Assembly: GCF_001625195.1 (NCBI RefSeq)
Contig: NC_054390.1
Coordinates: 6,917,222-6,981,221, forward strand
Source of the DNA: Drechmeria coniospora
Lineage: Eukaryota; Ascomycota; Sordariomycetes; Hypocreales; Ophiocordycipitaceae
Length of the DNA stretch: 64,000 bases
Direction of reading: 5' to 3'
The position numbers and the translations under genes are program-made. Shown in pieces: positions 1-64,000 of the stretch. Under the pieces are notes generated by a model, which was given only the letters and a program-made list of their open reading frames with translations, was not told the origin of the DNA and did not search any database. Position 1 is the first letter of the stretch; each line of letters starts with the position of its first letter.

Positions 1-552
1 CAGCCAACTCGTATCGACCGGTGTTTCGCTGGTTCGGTAGCCGAGAAAAACGGTGAAGGCGGAGCGACCAGTCGAGGTGGCGAGGAGGGACAGGATGACC
101 TTGGCGACGCCGCTGTTGGGAACCCCGTCGCGGTCGTGTGCATCGCCATCGAGGAAGCCGACTTGGTGACTGATTTCGCGCAAAAGGTGCAGCTCACGAA
201 TGGCCGTGAGCTTGAAGGCGGCGCCGTAGAGAAGGAGGACCTCGAACGGGGCGAGGTTGCGACGCATGCAGAGGATGAAGAGCTGATGAAGAGCGAGCGG
301 CAGCAGTGCGTGTATGATCACCCAACGGTGCGTGTACCACTCTGGTAGATAGGGCATCTTGTCTGTCTTGTTGTGGATCGGCACCGCCTTTTCCAAGGAC
401 GTCGGGTGGATGTCAAGCAGTTCGATGAGCCAGTGGAAGACAGACCACTTGTTGCGGTCCAGATGACGCCAAGTCGACTTGATCGAGTCTTTCGGGCTCT
501 TCTTGGCCGCCGGAAAGGACTCTGGCTGTGATTCTTCCGTCCATCTAGACAT
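1..552 (-). CDS. Sterol desaturase / fatty acid hydroxylase-like protein, N-terminal part (runs off left edge)
   Basis: An ATG at 552 opens a frame of exactly 184 codons that reaches base 1 without a stop, so the gene continues outside the window. The protein starts MSRWTEESQPESF and continues through a charged stretch (KDSIKSTWRHLDRNKW), a hydrophobic segment near HRWVIIHALLPLALHQLF, a second one near EVLLLYGAAFKLTAIREL, and a GFLDGDAHDRDGVPNSGV motif. From memory of the family, this order and the LDGD.H.RDGVP motif match fungal membrane proteins of the sterol desaturase/fatty acid hydroxylase superfamily. Those are ER-membrane di-iron enzymes whose histidine boxes would lie beyond the window edge, so catalytic competence cannot be judged. 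No intron is evident in this part. The substrate is unknown. Confidence 0.72.
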   Translation of the reverse strand, partial: MSRWTEESQPESFPAAKKSPKDSIKSTWRHLDRNKWSVFHWLIELLDIHPTSLEKAVPIHNKTDKMPYLPEWYTHRWVIIHALLPLALHQLFILCMRRNLAPFEVLLLYGAAFKLTAIRELHLLREISHQVGFLDGDAHDRDGVPNSGVAKVILSLLATSTGRSAFTVFLGYRTSETPVDTSWL

Positions 553-3500
553 GGTCCTTTTCCGGCACCTCCCCTTTTCCAGTATCTGGTGCTTCGTGTC
601 TTGATACGCTGTCGGGGTGGTGCAGGAATTAATATGCGCTCTCGGGACATGCGGGAATAGCATGCGGAGTACCTGATGCCGGACTGTAGGCGGCCACCTT
701 CCCTGCCGTTTATAAGCCGTCAGTTTGGGGTAACGGATCGAGTCATGTCAAAAGTAGCTGCGTGCGCACGAGCAAAACGGGCCGCTTCATCGTTCTGTCG
801 CAGTCCTTCGGGTGGGCCCGATCTTGGCTTCCGGCTCCGGCCCGTGCGCCGCGAGACTCTCCGGTGGGTCAGTGGGTTCGTGCGGGGACTCGGGCGAAAG
901 TGCGGCTCCGGCCGAGAGGAGTCTGCACAACCTTTATCCATCATAGGCAAGCAGAATTACAGCTTCACCCGACCTGCGCTGGCGACCGGAGCACAGAGAG
1001 ACGGTCATTGCCCCGTACTACCTGCTGGCCACCACTAACAAGATCTGGCCAGCATCCATCTGGCCGTCTAGCTCGACGCGTGCGCTACCACCGGGCGACG
1101 CGTGACCGACTCGACGGATTCTCACCGAATATCCATGCTTTCATCTGGACTAATGTCAGTCAGGTGTTGATGTCAACTGACGTAGTCATGTCCGGAAGGG
1201 GGGATGCACGGCGGCACCACGCGATAGTTGCCGTGTGATCCAAGTTCAAAATGGAAGCTGAGGATGTTGGTGCGACATCAGGCGTGGCTTCAAGCGGGAT
1301 AGACGAAAAGTAGCCTTGCGACTGCGTCGGTACAGCTCTTCATCGCTGCTTAGATGTGCTTCTATTAACGTTTTATGTGATGGCATATGAAAAGATGGAT
1401 GGGGGGCTGACCGCATGAGAGAACCCGACACTCGAGCCTGACACTTGTGATTTTTGGGTGTCGTGAGCGGTGAGCTGCTGTGCATGCATCCCATCGCCCC
1501 AAACGATCCTCTACTCGATAAATTTGAATCGTCGTCACCCCGTAATACTTGCAGCCTTTCACCTTTGTCGTGCAAGCCGCCCTAGGTTGGGCTGAGGCGT
1601 CGTCTCCGGCAGGTCAACGCATCGTCTGCAACCGTGCGTACGGCCGAAGAGAATGCGACGACTCCATGGGAATTGGAAGTGAACAAAAGTCGAGGGCACA
1701 AGTGGACGAAATTTCCGACCGATATTCCGACCGCCCGGAAGCAGGCCGCAGGCTCTCGTGATACCCTGGCTGTGGTCAGCCACCTGAAAAGCACGGCAAT
1801 TCCTTCCGTATTCATCCACCAAACCTAGACCATGGAAATCAATTCAACGGCTGCCTAAAGCACTGCCCGGCTTTCCGTCGGTGTGGTAGTGAAGGCAACC
1901 ATGGCTCGCCTTGTCAGCTCTTCGTTGCATCAACCGTGCATCATACCCTGCGTCGTGCAACATCCACCCCATCATGTATCGTCAACCATCGCTCACGAGA
2001 CACTGGTCGTCGCAGCAAGGCTGGCGAAGAGAGCCATCGACTCTGGGGTCTGGTGCAGTACCGTCATGTTCTAGAATTACCCCATCCTGCCCGTGTCATG
2101 CTGCTATTGGCGATGCAGGCGCCAGGTATTGTGAGGAATACCGACAGCTCGCTGCCGCTCAACCCTCTCAAGGTTCGAGACATGGTCCCCTAGCCGGTAG
2201 GCGCAATGATTGAGGGTTATGTCCGATAATGTCCTGGTTCCTACACGGCAGCTTTATTTCCATGATCATGTCATCTTGTCCGATTTTCGTCTTGTCCCTG
2301 CGTGCATGAGTCCAGCTTCGTTATCGTGCTGCGCACCCACCAGGCGGCTAAGCTAAGCATTTGGGACCCACGGGGAGACGAGGACGCAGGCATCCAGAAG
2401 CAATCTCTTCACTCCATCATGAAGAACCCTACATGTCTCGCAGGTCGTTGATCAAGAGAGGAATGACTAGCTCACGTGGTCCAACATCAGCGAGGATGTC
2501 GGGGCGAGGCGTACCCTAGCGCAGTTGGGACTCCTTGATATGCCTTGAAGCGATGCGAAGCCACACTTGTGTGAGCTTCGCTTTCACTCCCTCGACCAGC
2601 TATTTCGGCCAAGGCTTGCTATTGGGCTGATCAAACCATCGTGCATCTGCGTGCGCCTGGCAGGAAATTACTGCGACCAGGTGAATGCATTGGGCCTCCA
2701 GCGAATGCCGTTGTGCGGCGAGGCAGCTGCACGACATCGAAGTGAAAAAAAGGCACTGCCGGCATTGTACCTGCTCGGGTCCCGAGGTCGCTTGATAGGT
2801 CGGCAAACTTCACCAACCGCCCGGGACATCCATGGTGCGGCCGTGTTGGCCCTGGAGAGGCAATCACTGGACCAGTCGCCCTACCCTACCCAGTCGACAT
2901 GGTACGCTGGTCAGACTCGACCCGTGACTGGTACACCGAGGCTGCCGACTGGTTATACGTAGGATCGCTCATTCACTCGCATCGGCTCACCAATTGACCA
3001 CTTCATGGGAGAAGTCACGATAATCTTGACATGCTCAGCGGGCGGGCGGAGTAACCGGCCGAGGTTGCTCGTAATCGTTTTGCCTCGGATAGGCCGGCCT
3101 CGGGATGTGCCTTGGACCAGCCACTCACCCGCTGCTGGTGGTTCGCCTTGTCCGCTGGTATTCATTGTCGGCTGCCAGAGACCTGCCGGCGAAGAGTTTG
3201 GCGAAACGACGTTCGCCGCGTGGTGAATCACGCCCGTCATTTCACATCAATGTCCATGTCTCATGTCGAGTTCAAGGGAGGGGCGACGTAAGAGTGGTGG
3301 TTGAACCGACGAGCAGAGAGAATGACTGGCTCCGGGTTCGATTGCCGCCGAATGTGGTGACGGTAGCGAGGTGATATTTCGGCACTGAAACGTACAAGGA
3401 GACATCACTCCCACCCGTACCGTCGTCGCCATTCCAGGATGGCCGAGGTCGACAGGCAGGATTGCCTGACTGGAGTGAGGTCCCGTCACGTCTCCAGGCG

Positions 3501-5385
3501 GAGCTGACGTCAGTTCATGGCTCCCGAGGCAACTTGGCGCCACCGGTGACTGCCAAGTGAGGCTGCTGCTGAATTGACTTGAAGCCGTGTTGGTGCGTGG
3601 CAGGAGGGGACGCCTGGACGAGGCAGTCTTCGAACAACAAGTCGAGGGCTGGGAGACGATGGTGCGTCACGCAGAGTAATTTCACGGTACGGGGTACAGG
3701 GAAATAGTATCGGACCTGTTCCAGATCAACCGTCAACCAGCCGCACAAACCATGCGGCCAAATGGCAACGGAAGGACCGTCTCGTGGACGGACGAGCTGA
3801 AGGGCCCGGTGTTGGCAGAACAGCAAACCAGATTCGCATGCAGGATGCGACAGGCATGTGCCGCTTTGTACCATTTTACCAAGGCCGCAGCCAGCTGTGC
3901 TGGGGCGCGCACCGTTCATTTTCTGGCGGCGGAAGAGAAACACAGTCACTAACGTGCAGCGAGTGCATTGGGCAGCCCCCAGGAGCCGCATGCCGGACGC
4001 CTTCGTCTTCGGGGGGACTGCTCCATCGTGAACAAGCGGCGACCGAGCCAGGCTGGCAGCGATTCAGCCATTGTCGGATTAGTTCGCCTCGGGAATATCT
4101 TCTCTGTTCACTCACCGCTCTCTCCCGTTCCGCACCGCTCCTCTCTGCGCCTCTCCGCTCGCTTCTGCTCTGGCGGCCTGCATGGAAAGGCGTGTGCGAG
4201 TCCCGTTGTAGTCTTCGTATCGTAGCCCACGGCCGTCGTCCCTGCCCCAGCAGACGGTGGAGGCTTCGTTCACTGTGTCCGAGGGTAAGGTATATAACAC
4301 GGCCGTAGCATCGATCTCCTCTCTTGGCTGTCCATCTCTCCACCCTTCTCTCGAAGTACCGAACCAACGATTGTAAAGCCACTCCAGGCGGACCCTGATC
4401 GCAGCATCCAAACGAGTGACCGGTTTGAGAAAAGGCGGGAGAGACACTGATCAATCGAGCCCTGCGTCATCCGAGTTCAAATTAGGCACTCGAAAGGGCG
4501 TAAAGCAGAGAGCAGACGAAGTCTTTGTATCGGAGGTACGTTGAATTTATTTCCATACCATTGATTTCTTCGCCTTTGATGGTGGCACAAGTGTGCCCTT
4601 CGGGTGCGAGCCTCGAGGAGCCGCAAAGCTGCGAAGCTACTAGGCCTCCGGACTCACCGTTGTGCGTCATGTCACTGGCAGCTGGATGCTCGTTGTGGAG
4701 ACGCAAAGGGGCCATGAATCAATCGTGCACGGGTTATTCATGGCCAGACAACACGTTGGCGAGCCGACAAGAGGGTCGACATGGGCTCCGAATCATACAA
4801 CAGAATGGCGACAACCGTGGCCGATCCCTTCACCCCCTTCCCTCCTGAGAGGACGAAGAATATTTATTGGGGGCGCCTGCCACTTTCTCATCGGCAGCTT
4901 TGTGCGGAAAGAGACGCTCAACACTTGTTCCCGCCTTTGTTGCGTTCGTCCCTCGTCCTTTCCTTCCAACACCAGTTCAGACACCCTGCGCACCTGCCGT
5001 CGTCACCCATCCGCCGCTGGCACGAGCACGACCATCTCCGGATGTGCTATGGAGTATTACTCTGTACTCCGTACTACCTAGTACATCAGTACGTACTGAT
5101 ACATAGCACACCTACAAGCAGGTACTGGTAGGGTACCCGCACCGAGTACGCATGCTGAGCACCCGTCCGATGGAAGAAGGCAACGGAGTGTGCAGTACAT
5201 GTATGTGCATGTACCGTACGTGTACATTACATGTATGCGGCGCTGTACGATGGCAAGCGCAGGTACAGGCACATGATCAACGTCACGAACGAGTACCGAG
5301 CACGTTGCTGGTGTGCTCCTCCTCGGCCGCTCCACGCATTACATCTGCTCGAGGAGACCAGATCACTACAAGGCACCCAGGCTCC

Positions 5386-5571
5386 CGCTCCCGCTCCCGC
5401 TCCCGCCCCAACACCCTACACCATACGCGCTGCACCCAGATCCTAGCACCCAGCACCCGGCACCCAGCATCTGGCACCCAGCACCTGGCACCCAGCACCT
5501 GGCACCCAGCACCCAGCACAACACACGGCACCCAGTGCCCAAGTGCCCAGCACATGGTGCCCAGCACCAAG
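5386..5571. repeat. Minisatellite: (GCTCCC)n followed by imperfect (CACCCAGCAC)n
   Basis: A short GCTCCC hexanucleotide array (5386-5407) is followed from about 5444 by many imperfect tandem copies of a decamer close to GCACCCAGCA with CT or TG variants. Open frames on both strands here consist only of repeated His/Pro/Ala/Thr-type peptides and are repeat artefacts. A second short array built on CCCGAG lies at about 5662-5697. Confidence 0.85.
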
Positions 5572-7025
5572 CATCGAGCATCCAAAACACCCATACTTGT
5601 TCACCTTTGCATCCTCCACTCGTCGTTACGGTCCGAAACAAGCGGCCAAGCCATGGCAGTGCCCGAGCCCGAGCCCGAACACGAGCCCGAACGGGAGGAT
5701 TTGCGTGCTGACTCGACTGACTCTTTTCCAGGACGGCAATCACAATCACAATCACAACACCAACCCCCGAGGAAGTTGTCAGGTTTGAGTTGAGCCTCAA
5801 CTTTCCATGCAAGGCAACTTGCGAACCACGTCCATCCAACCACCACTACCGCCATCTGCGAGAGAGCGAGAAAAGGAGTGCACCAGCTGGCGGTCCAGGC
5901 TGCATGTAGGTATGTACTGTACGCCGCACTGAATGAGTCGGTGCTCGCTCGTTCGTGCGTCCGCCGCCATGGTACCTGGCAGTGCACGGCACAGGCCATG
6001 GGCCAGCCGGCAAGCCAAGGTGAGGCAAAAGGGCAAGGCACGCGACGGGCGAGAGCCGCTCCGCGCACGACTCCTCCTTCCTCCAGCCTTCTACCACTCA
6101 AACTTCGCAAAGTCTCACCCGTCTCGGCTGACTCCACCACGCCACGATGCCACAAGACCAACGGCGGGGTGTACCTACCTGGGCCCCTGCCTGTGCCCCC
6201 CCCTACCCGTGCCCCTGCCCGTGCCCCTAACTGCGCCCGTACCCTGCCTCTACCTGCTCACTACCAGCCCACCCACTTGCGTTCACCTACAGTGGGTGTG
6301 TTCCGTGCTAGGTGCTGATGCTGCATAGGTATCACCAGCATTCAACCTCCACCGCCGAGCACCAGCTTGTGCCGTGCTTCGTACCGCTCGCTTCGCCCGT
6401 CGTCTCCGCCCCTCCCACCCCTCCCACCCTCTCGGCAGCCATTGGACAACCCGCAGCAGGCAGAAAGCCGAACCCTGTCGCATTGTTTCCGACCGACCGA
6501 ACGACCGACCTCCAGTGCCTTGCCGCCCGCAGCCGCAGCCAACGACCATCCTCGTCCGTGAGTGCTGTGCGAGGACTCCGTACCTCATCCGACCGCGAGC
6601 ACCACCTCATCGGTGAGTTGCCATCTCATCCGCGAGCGCTCCGTACGTACATGTACGACGAGGACGACAAATTGCATCCCACCCTTTGTCGGTAACCGCG
6701 GCGTCAGTCAGACCAAACCGCTCGACGGCGTGAGTTTTCCCTCGCTCCTTTCAGCTTCCCCCCCCCCCCCCCCCTTTTCCCCATCCCCGGCGCCTTGCCA
6801 GTCGCAACTCGTTTGTCTTGACGCCTCTCCCATCGCCTTCCTCGTCCCACGTCGGACCGCTCGATGTGCTGCTTCATCCGCCGCGGCCCATCCTGCTCTC
6901 GACATCCAAAACCCCGTCGGCGTCCGCCTCGCTTCTTTCTCGAGCCCTTTGCTGCCACGGCCAGTCGTCCCTCTTCCCAGTGCTAACCTGGCATCTCGTG
7001 CTCCTTCCCACAGGCAGGCCACCCA

Positions 7026-7056
7026 ACTCCTCCGCCTCCGCCTCCGCCTCCGCCTC
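7026..7056. repeat. CCGCCT hexanucleotide microsatellite
   Basis: About five tandem CCGCCT units lie 150 bp upstream of the start codon at 7199, within the CT-rich presumptive promoter or leader of that gene. Confidence 0.8.
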
Positions 7057-7198
7057 CTTGTCCTCGCGGGCACCTGCATCCTACCCTTCATCGACCTCAC
7101 CTGTTCGACCGTCGACGGCCGGACCGCGTGGCACACGACCCGGTAGCCGACCGCATCCTGCAAGCACCCGTTGACAGCTTGTGCTCTCGCCTCGCGCC

Positions 7199-9646
7199 AT
7201 GGACAAGTTGACCAAAGGTTGGGTTGACCACCTCCGTAAGACAGCCCGGCAGGAGTCGGCCTCCCGCGGAAGCTGCCCTCTCTGTGAGGCCGAGATCCAG
7301 CCGGACCTGGACTCCTTCAAGGCCCATGTACGCGCCGACGCCACGAAACACGCGAGCCTCACGGCCGACGCCGAGATAGAGGAAGCCTTCAACAGGGTGA
7401 CGATACACGGCTCCAGGTAAGCCACCCCTCTCCCTCGGCCGTGCGGCTCCCCCGCCGCCGACGCCGCCGCCATGGTTTCCCGCCAACCTGCTGACCGGGG
7501 TGCGCCTGCAGATCCGACCCTGCAGCCGATGGAGCGGCCGGCTCCGCCAGGAAGCGTGGTGCCCTCGAAGGCGGGGACGGGCCCGAGGGAGCCCTGCCCT
7601 CGCCCAACTCGGAGCAAGATGCCGACGCGAACCTGCGCGGCGGCAAGAAGCTATGCTCGCCCCCGGCCTCGGTCTCCCAGCCGACGGCGGCCGTTTCGCC
7701 ACCGACGCCCGGCCGCAGCCGCGCACGCCTCAGCCAGAGCACCGGCGACTTCGACCGAGGCTACGGCTCCAAGAAGCAGACGAGCCGTCACCTGTGGAAC
7801 CCCGACGACGCGCCCGCCCGCCCACCGCAGGCCCGCCCCTCCCACTTCGTCCCCTCGAGGCACTCCCATCGCTCCTCCCACCGGCCCGGCCACGGCGCGC
7901 AGTCGTCGGCATCGCAGGCGTCGTCGGCCCCGGTCATGATTCGTCAGCCGGAAACGAGGGACATCTCGCCCGACCAGCTCATCGTCGAGGTCAAGGGCAT
8001 CTACTCCGGCCTCGTCATGATCGAGAGCAAGTGTGCCGAGTACGACATGAGCCAACGGTCGAAGCAGCTCAGCATGGATCAGTACCACGCCCTCATCGCC
8101 CTCCACCGATCCCTTCTCCACGAGCATCACGATTTTTTCCTCGCCAGCCAGCACCCGTCCGCCAACGACGCGCTGCGACGGCTCGCCTCCAAGTACCAGA
8201 TGCCCGCCCGCATGTGGCGCCACGGCATCCATTCCTTCCTCGAGCTCCTCCGCCACAAGCTGCCGGCTTCCCTCGAGCACATGGTCACCTTCATCTACAT
8301 CGCCTACAACATGATCGCCCTCCTGTACGAGACTGTGCCCGCCTTCAAGAACAACTGGATCGAGTGCCTTGGAGATCTGAGCCGGTACAGGATGGCCATC
8401 GAAGGCATGACGCTCGACGGCAAGCCCGTCGACGAGGAGAGCATCAAGGACCGCGATACCTGGGCCGAAGTCTCCAAGTCCTGGTACAGCACCGCCTCGG
8501 ATCGATCGCCCACCACGGGCCGCCTCTACCATCACCGCGCCATCCTGGCCCGGCGGAACGCGCTGCAGCAGCTCTTCTTCTACGGCAAGGCCCTCTGCGT
8601 GCCAATCCCTTTCCTCTGCGCCCAGACGAGCATCAAGACCATGTTTGAGCCGCTGCTCGACTCGTCCTCGAACGAGGGGTGGATGGCGCCGGTGGACTTG
8701 GCCTTCGTCCGCGTCCACGGCATCCTGCTGTGCGGTCGATCCAGGGAGCAGCTGCGGCCGTCGACGGATGCCTTCCTGCAACTCCTCGATGGCTCCATCG
8801 GCAGCGCATACAGCGGCTGGCTCGAGCAGGGGTAAGACGACGACCTTTTTACGAGCCATTGTCCGGTCCGCGCCCTTGCTAACATCGCGTCTGCGCAGGT
8901 GCTACGTTGCCGTCTCGCTCGCCTGCTTGATGCTGGGCTACGGCAACAAGTCCAACGCCCTCATGCAGGTCATCTCCCCGACGTCCCGCCAGTCGCCGGA
9001 AGAAGTCTCGGGCCAGCGCTCGAGCGCCGAGACGGAGCCTAGCCTGGACGAGGAAGCGGGGGAGATATTCGATCCGAACCCCGGCGAGACCTTTGCAGAG
9101 GCGCTTCGACTTTTCGTTTCCACCTACGAAATTGTACTCCGACGATGGGGCGACAAGAACACGCTCTCCTTCGTTCACGCGAGCCTCGTCTTCATCCTTC
9201 ACTTGGCGCGCAATCCCGACGCCATGAACGACGTGCAAAACGCCTTTCCCTGGAAGCTGACGTCGATCATGCTCAACTACTTGCTCAGGACGTCCAAGAC
9301 GACGCCGCGCATCGACACGGATGAGTTTCCGGGGCCGGAAAAGGGCGAGGCCCCCCGTCCGCTGCCCGAGGACTACGCCATGCGGGGGTTGCTCTACGCG
9401 GAGGATTTCTTTCCGAACGGCTGGTTCGAGAACGAAAAGATTGACGACGACGAACGATACCAAGAGCAACCTTCAAAAACGTCGGAGAGGCGAGAGCGCA
9501 TCCTCTGGATCGGCCGGCAGCTGGCCAACCACGGCGAGTGGCTGACGTGGGACGAAACGAATCGCATCTTCGGCGTCAGATTCCAATACGACATCCGCCT
9601 CGACGGGCTTCCGGACGACAACGGCGAGCGAGGAGCTGCTGAGTGA
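7199..9646 (+). CDS. EST1/SMG7-like DNA/RNA-binding protein with N-terminal C2H2-like finger
   Basis: Three exons are inferred: 7199-7416, 7512-8831 and 8899-9646. They give 762 codons including the stop, or 761 residues. The introns are GTAAGC...CTGCAG (95 bp) and GTAAGA...GCGCAG (67 bp); both joins keep the frame (AG|A Arg, GG|G Gly). Residues 26-51 form a possible zinc finger (C26, C29, H43, H51). Residues 75-210 are low-complexity Ser/Pro/Arg-rich. From about 215 the protein matches the Est1-type DNA/RNA-binding helical domain as I know it in fungi, with YHALIALHRSLLHEHHDFF, MWRHGIHSFLELLR, DRDTWAEVSKSWY and GRLYHHRAILAR. Family members are TPR/14-3-3-like proteins in telomerase recruitment or nonsense-mediated decay (Est1, Ebs1, SMG7). 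Which role applies here is not decidable. No C-terminal PIN domain is present, which argues against SMG6. Confidence 0.85.
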
Positions 9647-12600
9647 TTACGGCTCCGCTACTCGGTTCGCCGGCTCGCTTCGCCGATGTCGACGGTGCCC
9701 TGAAGGGGCCGGTGAGCCGAATCGAGCGCTCAGGGGTAGACGGCTCGCACCTGGCGGACGTCGGCCTGGCGCTCAAAGCCTACGTTGGTCACTCAGGCCT
9801 GTGGTCCTCCTGGCTCACATCCAACACATCTCACACGCCTCACACACACTTCACATGCCTCACCACATCCCTCACACACATTCTCCCTCCCGGCTGCGAG
9901 ACTCTCTGGCTGGTCGCGGCTTGTTGATATGTTTCACAGTCGGGTGCGGCTGGGCGACGGTTCGTCCCCAACGCCGCGCACGACGACACGACGGGACGCG
10001 ACACGACATGACACGACATGACAAGAGGAGCTGTGCCGTATTGCCGCAAGGGACGCGCTGCCACCTGGCCAGCTGCATGGATGCATGCGTCCGAGAAAGA
10101 GAGAATCGGCGATGCTTTCGATCGAGATTGATCTTGTTGAGCTCATCAACCGAGCTAATTTCATTCACATGGGACATGGTCCCCACGGCGTTCATTCATC
10201 TTTTTTCTCTTCCGCCATGAAGCGCGAGGGTAGGGCAGAAGCACCTACCATTGACACAGCAAGACGCATGGTTGACGTTGAGGCAGAGGTCGGTTGCAAC
10301 CATGCCCTGCCCGCTTCACCTCTTGGCTCGGTAAGAGCGCAGTGCGCGCATATAAATTGTAGCTATGTTACTGTCATGGACGATGCATGCATTTTCTCAG
10401 GCTTTTGAGGGCACGAGAGCAGTGCGTATAAGTTTGCTATTCTCATATCTAGGTGGGACATGTGTAGCTCTATAATGATTGTACGGCCCTGTTCGATCGC
10501 AACCAAACGGCACACGACACACGGCGCAGTGCGTCTGTCATTCTATTGTTCTCTGGAATCGTTCATACAAGGTATCGCAGATGCATGGCTCTTTATGCTA
10601 CTGAAAAATAGGATTCCTCGGCCCCTGGCCTATGCATAAGTAGCCTTTCCATCCGGTACGACGTGTTTCACCACCACTCGCCTCCCGTGACGTCCTTCTG
10701 ACCCTGGGTGACCGAGCACAAGTCAAACATGCTGCCACAGCAGTCTCACAATATCACATATATTTCTCTCTCCCGAATATCGGCTGTCGAATGGATGGAT
10801 ACAAAACCGCGAAATGAGGGGCAACTCATCGTCGTGGTATCTGCATGCAGGGGATGAATCAGGATCAGCATTGTCGGCATGCATCATCTATGTGCTTGCT
10901 GATCTGCAGAGACCAGCAGCGAGATGCCAGCCGGGCATTTCTCTTCTTCTGGCACAATGTCAGTTGGCCGTGCCCTGATTTACTCTCCTTCACAATGCCA
11001 TATAACGGATGCAGAAAACGAATCAGGTCAGCCATTGCCTTGGCGCAGTCACACCTCACTCTCCTAGGCTTTTCATTCACAATTGAATCTTCCTCGTCCG
11101 TGGTCGCAATAGCGAAAGTTTGGCCGTGACTGCCGACGGCCGAAGGCTGGTGCAATTCTCAACCGCCCCTAGTCACGTTGGATGTTAAAACCAAGGCAAC
11201 CGGGCTGTGTCGTGCTCGTGTTCGCCGCATGCGCTGTCGCACAGCACAAGCTGAAGTGAGCAACGGCAAGGAAACAATCCTTAAGTCATCTATTCAACAT
11301 GAATCATCCCCAGGACGATGGACACCCTAACGCGCCCCGACGTACTCTTGACACTGCAACAGGAAAGAGTCCAAAACAAGGCAAGTTACCCGCCTCCATC
11401 TCGGGAGCCAGATCTCGGCCCATGGATATCCAACTGGTCACCGCAAGGCGGCCACGCTAAAAGCCGTTGGATCGCTTTCTTGCCTCAGCAGCTTGCTCTA
11501 TGGTGTGATTGGATTGGGGTCGCCTCCAATCATGGTCGATCGAAAGGTCATGTGTGCCCTGTCGCCTTGGACCGCCTTGAATAAGCTTCGATGAACGATG
11601 CATTAAAGCCGTCGGCCGACACCCCAGCCCGCTACCCTGTCCACCCGCGCTGGCACTGCTGATGCTTGACTGGGTTTGGCTGTAGACCGCAGCTGCGTGG
11701 CTGTGATTCTTGTTGCTATTCCAACTGACTCTTGCTCGGGTTAGGTCGGGTTGAATGTCGCTCCATCAAAAAATCAGCAATCCGATGGCCTCACTTCTGG
11801 AAGCGGTCCACCCTGGACGTTGTTCCCAAGAGTTGACATTGTCAACCACACCCCTGTAATCCCGAAAATATGTGACACGACACCACAATTCTACATGTAT
11901 ACCGTTGAGTGAGCGGACAAACTCGGGTTCAGGACTGTTTCATTGGGCGTACGCATACGCCGCCTCCTCATATCGTTACTTTGTTTGGCCCGGCCATACG
12001 CCAGTCAGCATACCCAGCTATTGACGGGCCAACGCCAGCGGCTTAAGTCGCCAGCCTCATCGTGTCTTGTTTTGCATTTTCTCGTGTCCGCAGCTGCGAG
12101 CCGGGTTTTCCAGCTTCATGGTACTGGCTAGGTGTGGCACAGATGAGCGGCCGAATCCCATTCGGAACCGACATCGGAATAGAAACACAGCTACTCTCGC
12201 AAAGGCTGTCGGACAGACTGACTGCAGGGGTCGCATTTGACTATTCCCAGCATTGGAGCGTCAAGGAAATGCGGTGAATTCTAGTCGCAGATATTTCTCC
12301 CGACAATTACTAGAAAGTCGAAGGTGTGTGCCAGGGTTAAGCCTCTCTGGCGGTGCATTAGAATCACGACTTTGCTGCATGCGAATGAAACCTAGCAACG
12401 CACCGTCTGCAGGGATGGATCAAACCCACAAATTAACGGTGGCGGCAACAGCGGCTTACGGCGAGTGTCTGGCCAATTTGTTGATGGCAAGGTAACGTTG
12501 TGTGCGGCAGTTATCACGAGGCTGCCAAGTCTGATAGTCATTACCCTGCTAGAGCTACATCTAGGGTAGCAGCAATAGTCGTGGCATTGGTGAAACGAAG

Positions 12601-14048
12601 ACGTGCGACCTTTCTACTGCCGCCACAGACGGGGTCTATCCATGTACGGATTAGATGACGTGAGGTAACAGTTGGGTGTCCAATATTCATATGCCAGCAA
12701 AGCGCCTTCTGCATCCGCTGCGCGATGCGCTTGCATTCCCTGCTGGTGCCACTGCTGACGGATTTTCATGCAGCCCATCTCGGAAAGAATTGCCACGAAA
12801 GGCACGTCGTGCCAGCCGAAATACTTTTTTGGCTTTGTGCCCCGTTCTTGGCCGTATACAGGCGTTCGGGGCTGATCGTGGCGGACATAGCTTGATGTAT
12901 GCTGGACTCAGCCAACACTAACTGTTCATTTCGTGCGAGAGGTAGTTATTCAAGTACGTATATAATGATGTTAAACGTCATTTTCTGTTGGTGAGGCTGA
13001 TGTATTGGAAAGTGGCTTCAAGCTGAAGTAGATATGAGTCGCTTGGATGGTGGTTCCACGTTGAAGTTCCCTGTACATGTGCTGACGCTGCCTCGGCTGG
13101 TAACCCACCAGTGGAGACTATTCCTTATTTCTCCATCCTTTTGGCATCATAAAGCCGGAACAAAAATCGGGATATGTGGAACAAACTGTATATTGGCAAC
13201 GACAGGAGCATTTGTTGAAGTGTTCACTTTCTCGAACCAATTCAGACCCTTTTGTGCTGTGTCGTGCAAGCCGCGATGGCCTACAGCGTTCAATCGATAC
13301 CTCGCTCGTATTACTGTTGCATCAAACTGAGGAGATTGTTAGGCATCATCGAAACTATCGATGTTATCGTTTGCTTTCTGTTCAAGGCCTGTTCCTTCTG
13401 GCAATACCGGTTCAAGGTGAACGGCAGAGAAACCTCGGGATGCCTGGGACAACAGATAAAGATGATGTCTTCTTCCAAGTTCACAGGAATATTGGTCTCT
13501 GCTCAGCTTCCCGAGGCAAATATCGGTACGGCTTCTTGGAAATGTTCAATTTCAAGAACAGTGAAGAGCTGAACGAAAGGCGCAACTCATCAATATAAAT
13601 ATACGAACAAAGGCACTGTATATTGGTATGGAGCACTGTGCTTGCTCGTGAATGGAAAGGATGAGAATCGAACTTTAGCATCTACTGCCGTTCTGGAAGC
13701 CTTGATGCTACTCTCTGTAGCTATTGTAGCAGCATATATATACTCATTGTCAAGTTCTACAGTACATAATGCTAGCATCCGCAGCTAAAGTAGCGGCATA
13801 TTTATCCTTATTTTCACACAATCTAGCCTTGTGCTCCAAAAGTTCCCATTGAGCTTGTGCCAAAAGGCGCGAGTAAATGGTCATATATAGTTCTATTTTT
13901 TTTGTCTGTTGGGATGGACCGCAAGGCACCCTTATTCGGTATGACTCCCTTCCCGTATCAGAGGCACCTTTGATATAGTCATCGAAACGAAGTATGCCAA
14001 GTGATAGTCAGGTAGCGGGATTTCTTGCGCAACCAGAAGAAATCTATT
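9647..14048. other. Gene-poor stretch, no gene recognised
   Basis: Just after the EST1-like gene there are low-complexity tracts: CA-rich CACACACTTCACATGCC-type sequence at 9830-9895 and ACACGACATG-like tandem units at about 9980-10024. From about 10.4 kb base composition shifts toward AT. Open frames of 60-140 codons (for example around 10085-10408 and 13034-13598) overlap each other in different frames, match nothing I recognise and have no splice context I would defend. Confidence 0.5.
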
Positions 14049-14049
14049 T

Positions 14050-14120
14050 GTTACGGACTGACCCCAGTAGGGCATTAGCAGTGGCCATGCTACTAGCCGT
14101 TGCGCCATGCGGCGCCCCCT
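14050..14120 (-). repeat. Possible tRNA-derived SINE head (tRNA-Ser-like), decayed
   Basis: Read on the minus strand, this segment has a box A-like TGGCGCAACGGCTAGTAGC (14107-14089), a CTGCTAA heptamer (14081-14075) identical to the anticodon loop of tRNA-Ser(GCT) and flanked by GGCCA/TGCC, and a box B-like GGTCAGTCC (14063-14055). The order and spacing are tRNA-like. However, no 3' acceptor strand pairs with the 5' side, the anticodon stem lacks a base and there is no long variable arm. It is therefore not a functional tRNA. A tRNA-derived SINE relic is the best guess; chance resemblance remains possible. Confidence 0.25.
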
Positions 14121-14495
14121 TATTGCATCCAGCAAAAGGGTATATATTGACAAAGCTGATGCTTTGTCAATTAGCCACGCTTATAAGGGCCGTTGCTGCT
14201 CTTCTTAACCATTGTACTTGGGCAAAGCCCAAGACCATAACACTATTTAAATTTTGCGGAAGGCCAGCATTAGGATTATCAGCATCAGGGTCACCTTCGA
14301 GATCATTGTTTTCAATAGTTCTCGGATTAGTAGTACTAGAAAGGGCATTCCTTTCGATCGGACTGCTGGTACGAACGTTGGTGCTGGTACGGGCATTATT
14401 AGAGCTAGTATTGTGTTTAGGGTTCTGCCAGTCTGCTCGAATTCGAGCTCGAACATTAGCATTTATAGGCTAATTGCATTGCTATTGTTGAGTAT

Positions 14496-15305
14496 TTAGA
14501 GACATATTATATTGAGCATTTTGAAATGTATTGCAAAAGTTGGCATAGATTCTCCAATTTGTTGACGGATGCTCTCGAGCTGGGTACACATCCACTGGTA
14601 GCCCTCTTCCTTTTCGACATTAATAAGAACAAAAGCAAGATTTGCAATATATCGTTGATCTGTAATACCAACAACCCGGAAGATATGCATTTTAAATCGG
14701 TTTGTCTTATAGATATTCTCCAGGCTGAGAACTTCTGGAAGAAGCTTGCCCATCTTCTCACACCAGGGATATATCCAGAAGACACCTTCGACCCGATTCT
14801 CCGTATCATACCAAATGTAATACGCTATAATATTTTCTTGAAAAATCGGTATTAAAGCTTGTGTTAGAGTCATACCAGCAAGATCTTCGCTTCTAGTCGT
14901 ATTTGGCGACGATATTATATATGCCCCCTTTCCGCAAACATTGTTCAGACTCATCAGATCGATACCGTAGTACATACTCCATACTACAGGCTGCAATACC
15001 ATGGCATTGTACAATATCTCGTTCAAGCATAATTGTTTTTGTTCTTCGGTCTGTCGATGATGGATATTATGGGCAGATGGGTCGTTGTGATACCTAGTAG
15101 TCGTTCTATATGACCACTTCCAATTTGCCATTCTAGTACCTGCGGCTATAATAGAATAGCCACAGCCAATACCCTGCGAGACAACCTTTCGTAGCGTTCA
15201 GGGAACCTCATTACGACGGTCGCAAATAAATACAGCCAACGTAGCCGCATAGACATCCTTGTCACCCGATATTGCAAATACCCAGAACGCATATTTTAGC
15301 GATAT
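14496..15305 (-). pseudogene. Decayed MULE (Hop-like) transposase with FAR1-type N-terminus
   Basis: One reading frame is open on the minus strand from 15428 to 14496 except for a TGA at 15200-15198. Upstream of the stop, a region ending FICDRRNEVP, followed after it by GIGCGYSIIA and RYHNDPSAHNIHHRQTEEQK, resembles the Cys/His FAR1-type DNA-binding region of fungal MULE elements. Further on, VEGVFWIYPW, IYKTNRFKMHIFRVVGITD and EEGYQWMCTQL match the start of the MULE transposase core. The residue where the first catalytic Asp is expected reads Glu (SLENIYKTN). The rest of the core is missing; a separate 103-codon open stretch (14469-14163, minus, unrecognised) follows. No inverted termini were found. 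The TGA could have arisen from CGA by a C-to-T change as in RIP, but this is inference. Non-functional. Confidence 0.75.
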
Positions 15306-15645
15306 ATTTTGCATGCATCGACATGAACATGAAAAATTACCGAAAGTAATCGGTTGTGACAGACGCTTAGCTGTAGCTCTGTCGCATATTGCAGGTCGAA
15401 AGCTACCTCCATGCTTGAGTAAACCCACCCTGCATGGGCTGCCATTAGAGTTGACAGGTTACCACGACTCAAGTGATTGGCGAAAAGGCATCTCGCGGAT
15501 AGCCATAGAGATTGATGCCAGCAAAAGCTTGACATACCTTTGACATCCAAGCATACATGCCCACGAGTGGCGCGAACCAGCTTAGGGAGTGAGATTGGTT
15601 ATTCCCTTTGAATGATATTCTAGTCGTAGCTTCAGTGGAGCAGCA

Positions 15646-17411
15646 TCAGACAATCAAAAAGTTAAGATTAGGGTCCTTGAGCGTCTGAACCCAGCTTCTG
15701 GCACCATCAGATTGGGAATCCAGATGCCAGATGATCTGCAGGGTGTCCATGGCAGTGTAGAGGAACCCCCAAGGGCAGGAAACGACGAGTTTTTGCAACC
15801 TATCCATGACCCATGCTCGTCTATCGAGCGTGCTAGCTTCGGCTCCAGCAATAAATGTCGGCCACGCGGTCGCTTTGAAGTTGACATCTTCCTCGGGAAC
15901 ACTGGACAGGTGTCGAAATAAATCGTCGCTCAACGTCTTGGCAAGGTCATCGTGACCCGGAATGGCCCTCAAGTTGGGAATCGCCTGGAGAATGTAGAGG
16001 CAGGCAGCTATTCGGTGTGCAGATCCGGTGTGGATGCGGCTTTGGACCGACACATGCTGCAAGTAGGATACTTGACGGACGTCATTGGCCCAGATGCCAA
16101 TGTCAAACGATTGAGCCTTCTGGATGAGAGACAGAGCGGTGGTGGAAATGTCATCGGATGAATCGTTATCGTTGTTCTTGTTGGAGAGCTGGGAGGCGGC
16201 ATGAAGAATGGCCAGGATCTCGGGCGGGCAGCAGAGGTAGCTGTTGGCGGCTGCCTTTTCGAGGATTTGAGATATACGTGAAGACTGAAAGTACGAGCCG
16301 GCGTCGAAGGCGGCGGCAGGCATGAAGGCGGAAGCCAGAATGAAATATCTGAAGGAATGAATGAGCATGTGGACGAATTACCGGCAGGCACTGCGAAGTC
16401 AGGTTTCACTCACATGAAACAGTCGGACGAAATGTAGTCTCTCAGTGCCTCATTTCCTGCCACAGCAGGCTGGAGCAGCGACATGATCTTCCCAGCACCT
16501 TCAAGGTGAGCTTTCCAGCCATGTTTTCCCGACTCGATCAACTCGATATTGATGAAGAAGAGGGCAGCAGCAAGGATGATGTCGCCGCCTGTGGCGTCCA
16601 CCTGCTGCAGCGCATGGCGCATGAGTGAGAGGGCCTTGTGTTTGGCAACAAGCGCATCCTGCGCTGCTCGCTGGGAGGCTTCCTCGGCTCCGGCAGGGAG
16701 GAGGAGATGGGGTTGGGACTTCCCGCCATACTGGAGCGGTGCTTTTACTAGGTTGGACATGTGAGCTGCGGATGCGGCGACGACGATGTGTCGAAGCAGA
16801 GGGTGGTCTCTCGTCAATGGCAGCAGGCCGCGGAAGGGGTTGCGGTCCGGCGCGTCGTACGATACAAGGTCCTTGCACAACCTTTGAGTAACTAGGGACA
16901 TCAGCAAGGCGACAGCGACGAGGACGAGGGTTGGGGGTTTAATCTTACAGTATGACAAGTAATGACGATAAAATGGATTTAGGTCTTGAAAGAGGGGGTC
17001 GACTAGAACAATGCCGAGGCGGTTGAAGCCGTTCCAGGCGGTATTGGAAGGTGGCCGGACGACGAGCTCGACGGCGTCTGGGTTCAGGTCCGGGTTCGGA
17101 TCCGGGGTGCGGTACTTGAGTTTCCCATGGCCTGGCTGCGCACCTGATTGTGGGCGAGAAGACACAAATGCAGATCGGGGATCACGACGGGCGGTGGCCT
17201 TGGACGGGCTTGCCAGGGGCGCACTCGAGGTGCGGCCGGCGAGCTTGCCACGGCTCGCGACGGCACCGGTCCAGGTGAACAGCTTCCCGTAGCCGAGACA
17301 CTCCTTGCCGGAAGCGACGCATTTCTGGCAACGCGGGCGCGCTCGGTCGCATCGAAGGCGCTGGCGGCGGCAGTTATGGCAGGCCTTCCTCGGCCCGTCG
17401 ACGGACTCCAT
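15646..17411 (-). CDS. Zn(II)2Cys6 transcription factor
   Basis: Three exons are inferred on the minus strand: 17411-16949, 16891-16414 and 16348-15646, giving 548 codons with stop (547 residues). The first intron (57 bp, GTAAGA...CCCTAG, branch-like GCTGATG) keeps frame and so is invisible to an ORF scan. Removing it yields YLSYFTQRLCKDLVSYD, which fits the family better than the read-through. The second intron is 65 bp (GTGAGT...TTCAG). The DNA-binding domain is C11-x2-C14-x6-C21-x6-C28-x2-C31-x6-C38, the canonical binuclear zinc cluster. It is followed by a Ser/Pro/Arg-rich linker and a middle/C-terminal helical region with NPFRGLLPLTRDHPLLRHI, typical of the fungal-specific factor domain type 2. 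It is a nuclear regulator with unknown targets. It lies with the secreted-protein and P450 genes on the same strand, so local regulation is possible but unproven. Confidence 0.88.
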
Positions 17412-18783
17412 CGTCAGCGTCGGCGTGCGGGTTCGTCCGTTCGCGAGGGAGCCTCTTGGCTCATGAGGGGAAGGGACATGATAGGGGGCAGAAACAGAAA
17501 CGAGGGCAAGATGCTTGTTGAAGGGGAGCGGAGGGCGGTTGAAGCGGAAAAGAGTGCAAGTTGCGCTCGGATTGTAGTGAGAAGACTGGATGGAGTCATT
17601 GCAAGGTTCGAGTTCAATTAGTATGGAATGCTCTTGGCAAACGGTAACTCGTAGCCAGCTAGTCCTGAATAGGTACTGTTATGCCAGAGCTAGTATAATG
17701 CATTCCCATGATAATATATATACTAGGATAAACATGAGACTAGTCTAAAACAGGCAACTTCCTCAAATTCCGGGGGTATTCGGCTGCTCTCCAGGGACAA
17801 AACGTATTAATACTCCTAATTATTACTTCAGTACGGAGTACTTTGTACAAATACTTACTTACAGTACTCCGTACTTCCGTGGCTTTCTTCACGGAGTATT
17901 ACTCCGTACAATACTCCGTACTTCATGGCACTATCTCTGCTAAGCACAAGCAAATCTTCAATTCCTTCACCTATTATTACTGTTACTGTACATTATAAGT
18001 GCACACGCATGTACTCCGTGCTTGTACAGTAATATTGCAAGCTTAGAAAAAATAATACAGCACTATCGTACTTAATTATACTGCTAGGGTAAGTACTGTA
18101 AGTACGTGAAGATGCTGTACACTTACTGTACATACACCTAGTCATACCTGTTTTTGGGGCAATATTTGCTCACATTATTCAGGTAGCGTATGGATTCATT
18201 GCCGAAGCAGGCGTTGACATTGCTCTTATTTACTGTACAGTAAGTAAGTAGGCAAGTACGAGGATATTTTAGAATGCACGCACGGGGCAATACACATGAC
18301 TCGCATCCACGCATACCCCTAGCGTTGCTCATTCACAGGAACGTAAACAGGCTTACTCTGATATACATTCACAAGAGCAGCAGCATTGGATGCAACACTC
18401 AAGCCAAAGTCGATCTGTTCATACATGGCTCACATTCCGATAGCTGGTTACGGCATGTCTGCAGTACGCTGATGTGTGGAATACAGCGTACATTGAAGAG
18501 AGAACACTCGGATGTATCTCCAAGATGCCTTGCTCCGTACTGTTGGTGTGGACGTATTTAATTCATATTGTACATTTACTCGAATAAGAGCCATCACCAC
18601 TACACAATCCAACTTGTCTTTATCTAGTGTGCTAATAGTCTGTAGTTTCGTCTGGCATATACTGCGTACGATGACGCGCACCATAGTTGGGCATCCTGCA
18701 CTACAGAATTTCGCTTTCAAGCCGATATTGTTCTCAGAGACTATAACCGATTAACTAGATGGCATTTATGCTACGGCAATTCC
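17412..18783. other. AT-rich intergenic region with TACGGAGTA motif cluster
   Basis: This is the upstream region of the Zn2Cys6 gene and the downstream region of the secreted-protein gene. It is AT-rich and carries repeated GTACGGAGTAC/GTACTCCGTAC and GTAC-containing words, densest at 17831-17933. No credible gene was seen; the small open frames are scattered and unsupported. Confidence 0.6.
17831..17933. repeat. Cluster of TACGGAGTA / TACTCCGTA motifs
   Basis: Within 100 bp there are five copies of the core CGGAGTA or its reverse complement, several embedded in GTAC...GTAC inverted halves (for example GTACGGAGTAC at 17831). The same word recurs in most intergenic regions of the window. Function is unknown. 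Confidence 0.75.
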
Positions 18784-19398
18784 TCACATAAATAGCCGGT
18801 TTCTCGCCGTCCCGAATCTTGTGCAGCTGGGTTTTTCGAACCCCAAACGGAATGCGTCAATCTCCTTCTTGAATCGATCCCACATGCAAAGTACGATGTC
18901 CCGACCTTCAGGAGAACTGATGCCTAACTCATGGAACTTCTGCTTGGTGGGGAATTTGCAGTGTCTAGGCAGCCGATCTCTAATCAATTGTTGGAGTGTC
19001 ATGCTGGAAGACATAATCTCCTTGATACAATGACCGACGAAGCGGCAAGCGCCTGTACTCTCAATCTCCAACTTGACGGCTCTCGTAGAATCCCTAAGGG
19101 AGTTCCATACGTTCTGGAAGGCTGGAAGAAAGTCGATGAGACTACAGTCCTCGTCCAGTACAGGGTTGGGCAATGTTGAATTAATAGCAACGACGCCGTC
19201 TCTGAGCGATTGGATGAGCGCATGAGAACTCGCGACGAGAGCTTCAAAATCGCCCGTAATGTTGCTCGTACGCGTAGTAAGAACCGTTGCTTTCGACAGA
19301 ATATTGGTAAGGGTATCGTTCAAAGTTGTAATATCGCGCCTGTCCAGCAGAGTAGCGGAGGCGACAGCAGCAAAGGTAACGGCCCTTGTAAACTTCAT
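18784..19398 (-). CDS. Small secreted protein, possibly HsbA/Mp1-like
   Basis: A single exon of 204 residues. The N-terminus (MKFTRAVTFAAVASATLLDRRD) looks like a short signal peptide ending in a possible dibasic processing site. The body is predicted mostly helical, with six cysteines (C85, C118, C124, C147, C171, C192) and N-glycosylation sequons at N27, N46 and N73. The pattern just after the leader, DITTLNDTL...I..LT, and the size resemble the hydrophobic surface-binding protein A / cell-wall galactomannoprotein family, which in other fungi is secreted and binds hydrophobic surfaces or lipids. That assignment is tentative; a lineage-specific effector-like protein is the alternative. The upstream region is AT-rich. 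It sits between a Zn2Cys6 factor and a P450 on the same strand. Confidence 0.55.
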   Translation of the reverse strand: MKFTRAVTFAAVASATLLDRRDITTLNDTLTNILSKATVLTTRTSNITGDFEALVASSHALIQSLRDGVVAINSTLPNPVLDEDCSLIDFLPAFQNVWNSLRDSTRAVKLEIESTGACRFVGHCIKEIMSSSMTLQQLIRDRLPRHCKFPTKQKFHELGISSPEGRDIVLCMWDRFKKEIDAFRLGFEKPSCTRFGTARNRLFM

Positions 19399-20918
19399 GA
19401 TGGGGTTCGATGATCAGGAAAAATGAGGCAAGTGACTATGAGCTCCCTCATGTACAAGTAGTATATTGGATAAAGGCGAGAGGGAGTTAAGTAGTATTTC
19501 ACAATGGCAGCTCGGCTGCCTCAGCTGTTCGGACGACCCGCCTAATGGGGCACCCATGAGACTAGCTGATGGGTAATCGCAAAATGCCAAGGCCTTTTAG
19601 AAATCCTATCTCATCCATAGGTATTCCAGCAGGATCGTACATGTACATGCAGTAGGCTGGTAAACTTGGATCTCTGGAATCAATACCACATGCAGTAAAC
19701 GAAGCCGTTGCTGGATGGGCTTACAATATTGTTGATGCTAGCCTTACGGGAAGCCGCATGCCAAGAAAAACATGGCAGAAAAAACGGCTGTCAAGTGTAA
19801 GAAATTGAAATTTTGATGTGTCAACGTGGAGGGAGCTGGTGCTGGGTAGCACATTACTTGCACAAGTAGTAATAAGTACTAAATCCGAACAGTAGCATTG
19901 TAAGTGTTGCCAATGTAATATAGGTACGTGCTGTAGACATTATATGCGCCATACCAGGGATTGCTATCAAATACTTTTACAAGCAAGTAATAGCAGTCTG
20001 TACTTTGTACCTGGACTGATGTGGAACAATGCTTGTGCCCTGGGGACTTGCATGCACAGTTGACGCTGTTGGGAGGAACTGGACCCTGCTAAATTATTTA
20101 ACACCTTTAGCCTTCTATACTAATATGATGCAACAGAGGGAAAAAAAGGGGGCCGCCCTGACTAGGGCTACAACGAATCAAGGATCGTGAGATGGGTCAG
20201 AATCAATCTATTGGTGTTCTTGATGATGATGTTGTTGCCAACCACAAGGTGTCCTCTGGGCCTGCTTAAATAGGCGCAGATGTGGACACCGCTACGTAAC
20301 TAACTACCCGGACTTTAACCCCGTTACAGGCCTGTTGACGCGTCGGCGCGACATAATACAAGGCATCTTGAGTAAGTATACTTACTTGTACAGAAAAATT
20401 ACTCGAACCATGCGATTTGGGCGATGATGTCCTGCAGCACACAAGCTATATTCAATACGTGGACGAGGGCGACGAAGTGCGTGCCCCCCCCCCCCCATAT
20501 GCCACTGCTCTGGGTATCCATGTATGTTGTCAGCAGGGGTCGGACATGGATCACTCTGGAGGCATTGCGTCGACGGCTGGGCTCAGTGCGGAAAGTAAAA
20601 TGGTGTAGCAATAATAGTGCTCCGTACGTCCGCAAATGAACAGTAGATACGAATCGTGGCATATACGGTACGGAGTGCTTATTCCGTAAATACTTCAATG
20701 CAAATATACGTGTACTACTATTATAGGATGTAGTTGTACGTGCAAGTGGATTAATGTTCTCTACAGCCTACGGAGTACTGCGCAGATCTTGCTGTGAGAA
20801 ATACAGTACTCTGCGCAGGTTATTCTTCTGACTCCCCATTTCGGCAGCCTCCTCCAACTCTGAAGCTATTTTGTTTGGTATACAAATACTGACATGTTGA
20901 CAGCTGTATGGAGGTTAC
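19399..20918. other. AT-rich intergenic region, no gene recognised
   Basis: This 1.5 kb holds no open frame I can support. It includes a run of 13 C at 20484-20496, scattered TACGGAGTA-type words near 20640-20790, and a TGATGATGATGTTGTTG stretch near 20220. Confidence 0.6.
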
Positions 20919-22753
20919 TCACCCGTCAATCTTTTCCAATCGCACCCAGCACTTGTTTGACAGGCTGATTGTCGCGCTTGTCAGCTGCACCATGGGCCGG
21001 TCGTCGGCCGCCTCGAGGGCGTCAAAGGTCTGGAAGAAACGAGCGACAAGGTAGAGCATCATGGTCAAGGCAAACTGCTGGCCGATGCAAATTCGTGGAC
21101 CGCCGCTAAAGGGAAGGTACTCCCACCTAGACAGAGACATGAAGTCGTCAGCAGTCTTGCTCGAAGGAGGGTCAAAGGAAAGGAGAGGATCTGAACGCAC
21201 GAGGTTCGGAGTCCATCCCACCGCTCGGGCCGGAAATCGTCAGCATCTTCACCGAATACATCCTTCCGTCGCTGCAATGTGTACAGGCTGAAGCGGCAGC
21301 TGGTGCCCTTGGGTACGAAGAGCGGCCCTTGTCCATCCTTGCCGCCGCCCTTGGGGAGGACGGTATCCTTGCTTGCACACCGCAGGTTGCCCGGGACTGG
21401 GGCCCATAGTCGCAGCGCTACCACTCGTCAGTACATGCCGTCTGCTGTTGGGCGCGCTCGCCATCTGCCCACGGGGAGAGGAGCTGGTGCGTGAACGCGG
21501 GCAAGCGGTAGGCAACGTACTTTCTTTGAGGACATTGTTCAGGTACTTGAGTCCCTTGAGCTCCTCCCACGTCGGCCGACGACCTCCTAACACTTCGATC
21601 TCCCTACGAATCTTTCGGACCACCTCCGGCCGCCGCGCGAGCTGCCAAAACATGCTGCTCATCGTGCTCGCGCTCGTGTCTCGGCCACCGAGGACCATGG
21701 CCAGCAGCTGCTCGGTGATAACCTCGTTGGGCGCACCCGAGTTGATCATCTCGTTCATGAACACGTACGGTCGCTCTTTCGCCTTGTTTCGTTGCAGTGC
21801 CGCCGCCACGTGCTTGCCTATGAAAGATTTGCAATACGCCACCGACTCGTCGAGCTTCTTGTCCGGCAGAAGCATCAAGAGCCATCCCAGCCGGCCCCGG
21901 TTGGACGACGACATGAGCGAATACTCAAATGACTTTGTAAACTGAACCGCCTCCTCGGTAGGAGCAACGAGCATGTCGGTCGAGTAACCAAACCTGCCGC
22001 CGTCAGCAACGAGGAGTGAATGGGGGGAATGGGGACGGCCACTTGATGTACATACATGAAATCCGTCGACGTGTCCATGGTGAACATGTAGAGCAACTCT
22101 TGCAAATCAACCTCCTTTGTCCGGTCCTGAGGGAGCCTCGCTAGAAAATTCTCGACGTGTCTGTCGATGCACTCGAGGTCCGCAATCTGATTCCGAACAA
22201 AGCTGGGACGGATGAGCGCTCGCGCGCTCGCCCACTCAGGTCCGTTGGCCGAGAAGATGGCATGCCAACCCAGCGCCAGCGCCGATGACATCTGCCGTGT
22301 ACCACCGATGGGCCAGGCCTCGAACTGGGTCGAGAGAATCGCCTTCACATTCTCCGCTTCGTTCGTCATGAGCTGCCATCTGCCGATCGAGTTGTGCCAA
22401 AAGGTTTGTCCAACCTCCGAGAACATGTCATCCCACATCTCGAGTATGGAATTGCTTGCGATGGCCGACTTGCCGAGCCATAGCAAGTCCATGCCCAGGA
22501 TCGGATCTTTGTGCGGATAGACGTTCGCGGGCAGCGTCTTATGAACCCGCATGGAGCGAAAATAACTGTGCCTGGACCGCAGCACGAGAAAAACGGGCAT
22601 CATGATGGCGGCTATCCATGGGGAAGAATATGCTCCCCAGAGACCCGTCTGATCGTGGCCGAAGTAGCGAAGGGAGACAAGCTCGACGGCGGTCCAGGCA
22701 ACGTATGCGCCCGTCGCGAGCGACGCAACGAGATAGAATGCCTCCTTGACCAT
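20919..22753 (-). CDS. Cytochrome P450, CYP52-clan (alkane/fatty-acid hydroxylase-like)
   Basis: Four exons are inferred on the minus strand: 22753-22056, 21993-21521, 21417-21201 and 21126-20919, giving 532 codons with stop (531 residues). Introns are 62, 103 and 74 bp, all GT-AG, and every junction restores a family motif (DFMFGYSTDML, KETLRLWAPVP, RTSWEYLPFSGGPR). The N-terminus has a hydrophobic ER-membrane anchor. Key features are the I-helix LGGRDTSAS (334-342), ExxR as E390-T-L-R393, a DDFRPERWD segment, and the heme loop FSGGPRICIGQQFAL with Cys476. The GGPRICIGQQFAL heme loop and the I-helix motif are typical of CYP52 and relatives, which omega-hydroxylate alkanes or fatty acids in other fungi. 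The exact family and substrate are not determined. Its neighbours on the same strand suggest an accessory lipid- or surface-related cluster, as inference only. Confidence 0.9.
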
Positions 22754-23449
22754 GGTGATTTGGGCTTGCGCTACCCGTGGACGAGGCGACGGCTAGCTCG
22801 CGGTACGGATGAGAATCCTGGCCTGAAACGATACGGTGCAGGAGGTTGCTTGCTGAAGAGCACCGCGGCAGCTCGAAAGTACGCGTAATTGCTCGGCCTG
22901 GCTTTTATATAATACCATGACACGGCACGGAAGACGCAAGCGAGCAAGCTTCGCAACTTGAAAACGTCGTATTGCCGCATTTCCTTTCTGCAGACACTCC
23001 TTTTCGTCCCGGTCAAAACTCCGGTCGATGCTGGAGCCGAGGCAGTCCCACTTTCCCGCACGGCACGGAACCGGCCGGCCCCGCCCTTGGCGGCCATCTC
23101 ACACCCCAACGCAGTTGTGACGTAACGAAACCAAGCATGGCCGCCAAAGGAGGACTACAGTTGCTATAGAGGTTGGTGTTTGATGGCTGCTGTTCAGACC
23201 TACCACGCTTCTCCTGCTCACCCTCCCGTTACTTGCCAGCCCACCGGCTCATGCTTGCCGAGATAGTGGGCCGCGTTGCCGGGGAACGGGCGGGGAAGAG
23301 TCAGCCTACAATACATGCACCGCATTCCACACCGGAGTAATTATGGTGGACAAGATCCTCTTGACAGGTGGACAAAAAAAGCAATGTGTGTATGGAAAAA
23401 AGCTCAACTAAAAATCTTGCCGGAAACTCCGCTCGTGCCACGGATCGCC
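22754..23449. other. Intergenic region upstream of the P450 gene
   Basis: About 700 bp with no supported gene. A TATA-like TTATATAATACC at about 22903-22914 lies about 150-160 bp upstream of the P450 start codon when read on the minus strand; this placement is compatible with a promoter but unproven. Confidence 0.45.
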
Positions 23450-26443
<2,994 letters not shown>

Positions 26444-28735
26444 CTACCAGGAAGGTACCTGACGACTAGCGCCATCAGAACCCCGGTTGGCGGGGAGTGC
26501 ATTTGTATTCCTTTGTATCCCCCTATTGCAAGTACTTTAAGTAACTGCCGTCTATTATTATTACTGTACCTAGTACGGAGTAGTGCGGTATTATTTGACA
26601 GCGCAAAGTGCGGATAATCATAGGAGTACAGTACTCTGTACGGATACTCTGTACAACGATTTGGAACGGGGTTGTCCCAGTAGGGCTAAAGTACTAATTA
26701 TTAGTGGTCACTGCTTACAGTACTCTCCGTTGCGCCAGCACTCGCTGCCCCTTTTTACTTGCTCGGCAAAAAGGAACCTACCGTATGATTGACGAACCAA
26801 CCTTTTGTCAATCAACCACCTTTAAGAGTCCATTATACTCCGCAGTCAGGCCTCCGATACTTTGGGCCTGACTAGTAATGACTACTCTGTCCAGCCCGAA
26901 ACCATGACAGTATGACTCCGTATTAATGCCACTAAGCACATGCACAAGTATGTGTGCAGTACGGAGTATAAGTACATGTACGGATTGCAGTATGTGGTAC
27001 GGAGTGTAAGGACCAGAGCACCAATTGATAGTGTCACCAATATGAAGGCAAGAAAGAGTACTTGCAACGTTGAAGCTCGGGGTACGGAGGACTCAAGTAT
27101 AGTCATGCATTGTCTTTTGTGCTGTATTATGGAGTACAGTACATCCACCTCTACTTACAGTCTGTAACAGTACTTTGGTGCAAGTACATGTACTTGCCAA
27201 TTACAGGTACCCAGTACAGGAACAGTACTGTTGAGGGATTACCTACTAATGGAGTCCTCCGTACGGAGTACTTAGTACCTTGCAAACGTAAAAACCCTTG
27301 TGTATTTCCCCGTGTATTTTCCCATCAGGCTCTCTCCCCTCCCGTGCATTTCACTTGGTGTGTTTCCCCTGCATGCTTCCCTTGCGACCATCTGTGCTTA
27401 CTTCGTACGTTTGCATCTATTTTTCTCGCTGCAGTCAGGACTGGGACTGATTGGTTCGCATCACAGTCCTAGGCGCTCGCATCCTCATATTGCATCCTGC
27501 TTTCTTCCATTATCGATGCCATGGATCCCATGCATCCACAGGTAGCAAATGATTCCTACGGAGTACTTGTATCAGGACCACAGCGGCCGTCTCGGAGCAA
27601 CGAACATCACCAAAGTCTTGCTGCTATTGGTACGAAGGCACAGCACCAAACATTGCCACAGCACCAATGCGAAAATTGTATTTGCAAGTACTTGTGCTCC
27701 GTACTTGGAAGTAGTTATGCCCTTCCCGCCATGCACAGTAATGTACAGATAGGTACGTGGGTATCGAGTTCGGACATTCGAATGCGTTAGCTGAACTCGC
27801 TCCGGTGTGCATGCGGTACGATTGTCTGCCAACAGGACACATGCCAGTAAGCATGTGTGGTTGCGCTGTACAAGTAAGTACTGTGTAAGTAATGACGCCT
27901 CCGTGCATAAGACAACTAGCCGTAAGGAATTAACTACCTACCTACCTAAGTACCCCGTACTTGAGTAGTTGTACTGTACAGTACTGTACATGCATGTCCT
28001 CTGAATGTGCTTATGCCTGTCCAGTGGGAGAGGGTCGGCTCTGTGATCGGGGCAGTAACCAATTACAGGTACCCAGTAATTACAGGAATAGTACTATTAA
28101 GGGATTACCTATGGTCCAAACGGTGCAGCGCTTACTAGTATGCAGTATGCATGCACAGTACTCCGTACTCCGTACAGTGCCAAGGTATGATTTTGATGAA
28201 GAATAGAGGTGGATCTGCTCGTGTAGGAGCACACATGCACAATCGACATCTTCAAACGTGCAAGCGTCATAATTGTGATTCGCATGAGCCGCTGCTGGCC
28301 TGGCTCGCAAGGCAATACCAGGACATCGAGATACTCCGTTCCGTCGAGACCGAGCGGAAGACATCCATGAACGAGCGGGTGGCAACCCGCAGCATGCGCT
28401 GTGTTCATAGTGCAAGGCAGTGGCACGGAGCTGGATATGTACGGAGCAAGCAAGTACTTACAGTATTACTGTACTCACGCTTTCCGTGTGGTGCCTGGTG
28501 GGCGTGCAAGCTAGTGGAGGAGCCACAGGGGCGTGGGCGGGTGGCGGTAATTAACCCTTATTGCCAGCTAACCATTTACATGGCTACGACGGATTTGGCA
28601 GTCTTGCTGTCCATCGGCTGGTGGTAGCTGGGGCAGGTTCCGAGCACGTGTGCGAGTACTCGCCCAGAGCAAACACTGCCGATTTCACGATGCAGCGAGA
28701 GCGACCTGCCGAACCACACAAGTGCTGCAGGTGTA

Positions 28736-28886
28736 ATTACTCCGTACTGTACTCCGTACATGTACCTATATACCTAGTAAGTACTAGGTACTCCGTACGT
28801 TCTAGGTACTGTACGAAGTTCTACAGTATACTACTCCGTACTTACTGTACTTACGTACTGAAGTAAGTGCGGAGTACTTACTTACG
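28736..28886. repeat. Dense cluster of TACTCCGTA / GTAC words
   Basis: In 150 bp there are at least five CGGAGTA/TACTCCG cores together with many GTAC, AGTACT and TTAC words. This creates overlapping inverted repeats. It is the densest occurrence of this motif in the window. Confidence 0.75.
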
Positions 28887-29557
28887 TCGACCCATGTACC
28901 GGTCGGTGCACATGGACGTCCACATGTGCGTTTGCCGCCTCACAGCCATCTCCCCTTTGCGCTGTCCGTCTGTCAGCGTTTTGCATGGGACCCTCGACCA
29001 ACATCTCATTGCTTACTCGATGCTCAACGCGCTACTCCCTACATGTGCAGTACACCAGTAAGTACTCCTCACTCCCTGCTAGTGCTCATCGCTCAATACT
29101 TACTGGCAGGTAGTAAGTACCTTGGCGCAGTACTTAGGATGGCTGCCGCGCGACTGGCTTCCCACAGGGCCCTTTTACCTAGGATCGACGACAACCATTT
29201 CAAACAAATACGAGCAGGAGCTGGCACGGATGCTAGGCCTACCTACCAGTAGCCAGGTGCGGTTTGCGGCGGCGGTTCCAATCCCACGCCACGCCACGCT
29301 CGTGGATCCGAACAAGCAACAGAGCCGGGGCTCGTGACGTTTTGGGTCCTTGGACGCGGCAGGCCTCAACCGGCTGGGCCGATGCGGCTTCCACGCAGGC
29401 GCTCGTCGATTCCGTTTCCTTCGAGACAGATGGTAGCGCGACCTGCCAACCTGGTTAGGGCCAACCGTTCATCCTTCAGCTCCTCGAGGCTTCGCCGACC
29501 TTTCAGCTTCGACGCTTCCAGAAGCACATGCCCTCCGCGTACGGCTGCCTGCCGATG

Positions 29558-29580
29558 CCCCCCCCCCCCCCCCCCCCCCC
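29558..29580. repeat. Poly-C run (23 C)
   Basis: An uninterrupted homopolymer of 23 C. Its exact length is likely to be unstable and uncertain in the assembly. Similar but shorter C or G runs occur at 6758-6774, 20484-20496 and about 33291-33302. Confidence 0.9.
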
Positions 29581-32190
29581 GGTCGTGCCCCTTGCGTTCG
29601 GGGCGCAGATAATGCTTCGGTCGTGCTCCGGGACGAATGACCGTGCCGAGAGATGCAGATGGCCACGGCACAAACGTCGACCAGTCCGGCAAAGGCAAGA
29701 GGGAAAAGGATGGGCGATCAGCGATGACAATGGCGGGGTGAGACGCTAGGCCGCCAAGGCAGCAGATTCGTGTGCCTGCAGCGCACCGCGTGACAGATGC
29801 CCCACAGTCGACTTCAGAGGGCCTGGCTGGCAATACCTGTACAGTAAGGAGTACAGTAAGGAGTACAGTACAGTTAGATGTATTTGCTGTGCAGCTACGG
29901 AGTACTCGCATGCATTCTAGGGCATGAGTGCAGTGATCCGTACGGAGCAATACATGTGCACTCGTTCCAGCATGTGGCACGAATCCCGGCGCCCAGTCAT
30001 TCATAGCACCTGCCAGGTACTACCCACCGCCCCCGACTGCTGTGCTGCGGCGGAGAGCAAACGATGCCACTCCAAGAGGCTCCTCCCCGGGAAGCCCGAG
30101 GGAATCCGGGAGTCGATGAGCTGGCGTATGGAAGTCTCCGAGAATGCGCCAATGCAGCCTCTCGCTCGAGTGGGAGGGGAGACTCATGATACTCATGACG
30201 CCTCTTGGGCGCCCCGAGGAGGTTGCTGCCGGGATCCTGGCAGCCGACGTCTTCGTGTTCGGCTTGCGTCGCAAACAGGCTCCGGCTGTGCCGCCCGCCA
30301 TGGGCAAGGGCAAGCGCCGATGGACGGTCACAGTCGGAGAGCTAGGCACGCACAGGGTAGGCTGGCTGGGCCGGCATAAAACTGCAGCGTCACAGTTCAG
30401 TCGCGAGTCACACAATGCGTCGACAAACGACCCCTGAAGTGGGAGACGTGGTCTGCGCTGTAATTACTTGTATACTGTGCGTGTGCGTATACACGGCCGA
30501 CGACGACGCGACTTTTCCGGTAAGGTGGCCTGCAACGACGGCTTTGAGGACGACCTAGGTACAGTGCTTGTAATACTCTGTACTGTACAGTCACATTCAA
30601 CCTGCCCGCACCTGCGAAGGTGCCGACAACCTTGCCTACCTTAGTACCTACGTACCTAGCTATTATTCCTTACTGCAGAGTTCCAACTGCACGGTGCTCG
30701 TCATGTACTGCATGTGCCGAGCGCTGTAGAAGAGCGGAAGAAGTTTTTGCTGGAGCCTCTGACGGTGGCGGCAAGGATTACGTCGCGGGCCTGTGTTGGG
30801 CAAGGCAATGATGCACCGCTCACGCTTCCCCCCTCGCACATGTACTCGTGGAGGAGGTAAGAAAGTAGACGTACGAGGTGGGTGATGATGGGTACATGTT
30901 CTTCACGCCCATTCTGTACTGTTCTTGCATGTACTTGCACTTGCCGCAGGTGTACATGTACTAACTAGATGGCTCGCCATGCACGTACTTACTGTACAGT
31001 ACTTGGTTATGGTTGCATGTACTTATGGAGTGCTGCACTCTGGACTCGGCGACCCAACCACGCGCATGTGGAAGGCGCCCACCGACCCGGACAAACAGCC
31101 ACGCAAACGCCGAAAACTTCGACACGATGCCATCCAACGTACGCCGTGAGGCCTCCCTTGACAACGTTCGTGCGTAATCTTGTACGCGCTGCCAACCCGT
31201 CACCATCATCGGACGCACGCATCGGTGCCTGCCCTCGTCCACATACGCCGGCGGCGGGAGGCCTTCCCGCCTGGGCATGTGCCCGAGCCGACTCCCACCT
31301 ATCCGGCTTGACCTCAGCACGCACGCGCAGCACAGCCCGGGCAAACGACCTGGGACCGACGGCCTTCGCTCGCTCGCTAGCCTGCAGCATCGGACAGGGA
31401 TTCGGGCTCCACGGATTGTGATGCAACCCCTCCGACCAACCGACCGGTTTCGAAGGACGCCATCGACGGTACCTCGACTACGTGCACATGAGGGTGCGTG
31501 TCCAGCAACACTTCAGGTCATCTCATCCCAGCTTCCCCCCGACCCCCGTTCCGCCGCCTAGTCTGATCCCCCCCGACCCACCGCCAAATTGTGACAGAAG
31601 CGTTTGCAGCAGAAGCCAAGGGCAGGATCCTCCGTCCAGGGATGTGGCCGATATCCCAGATCTGATATTCGTCGCTCCGCTCTACGGTGCCGTGAGTACA
31701 TGCAAGTACGGTAATACAAAACAGATGCATGCACACTTGCAAGCACATGCATGCACGGACAGATGCGGTACCTTGCTCCATGGCGCCGGAGCCTTCTCTG
31801 AATGTACTGCTCGTGCGTGCTCGTGTGAGAGTACAAGAACGGAGTGCCGCGGTCATACTTATACCGTTCCTGACGGCCACCTCGACCAACGAACAAGCTG
31901 TCCTCGAATTCCCGTTCTGACACGCACGCATCCCGAATTCATCACAGCCCTCACTCCGCTCGTGGGAAAACACCGCCGGCACGCGACTGACCTTTCAAGT
32001 TTTCCTTTGACCTCGCCGGAGCTACCTTTTTCTTGACCTGCTCGTGCCGGCCGTTGGAGGCGAGCAGCAACTTCGCCTCCGTCCGACCGTACGACAGCGG
32101 CCAGAAGAAGGCGAGGTCGGGAACGAGCCTATTTGAGGTGGAAGAGCGGCCGACGAGCGATAAGCGGCCGGTCACCGGGCCTGAGCAGCC

Positions 32191-33169
32191 ATGGCGTTGT
32201 CGTTCGCGGCGTCGCATTACGCCGCCGTCGACGCCGGCGACTGCTATCGGCCCTCTCAACATCCGCAGCCTCCACCATCACCCCCGGCTCTCGAGGATCC
32301 GAGATGCTCTCTTCCCTCCATCTCCAAGCTTCTGGGCTTGCCGAGCGCCGCGTCACCTCCGGCCGAGCTTTTGTCCGCTTCGCCGTTCGTCCTTGCCCCG
32401 GCTGAAGGTACGTACGGATCGGCCTCGTAGGAGGACTCGCTCGCGGGATGCCGAGTCGAGGCGAGACTGACCGATTCCGTTGGCAGTTTCAGGCACATCC
32501 TCGCAAGAATGGCAGCAGGAAGCGTCGTGCGTCTACGTCGAAGCCCGCCCCGGGTCGAGCTACGCAACATTTCCGCCTCGGAGGGGAATGCCCCCAACAC
32601 CACCGATGGGAGTGGATGCCTCCTTCGACGGCTACGGCTCACCTCTCAGCAAGCCCATGTGCCGCTTTCCGTCGGCTTCAACGCCCAGGACGGCGTGCGA
32701 AGCGACTCCTCCGCTGGAGAGCGACGCCCGTCGGCATCACGTCGCGCCACGAAGTCAACCTGGCGTTTCATGTCCGAGGCGGCCGTACGCCGACGCCCTG
32801 TTCGCCCAGCATCCGGGTTTGTTCGCTTCGCCGCAGCCGCAGATATCAAATCTGTTTTATCAACAGCCGCTGCCGCAGTCTTTTCCGCCCCTGTCGATTC
32901 CGCTGCCGCTCGCTCCGACGTTGGCGGCCAACCCGTGGCAGCACCATCATTACCTGTCACCGGCCCACGCAATCTCTCCTTCTCCGAGCCAGGATCGCTA
33001 CGTGTGCCAGACATGCAGCAAGGCCTTCAGCCGACCAAGCAGCCTCCGGATTCACAGCCATTCCCATACGGGCGAGAAGCCGTTCAGGTGCCCGTATGCC
33101 GGCTGCGGCAAGGCGTTTAGCGTACGCAGCAACATGAAACGACACGAAAGAGGGTGCCACAGCTTTTGA
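32191..33169 (+). CDS. C2H2 zinc-finger transcription factor (two C-terminal fingers)
   Basis: Two exons are inferred, 32191-32407 and 32487-33169, giving 300 codons with stop (299 residues). The intron is GTACGT...TTGGCAG with a branch-like ACTGACC. A second acceptor six bases downstream (TTTCAG) keeps frame and would give 297 residues. The N-terminus is Pro/Ser-rich with a LPSISKLLGL segment often seen in fungal C2H2 regulators. The middle is low-complexity and rich in Pro, Ser, Gln and His. Two adjacent fingers end the protein: C246-x2-C249-x12-H262-x3-H266 and C274-x4-C279-x12-H292-x4-H297, joined by a TGEKPF linker. The finger sequences KAFSRPSSLRIH and GKAFSVRSNMKRH resemble FlbC-like developmental regulators, but I do not assign orthology. 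Nuclear DNA-binding regulator, target unknown. Confidence 0.87.
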
Positions 33170-34053
33170 CACTGGCGCCGGGAGACGGCCGAACCCCTGA
33201 GGAAAGCCGATGGCCGGCTGTGGGCGCATCCGGCATCCCACTCGTTTCCGACCGCCCATGACCTGTCCGCACCGTCTGTCCACCGAGTCGTGGGGGGGGG
33301 GGACAGGGGGTCGGATCCGACTCGCCAGCCATGTTCATTTGACTTCTTGCTTCTTCCTCTCCCAATCGTCCGGTACGAGCATGTGCGATCTTCAAAATGC
33401 ACTAGGGGGAGGGGGGGGGGCTGCAGGCAAACATACGTTTAGTCATTTGCATGGCTAATGTCGTACTTACGTGCGTGCATGCCCGTACGTGTAGGCGTGC
33501 ACGGGGGCATGTATGCACATACTGTGCTCGGCGTATGGATCTGCACCGCCAAGGGCAGGGGTCTGTTTTGCATGGGCATGGGCGTTGGCGTCGCGGCGTT
33601 TGGGCACACTACAGAATTCGCTCGGGGACATGTACCGAATAGAGTCGGCCAAGACGAGCCTTGGTTCTTCACGGCTCTCCTTGCTCATGCCGCTCCTTTC
33701 CATTCGTGCAGTTACTCTACCCGCGCAGCGTGCAGGATGCCACCTCCATGGTGGGTTGCGTCGGCCACCCGACGTCCGACAACAACAGCGCGACAAGGCT
33801 GAAAGGCCGGCCGTGACGGAGATCGACGGCGACGGTGACGATGCGAGGCAGGACGACACGGCGCGGCACAGCATCGCAGGATGGTGCACGTCGCGGAGCG
33901 AGGCGGGGCTGCGAGCCGCTCGATGATGGGCGACGGCGGCGTGGCAACACAGCCTCTTTTGGCGTCGGCTCAAACACGTCACAAAGGAGGATCGTCGCTC
34001 GGCTCGTACACGGGTGCATGCTCTCGGACCCGGTCCGACGTATGAGAAGCTCG
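33170..34053. other. Intergenic region between convergent genes
   Basis: About 900 bp between the 3' ends of the C2H2 and SAICAR synthase genes. It contains G runs at about 33291-33302 and 33411-33419. Frames here are open on both strands but have no recognisable content; this is probably 3' UTR sequence. Confidence 0.5.
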
Positions 34054-35093
34054 CTATGTTCCCGAGGCGTCTTCGAAGGCCTTGCCAGTGAGGAGCCGGA
34101 AGACTTCCTTGTAGCGGTCCTCGGTGGCCTTGCAGATGTCGGCCGGCACCTCGACACCCTCCTTTCCCTTGAGCCCCTCCTTGATGAGCCAGTTGCGGAC
34201 GAACTGCTTGTCGAAGCTGTCCTGCTCGCGGCCCGGCTCGTACGAGTCCTTGGGCCAGAAGCGCGACGAGTCGGGCGTCAGGACCTCGTCGACGAGGTAG
34301 ATGTTGTCGTCGGCGTCCTTGGCGAACTCGAACTTGGTGTCGGCGATGATGATGCCGCGCTCCTCGGCGTAGGCGGCGGCGACCTCGTAGATCTGCAGGG
34401 ACAGCTCCTGGACGCGACGGGCCGTTTCCTCGTCGCCGAGCTCCTTCCAGGCCTCGTCCGGGTGGATGTTCTCGTCGTGGGCACCCATCTCGGCCTTGGT
34501 GCTAGGCGTGTAGATGGCACCGCCGGGGAACCTCTGGGAGAGCTGCAGGCCGGCGGGCATGGCGATGCCGTGGACGGTGCCGCGGGCCTGGTACTCGTTC
34601 CAGGCGCTGCCCGTAAGGTAGCCTCGCACGATGGCCTCGATCTTGAGCACCTGCAGCTTCCGAACCTGCATGCTGCGGTTGCGGACCGCGCGGGCCTCGT
34701 CGGCGCCGAGACCGGCCGGCAGTTCGAGGCTGAGGAAATGGGTGCGGAGGCCGGGGATGCGTTCGGCGAGTACGGCGAACCAGTGCGCCGAGGCGAGCGT
34801 TAGGATGGCACCCTTGTTGGGGATGCCGTTCTTCATGACGACGCTGGCGCCGCGAGACCTGCGTCAGCCCAGTCTTCCTTCCTGTCCGGAAAAGCAAGGG
34901 GAAGGGAAAACGGCAGGGGAAGAATGGTCGGCACGCGTTTCATCCACTGGCGAGGCGAAGCTTACTCGAAGGCGGAGAGGCGATCGGATGCGACGAAGAG
35001 GAGAGTGTCGGGGTCGGGCAAGGCGAAGAGGTCTCGCACCTTGCCCGACGCCAATTTCTGCAGCGACGGGAGGCTGATGGTCGTCGTCACCAT
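34054..35093 (-). CDS. ADE1: Phosphoribosylaminoimidazole-succinocarboxamide (SAICAR) synthase
   Basis: Two exons are inferred: 35093-34966 and 34843-34054, giving 306 codons with stop (305 residues), the normal length for this enzyme. The 122 bp intron runs GTAAGC...GCGCCAG. I chose this acceptor because it gives SAFDVVMKNGIPNKG, the family's conserved segment; an upstream CGCAG acceptor would add SRGAS-type residues. Diagnostic stretches include GKVRDLFAL near the N-terminus, VRGYLTGSAWNEYQARGTV, DTKFEFAKDADDNIYLVDE and LTPDSSRFWPKDSYEPG. The enzyme ligates aspartate to CAIR using ATP in cytosolic de novo purine synthesis. It is a conserved housekeeping gene and GC-rich, in sharp contrast to the AT-richer giant gene immediately beyond it. 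Confidence 0.97.
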
Positions 35094-36069
35094 CGTGAAC
35101 ACTCCCCGGGGTTGAGCTTGCTGCCGGTGGTTGGCAGGGCGCGGCGAGATCGAGCAATCATCATTTTTTATCGAAGATTGCCATTCGTACAGTGCTGCTA
35201 CCAGTACGGTACACTGTACCAGTTCCCCATGCAGTTCTCCGTACATTGACACCTCGGCGAATCTCGTGCCTGCATTGCTACCCGCTCGACTGACGGCAAC
35301 CGGTGATTGGTTGGATTTTGCACAGTATTCATTACTGAACAAGGACTGTGCGCACAGTGCACGTAGAGGAATCATTGCTCTGGGCATGTTGAGGCATTCT
35401 GAAGAGAACGTACACCTACAACTGCGAGGATATCCGCAGTAAAGGCGTGTTACGATTACTTGTATTTGACGTGATATATCAAGATCAATATCTACGCCTA
35501 TATCTACAGCACAGACTACATCTAACGTACAGGGTATCGCTCTATATCTACGTCCACCAAACCATCATGTCCTCCTCAGTGCGCTTTCCTTCGAGTACCT
35601 ACACGACCATACTGGTGCAGTTGCTTGCATGGCGATAGCAGTCAGCTATTTCTCGCAGGGATGAGATGCGAAAATTACACCAAAGTACACTCTGGGTACA
35701 GGTTCTGGGTAGAGGTTCTCGGGGACGGGCACCACCACATTTCGCACGAGCACAACGCTTCAGAATCTAGGATGAACCTCCTCCATCTGCCACTAGTACT
35801 TTTCTATTATGAGCATAGAACAGCATTCTGGATGGCTAGTGTCATTTCTCTAGTTCTATCGACAACAAAGGTTCAAGGATATCGAGCATAATTGAGGCGT
35901 GTCACTTTCGAACGAGTAATAAATTCAACACCGATACTTCGATACAATATTGACCCAATGGATATCAAGAGGTAGAAAGAATGAAAGTTTTCTAATTGCG
36001 AAGCTATACATCAGACGTGGTCAAGTTCGTTTCCGTATCCTCCCATTATTCACTATCGTAACAGACGGC
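35094..36069. other. Intergenic region, composition shifts to AT-rich
   Basis: This is the upstream region of the SAICAR synthase gene and the downstream region of the giant repeat gene. Composition changes from GC-rich near 35.1 kb to AT-rich beyond about 35.4 kb, including an ATATCTACGCCTATATCTAC-type stretch. No gene is supported. Confidence 0.55.
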
Positions 36070-39000
36070 CTAGCTGGGGGGGGTATTAAAAAGTACCGGG
36101 TTATAGTTGCCGTATACGATGAGATCCGCATTACCAGGTGCGTAGCTGATTGTATTAGACCCATCACTCAGTGACTTGCCCTCGGTTAAAACAACAGACG
36201 TAGTGTTGGGGTATATATACGGTGCACCTTGTGTTACGGTTACTAATGCCGGAGTGGTCGTGCCTGTCCTACCCGCTATTGGGATAAAGACAACACCACC
36301 ATTAGGGGCAAGGATTTTGACCCCGAGATTATATTCGGCAGCAAATGTTGCCGTAGGAACGACACCTGGTGACAATGCTGCACTACCCAGGATCCCATCG
36401 ATTAAAATTGCAATGGAATAATAAGGGTAGTAAAAGTTCGACGAATATGCCCAAATCTCTCCGGAGAAAAAAGAACAGCCGGAATTTACAAGAACTGCTT
36501 GGTTGTTGGTTACTATTTGGAAGCTTAGTGAATACGATGATGGATCGGATATTAGCGAAGCCGAATCTGAAACGCCACCTGGAGTAGTTGCCGTCATAGT
36601 GCTCGCGGCAGATCCAGCCACGGGGGGGATGATGTACGGCGGGATGACGAGTCCCAACCCGTTTGTAATGCCAACATAGCTTGATGATCCGCCATTAAAC
36701 GTATAACCGGCTGGAAGAGAGACCGTTACAGGTACATTTGTTGCACGGCTTCCGGCACGTAAAGCGGTAATCGATACGGGGGTAATCGTACATGGCGAGG
36801 GTGAATAGGTATTAAGGTTGAAGAATAAGGAGACTAGCGCCGGTGTTTGAACAACTATAGTACCAGAGGTGGTACCAGCAGGCGGGACAGTTACGGTCCT
36901 GGTAATAGTGCCGGACCAAGAACCCGTTGAACTTACGTAGCCTGGTGGAGTGGTAACAATAATCGTTGTAACGCAGTTGACACCGCATCCAGGCAGAGGC
37001 GGCAGCGTGACGGTACCGGCGGTTGGTCCCAGTGTAGTGATAGTGCTCAGGCCACCAGTTACAGTAACGACAATAGATATAAAACAACTGGTAGTGCAGC
37101 CAGGCGGTGGCTGAATCGTACTTATGCCTGGGACGGGCCCCAAGGTCGATGTAGTGGTAACGCCGACAGTTCTGGTAACGATGATTGATGTAACACAGTT
37201 GACAGAACATCCAGGTGGAGGTGGAATTGTACTAGTTCCGGCAACTGGTCCAAATGTAGTGCTTGTAGTTAAGCCGCCAGTTGCCGTAACGATAATGGAC
37301 GTGACGCAGTTAACAGTGCAGCCAGGCGGAGGCGCGATCGTACTGGTACCAGGAATAGGTCCAAATGTAGTGGTTGTAGTACGGCTACCCGTAAAGGTAA
37401 CGATGATTGACGTAACGCAGTTCACACTACACCCAGGAGGAGGCGGAATCGTACTGGTACCAGCGGTTGGTCCAAGTGTGGAAACGGTGCTCAGCGCACC
37501 TGTTGCGGTAACGATGATTGATATAACACAATTGACAGTGCAACTAGGTGGAGGTGGAATGGTGCTGGTGCCAGCAGTAGGTCCAAATGTAGTGGAAGTA
37601 ATAAAGCTACCGGTTGCGGTAACGATGATTGATGTAACACAGTTGACTGTGCAGCCCGGAGGAGGCGGAATCGTACTGGTACCAGCAGTGGGCCCGAATG
37701 TGGTTGTAGTAACAAAGCCACCGGTTGCGGTGACGACGATGGACGTTATGCAGTTGACAGTGCAGCCAGGCGGAGGTGGAATCGTGCTGGTACCGGGGGT
37801 AGGTCCGAATGTAGTCGAAGTGACAAGGCCACCTGTTGCGGTAACGATAATACTTGTGACACAATTGACCGTACATCCAGGCGGAGGTGGGATTGTGCTG
37901 GTCCCGGGAGTCGGTCCAAAGGTAGTTGAAGTAACAAAGCCTCCAGTTTGGGTAACGATAATTGATGTAACGCAGTTGACAGTACAGCCCGGGGGAGGTG
38001 GAATCGTACTAGTTCCAGCAGTTGGTCCAAACGTAGTAGAAGTAACAAAGCCGCCTGTTGCTGTAACGATAATACTTGTAACACAATTGACAGTACATCC
38101 AGCCGGGGGCGGGATCGTACTTGTACCGGGTGTCGGCCCAAATGTAGTAGAGGTAACAAGGCCACCTGTAGCTGTAACAATGATTGATGTAACGCAGTTG
38201 ACTGTGCATCCAGGCGGTGGAGGAATCGTACTAGTACCAGGGGTTGGTCCGAATGTAGTAGAGGTAACAAATCCACCCGTAGCTGTAACAATAATTGATG
38301 TAACACAGTTAACGGTGCAGCCCGGTGGTGGTGGAATTGTACTAGTACCAGCAGTTGGTCCGAATGTAGTCGAAGTAACAAACCCACCCGTTGCGGTAAC
38401 AATAATACTCGTAATGCAATTGACAGTACATCCAGGTGGAGGCGGGATCGTGCTTGTACCGGGCGTCGGTCCAAAGGTAGTTGAAGTAACAAGACCGCCT
38501 GTTTGCGTAACAATGATTTGCGTAAAGCAGTTGACGGTACAGCCCGGCGGCGGTGGAATCGTACTTGTACCAGCAGTTGGTCCAAATGTAGTAGAGGTAC
38601 TATATCCACCTGTAGCTGTAACAATAATTGATGTAACACAATTTACAGTACAGCCAGGCGGAGGTGGAATCGTACTTGTACCCGGAGTCGGTCCAAACGT
38701 AGTTGAAGTAATAAGACCTCCTGTTTGAGTAACAATAATTGATGTAACGCAGTTGACGGTGCAGCCCGGTGGAGGCGGAATTGTACTGGTGCCGGCCGTT
38801 GGCCCGAACGTAGTTGAAGTAACGAAGCCACCTGTTGCGGTGACAATGATACTTGTAACACAATTGACCGTACATCCGGGTGGAGGTACAATCGTACTGG
38901 TACCAGGAGTCGGTCCAAAGGTAGTTGACGTTACAAGACCACCGGTTTGGGTAACAATGATTTGTGTAAAGCAGTTAACTGTACACCCAGGCGGCGGAGG

Positions 39001-42000
39001 AATTGTGCTTGTACCGGCAGTTGGTCCGAATGTAGTAGACGTACTGTATCCACCCGTAGCTGTAACAATAATTGACGTAATGCAGTTCACAGTACAGCCA
39101 GGCGGAGGTGGAATCGTGCTAGTACCAGGAGTCGGTCCATAGGTAGTTGATGTTACAAGACCGCCAGTTTCGGTAACTATAATTTGCGTGAAGCAGTTTA
39201 CTGTGCATCCTGGTGGAGGTGGAATTGTACTAGTTCCAGCAGTCGGTCCGAAGGTAGTTGAAGTGCTCAATCCACCTGTAGCAGTTACGATAATTGTAGT
39301 ACCACAATTGACAGTACAACCTGGAGGAGGTCCAACGGTACTAGTACCAGGAGTCGGTCCATAGGTAGTAGTCGTAATTATACCACCTGTCAAGGTTACG
39401 ATAATTTGTGTAAAGCAGTTGATAGTGCATCCAGGTGGGGGTGGAATCGTGCTCGTACCAGCAGTAGGTCCAAAGGTAGTAGCAGTACTAAAGCCACCCG
39501 TAGCTGTAACAATAATCGACGTAATACAATTCACGGTGCAGCCAGGCGGAGGTAGAATCGTACTAGTACCAGGGGTCGGTCCGTAGGTAGTTAACGTCAC
39601 GAGCCCACCGGTTTCAGTAACTATGATTTGTGTAAAGCAGTTTACTGTACATCCTGGTGGAGGTGGAATTGTGCTAGTACCAGGAGTCGGTCCAAAGGTA
39701 GTTGAAGTGCTCAATCCACCTGTAGCAGTCACGATAATTGTAGTGCCACAATTGACAGTACAACCTGGAGGAGGTCCAATTGTGCTAGTACCAGGAGTCG
39801 GTCCGTAGGTAGTCGTTGTTACTATACCACCTGTTAGGGTGACGATAATTTGTGTAAAACAATTAATAGTACAGCCAGGTGGAGGCGGAATGGTGCTTGT
39901 GCCAGCTGTTGGTCCAAATGTAGTAACAGTACTGAAGCCACCTGTTGCAGTAACAATAATGCTTGTAACACAATTCGCGGTGCATCCGGGCGGAGGCGGA
40001 ATCGTACTGGTACCAGCAGTCGGTCCATAGGTAGTCGACGTTACGAGACCACCGGTTTCAGTAACTATAATTTGCGTAAAGCAATTGACTGTACATCCAG
40101 GCGGAGGCGGAATTGTGCTTGTGCCTGCTGTTGGTCCAAAGGTGGTAGAAGTGCTGAAGCCACCTGTTGCAGTAACAATAATGCTTGTAACGCAATTCGC
40201 GGTACATCCGGGTGGAGGCAGAATCGTACTGGTACCAGGAGTCGGTCCGTAGGTAGTTGAGGTTACAAGTCCGCTAGTTTCAGTAACGATAATTTGTGTA
40301 AAGCAATTTACTGTGCATCCTGGCGGAGGTGGAATCGTGCTTGTACCAGCTGTTGGTCCAAAGGTGGTAACAGTGCTAAATCCACCTGTAGCGGTTACAA
40401 TAACCGTTGTGCCGCAATTAACGGTGCAACCAGGGGGCGGCCCAATTGTACTAGTACCAGGAGTCGGTCCATAGGTAGTAGTTGTAATAATACCACCCGT
40501 TAGAGTTACAATAATTTGTGTAAAGCAGTTAATGGTGCAGCCAGGCGGAGGTGGAATCGTACTTGTACCGGCTGTTGGTCCAAATGTTGTTATACTGCTG
40601 AATCCTCCTGTAGCCGTAACAACAATTATCGTTACGCAGTTGACGGTACATCCGGATGGAGGCGGAATCGTACTAGTACCAGGAGTCGGTCCGTAGGTAG
40701 TTGACGTTACAAGACCACCGGTTTCAGTAACAATAATTTGGGTAAAGCAGTTGACTGTACATCCTGGCGGAGGGGGAATTGTGCTAGTGCCAGCTGTTGG
40801 GCCAAATGTCGTTACGGTACTTAATCCACCTGTAGCAGTTACAATAATAGTTGTACCGCAATTAACAGTACAACCTGGAGGAGGTCCAATTGTGCTGGTT
40901 CCAGGAGTAGGTCCATAGGTAGTGGTTGTTATAATACTACCTGTTAGGGTCACTATGATCTGCGTGAAGCAGTTGACTGTACAGCCGGGCGGAGGTGGAA
41001 TCGTGCTTGTACCAGCTGTCGGTCCAAACGTTGTTATGCTGCTGAATCCTCCAGTAGCCGTAACAACAATCGTAGTTACGCAGTTGGCAGTACAGCCTAG
41101 CGGAGGTCCAATAGTACTAGTACCAGGAGTCGGTCCGTATGTAGTTGTTATTACAAGACCACCAGTTTCGGTAACTATAATTTGTGTAAAGCAATTTACA
41201 GTACATCCAGGGGGTGGTGGAATTGTGCTAGTGCCTGCTGTTGGTCCAAATGTCGTTATGGTGCTGAATCCACCTGTAGCTGTTACAATGATAGTTGTAC
41301 CGCAATTGACTGTACAACCTGGAGGAGGCCCAACTGTACTAGTACCAGGAGTCGGTCCATAGGTAGTAGTTGTAATTACACCACCCGTTAAGGTAATTAT
41401 AATTTGTGTAAAGCAGTTGACGGTACAGCCAGGTGGAGGAGGAATTGTGCTTGTACCGGCTGTTGGTCCAAATGTTGTCATACTGCTAAATCCTCCTGTA
41501 GCAGTAACAATAATCGTCGTGACGCAGTTAGCGGTACAGCCTGGAGGAGGCCCAACAGTGCTAGTACCAGGTGTAGGTCCATAGGTAGTTGACGTTACAA
41601 GCCCACCAGTTTCAGTAACGATAATTTGTGTAAAGCAGTTGACTGTGCATCCTGGTGGTGGTAGGATTGTGCTAGTACCTGCGGTTGGGCCAAATGTCGT
41701 TATGGTACTAAATCCACCTGTAGCTGTGACGATAACTGTTGTACCGCAGTTTACAGTACAGCCTGGCGGAGGCCCGACTGTGCTTGTACCAGGAGTCGGC
41801 CCATAGGTAGTAGTCGTAATGACACCACCTGTAAGTGTTACAATAATTTGTGTAAAGCAGTTGACCGTACATCCAGGTGGAGGTGGAATCGTGCTTGTAC
41901 CAGCTGTCGGTCCGAATGTTGTTATACTGCTGAATCCTCCTGTAGCCGTAACAATAATCGTTGTTATGCAGTTGGCGGTGCAGCCTGGAGGAGGCGGAAT

Positions 42001-45000
42001 CGTACTAGTACCAGGAGTCGGTCCGTAGGTCGTTGATGTTACAAGACCACCGGTTTCGGTAACTATAATTTGTGTAAAACAATTCACGGTACATCCAGGA
42101 GGTGGTGGAATTGTGCTAGTACCTGCGGTTGGGCCAAATGTCGTCAACGTACTGAATCCGCCTGTGGCTGTTACAATGATAGTTGTCCCACAATTGACTG
42201 TACACCCAAGGGGAGGTCCAATCGTGCTAGTGCCAGGAGTCGGTCCATAGGTAGTAGTCGTAATTACACCACCTGTCAAGGTAACTATAATTTGCGTAAA
42301 GCAGTTGACAGTACATCCAGGTGGAGGTTGAACTGTGCTTGTACCAGCTGTTGGTCCAAATGTTGTAATGCTGCTGAATCCTCCTGTAGCCGTAACAATA
42401 ATTGTCGTTACGCAGTTGGCGGTACATCCGGGTGGAGGCGGAATCGTGCTAGTACCAGGAGTCGGTCCATAGGTCGTTGACGTTACAAGCCCACCAGTTT
42501 CGGTAACAATGATTTGTGTAAAGCAGTTTACTGTGCATCCTGGTGGAGGTGGGATTGTGCTAGTACCTGCGGTTGGGCCAAATGTCGTTATGGTACTAAA
42601 TCCACCTGTAGCTGTGACGATAATAGTTGTACCGCAGTTTACAGTGCAGCCTAGCGGAGGCCCGATTGTGCTTGTACCAGGCGTCGGCCCATAGGTAGTG
42701 GTCGTAATTACACCACCTGTAAGGGTTACGATGATTTGTGTAAAGCAGTTGATCGTACATCCAGGCGGAGGAGGAATCGTACTTGTACCGGCTGTCGGTC
42801 CAAACGTTGTTATGCTACTGAATCCTCCAGTAGCGGTAACGATAATCGTTGTTATGCAGTTTACGGTACAGCCTGGAGGTGGCTCAATAGTGCTAGTACC
42901 GGGAGTTGGTCCATACGTTGTCGATATTACCAGCCCACCAGTTTCAGTAACTATAATTTGGGTAAAGCAGTTTTCTGTACATCCAGGAGGGGGTAGGATT
43001 GTGCTAGTACCAGCAGTTGGGCCAAATGTCGTTACGGTACTGAAACCACCTGTAGCTGTGACGATAATAGTTGTACCACAGTTTACAGTGCAACCTAGCG
43101 GAGGCCCGATTGTGCTTGTACCAGGCGTCGGCCCATAGGTAGTAGTCGTGATTACACCACCTGTAAGGGTTACGATGATTTGTGTAAAGCAGTTGACCGT
43201 ACACCCAGGCGGAGGTGGAATTGTACTTGTACCAGCTGTCGGTCCAAACGTTGTTATGCTGCTGAATCCTCCAGTAGCCGTAACAACAATCGTAGTTACG
43301 CAGTTGGCAGTACAGCCTGGAGGAGGCCCAACAGTGCTTGTACCGGGAGTCGGCCCGTACGTAGTCGATGTTACGAGGCCAGCAGTTTCGGTAACTATAA
43401 TTTGTGTAAAGCAGTTTACCGTACATCCTGGTGGAGGTGGAATTGTGCTAGTACCAGCAGTTGGGCCAAATGTCGTTATCGTACTAAATCCACCTGTAGC
43501 TGTAACGATAATAGTTGTACCACAGTTTACAGTGCAGCCTAGCGGAGGCCCGATTGTGCTAGTGCCAGGAGTCGGTCCATATGTAGTAGTCGTAATTACA
43601 CCACCTGTAAGTGTTACGATGATTTGTGTAAAGCAGTTGACCGTACATCCAGGCGGAGGTGGAATCGTACTTGTGCCAGCAGTAGGTCCAAATGTCGTTA
43701 CGCTGCTGAAGCCACCAGTGGCTGTAACAATGATTGTTGTAGGACAGAATCCAGTACAACCAGATGACGGGAGGATAGTACTTGTTCCTGGTGTTGGCCC
43801 AAATGTAGACTCAGTAATAACCCCTCCAGTAGGAGGTATGGTTACGATTATCGTCGTAGGGCAGTTACCCACGCACCCGGATGATGGCAATATCGTGCTG
43901 GTGCCGGCTGACGGCCCAGTCGTAGATTGTGTGATGGCACCCGTGGTTGGGATTGTAATAATAATAGTTGTTGGGCAGTTTTCATTTCTGCGTCCAATGC
44001 CGCGCCGAACAGGCATCAATGATTGATCAGCGCAGCCGGATGATGGCAATATTGTACTGGTACCAGCTGAAGGTCCAAATGTAGTTTCCGTAATAATGCC
44101 ACCTGTAGAACCAATAGTTACAATAATTTGAGTAAAACAGGTCACTGTACATCCTGGAGGTGGTGGAATCGTGCTAGTACCAGCAGTCGGGCCAAAGGTT
44201 GTAATGGTGCTGAATCCTCCAGTAGCTGTGACTATAATCCTAGTTGGGCAGAACCCTGTACATCCAGAAGATGGTAAAATTGTGCTTGTACCTGGTGTAG
44301 GACCATACGTAGATTCCGTAAGAACCCCGCCGGTGACGGTGACTATAATTTGTGTATAACAATTCACCGTGCATCCAGGTGGTGGCAAGACTGTGCTCGT
44401 GCCTGCTGTTGGTCCAAATGTCGATATAGTACTAAAGCCACCTGTTGCCGTAACAATAACAGTTATTACGCAGTTTGAGGTACAGCCTATAGGAGGTCCA
44501 ATAGTGCTAGTGCCCGGAGTTGGTCCAAAGGTTGTTGACGTTACAAGTGTGCCAACTTCCGTTACAATAATTTGCGTAAAGCAGTTTACTGTGCATCCTG
44601 GAGGAGGCGTGACCGTGCTAGTGCCTGCAGTTGGGCCAAAGGTTGTTATAGTACTAAGAGCACTAGTAACAGTCACAATAATTTGTGTAAAGCAGTTCAC
44701 TGTGCATCCAGGAGGTGGTGGGATCGTGCTGGTTCCCGCAGTTGGGCCAAAGGTTGTAACAGTGCTGTATCCTCCGGTTGCTGTAACAATAATCGTAGTA
44801 GGGCAGAATCCCGTACATCCAGAGGATGGCAAGATTGTGCTTGTACCTGGTGTCGGGCCATACGTAGTTTCCGTGAGAACGCCGCCGGTAATAGTTACTA
44901 TAATTTGTGTATAGCAGTTCACAGTACACCCAGGGGGTGGTAAGACTGTGCTCGTGCCTGCTGTTGGTCCAAACGTCGATACAGTACTAAAGCCACCTGT

Positions 45001-48000
45001 TGCCGTAACAATAATAGTTATTAGACAGTTCGTAGTACAGCCTGGTGGGGGTCCAACAGTACTGGTGCCTGGAGTCGGCCCAAAAGTGGTTGACGTTACA
45101 AGAGTGCCAACTTCTGTAACGATAATTTGGGTAAAGCAGTTAACTGTGCATCCGGGAGGAGGTGTAACTGTGCTAGTGCCTGCAGTCGGGCCAAAGGTTG
45201 TAATGGTACTCAGAGCGCTAGTAACAGTAACAACGATTTGCGTATAGCAGTTCACTGTGCATCCCAGAGGCGGTGGAATCGTGCTTGTGCCAGCAGTCGG
45301 ACCAATGGTTGTAACAGTGCTGAATCCTCCAGTAGCTGTGACAATAATCCTAGTTGGGCAGAATCCTGTACATCCAGAAGATGGTAAAATTGTGCTTGTA
45401 CCTGGTGTAGGACCATACGTAGATTCCGTAAGAACCCCGCCGGTAATGGTGACTATTATTTGTGTGTAACAATTCACCGTGCATCCAGGTGGTGGGAGGA
45501 TAGTGCTCGTGCCAGCTGTAGGTCCAAACGTAGATATAGTACTAAAGCCACCTGTTGCTGTAACAATGATGGTTATTACGCAGTTAGAGGTACAGCCTAT
45601 CGGAGGTCCAATAGTGCTTGTTCCCGGAGTCGGCCCATAGGTTGTTGACGTTACAAGAGTGCCAACTTCGGTAACAATTATTTGCGTAAAGCAGTTTACT
45701 GTGCATCCTGGAAGAGGTGTGACCGTGCTAGTGCCTGCAGTTGGGCCAAAGGTTGTAATGGTACTAGGAGCGCTAGTAACAGTAACAATGATTTGTGTAA
45801 AGCAGTTGACTGTGCATCCTGGTGGAGGTGTAATCGTACTAGTGCCTGCAGTCGGGCCATAGGTTGTTATAGTACTAAGAGCACTAGTAACAGTAACAAT
45901 AATTTGTGTAAAGCAGTTCACTGAACATCCTGGAGGCGGTGGAATCGTACTTGTACCAGCTGTTGGGCCAATGGTTGTAACAGTGCTGAATCCTCCAGTA
46001 GCTGTTACTATTATTCTAGTTGGGCAGAATCCCGTACATCCAGCAGACGGCAAGATGGTACTTGTACCCGGCGTAGGACCGTACGTAGATTCGGTAACCA
46101 CTCCACCAGTTATAGTAACTATAATTTGCGTGTAACAATTCACTGTGCATCCAGGTGGTGGTAAGACTGTGCTCGTGCCTGCTGTTGGTCCAAACGTCGA
46201 TACAGTACTAAAGCCACCTGTTGCCGTAACAATAATAGTTATTAGACAGTTCGTAGTACAGCCTAGTGGGGGTCCAACAGTACTGGTGCCTGGAGTCGGC
46301 CCAAAAGTGGTTGACGTTACAAGAGTGCCAACTTCTGTAACGATAATTTGGGTAAAGCAGTTAACTGTGCATCCTGGAGGAGGTGTAACTGTGCTAGTGC
46401 CTGCGGTTGGGCCATAGGTTGTCAAGGTACTGAAGGCGCTAGTAACAGTAACTATAATTCGGGTATAGCAGTTCACTGTGCATCCAGGAGGTGGCGGGAT
46501 CGTGCTAGTTCCAGCAGTTGGGCCAAAGGTTGTAACAGTGCTGAAACCTCCTGTAGCAGTAACAATGATTCTAGTTGGGCAGTATCCTGTACATCCAGAT
46601 GACGGGAATATTGTGCTTGTTCCAGCTGTTGGCCCAAATGTCGATTCGGTAACAGTTCCGCCAGTGGGAGCAACGGTTACAATTATGATTGTAGGGCAAT
46701 TACCTATGCATCCAGACGATGGTAATATCGTACTCGTTCCTGCTGTTGGTCCAACCGTAGATTGTGTGATAGCACCAGTAGTAGCAATTGTAATAATAAT
46801 CGTCGTAGGACAGTTGACATTTCTCGGTGCAATGCCACGACGGCCCATCATTGCTTCATCGACACATCCCGAGGATGGCAATACTGTAATTGTTCCCGCT
46901 GTTGGTCCATACGTTGTTTCAGTGATGACGCCACCTGATGGGCCTATAGTGACAATAATTTGCGTGTAGCAGTTCACTGTACATCCAGGCGGTGGCGGAA
47001 TCGTACTAGTTCCAGCAGTCGGTCCAGTGGTTGAAATAGTGCTGAATCCACCAGTAGCTGTAATAATGATTCTTGTTGGGCAGTACCCTGTACATCCAGC
47101 AGATGGGAGGACTGTGCTTGTACCAGCTGTAGGACCATATGTAGATTCAGTAATTATACCGCCTGTCGGAGCTACAGTTACTATGATTTGTGTAGAGCAA
47201 TCGACTGTACATCCTGGCGGTGGTGACACTGTACTGGTCCCAGCTGTCGGTCCGTATGTGTAAACAGTGCTAAAGCCAGTAGTAACTGTAACGATAATTC
47301 TAGTAGGGCAGTATCCTGTGCACCCAGAAGATGGTAGCATTGTACTGGTTCCCGCCGTAGGTCCATATGTGGATTCAGTTATCACACTACCTGTAGGCGC
47401 TACTGTTACAATGATTTGCGTGAAGCAGTTGACTGTGCATCCTGGAGGTGGTGGAATTGTACTTGTCCCAGCAGTTGGCCCAAATGTCGTAACAGTGCTG
47501 AAGCCACCAGTAGCGGTAACAATGATTCGAGTTGGGCAGTATCCTGTACATCCAGCAGATGGGAGGACTGTGCTTGTGCCAGGTGTAGGGCCATAAGTAG
47601 ATTCCGTAATAAAGCCACTTGGAGCTTCAGTAACAATAATTTGGGTAAAGCAGTTGACTGTGCACCCTGGAGGTGGTGGGATCGTGCTTGTTCCAGCAGT
47701 CGGCCCAAATGTTGTAACGGTGCTGAAGCCACCAGTAGCCGTAACAATGATTCTAGTTGGGCAGTATCCTGTACATCCAGCAGATGGGAGAACTGTGCTG
47801 GTACCAGGTGTAGGGCCGTATGTAGATTCGGTAATCGTGCCGCCTGTAGGAGCTACAGTAACAATAATTTGGGTAAAGCAATTCACTGTACATCCTGGTG
47901 TCGGTGAAACGGTACTAGTCCCAGCGATTGGTCCAAAGGTTGTGAAAGTGCTGTAGCCACCAGTAGCAGCAACGATAATTCTAGTAGGGCAGTATCCTGT

Positions 48001-51000
48001 GCACCCAGAAGATGGGAGGACTGTGCTGGTACCTGCTGTAGGACCGTACGTAAATTCAGTGACAATGCCACCTGTAGGCGCTACTGTTACAATGATTTGT
48101 GTGAAGCAGACTGTGCATCCTGGAGGTGGAGAAATTGTACTCGTCCCAGCAGTTGGTCCAAATGTCGTCACAGTGCTGAAGCCACCAGTAGCGGTAACAA
48201 TGATTCTAGTCGGGCAGTATCCTGTACATCCAGCGGATGGAAGGACTGTACTAGTACCAGGTGTAGGGCCGTATGTAGATTCAGTAATAGTGCCGCCTGT
48301 AGGAGCTACAGTAACAATAATTTGGGTAAAGCAGTTCACCGTACATCCAGGAGGTGGTAGAACCGTACTAGTTCCTGCAGTCGGGCCAAAGGTAGAGATG
48401 GTGCTAAAGCCGCCAGTAGCAGTAACGATAATTCTAGTAGGGCAGTATCCTGTGCATCCAGCAGATGGAAGGACTGTACTAGTACCAGGTGTAGGGCCGT
48501 ATGTAGATTCGGTAATTGTACCGCCTGTAGGAGCTACAGTAACAATAATTTGGGTAAAGCAGTTAACCGTGCATCCAGGTGGCGGCGGAATCGTGCTTGT
48601 TCCTGCAGTCGGTCCAAAGGTAGAGATGGTGCTGAAGCCGCCAGTAGCAGTAACGATAATTCTGGTAGGGCAGTATCCTGTGCATCCAGCAGATGGGAGA
48701 ACTGTGCTTGTGCCAGGTGTAGGGCCGTATGTAGATTCGGTAATTGTACCGCCTGTAGGAGCTATAGTAACAATAATTTGGGTAAAGCAATTCACCGTAC
48801 ATCCAGGAGGTGGTGGGATCGTGCTGGTTCCAGCAGTTGGTCCAAAGGTTGTAACAGTACTGAAGCCACCAGTAGCTGTAACGATAATTCTGGTAGGGCA
48901 GTATCCTGTACATCCAGCAGATGGGAGAACTGTGCTGGTACCAGGTGTAGGGCCGTATGTAGATTCGGTAATAGTGCCGCCTGTAGGAGCTACAGTAACA
49001 ATAATTTGGGTAAAGCAGTTCACCGTACATCCAGGCGGTGGCGGGATCGTGCTCGTTCCAGCAGTCGGTCCAAATGTAGAGATGGTGCTGAAGCCACCAG
49101 TAGCAGTAACGATAATTCTAGTAGGGCAGTATCCTGTACATCCTGCAGGTGGAAGGACTGTACTAGTACCAGGTGTAGGGCCGTATGTAGATTCAGTAAT
49201 AGTGCCGCCTGTAGGAGCTACAGTAACAATAATTTGGGTAAAGCAGTTAACCGTGCATCCAGGTGGCGGCGGGATCGTGCTTGTTCCTGCAGTTGGTCCA
49301 AAAGTTGTAACAGTACTGAAACCACCAGTAGCAGTAACGATAATTCTGGTAGGGCAGTATCCTGTACATCCAGCAGATGGGAGGACTGTGCTTGTGCCAG
49401 GTGTAGGGCCGTATGTAGATTCGGTAATTGTACCGCCTGTAGGAGCCACAGTAACAATAACTTGGGTAAAGCAGTTAACTGTGCAACCAGGAGGTGGCGG
49501 GATCGTGCTAGTCCCAGCAGTTGGTCCAAAAGTTGTAACAGTACTGAAGCCACCAGTAGCGGTAACAATGATTCGAGTTGGGCAGTATCCTGTACATCCA
49601 GCAGATGGGAGGATTGTGCTTGTTCCTGGCGTTGGTCCAAAGGTTGATTCCGTAAGAAAGCCGGCAGTCTCGGTAATAATGATTCTAGTAGGGCATATAC
49701 CTGAACATCCAGATGAGGGGAGGATTGTGCTCGTACCTGGAACCGGCCCAAACGTCGACTCTGTGATAATGCCTGCCGTGAGTGTGACAATAATTTTTGT
49801 CGGGCAGTAACCCGTGCATCCAGCTGATGGCAAGATTGTAGTTGTACCGGGTGTTGGTCCCAAGGTTGACTCTGTCAGATAGCCGCCAGTTACGGTAACA
49901 ATCACAACAGTAGGGCAGTATCCCATACATCCAGCTGATGGCAAGATCGTACTTGTACCTGGACTAGGGCCAAATGTAGACTCAGTAGTAATGCCAGCTG
50001 TAGCGGTAACAATAACCCTTGTAGGGCAATACCCAGTGCACCCTGCTGATGGAATTATCGTTGATGTACCAGGGGTAGGTCCATAGGTAGATTCTGTGAC
50101 GATACCGCCCGTTGCACCTACCGTCACAATTATCTGCGTTGGACAGTAACCTGTGCATCCTGGTGGCGGCAAGATTGTACTGGTACCAGGTGTTGGCCCC
50201 AATGTTGACTGCGTTACGACGCCACCAGTCCTTGTAACAATAATTCGTGTAAAACAATTAACGGTGCAATCAGGGGGAGGTGGAATGGTGCTGGTACCAG
50301 GTGTAGGCCCAAATGTCTCCTCTGTCACAACACTGGCAGTTTGTGTAACAATAACTCTGGTAGGGCAATATCCTGTACAATCAGGTGGTGGTGGGATTGT
50401 GCTTGTACCTGGTACTGGCCCGAACGTTGTCTGAGTAATGAGCGATAATGATGTTGGATCGACAATAATTACGGTACCAGTCAAGAATGTTCCGGTTGGT
50501 GGCAAGGTGATCGTAGATCGTATTAAGCCGGTTCCTTTACTGGTTACTGTTGTATATGGGCCTGTAAATGTTGTCTGCGGATCAACAATTACTACAGTGC
50601 CAGTCAAGAATGTTCCTGTTGGTGCCAAGGTAATCGTAGATCGTACTGAGCCGGTTCCTTGGCTGGTTACTGTTGTATATGGACCTGTAAATGTTGTCTG
50701 TGGATCGACAATTACTATAGTGCCAGTTAAGAATGTTCCTGTTGGTGCCAAGGTAATCGTAGATCGTACTGAGCCGGTTCCTTGGCTGGTTATTGTTGTA
50801 TATGGACCTGTGAATGTTGTTTTCGGATCGACAATTATTATAGTGCCAGTCAAGAATGTTCCGGTTGGTGCTAAGGTAATTGTTGATCGTACTGAGCCGG
50901 TTCCTTGGCTAGTTATCGTGGTATATGGACCTGTGAATGTTGTTTTCGGATCGACAACTATTACAGTGCCAGTCAAGAATGTTCCGGTTGGTGCTAAGGT

Positions 51001-51823
51001 AATTGTTGATCGTACTGAGCCGGTTCCTTGGCTAGTTATCGTCGTATATGGACCTGTGAATGTTGTTTTCGGATCGAAAACTATTACAGTGCCAGTCAAG
51101 AATGTTCCGGTTGGTGCTAAGGTAATTGTTGATCGTGCTGAGCCGGTTCCTTGGCTAGTTATCGTCGTATATGGACCTGTGAATGTTGTTTTCGGATCGA
51201 CAATTATTACAGTGCCAGTCAAGAATGTTCCGGTTGGTGCTAAGGTAATTGTTGATCGTGCTGAACCGGTTCCTTGGCTAGTTATCGTCGTATATGGACC
51301 TGTAAAGGTTGATTTTGGCCCAATGACTACTACAGTCCCAGTCTTATCTGTACCTGATGGTGGTAGCGATAGTGTAACTGTATTGGTGCCTGTTCCGATT
51401 GCAGTAATCGTTGTATACGGTCCTGTAAATGTTTGCTGTGTTTTGCTTGGCTCTATTATTATAATGGTCCCAGTTTTGCCTGTTCCTGTAGGGTTTAATG
51501 AGATTGTCGAAGGAGCAGTGCCAGTACCAATACCGGTAATCGTTGTATATGGTCCAGTAAATGCAGTTCTATCAGGATACGAAGTTCGTGTCCTAGAATA
51601 TTCGTTAGCTTCTATTTTATAACGCCGTATGCAATTCGATCACATCGTACCGAACATGATTGCTTTCTATCGTTGTGCCGGAACATATTATTTGAAGTGG
51701 CTGAAAATCGATAATAACTGTCCCTTCATCCTTGTGTTTCCCTTCATCATTGTGTTTCCCTCCTTGAACGAGGTTGAGACATAAATGAAAAAAAGCAAGC
51801 TTTGCAAAACATTTCATAGTCAT
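36070..51823 (-). CDS. Giant secreted Thr- and Cys-rich repeat protein, adhesin-like
   Basis: Two exons are inferred: 51823-51651 and 51592-36070, giving 5,232 codons with stop (5,231 residues). Exon 1 encodes MTMKCFAKLAFFHLCLNLVQ, a plausible signal peptide, then a short KHNDEGKHKDEG doublet. The 58 bp intron has GTACGA donor, GCTAAC branch and TTCTAG acceptor and joins CG|G into the large frame, which has no ATG of its own for its first 370 bases. Residues about 66-435 are nine 41-residue repeats (TFTGPYTTITSQGTG...TGTVIVVDP). Residues about 436-4940 are about 120 repeats of near 37 residues (TTFGPTAGTSTIPPPPGCTV then NCFTQIIVT), each with a C-x3-C pair. About 290 unique residues end the protein (YTFNGGSSSYVG, LGLVIPPYIIPPVAG), with no clear GPI signal. 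Thr density and repeat style recall fungal flocculin/ALS-type surface proteins, but I recognise no named family. Secretion and adhesion are inference. Confidence 0.85.
39350..43740 (-). repeat. Higher-order repeat, about 444 bp (four 37-residue units)
   Basis: The subtype unit TGGVITTTTYGPTPGTSTIG recurs with landmarks near 43.60, 43.16, 42.72, 42.27, 41.83, 41.38, 40.94 and 40.50 kb, a spacing of about 440-445 bp, and again near 39.83 and 39.39 kb. Each period holds the same ordered set of four subtype units, so amplification occurred in four-unit steps. Confidence 0.75.
43976..44035 (-). other. Non-repeat spacer cassette 2 inside the giant protein
   Basis: The segment ADQSLMPVRRGIGRRNEN lies at about residue 2590 and contains two Arg-Arg pairs. 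It shares the D..xM...RRGI..RN.N pattern with cassette 1, and in both places the following unit is the unusual CPTTIIITIxTTGAITQST. The two therefore descend from one ancestral insertion copied with its surroundings about 2.8 kb apart. Confidence 0.8.
46812..46865 (-). other. Non-repeat spacer cassette 1 inside the giant protein
   Basis: A short segment (VDEAMMGRRGIAPRNVN) interrupts the Cys pair of one repeat unit at about residue 1640. It carries an Arg-Arg pair, a possible site for a Kex2-type protease. A related cassette lies at 43976-44035. Confidence 0.8.
50460..51560 (-). repeat. N-terminal repeat block A, nine coding units of about 123 bp
   Basis: Nine tandem units centred on GPYTTIT (the last two read GPYTTVT). 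The first two are divergent (GIGTGTAP, AIGTGTNT) and the other seven are near-identical in protein (SQGTGSxRSTITLAPTGTFL, the last changed to SKGTGLIR). Unit length is 41 residues. The T.FTGPYTT...T..TVIVVDP pattern resembles flocculin-type repeats. Confidence 0.85.
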
Positions 51824-54651
51824 AAACCGCTCGGAAATCGTATGAACAGAAGAGTTTTGGGAGGGTGTAAAGAAGAGTGAGAAAAATATAGCGATAGAGT
51901 TGTGCGTGTAATTAAAAGTCTGGTGTTCTTGGATATGTGTTACAAAACATTTGTATCAATAGAATCGTTATACAATGTTTAGAAAACTCATCAATGTGAG
52001 ATTTCGAGGTTGGTAACAATGGAGCAAATTGTAAACGTCAGATTTAGTGTTCAGAGGATGATTGTATTTCATATGAGTAACGTAATAATCGATTGGTAAC
52101 TTGACTGGAAATAGAACGAATTACTCCTTAGACCCAGAATTCAATGGTCGCCCGAGTAGGCGGCCGAATGCCGGCTCCGGAAATGGCATACTTACCTAAA
52201 ACAGTACTTCCAGGTTTAGTGGACGGTATTTCGAAAACCTGGAGCAATGGAACGGGGCTAAGGTTATTAGCAGATAGTTAGTGAAAACCTTATCATCCTG
52301 TAGCCGAGCAACGTGCCTCAATGGCTATTTAGTTTTCGCGACCAAACCCGTATTTGGTACTGGGTACGCTCATTCGAATTTTCAGGCCATGTTTTAATAT
52401 TACCAGTCTCGACTCCATTCTTTCCGCAGGGATAATGGGCAGGGTGGAGCGAAATTGACGGATACCAGAGGGAGGCGCAGAGGTATATCACTAGCTGTAC
52501 GGAGTACGGGTTAATTTACGTACAGTACGGAGTACACGGCACAACATAAGTACTTAAGTACGCACAACATTCCGAACCCATCGTGCCGCCTACCCGGGCC
52601 GCGGGCAGGCCAGTCAATAGCACTGTTGTCGTTTTGCTTATATATCGAGAACGCGGACGGGCAAATTCCAACAAGTACAGTCCAGGTAACCAGTCGCAGA
52701 ACTGCACCCTACCTTGCACTATGGAGACAAGCGGATTGTATTAATAATGGGGAGTCCGTTCAAGCCAATTCAATTTCAGCACTTGGTTCGACGCCTTGGA
52801 TACAAAGCTGCTGCTCATGTATTTTATCTTTGGCAGCCCCGTCGGTGATGACACTCTGCTCTCAGTTGAATCTGCCTAGAGCATGAACTGGAAGAACTCT
52901 GCACCTCCGAACTATTTGGTACTCGGTGTACTCCAACTTGATGCGCTAGCAAAGCTTCTTTGCCTTAGCGTGACCGTAGTTTGGCCTCAGTGTCTTACTC
53001 GATTAGTCTCAGGAAGCTTGGGGAAGAGTAAACGACCATCGATGATGAAGGTGGAGAGTTTGAGCACAGTTGTACTGTTCGAAGCGCATATTCATGAGGG
53101 AGAATGTGTGCTTGGAGGTACAAGGCAGCACAGTCATGCACCAGGAGGAGAACCAGCACTGCGTCAGCACACATACACTGTTACTCGTCGTCGATGGACC
53201 ATGGGCAGGTCACCCAGCAAAGACCAACGGAAGAAGCATCGCCCTAATACATACATACAGACCCTTTCTTATTCTCTTCTACCGACACTACGACAAGTAG
53301 ACACTACTAGGACAACTACGAAACTACGAAACTATTACCGACACTACTACCGACACTACTACCGACACTTACCAGACACTACAAACAACACTACTAAAGA
53401 CACTACTAAACCACTACTAAAAACACCACTAAAAACACCACTAAAAACACTACTAAAACACTACTAAAACACTACTAAAAACACTACTAAAAACACTACT
53501 AAAAGCACTACTAAAAGCACTATTAAAACACTAATACAGACACGTTATGGTACGATGGCATTGCTGGTAGCGCGATTAGCGCCACGTCGGTTAGTGAATG
53601 TTGAACAAAAGTCCAAGGTTATTACCTTCATGGCATGGACATAAACTGGTACAGATCGGTTGCATACACAACTTTACCGTACTTGTGCCGTAGTAAGTCC
53701 AGTCAGCTATTGCAGCTTAAGTACTTCACCCCGTTCTGGGGGGGGTCGCGTTACTGAAGGTGTGTATAGTGGGGGCCAGCAAGTATTTATCCCTCTACAA
53801 GTCGTCTTCGTCAGTGCTAACGTGGAGCGATAGTTGTACCAAGTACGGAGTACGAAAAGCCAATATACAACCTAATGTGCTGTGATGAAACAAGTACACG
53901 GAGCATTCCGGTACTCTCCACGAAGCCAGTCAATTGGAAATATATAAGTAGCAACAACAACTCACTTGCGGCGTGCATGCATTGAGGAATCAGAAGGTTG
54001 ATTCCCTATAGAGGTATTCAATATTGGTGGGAATAGCTGTGGCTGGCAACAGGTGTTGGGTGGCTTTGAGAACTGCGGAATTAACGCATCATTCGCATCG
54101 TCGTCGGGTGTTATGTGTAGAAATGGCTGCGTATGAATTGTCCCATGGTGAATGCAACAACTACGTATCTGTACCTTAACCTTGGCGTCGTACAATCACA
54201 GTTGTAGTTGCTTGGCTTGGGCTGCTTCCGTACCTGCCGGGTAGACAGGGGATGTTGCTGAATTTGACGGATAGTTTCGGCCCTTTTCCCGCCATGGTGC
54301 AATATCTACAGCATGTCAATTACTGCCGCGTATTGATAATGAAATGGCATTCGGATACCTCTCTGGCAGTACGAGTTGACGACCTTCTATACCATTTGGT
54401 GAAATGAAAACTTCCACCTGGTCATGGCACATATCTACTGAGAGATGCCATACCCCAACAGGACTGGGGAAGGGGAATGCATTATAGTAGTCCGATTATA
54501 ACTATGCATTGTCCGGGTGTAGTCTGTATGTATAGCTGCGTACGAGAAGTGCATGCACTTGCATCCCTGGTACTTGCATGCGTATGCTAGGTTGAGTTTT
54601 AGGATAACGGATTTGGTTGGGTTAAGATGTTGAAGAGGCTAATACTGTCAG
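51824..54651. other. AT-rich intergenic region upstream of the giant gene
   Basis: This includes the presumptive promoter of the giant gene (51824 upward). Features seen are TACGGAGTA-type words near 52500, 52525 and 53845, a minisatellite at 53336-53534, and AT-rich sequence. Two overlapping minus-strand frames at 53962-54302 have no recognisable content and no defended gene model. Confidence 0.5.
53336..53534. repeat. Minisatellite, imperfect (ACACTACTAAAA)n
   Basis: About 200 bp of tandem 11-13 bp units. The left end uses ACACTACTACCG variants, the centre ACACCACTAAAA and ACACTACTAAAA, and the right end GCACTACTAAAA. The overlapping plus-strand open frame encodes only Thr/Lys/Leu repeats and is an artefact. 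Confidence 0.9.
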
Positions 54652-55098
54652 CTATCGGTGCTGGTGTATGTATGCCCAAATATCTTCGGAATAATCTAGA
54701 CAACCATCGTTTTTAAGTACGTGGTCATTTTTTACCACTTCAACGATCAGTTTATACGATAATGGATCAGATAGTAGAAAAGCCGAATCTGAAACCCCAT
54801 CTGGGGTGGTTGCTAATATTGTTATCGCGGTAGATCCAGCCACAGGGGGTATGATGTACGGCGGGATAACCAGTCCTAGCGCATTTGAAGTTCCGACATA
54901 GCTTGAAAGGCCACCATCAAACGTATAACTGCCAGGAAGAGAGACCGTTACAGGTACAGATGTTGCAGGACTTTTCACACATGAAGCAGTTATCGGTATA
55001 GGGGTAATCGTACATAGCGAGGGTTGATAGGAAATACTATTTAAGAATACGGAGATTGGTACTACTACCTTAACGTATATCTTCAATTCTAACTTCAA
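54652..55098 (-). pseudogene. Truncated copy of the giant protein's C-terminal region
   Basis: This 148-codon open frame matches the unique C-terminal part of the protein encoded at 36070-51823. Shared segments include CTITP, VPVTVSLP, SSYVG, LGLVIPPYIIPPVAGS, ATTP, GVSDSA and IWAY, in the same order and spacing. By eye roughly two thirds of the residues agree over about 110 positions. The nucleotide sequences are also alignable (ATGATGTACGGCGGGAT in both). The similarity begins near VVVPISVFLN and stops after IWAY. There are no Thr/Cys repeats, no leader peptide and no sequence matching the last 130 or so residues. It is on the same strand as the giant gene and ends about 50 bp from a transposase relic. 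It is probably a non-functional duplicate, though a small expressed protein cannot be excluded. Confidence 0.85.
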
Positions 55099-55149
55099 TT
55101 ACCACGATAAACTCAATGTAGAAAAATTGCCAAGAAATATTGAAGTCCA

Positions 55150-55645
55150 CTCGTCATTCACGTATGTTTTGGGGTACAATCTCCTTCAATCGCCGTGCAT
55201 CTCTTACACCTATACTCGGAGATCCAAATTTCCCTAAGGGAGGTGTTACGGCGCGAAACCTTCCAACAACTGTTGAACCAGGTATGGTATTTGCACACGA
55301 ACTTGCACACTATAATGCCTCATTTCTTAATGCAGCCATTACACAAGCGTGGCTTGGTTGTTGGATTGAAGAGCATATGGTTTTTTGGTGGGTTGGGCAC
55401 CTTACTCACCTGACCTTAATCCAATCGAAAATGTATGGGAACTGGTTAAAGAAAGGATTATGGATCCATCCCGAGCCACCTGACGTTTCTAAAACCCATA
55501 AACCTCAAAGCAACGGCTATGCCAAACAGCGGCTGAGGCATGGGGAGAGATTGGTAATACCATCTTGAATGATTTGACAGAGTTGATGCGTCGACGCCTA
55601 TCAGTAGTTGTGGCTGCAAATAGACGGTATGCAAAGTACCAATTA
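55150..55645 (+). mobile_element. Broken Tc1/mariner-type transposase (DDE superfamily) relic
   Basis: Only the C-terminal half is present. The first frame has FWGTISFNRRASLTPI, matching the strand before the second catalytic residue, and GMVFAHELAHYN, where the usual Asp of the second catalytic position reads Glu. Near 55385 the frame shifts, and the next frame has WAPYSPDLNPIENVWELVKE, the hallmark third catalytic region of Tc1/mariner elements. A stop follows at about 55478, and after a further shift AWGEIGNTI to VVVAANRRYAKY matches the usual C-terminus. At least two frameshifts and one stop make it dead. No inverted termini were identified; the left part of the element is missing and the truncated duplicate begins about 50 bp away. 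Confidence 0.85.
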
Positions 55646-58600
55646 GTTATTGGAAAGTCTATCATTGTATGAGTATAGGCTATTTTTATAATATTACAAG
55701 TAACCGCATGTTGGTACTACGGTTTGTGTTTATAGATATACACATAGCTGCACATATCGCATAGCTACTCTATCCCTTCGCCATGCACTGTACGGAGTAC
55801 ACTTGGAGTATTGTGTTCCTGCCTGGTAATAATGGTAACTGAAAGTAACAAGGGTGATGACTACTCATCCACTTTTGCTACCATACATCTGTAGCTATTG
55901 AGTGAGGTAACCACATCGACTGGACAAGAAATACTGTACGACAGATAGGAGCACAGTTTGATGATAGATATTCTCCATTTTCTTCACCAGAAGCGATGCT
56001 CAGTACCGGCCACAAGCTCAAGAATAAGTATTTCGATCAACTTCTGGCTGGCTGGCTGCTGGCGCGTGTAGGAGTTTTGCATTCCTTCCATTTGGCAACG
56101 AAACCCGTCTAGCCAGCCTACTCTCGACCGATCCCAAACGCCCGCTGGCCTTCTGTAAGTCTTGCTGTGCCGTGCTCACTCCTTTGGCTACGGAGAACGC
56201 CGGTTCCTGCTGGCATGAATGAACGTTCATCTTTCCTCAGAGATGAGTAGATTCGACCGTTGCCAACTCCCCGCCCCCCCATGTGTTTGGACACAATTTG
56301 TGGCCAGTCAGCGCGCCCATCCTACCTAGATGCGCACGCAGGCTTCAAGAACGAGCATGAGTAGGTACCATGGCAGCATGCCCGAAGTGGTCCCCGAAAA
56401 TTCGACTGCGCCCATTGGAGCAATCCTTGTTGCGATGGCATTACCAGCAGGACTATGTAGGTTCGTGTTGAAAACGATTCCAGACTTGTCATGATTATGC
56501 ACCTCTAGGGAAGCTATCATGCCTAGCATGATCGTGTTGATCCACGGCAACCAAGAATCCCAGGAATGGATGTCCATGTCGATTGCGTACAGTGGCACAT
56601 GCTCTGCCCCTCATTGTTTGTGGCCTCGCAAAGCATGTAAGTAATACTGCAAGTTCCGGTGGTCTCGTTCCACACGTCCACCTGCCGAGCGATGCCCACA
56701 CTTTTGGCATTCAACATTGCTTACTGCTGACAGCTCGTCCATTTCTTGAACCGACTCCTTGTTCGCATCCTGGACGCTGACAACGTCGCAATATGAGGGA
56801 AGGGGACCTTTGGGTGCTGAATACGGGTTGCCGCCAAAGCAGGGGCGATGAGATATGGGCATGCACTATGCAACACGCACGTGCAGCAAGGGGCCGCGGC
56901 GGCCTGAGATGACGTTCTCGAGGTTCGGATCAACGGGTCGAGGAACGGGGCAATCCGTTTCCAAGGTCGTCGTGTCGCATCACCGTCGCTGCTCTCTTGT
57001 TCTCTCATCCGTCCGGCGGGTGACCCAGCTTTGACATGTAATGACCGCATCACTCTCGCATAAAGTTCCACCTCGTCACCACACATGGCCGTCGTACCAC
57101 CGTCTTCGGAAGCGATGACCCTGACGTAGCTGGAGGGAAGCAGCTGCGTGTTTCTCCCTTGGGCTCTGTGCTTTGTGGTCTGCACCTTGCACTCTGTGTG
57201 CTTTGTGGTCCGCTCCATGCGCCCTTGGCGGTCGAGGAGCAGAAGCAAAGCAGGCGATGGGGCGAGAGGCGAGCCAGTGGTCGAGTGCGGCTTGATCCCT
57301 TGGCAAGTTTACCGTCGCACATCGCACGTCTCCTGTCCCATGCGCTCGCTCGCTCACTCGCCTGGATTGGTATGGATATCTGAGCGCCATTTATGGAAGT
57401 GTATACTTATGAAACGATCATCTTTCCCATCCACCCACAATCCATCCATCCATCCATTCACGTGCCATCCATTCACGTGCCTGCCCTTCGCCCAGCCATC
57501 TGACACTCCTGCGCACTTGCCATGCCGAGTGAGATACGGTGAGCGATTCGGAAAGCGCGAATGGCAAGTCTAGCAACCACTCCTTCCTGCCTTGCCCGTC
57601 ATTGCCGTTAGCACCTCGTGTGCCCGAAGACCTCGGTTCTCCCACCCCTTTCCCCATTCCCATTTCCCATTTCCCACCTATCCTTTTTTTTCCACCGTCT
57701 CCCATTTCCCATTTCTTTCACTCCATCCCATTTTCTCATCTCCTTTCCCCTATCCCAGATTCCTGGCTTGAACGCGTCAGCGAGCAGCTAGTGATGCTTT
57801 GCATCCATCCTGTTCCCGCCGCTGTTGGGGTCCAAGGTACAGATAAGCCGTGCGGACGACAGGAAGAGCCAGGCAAACAGGGAGCAGGGATTCCCCGCCG
57901 CAGCCTGTCTAACTGCACACTTGCTCCATTCCATATAGCTGCGCAGCAGTAATAATACGTATACGGAGTACAAGTTGTCGTGCTCCAATTACGCCTTGCA
58001 ACTCCGTCCACTTGACCGTATTACTGAGTCCCTCCCTCTCCCCAGCCTGTTTGTGCAACCACACCCTCGGATGTGCTTTCTGATCACTACTGCCAAGGAC
58101 ATCAGACGGACCCACGCATCGGCAGATCCAACGGGGTCTCCTTTCCCTTCCAATCACTCTGCTCTCGGTCAATCTGTCATTGCATCAGCGTCCCGTCTTC
58201 TTCCTCCCCGTCAACAGCCATCTCCCTCCAACCCAACCCAACCCAACCAGCCGAATCGCGAAGCCGGGCCACGATCACAACTCCGGCCCCTTGGCCTGCA
58301 TCCTTCAATCAATCCTTCAACCAAAGGGCCATTCGAGCAGGCAGCGCAGATATATACCCAAGGCTGCCTTCGTCTGGACTTCCGCCAACCCATCAACTTA
58401 GCCGCCATTAGCTTGCTATGAACGCCCACCGCTCGGGTACCTCACGTTGAGCCTGTTTGCTTTTGCCGCCATAATATCGACTCATTCGCCATCTTGTTGC
58501 TTTCCATGGTCGGCACCGTCGCTGCCCAGATACCATGACGCTCTGCGCATTTTTGCCGCCGGAAAAGAGGCAATCGCTGCTCCTACCCTCAGGCTTGCCG

Positions 58601-58759
58601 CCGCAACTGTCAGCCGCCGCCGCGCCCGCCATCCTTCTCTCGGTCGTACCCGACACCTTCGACGCTTCCTGAGCGTACCCTCCCTTCCTTCTTTCCTACC
58701 AGCCGCCCTGACAGACCAACTCTCTCCAGGCGCCGGAGCGCCGGGTGAGCTCGATCGCC
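55646..58759. other. Intergenic region; possible small gene unproven
   Basis: The region becomes GC-richer beyond about 56.2 kb. On the minus strand at about 56861-56329 there are adjacent frames with a Cys-rich segment (CSITYMLCEA, CHCTQSTW) and a hydrophobic end (MLPWYLLMLVLEA) that might be a small spliced secreted protein, but I could not close a convincing exon chain. The stretch at 57420-57770 is CCATTTCCC-type pyrimidine-rich sequence. The region 58.1-58.75 kb is presumably the promoter and leader of the gene at 58760. Confidence 0.45.
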
Positions 58760-59308
58760 ATGGCGGCCAACGCTGTGCCGGACACCCAATTGGGCCTCAC
58801 AGACGAGGAAATCCAGCTGCTGCGCCAGGGTCAGGCCGCACTCGGCGGGAGCGCCGCCGCCTCGACCAATTCTAGGGCGGCCAGCAGAGCCAGCAGCCAG
58901 GGCTTGCTGCTTCTCGACAGCTCATCTCTCGCCGCCTTGGGTCGCTACTTTGACCGGCTGATGGCTGGCGTCGAGCAGAATATCCGCACCCTTGGCGAGC
59001 AGGCCCAGATGTTCACCCAGTTGCAGTACGATAGAGCCGGCAACATCATTTACGGCGCCGATGCCGAAATTGCTCGCTACACCGAAATACTGCGCCAGCT
59101 AGACGAGCTCGAGCTCGATTTTGACCGCATAGCCCATATCAAGGACATTGTCAAGGCGTATCGACAGCGGGTCCAGGACATGGAGCGGGACCTCGACGCG
59201 GTCGGCTCCTCCAGTCGGCACCACAAGCACCCCTCGACCCATCGAAGCACCCACCACCCACACTCACAATCGCACCGTCATGGCTCGTCTCGCAAGCACA
59301 AACGTTGA
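58760..59308 (+). CDS. BLOC-1 subunit 2-like protein
   Basis: A single exon of 182 residues. I choose the ATG at 58760 (MAANAVPDTQLGLTDEEIQL). After a Ser/Ala-rich N-terminus, residues about 50-150 form a long helical, coiled-coil-like region: LAALGRYFDRLMAGVEQNIR, TQLQYDRAGNIIYGADAEIA, RYTEILRQLDELELDFDRI and IVKAYRQRVQDMERDLD. From memory this pattern is that of fungal proteins annotated as biogenesis of lysosome-related organelles complex-1 subunit 2, a coiled-coil subunit acting at endosomes. The C-terminal 35 residues are an unusual His/Ser/Arg/Lys tail (HHKHPSTHRSTHHPHSQSHR) that could be a fungal-specific extension. The gene is conserved and intronless here. Other small coiled-coil complex subunits are the alternative. 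Confidence 0.78.
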   Translation: MAANAVPDTQLGLTDEEIQLLRQGQAALGGSAAASTNSRAASRASSQGLLLLDSSSLAALGRYFDRLMAGVEQNIRTLGEQAQMFTQLQYDRAGNIIYGADAEIARYTEILRQLDELELDFDRIAHIKDIVKAYRQRVQDMERDLDAVGSSSRHHKHPSTHRSTHHPHSQSHRHGSSRKHKR

Positions 59309-61047
59309 CACTCGCCCCCAAACATCCACTTCATTCAACGACCTCATTTTGAGGGGGAATTGCTACACGACCTGGCCGAGGACCTCGTCATGTTATACAC
59401 ACGCCTACTTTACATACAAGTACGCTCGTATATTTTCCCTCGAAGACATGGTGGCAATGGACCATGTGTATGTCGATAGGGATCAGTTCCGTGGAAAAGC
59501 AGCGATGGCTGAAAGCAGCATCGAGTTGGTCATATGCACTGACCATGTCAAAGACGAATGGACGCCTCACGGTTGGAAAGAGAAAGGTATCGGCCTCACG
59601 GCTTGCTGGTATTATTCCCTTGCGTTGATGTTTTGCCTAGTACAGTATCTGCTTTCTATTCGAATGTACTCACCGACCTGTAACACTCGCATGGGCCAAT
59701 GGCCATCTCAGGTCTACACCTTTGCCTCGTTCTTATCGGTTTCTGGCTGGCATAGGCATACAGTCTTGGGACAAAAAACTCGGTCTTTCTCCGTTGCAAC
59801 TGTATCGTGAAGCAAGTACCGCTGCTTGCTTTGTATCCGAAACATGTTTCTGTCCGCGTGGGTTTACCATCACGGGCAAGCAGGCCAGGGTACAAGAGAT
59901 GGCGAAGCTGATCTTGCCTGGACAGGCGATGCGCATTGATCAGTCCAGCTGTCCCTCCGCTGAGATGATAGCCACCAGTTGCTTTCATGGGGCCCTGGCT
60001 CAGATAGAATCGTAGATACTTGGTTGCCTGAGCAGGTCCGACAGGCGACGGATGCTGGCAAATCACGACAATGAGCAAGTCATCCCTGAGCAGCGAGTAT
60101 GCCGACCTGCGAGTCCTACGCGAAGTCATCAGTAGCAGTTTCGGTGGAAGATGGGGTCCTGGTTGGGCAGCCGCTCCCACCCTTTCATCCATTCGGTTTC
60201 TTTCTCCTACTCCTCACTCTCCCATCCCCGCCCCCCTCCGTTGCCCTTCGAAGCCTCGGTCATAAGTACGCGGAATAAGGGGGCCGATGGCTCGGACGCG
60301 GCAAGGAAATCGTTCGGGGATGAGTGTTCCGCCCCCATAACAAACCCGGCTAGCAATCCGGCACCTGACGCGAGCGATTGAATGCAAGAGGAGTATATAC
60401 GTGCACAACCCTGAGCCTGTCTGGCGAACAATATGTTGCTCTCCATGTTTGAGTACATCAGCCTGGTGATTCGGCGCCGGTAACAGACCCATGCTAAGAT
60501 CTCTGTCGTCACCAAATCAGGAGATGCAGGCAGGTGGCATCTGAAACTCCTCATCAACATGCCTTTCTTTCTCTCTATCTGTCCCTATACCGGTATGCTC
60601 CTTACACGGCACCATTTAATTCTCATTATCCAACACGCAACGCCTGCCCTGATACCAAGCAACAGGCCGTAGCCTAGCCTCGTCAAAACAGCAGAGAACA
60701 AGAAGAGGAAGGGCGAAAGCCCAGGGCCTCATGCGATGATCAAATCGCCGTCTTGTTTCCTGAGTTGCAAGCCAAAAACAAAAGTACACACAAACGCCAT
60801 AAAATGCCTCGCCCAATGTGCTCGAGAATTCAGAAGCCGACACCCTCCAACACCCCCCTCGTCTTCATTACCTTGCCTTGCGCCGCCTCGCTTCACCTTG
60901 CCCTGGTCTCTTTACCCTGCATCGCTCCAAGCCGAGGACAAGTATTGTCAGCAAACGAAATGGCGGTGGAAACCCTCCAAAAGAGACAAATGAAATGCCA
61001 ACCGCGATTGCGAAGAAATGTGAATCGTTTCAGCGCAGCAAAGACTC
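59309..61047. other. Intergenic region between convergent genes
   Basis: 1.7 kb between the 3' ends of the BLOC-1-like and kinase genes. Open frames up to 220 codons extend from or overlap the neighbouring genes in wrong frames and show no motifs. No gene is supported. Confidence 0.55.
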
Positions 61048-63390
61048 CTACACCCTTGCAATTCGACGCTGTCGCACGAGGAACGGACTCGGCATCTCGT
61101 CTCTCTCGGGATCCCAGACTGCCACCGGCTCGCTTCCGCTTCCGCCGCTTGCCCTTCTCTCGCCTGTCACGCGATCGCGGAAAGCCCCTCGCTTCGGGCT
61201 CGCGTTGTCCGTCGCCGCTGCGCCCAACTGACGGCCCCCAGCGCGGGCCTGCTGCAGCTCGACGAGCGTCCGACCCTTGATGCTGTTTTTCGTCGCAAGC
61301 TTGTTGAGATTGTCGCCGCTGGCGCTGCCGGTGTCCTTCTTCATCGAGTTCTTTCGGCTCAGACCGCCACCGTTGGACGTTGCTTCCGACTGCAGGCTGG
61401 CGACGGACGGTATTCTACTGAGCGGACGCGCCGGCGAGCGCGTGCGAGACTCAGCCTGTGACATCGCCGCAGCTCCCGCGACGGCCTTGGAAACTAGACC
61501 GGCGCAGGAAGCTTTCGTCTTGAGACGGTTGACCGGGCCAGACTTTTGCGACGTCAGCACTGGCCGGTCCCTTGCCGTGAAGGGATTCTTTGCCGATCTG
61601 TGTCGCGTAGGAGACGGCATCAAGTCGTCGTCATCCGACTCGATGCAAGTCGGCTCACGATGCAGCGCCCACTTAGGGTCGCCGTGGACGGCGTTGTTGG
61701 CCGCGAAGATGTTGGCCGCGTGGGTCGAGGGCGGCTTCGTAGCGCCACCCCGACGCGGCGAGAGCGAGAGCGAGGCGATGGCCATTGGGCTAGGAGAGGC
61801 CATCTCGACGTCCATTGGCGTGCCCGTGGCCCCGGCAAACATCGTCTGCGCCCGGCCAAAGGGCGTCCGCGTGCTGCGTTTGGCCTCCTTGGACGATTCG
61901 GGGCTGTCGATGGAGTACTCGGTGATGTCCGTCGTCGACAGGAAGTCGTCGCTGCTGGCGCCGATGGAGGAATGGGGGTAGTCGGATCTGGCCGACGACG
62001 AGGCGTACTCCTCCACGGCCGGCTCCTCGGCCACGAGCGTGACCGTCTTTTTCTTCTGCAGCTCAGCATCGATGCGGTTCCGGACCTCTTCTTCAAATCG
62101 CTTATTCAGCCGGTCGACCTCGGCGTTGACGAGCCGGTCAATTTCGAGTCGGGCCTTGACCTCCCATTCACGGCGCACGCAGGCGTCGACCTCGTCGCGC
62201 ACGAGGTCCTTTTCCCGATCTATCGTCGCCAGCCTGTCCTCGAGCTCCTTTTCCTTCCGCTTGACCGAGTCTTCCCTCGCCTTGAGCGACTTATTCAGGT
62301 CGACGACCTCCTTCTCCTTGCGCATCAGTCTCACCACGGGCAAGTCCAACAACTGCGCCGTGTCGGGCCGTCGATCGGGGTTCACCCGCAGGCAATCCTT
62401 GATCACCTGGAAAAGCTCGGGCGAGTAGATGGCCGGTAACGGCGCCACCCTGCCTTCCTTGATCTTCTGAACGAGCTGGAAGTGCGTCTTGGCGTTGAAC
62501 GGCGGCTCGCGTGAGCAGAGCTCGTACATGATGCAGCCGAGCGACCAAATGTCCGACTTGAGGGTGTATTTTTCGGCCGCGCAGATCTCCGGAGACATGT
62601 AGAAGGGGGTGCCGACGTAGGTAGAGGCGAAGTCGTGCGACTTGATCATCTTGGAAAGGCCAAAGTCACCGAGCTTCACCGAGTTGTCCTCGCCAAGAAA
62701 CACTGCGTCCCCGTACCTTCCGTCAGCCTTGTTTTTGCCACTCGACTGCGCAACAGGGCAGTGAGATACTGGGAGAGTGAGCGGGGGGGGGAACGTACCA
62801 TTCTCGGGCTTTAGATCTCGATGGAGAATCGTCATGGTGCCTGCCGGAACCTTCGGGCTCGCGCTGGCGGTGCCCTGCGCCAGGCCTAGCACGTTTGCTC
62901 CGACGTCGGGGGGGTCGACACCGTAGTGGCAGCGATACAAGGCCATGACGAGCTGGCTAAAGATGCTCCAGACAAAGCTCTCCTGCGCGTGCTGGCCCTT
63001 GAGCTGCAGGTCCTTGATGACGCGGCCGAGGTCGCCGTTGCCGCAGTACTCCATGTACAGATGCAGATCCTGGCTGAGTTTGAGGTGTTCGCGGTGGTAG
63101 TATGCGACGATGTTGGCATGCCGGAGGTGGGAGAGGATCTGGAACTCGGCGTGGAGCTGCTCGCGCTCCTTCTGGGACATTCGCAAGTAGGAGATCTCCT
63201 TGCGGCACATGATGAAGCCATCTTCCTTGCGTCGCACCTTGCGGATGATGCCAAAGGAGCCATGGCCTGGGAGAAGACCGATCCCGTCAGATCGTCGTCA
63301 TGCGGAGGGGAGGGAGGGGGGGCGCAAGCGGCTGGCCGACTCACCAATCTTCTCCAACGTGTCGTACTTGCTCTCGGACGACATCGACAT
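61048..63390 (-). CDS. nimA: NIMA-type serine/threonine protein kinase
   Basis: Three exons are inferred: 63390-63345, 63266-62799 and 62702-61048, giving 723 codons with stop (722 residues). Intron 1 (78 bp, GTGAGT...TCCCAG) splits the glycine loop and restores LEKIGHGSFGIIRKV. Intron 2 (96 bp, GTACGT...GACGCAG, branch GCTGACGG) is in frame and would otherwise insert 32 residues into the catalytic loop; splicing gives HRDLKPENVFLGEDNSVKLG. Catalytic features are Lys38, the HRDLKPEN loop starting at H164, D184-F-G, and the activation segment STYVGTPFYMSPE. A charged coiled coil follows (about 285-400, RKEKEVVDLNKSLKAREDSV onward), then a long basic Ser/Pro-rich tail. This is the layout of Aspergillus NIMA and Neurospora NIM-1, which drive G2/M entry. 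The C-terminal tail in that family usually carries PEST/degradation signals. Confidence 0.95.
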
Positions 63391-64000
63391 GGTGGACCGT
63401 TCTGTTCACGCCCTTGGTTCTTCACGACGCCAGCGTTATTTATCGTTGCCACCCTGCGCCCATAGAAGCCCACGAGGTGCTCAAACTGCGCAGCAGCTGG
63501 AGTCGCACTGCATGCGCCAGGCGGAAGGACGGTCGATGCGGTGATCGAGCGGGCCTTCTGCTGCAAAAAAAAAAAATAGGCCTGCTATGGTTAGTATCCG
63601 TGTTACGTCTATCGTGTGTCGTGTATCCGGGTGAAGCCTGCGATCGTTGGTGAAGTTGCTTGCTGTTGTTGATGCACCGTAGGAAGGAGAGGAGGAGAAG
63701 GTTGGGTTTTGCCTACAGCGCAGGTCCAGTCTTGGCTGGGGTTAGATTGAGCACTGAACTGACCGGCTAATATTGAGGGAAGAGTGTCAGCGCTGTAGCA
63801 TGAGCTCACCCCAGTCGTTTGCATCCGTTGCGCTCGGCCGACTGGTTGCCAGGGGTCAACGACACCTCGTCACCACGGCAACCGTTACATGCAGGGATTC
63901 ATTTCATCTGCGCCACACCCTCTTGTGGGGCACTGCGGCCGCGCCACAGCTGTCAACCAGTCCATTGGCAACGGTCGGCCTAGTCGGATCTTTTTTTGCT
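63391..64000. other. Upstream region of the kinase gene
   Basis: 600 bp 5' of the kinase start codon. It has an A run at about 63565-63577 and no supported open frame. It presumably holds the promoter and leader; no specific element is identified. Confidence 0.5.

What the first reader, a model, noticed from the sequence alone, without database searches (positions are those of the whole stretch)
36070..51823. A 5,231-residue secreted repeat protein in an uninterrupted 15.5 kb exon
Seen: one open frame of 15.5 kb with two repeat families (nine 41-residue Thr-rich units, about 120 Cys-pair units of near 37 residues), a plausible signal peptide and a unique C-terminal region. Known: fungal surface adhesins (flocculins, ALS, MAD-type) combine a leader with Thr/Ser-rich tandem repeats. 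Inference: this is a giant secreted adhesin or matrix protein, possibly extracellular and disulfide-stapled, with some 240 repeat cysteines. I recognise no named family for the GTSTIPPPPGC type unit.
Basis: partly seen in the sequence, partly recalled or inferred. Interest (0 to 1): 0.9.

Follow-up and report, generated by a model that had tools for sequence, protein, structure and literature searches.

The report
Giant repeat adhesin of nematode-killing fungus
A fungus that kills roundworms carries a gene for a probably secreted protein of more than 5,000 amino acids built almost entirely of repeats, and it belongs to a large family of giant, probably sticky surface proteins crowded near the chromosome ends that share a stalk but carry different tips.

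Summary
In detail: a minus-strand gene (51823..36070) encodes 5,231 residues in two exons split by a 58-bp intron, with a signal-peptide-like start, nine ALS-type units, 120 Cys pairs and a 257-residue C-terminal head. It is coding: stalk units are nearly random at silent sites while the protein is conserved (dN/dS about 0.10), and no cysteine of the 120 pairs is lost. The gene belongs to a family: 39 open frames of 2,000 aa or more match its start, stalk or head, 36 of them within 1 Mb of a chromosome end (frame lengths are upper bounds). Members share a secretion exon with one invariant cysteine but differ in their heads: 8 of 13 other 3' ends carry GLEYA domains, 2 DUF6923. The nearest sibling was read whole: 4,080 aa, same exon 1, GLEYA head. 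This gene's head is unknown to Pfam and the PDB. Best reading: a giant surface adhesin. Secretion, expression, structure and ligand are not shown; both structure predictions failed; earlier work found D. coniospora ALS genes low-expressed.

The parts
51651..51823 (-). exon 1: signal-peptide-like start plus the family motif GTVIIDFQPLQIICSGTTIESNHV with Cys47
   Evidence: aligned with 19 other family starts; Cys47 invariant in 20 of 20
51593..51650 (-). 58-bp phase-2 intron with GCTAACG branch-like site and CTAG end
   Evidence: best-scoring introns of 54-62 bp at the same place in 18 of 21 starts examined; in several, this one included, a second acceptor 20-25 bp on scored equally
36070..51592 (-). 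exon 2 with stop codon
50446..51567 (-). nine ALS-type 41-residue Thr-rich units (residues about 67-440)
   Evidence: Pfam PF05792 E 3.9e-22, 8 stretches
36973..50472 (-). array of 120 Cys pairs in units of about 37 residues (residues about 432-4931)
   Evidence: homologous to stalk repeats of GLEYA/PA14 proteins (E 1.2e-29)
46810..46866 (-). unit 31: 17-residue loop between the two Cys instead of 3, holding the dibasic pair RR (residue 1642)
43975..44034 (-). unit 56: 18-residue loop between the two Cys, holding two RR pairs (2587, 2592); with unit 31 these are the only dibasic pairs of the Cys array
36844..36972 (-). linker with one W(S/T)G-type ALS-like unit before the head
   Evidence: by eye against paralogues
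36535..36843 (-). head module 1, Ig-like by appearance only
   Evidence: alignment; only sub-threshold DUF11 and Ig-type Pfam hits
36073..36534 (-). head module 2 (about 154 residues), shared with paralogues that lack module 1
   Evidence: whole head against the C3:528 kb head dN/dS 0.17
54667..55077 (-). truncated second copy of the head, a remnant upstream of the gene
   Evidence: 61-64% aa identity, 79% DNA identity over 302 bp

Best explanation
The gene encodes a giant surface adhesin of Drechmeria coniospora. Exon 1 gives a signal peptide and a short conserved region with one invariant cysteine; exon 2 gives a long Thr-rich stalk of nine ALS-type units and 120 Cys pairs, each pair probably closed by a local disulfide (C-x3-C), ending in a 257-residue head. 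The stalk holds the head away from the wall; the head takes the place of the GLEYA/PA14 lectin of sibling proteins and probably binds a surface (nematode cuticle, other fungal cells or matrix). Attachment is not by a GPI anchor as far as hydropathy tells; if two cysteines go with the signal peptide, 243 are left, an odd number, and the invariant exon-1 cysteine could link the N-terminus to the wall or a partner. Shown here: gene structure, coding constraint, repeat homology to GLEYA/PA14 stalks, the family and its different heads. Inferred: secretion, disulfides, attachment, ligand, role in infection.
For: Coding and constraint: dN/dS 0.10 with silent differences near saturation (pS 0.68); no cysteine lost in 120 pairs (240 Cys, every gap 3, 4, 18, 19 or 33-35), with both codons in use; unit DNA identity 0.689 against 0.652 with random synonymous codons. 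Homology: the stalk finds P0002-P0004 (D. coniospora RJ55_04776, Phialemonium, Clonostachys), all three with GLEYA and PA14 over the Pfam cut-off, profile match E 1.2e-29. The nearest sibling, read whole without N or inner stop, has the same exon 1, 95 four-spaced Cys gaps and a GLEYA head, 4,080 aa. GLEYA over cut-off in 8 of 13 3' ends of frames that start with the exon-1 pattern (for 12 of the 13 the link from start to head rests on frame length only); the one head compared with the PDB matches Flo5, Flo1, Cea1 and Epa1 lectins (best E 2.9e-9). Exon-1 pattern: 20 places in the genome, 0 for the reversed control. Zhang et al. report one of nine GLEYA proteins as highly expressed in conidiogenesis and infection (passage).
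Against: No expression, proteomic or binding data for this gene. Zhang et al. report that none of 10 ALS-encoding genes was highly transcribed (passage); whether this gene is among them is not known. This copy has no GLEYA/PA14 hit and no GPI-like tail. Its silent sites are AT-rich (GC3 0.34; three window ORFs, not verified as genes, use less T or A there), which does not suggest strong expression. Structure predictions were useless (mean pLDDT 34.7 and 29.6). Other head and N-terminal pairs of the family are less constrained (dN/dS 0.26-0.54).
Confidence: 0.72

Rival explanations
1. A secreted matrix or wall-coat polymer: the stalk of 120 Cys pairs is itself the functional part (mucilage or adhesive-bud glue, self-associating), and the head only caps or nucleates it.
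For: The Cys array is about 86% of the protein and has the lowest dN/dS measured (0.10, against 0.17-0.54); no GPI-like tail; the head is no known ligand domain.
Against: Siblings have GLEYA domains at this position in 8 of 13 cases, which points to recognition; the head is itself constrained (dN/dS 0.17 against C3:528 kb).
Confidence: 0.2
2. A mostly silent reserve gene of a switching repertoire near chromosome ends, rarely or never expressed and kept by recombination with siblings.
For: The family is concentrated near chromosome ends (36 of 39 frames within 1 Mb); ALS genes reported as not highly transcribed; broken siblings exist (C2:465-469 kb, C3:9.73 Mb).
Against: Nearly random silent sites with dN/dS 0.10 and no inner stop over 15.5 kb mean long use of the protein; this copy lies 3.2 Mb from the nearest end.
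Confidence: 0.15
3. Non-coding satellite-like tandem DNA that happens to be open in one frame.
For: Tandem arrays with a unit divisible by three and no stop are open by construction.
Against: Variation concentrated at third positions, dN/dS 0.10, no Cys lost with both codons in use, conserved exon 1 and intron, constrained head.
Confidence: 0.01

Closest known systems
GLEYA/PA14 proteins of Sordariomycetes (RJ55_04776 of D. coniospora; proteins of Clonostachys rosea and Phialemonium thermophilum)
   Same: Same Cys-pair stalk repeat (51% identity over 139 columns, E 1.2e-29), C-terminal head; a sibling with this gene's exon 1 and stalk has a GLEYA head.
   Different: 539-1,017 aa against 5,231; fewer units, in part with Pro-rich linkers; their head is GLEYA/PA14, this one is not.
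Candida ALS proteins and yeast flocculins
   Same: ALS-type repeats (PF05792), Thr-rich stalk.
   Different: No ALS N-terminal adhesin domain or Flo11 domain hit in exon 2, head at the C-terminus, no GPI-like tail, Cys-pair units.
Subtelomeric EPA adhesin family of Candida glabrata
   Same: Large PA14 adhesin family near chromosome ends (PMC6023349, passages).
   Different: The EPA ligand domain is N-terminal (same passages) and the anchor is GPI; here heads are C-terminal, of at least four kinds, on very long stalks.
D. coniospora repeat proteins and repeats already reported (PMC4859500 paralogous group 2; PMC4792172 ten ALS genes, nine GLEYA proteins and about 0.5-Mb species-specific repeats at chromosome ends)
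   Same: Probably overlap with this family, by position and description.
   Different: The passages read do not describe giant intact genes, the shared exon 1 or exchangeable heads; identity with those gene models was not tested and supplements could not be read.

Membership tests
GLEYA/PA14 (Flo/Epa-type) adhesins | PA14/GLEYA ligand-binding domain in the protein itself | tested here: not met
   No such hit for the head; profile comparison with the three GLEYA proteins 0.2% probability
GLEYA/PA14 (Flo/Epa-type) adhesins | Homologous repeat stalk | tested here: met
   E 1.2e-29
GLEYA/PA14 (Flo/Epa-type) adhesins | Same gene family as members with the domain (shared exon 1, intron, stalk) | tested here: met
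   one sibling read whole; seven more by open frame
GLEYA/PA14 (Flo/Epa-type) adhesins | GPI anchor signal | tested here: not met
   no hydrophobic tail in the own C-terminus or in any of 21 others (hydropathy only, no GPI predictor)
Candida ALS family | ALS repeat PF05792 | tested here: met
   E 3.9e-22
Candida ALS family | N-terminal ALS adhesin domain | tested here: not met
   no such hit in exon 2; exon 1 holds only 58 residues and was not scanned
Flo11-type flocculins | Flo11 domain | tested here: not met
   no hit in the three pieces that cover exon 2
MAD1/MAD2 adhesins | sequence kinship with Mad1 or Mad2 | not tested
   no Mad sequence was compared
any secreted surface adhesin | secretion and binding | not testable with these tools
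   needs expression and binding assays

The most novel reading that the evidence does not exclude
D. coniospora devotes a large part of its chromosome ends to a repertoire of some tens of giant adhesins, mostly of about 4,000-5,000 residues, that share one secretion exon and a Cys-pair stalk but swap C-terminal heads (GLEYA/PA14 lectin, DUF6923, glycine-rich, and the new two-module head seen here). Recognition of host or partner would be changed by swapping heads on a common stalk, and dibasic sites set inside two disulfide loops would let a Kex2-like protease nick the chain without releasing it.
Probability: 0.4. Interest if true: 0.8.

Novelty: new variant of a known kind. Interest (0 to 1): 0.66.

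Why it matters
If true, part of what has been described as species-specific repeats at the chromosome ends of a model nematode pathogen is a coding repertoire of giant adhesins, relevant to how its spores stick to and choose Caenorhabditis elegans. It gives a filamentous-fungus counterpart of the EPA family of Candida glabrata, with gigantism and C-terminal head exchange, and a stalk whose silent sites are nearly randomised while its protein is held: a long protein repeat that is hardly a DNA repeat any more.

Tried and rejected
Structure prediction of four Cys-pair units (37 rows) and of the head (2 rows) gave mean pLDDT 34.7 and 29.6; not used, no fold search made. Head by sequence: no database protein scored (021 candidates of 2,845-9,050 aa by the tool's length rule,422 candidates), no PDB chain by phmmer; weak profile hits to a pectate lyase (E 0.0027) and antibody chains and sub-threshold Pfam hits are not trusted. 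OTU1_UBXL (over its cut-off) and BsaP (below it) hits to the Cys array are taken as chance hits of a Cys-rich repeat. Exon 1 against the N-terminus of P0002: 24% identity, E 0.076, not significant. ALS-type against Cys-pair units: E 0.05, probability 1%, so a common origin is not shown. RIP as cause of the silent divergence: the gene's TpA/ApT is 1.40 (PMC4792172 takes 0.89 as its limit), but C-to-T at silent sites is not specific for a following A (0.67, against 0.71 before G), so RIP is not shown. A count of Cys as invariant in 100 of 100 units was dropped as circular, because the units had been cut at Cys pairs; the gap list replaces it. The frame of 11,522 aa at C2:5.15-5.19 Mb was first taken as a giant; it is open because of a run of N, so the frame lengths of other loci are upper bounds. 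Of the other 38 frames, 21 have matches that span 6 kb or more from first to last (the two adjoining frames at C3:9.36 Mb counted as one), and one (C2:478 kb) has a stop inside its match.

Papers: PMC4792172, PMC4859500, PMC7500977, PMC10512298 and PMC6023349 were seen as passages found by term, plus section 12 of PMC4859500; all others only as search listings. Searches for earlier reports of giant adhesins in filamentous fungi: (two returned none, 81 one paper on C. glabrata). Supplements could not be read.
Full report
The gene. On the minus strand, exon 1 (51823..51651) starts with ATG and a signal-peptide-like stretch, MTMKCFAKLAFFHLCLNLVQG; a 58-bp intron with a fungal-type branch site follows; exon 2 runs to the stop at 36070 without interruption, giving 5,231 residues. 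A second acceptor 24 bp on scored equally in a simple script. Nine ALS-type units come first (Pfam PF05792, E 3.9e-22), then 120 Cys pairs in units of about 37 residues, one WSG-type unit, and a head of 257 residues.

Is it coding? An open frame in a tandem array proves little, so I compared the 100 units of exactly 37 residues (the 19 of 119 of other lengths were left out). Silent differences are close to saturation (pS 0.68) while pN is 0.17, dN/dS 0.10; codon position 3 has an entropy of 1.49 bits against 0.48 and 0.41 at positions 1 and 2. Mean DNA identity of units is 0.689, against 0.652 if codons were drawn at random for the same proteins (1,500 sampled pairs); protein identity is higher, 0.745; 0.7% of unit pairs exceed 90% DNA identity. 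From the first to the last pair there are 240 Cys, and every gap is 3, 4, 18, 19 or 33-35, so no unit has lost a cysteine, while TGT and TGC are both common. Thus the array is old and held at the protein level. By contrast, of the eight ALS-type units compared, neighbours are 0.85-0.98 identical in DNA apart from the first pair (0.62): a younger array. Periods of two and four units are visible (DNA identity 0.74 and 0.78 at lags 2 and 4, 0.68 at lag 1). The head is also constrained: dN/dS 0.17 against the C3:528 kb head, with saturated silent sites. Other pairs are less so: 0.54 and 0.26 for two pairs of sibling heads, 0.48 for the head against the upstream remnant, 0.47 for the N-terminal part of exon 2 against the C3:9.65 Mb sibling.

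The organism. The genome holding the window has three large contigs of 12,542,233, 10,204,147 and 9,751,215 bases, which match the three inferred chromosomes of 12.5, 10.2 and 9.8 Mb reported for Drechmeria coniospora (PMC4792172, passage). This fungus infects nematodes by conidia that stick to the cuticle through an adhesive bud (PMC4859500, passage).

What the unit is. A search with 932 residues of the Cys array gave three proteins with E <= 0.001 among 7,992 scored (only proteins of 0.55 to 1.75 times that length are candidates): RJ55_04776 of D. coniospora, one of Phialemonium thermophilum and one of Clonostachys rosea. All three have GLEYA and PA14 domains over the Pfam cut-offs, and their repeats align to four units of this array at 51% identity, E 1.2e-29. 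The unit is therefore the stalk repeat of GLEYA/PA14 proteins.

The family. In the same genome 39 open frames of 2,000 aa or more match the start, stalk or head of this gene, 501 kb in all by frame length (compiled by hand, whose lists are cut or score only the best candidates). The number is a lower bound on family size; the lengths are upper bounds, since one frame (C2:5.19 Mb) proved to be held open by a run of N. Four of the 39 (C1:7.78 Mb, C1:12.29 Mb, C2:394 kb, C2:452 kb) rest on weak one- or two-unit matches (E 3e-5 to 6e-4), and one (C2:478 kb) has a stop inside its match. For 21 paralogues the matches span 6 kb or more. 36 of 39 frames lie within 1 Mb of a chromosome end, against 18% expected (p about 2e-23, counting frames as independent). 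The gene in the window is one of the three exceptions, with C1:7.78 Mb and C2:5.19 Mb.

The shared start. I examined 21 starts: this one, three loci already held and 17 fetched stretches. In 18 the script found an ATG, a best-scoring phase-2 intron of 54-62 bp and an open exon 2; in two (L044, L045) the same exon-1 peptide is there but the script found no splice; one (L054) has a stop in exon 1. The 20 peptides without a stop align, with P42, C47 and S48 invariant; the consensus holds GTVxVEFQPFxIICSGTTIESY. A degenerate DNA pattern for part of it has 20 matches in the genome and none for the reversed control. Compared by eye, all 20 lie beside family frames, 17 of them frames of 2,000 aa or more; 19 are within 1 Mb of an end.

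The heads. I read the 3' ends of 13 of the 16 other frames of 2,000 aa or more that carry the exon-1 pattern (no N in any). Eight have GLEYA over the Pfam cut-off, four of these with two stretches (L083, L085, L090, L091); two have DUF6923 over the cut-off; one (L087) has a glycine-rich end with a sub-threshold ALK/LTK hit; one (L092) is glycine-rich by eye without a hit; one (L086) resembles module 2 of this gene by eye. Start and end were matched by frame length. For the nearest sibling (C3:9.64-9.65 Mb) I fetched the stretch between: it is intact, without N or inner stop, 4,080 residues from the shared exon 1 through 95 four-spaced Cys gaps to a GLEYA head (GLEYA E 6.8e-16). One GLEYA head, the only one searched against the PDB, matches solved lectin domains of Flo5, Flo1, Cea1 and Epa1 (best E 2.9e-9). 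A search with this gene's head finds it, whole or in part, at 12 other places, six of them in frames of 2,000 aa or more, and weakly at a thirteenth (C3:600 kb). So the C-terminal head is an exchangeable part, and this gene's head stands where siblings carry a lectin-type domain. Its own function is unknown: no Pfam, NCBIfam, PDB or protein-database match worth trusting.

How it most likely works. Shown: gene, constraint, stalk homology, shared exon, different heads. Inferred: the protein is secreted, O-glycosylated on its 26% Thr, each C-x3-C pair closes locally, and the stalk holds the head away from the wall. None of the 22 C-terminal ends examined (own and 21 others) has a hydrophobic GPI-type tail. 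Two cysteines fall in the signal-like stretch, leaving 243, an odd number; the exon-1 cysteine, invariant in the 20 aligned starts, is the natural candidate for a link to the wall or a partner. The only dibasic pairs of the 4,464-residue array (1642, 2587, 2592) lie in the two widened Cys-pair loops, so a Kex2-like cut there would nick the chain yet leave it held by the disulfide. That is speculation from sequence.

Against this reading: no expression or protein data; the published statement that ten ALS genes are not highly transcribed (PMC4792172, passage; the same passage has one of nine GLEYA proteins highly expressed in conidiogenesis and infection); AT-rich silent sites (GC3 0.34); and the failed structure predictions. 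The most economical verdict is a new, giant variant of a known kind, the fungal GLEYA/PA14 and ALS adhesins, arranged as a repertoire near chromosome ends as in Candida glabrata (PMC6023349, passages), with a head type that none of the libraries searched here knows.

Noticed in passing
window 54667-55077 (-): Truncated second copy of the head domain, 79% identical in DNA over 302 bp, in a low-GC stretch upstream of the gene; looks like the remnant of a neighbouring family gene.
   Followed up: partly
window 46810-46866 and 43975-44034: Two widened Cys-pair loops with the only dibasic RR sites of the array; the units that follow each (32-33 and 57-58) also resemble each other, suggesting a block duplication that kept the loop.
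   Followed up: partly
window 36070-51592: Silent sites are AT-rich (GC3 0.34) and TpA/ApT is 1.16-1.61 in the 4-kb steps over the gene, against 0.46-1.12 in the rest of the window; a RIP cause could not be shown from the sequence context.
   Followed up: partly
G000:C2 5131252-5133723 and 5186124-5187446: Family repeats on opposite strands with several equal match scores on either side of an unassembled gap; the copy beside the gap ends in a glycine-rich head.
   Followed up: partly
L026, L027 (G000:C3 9.36-9.41 Mb): A second, diverged type of exon 1 (MNHITLWRFAILIALLSIFEHANSDCQDW...) with the intron at the same place, not caught by the exon-1 pattern, so the family is larger than the 20 pattern matches.
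   Followed up: no
G000:C2 465595-469360 and C3 9731630-9732703: Broken family members with inner stops or split frames, showing turnover of the family.
   Followed up: no
G000:C3 769065-771823: Inside a family frame the same 23-base match recurs at 13 places exactly 228 bp apart, a period other than the 111 bp of this gene.
   Followed up: no
window 61048-63237 (-): Neighbouring ORF of 729 aa that reads like a NIMA-type protein kinase (recalled resemblance, not searched).
   Followed up: no
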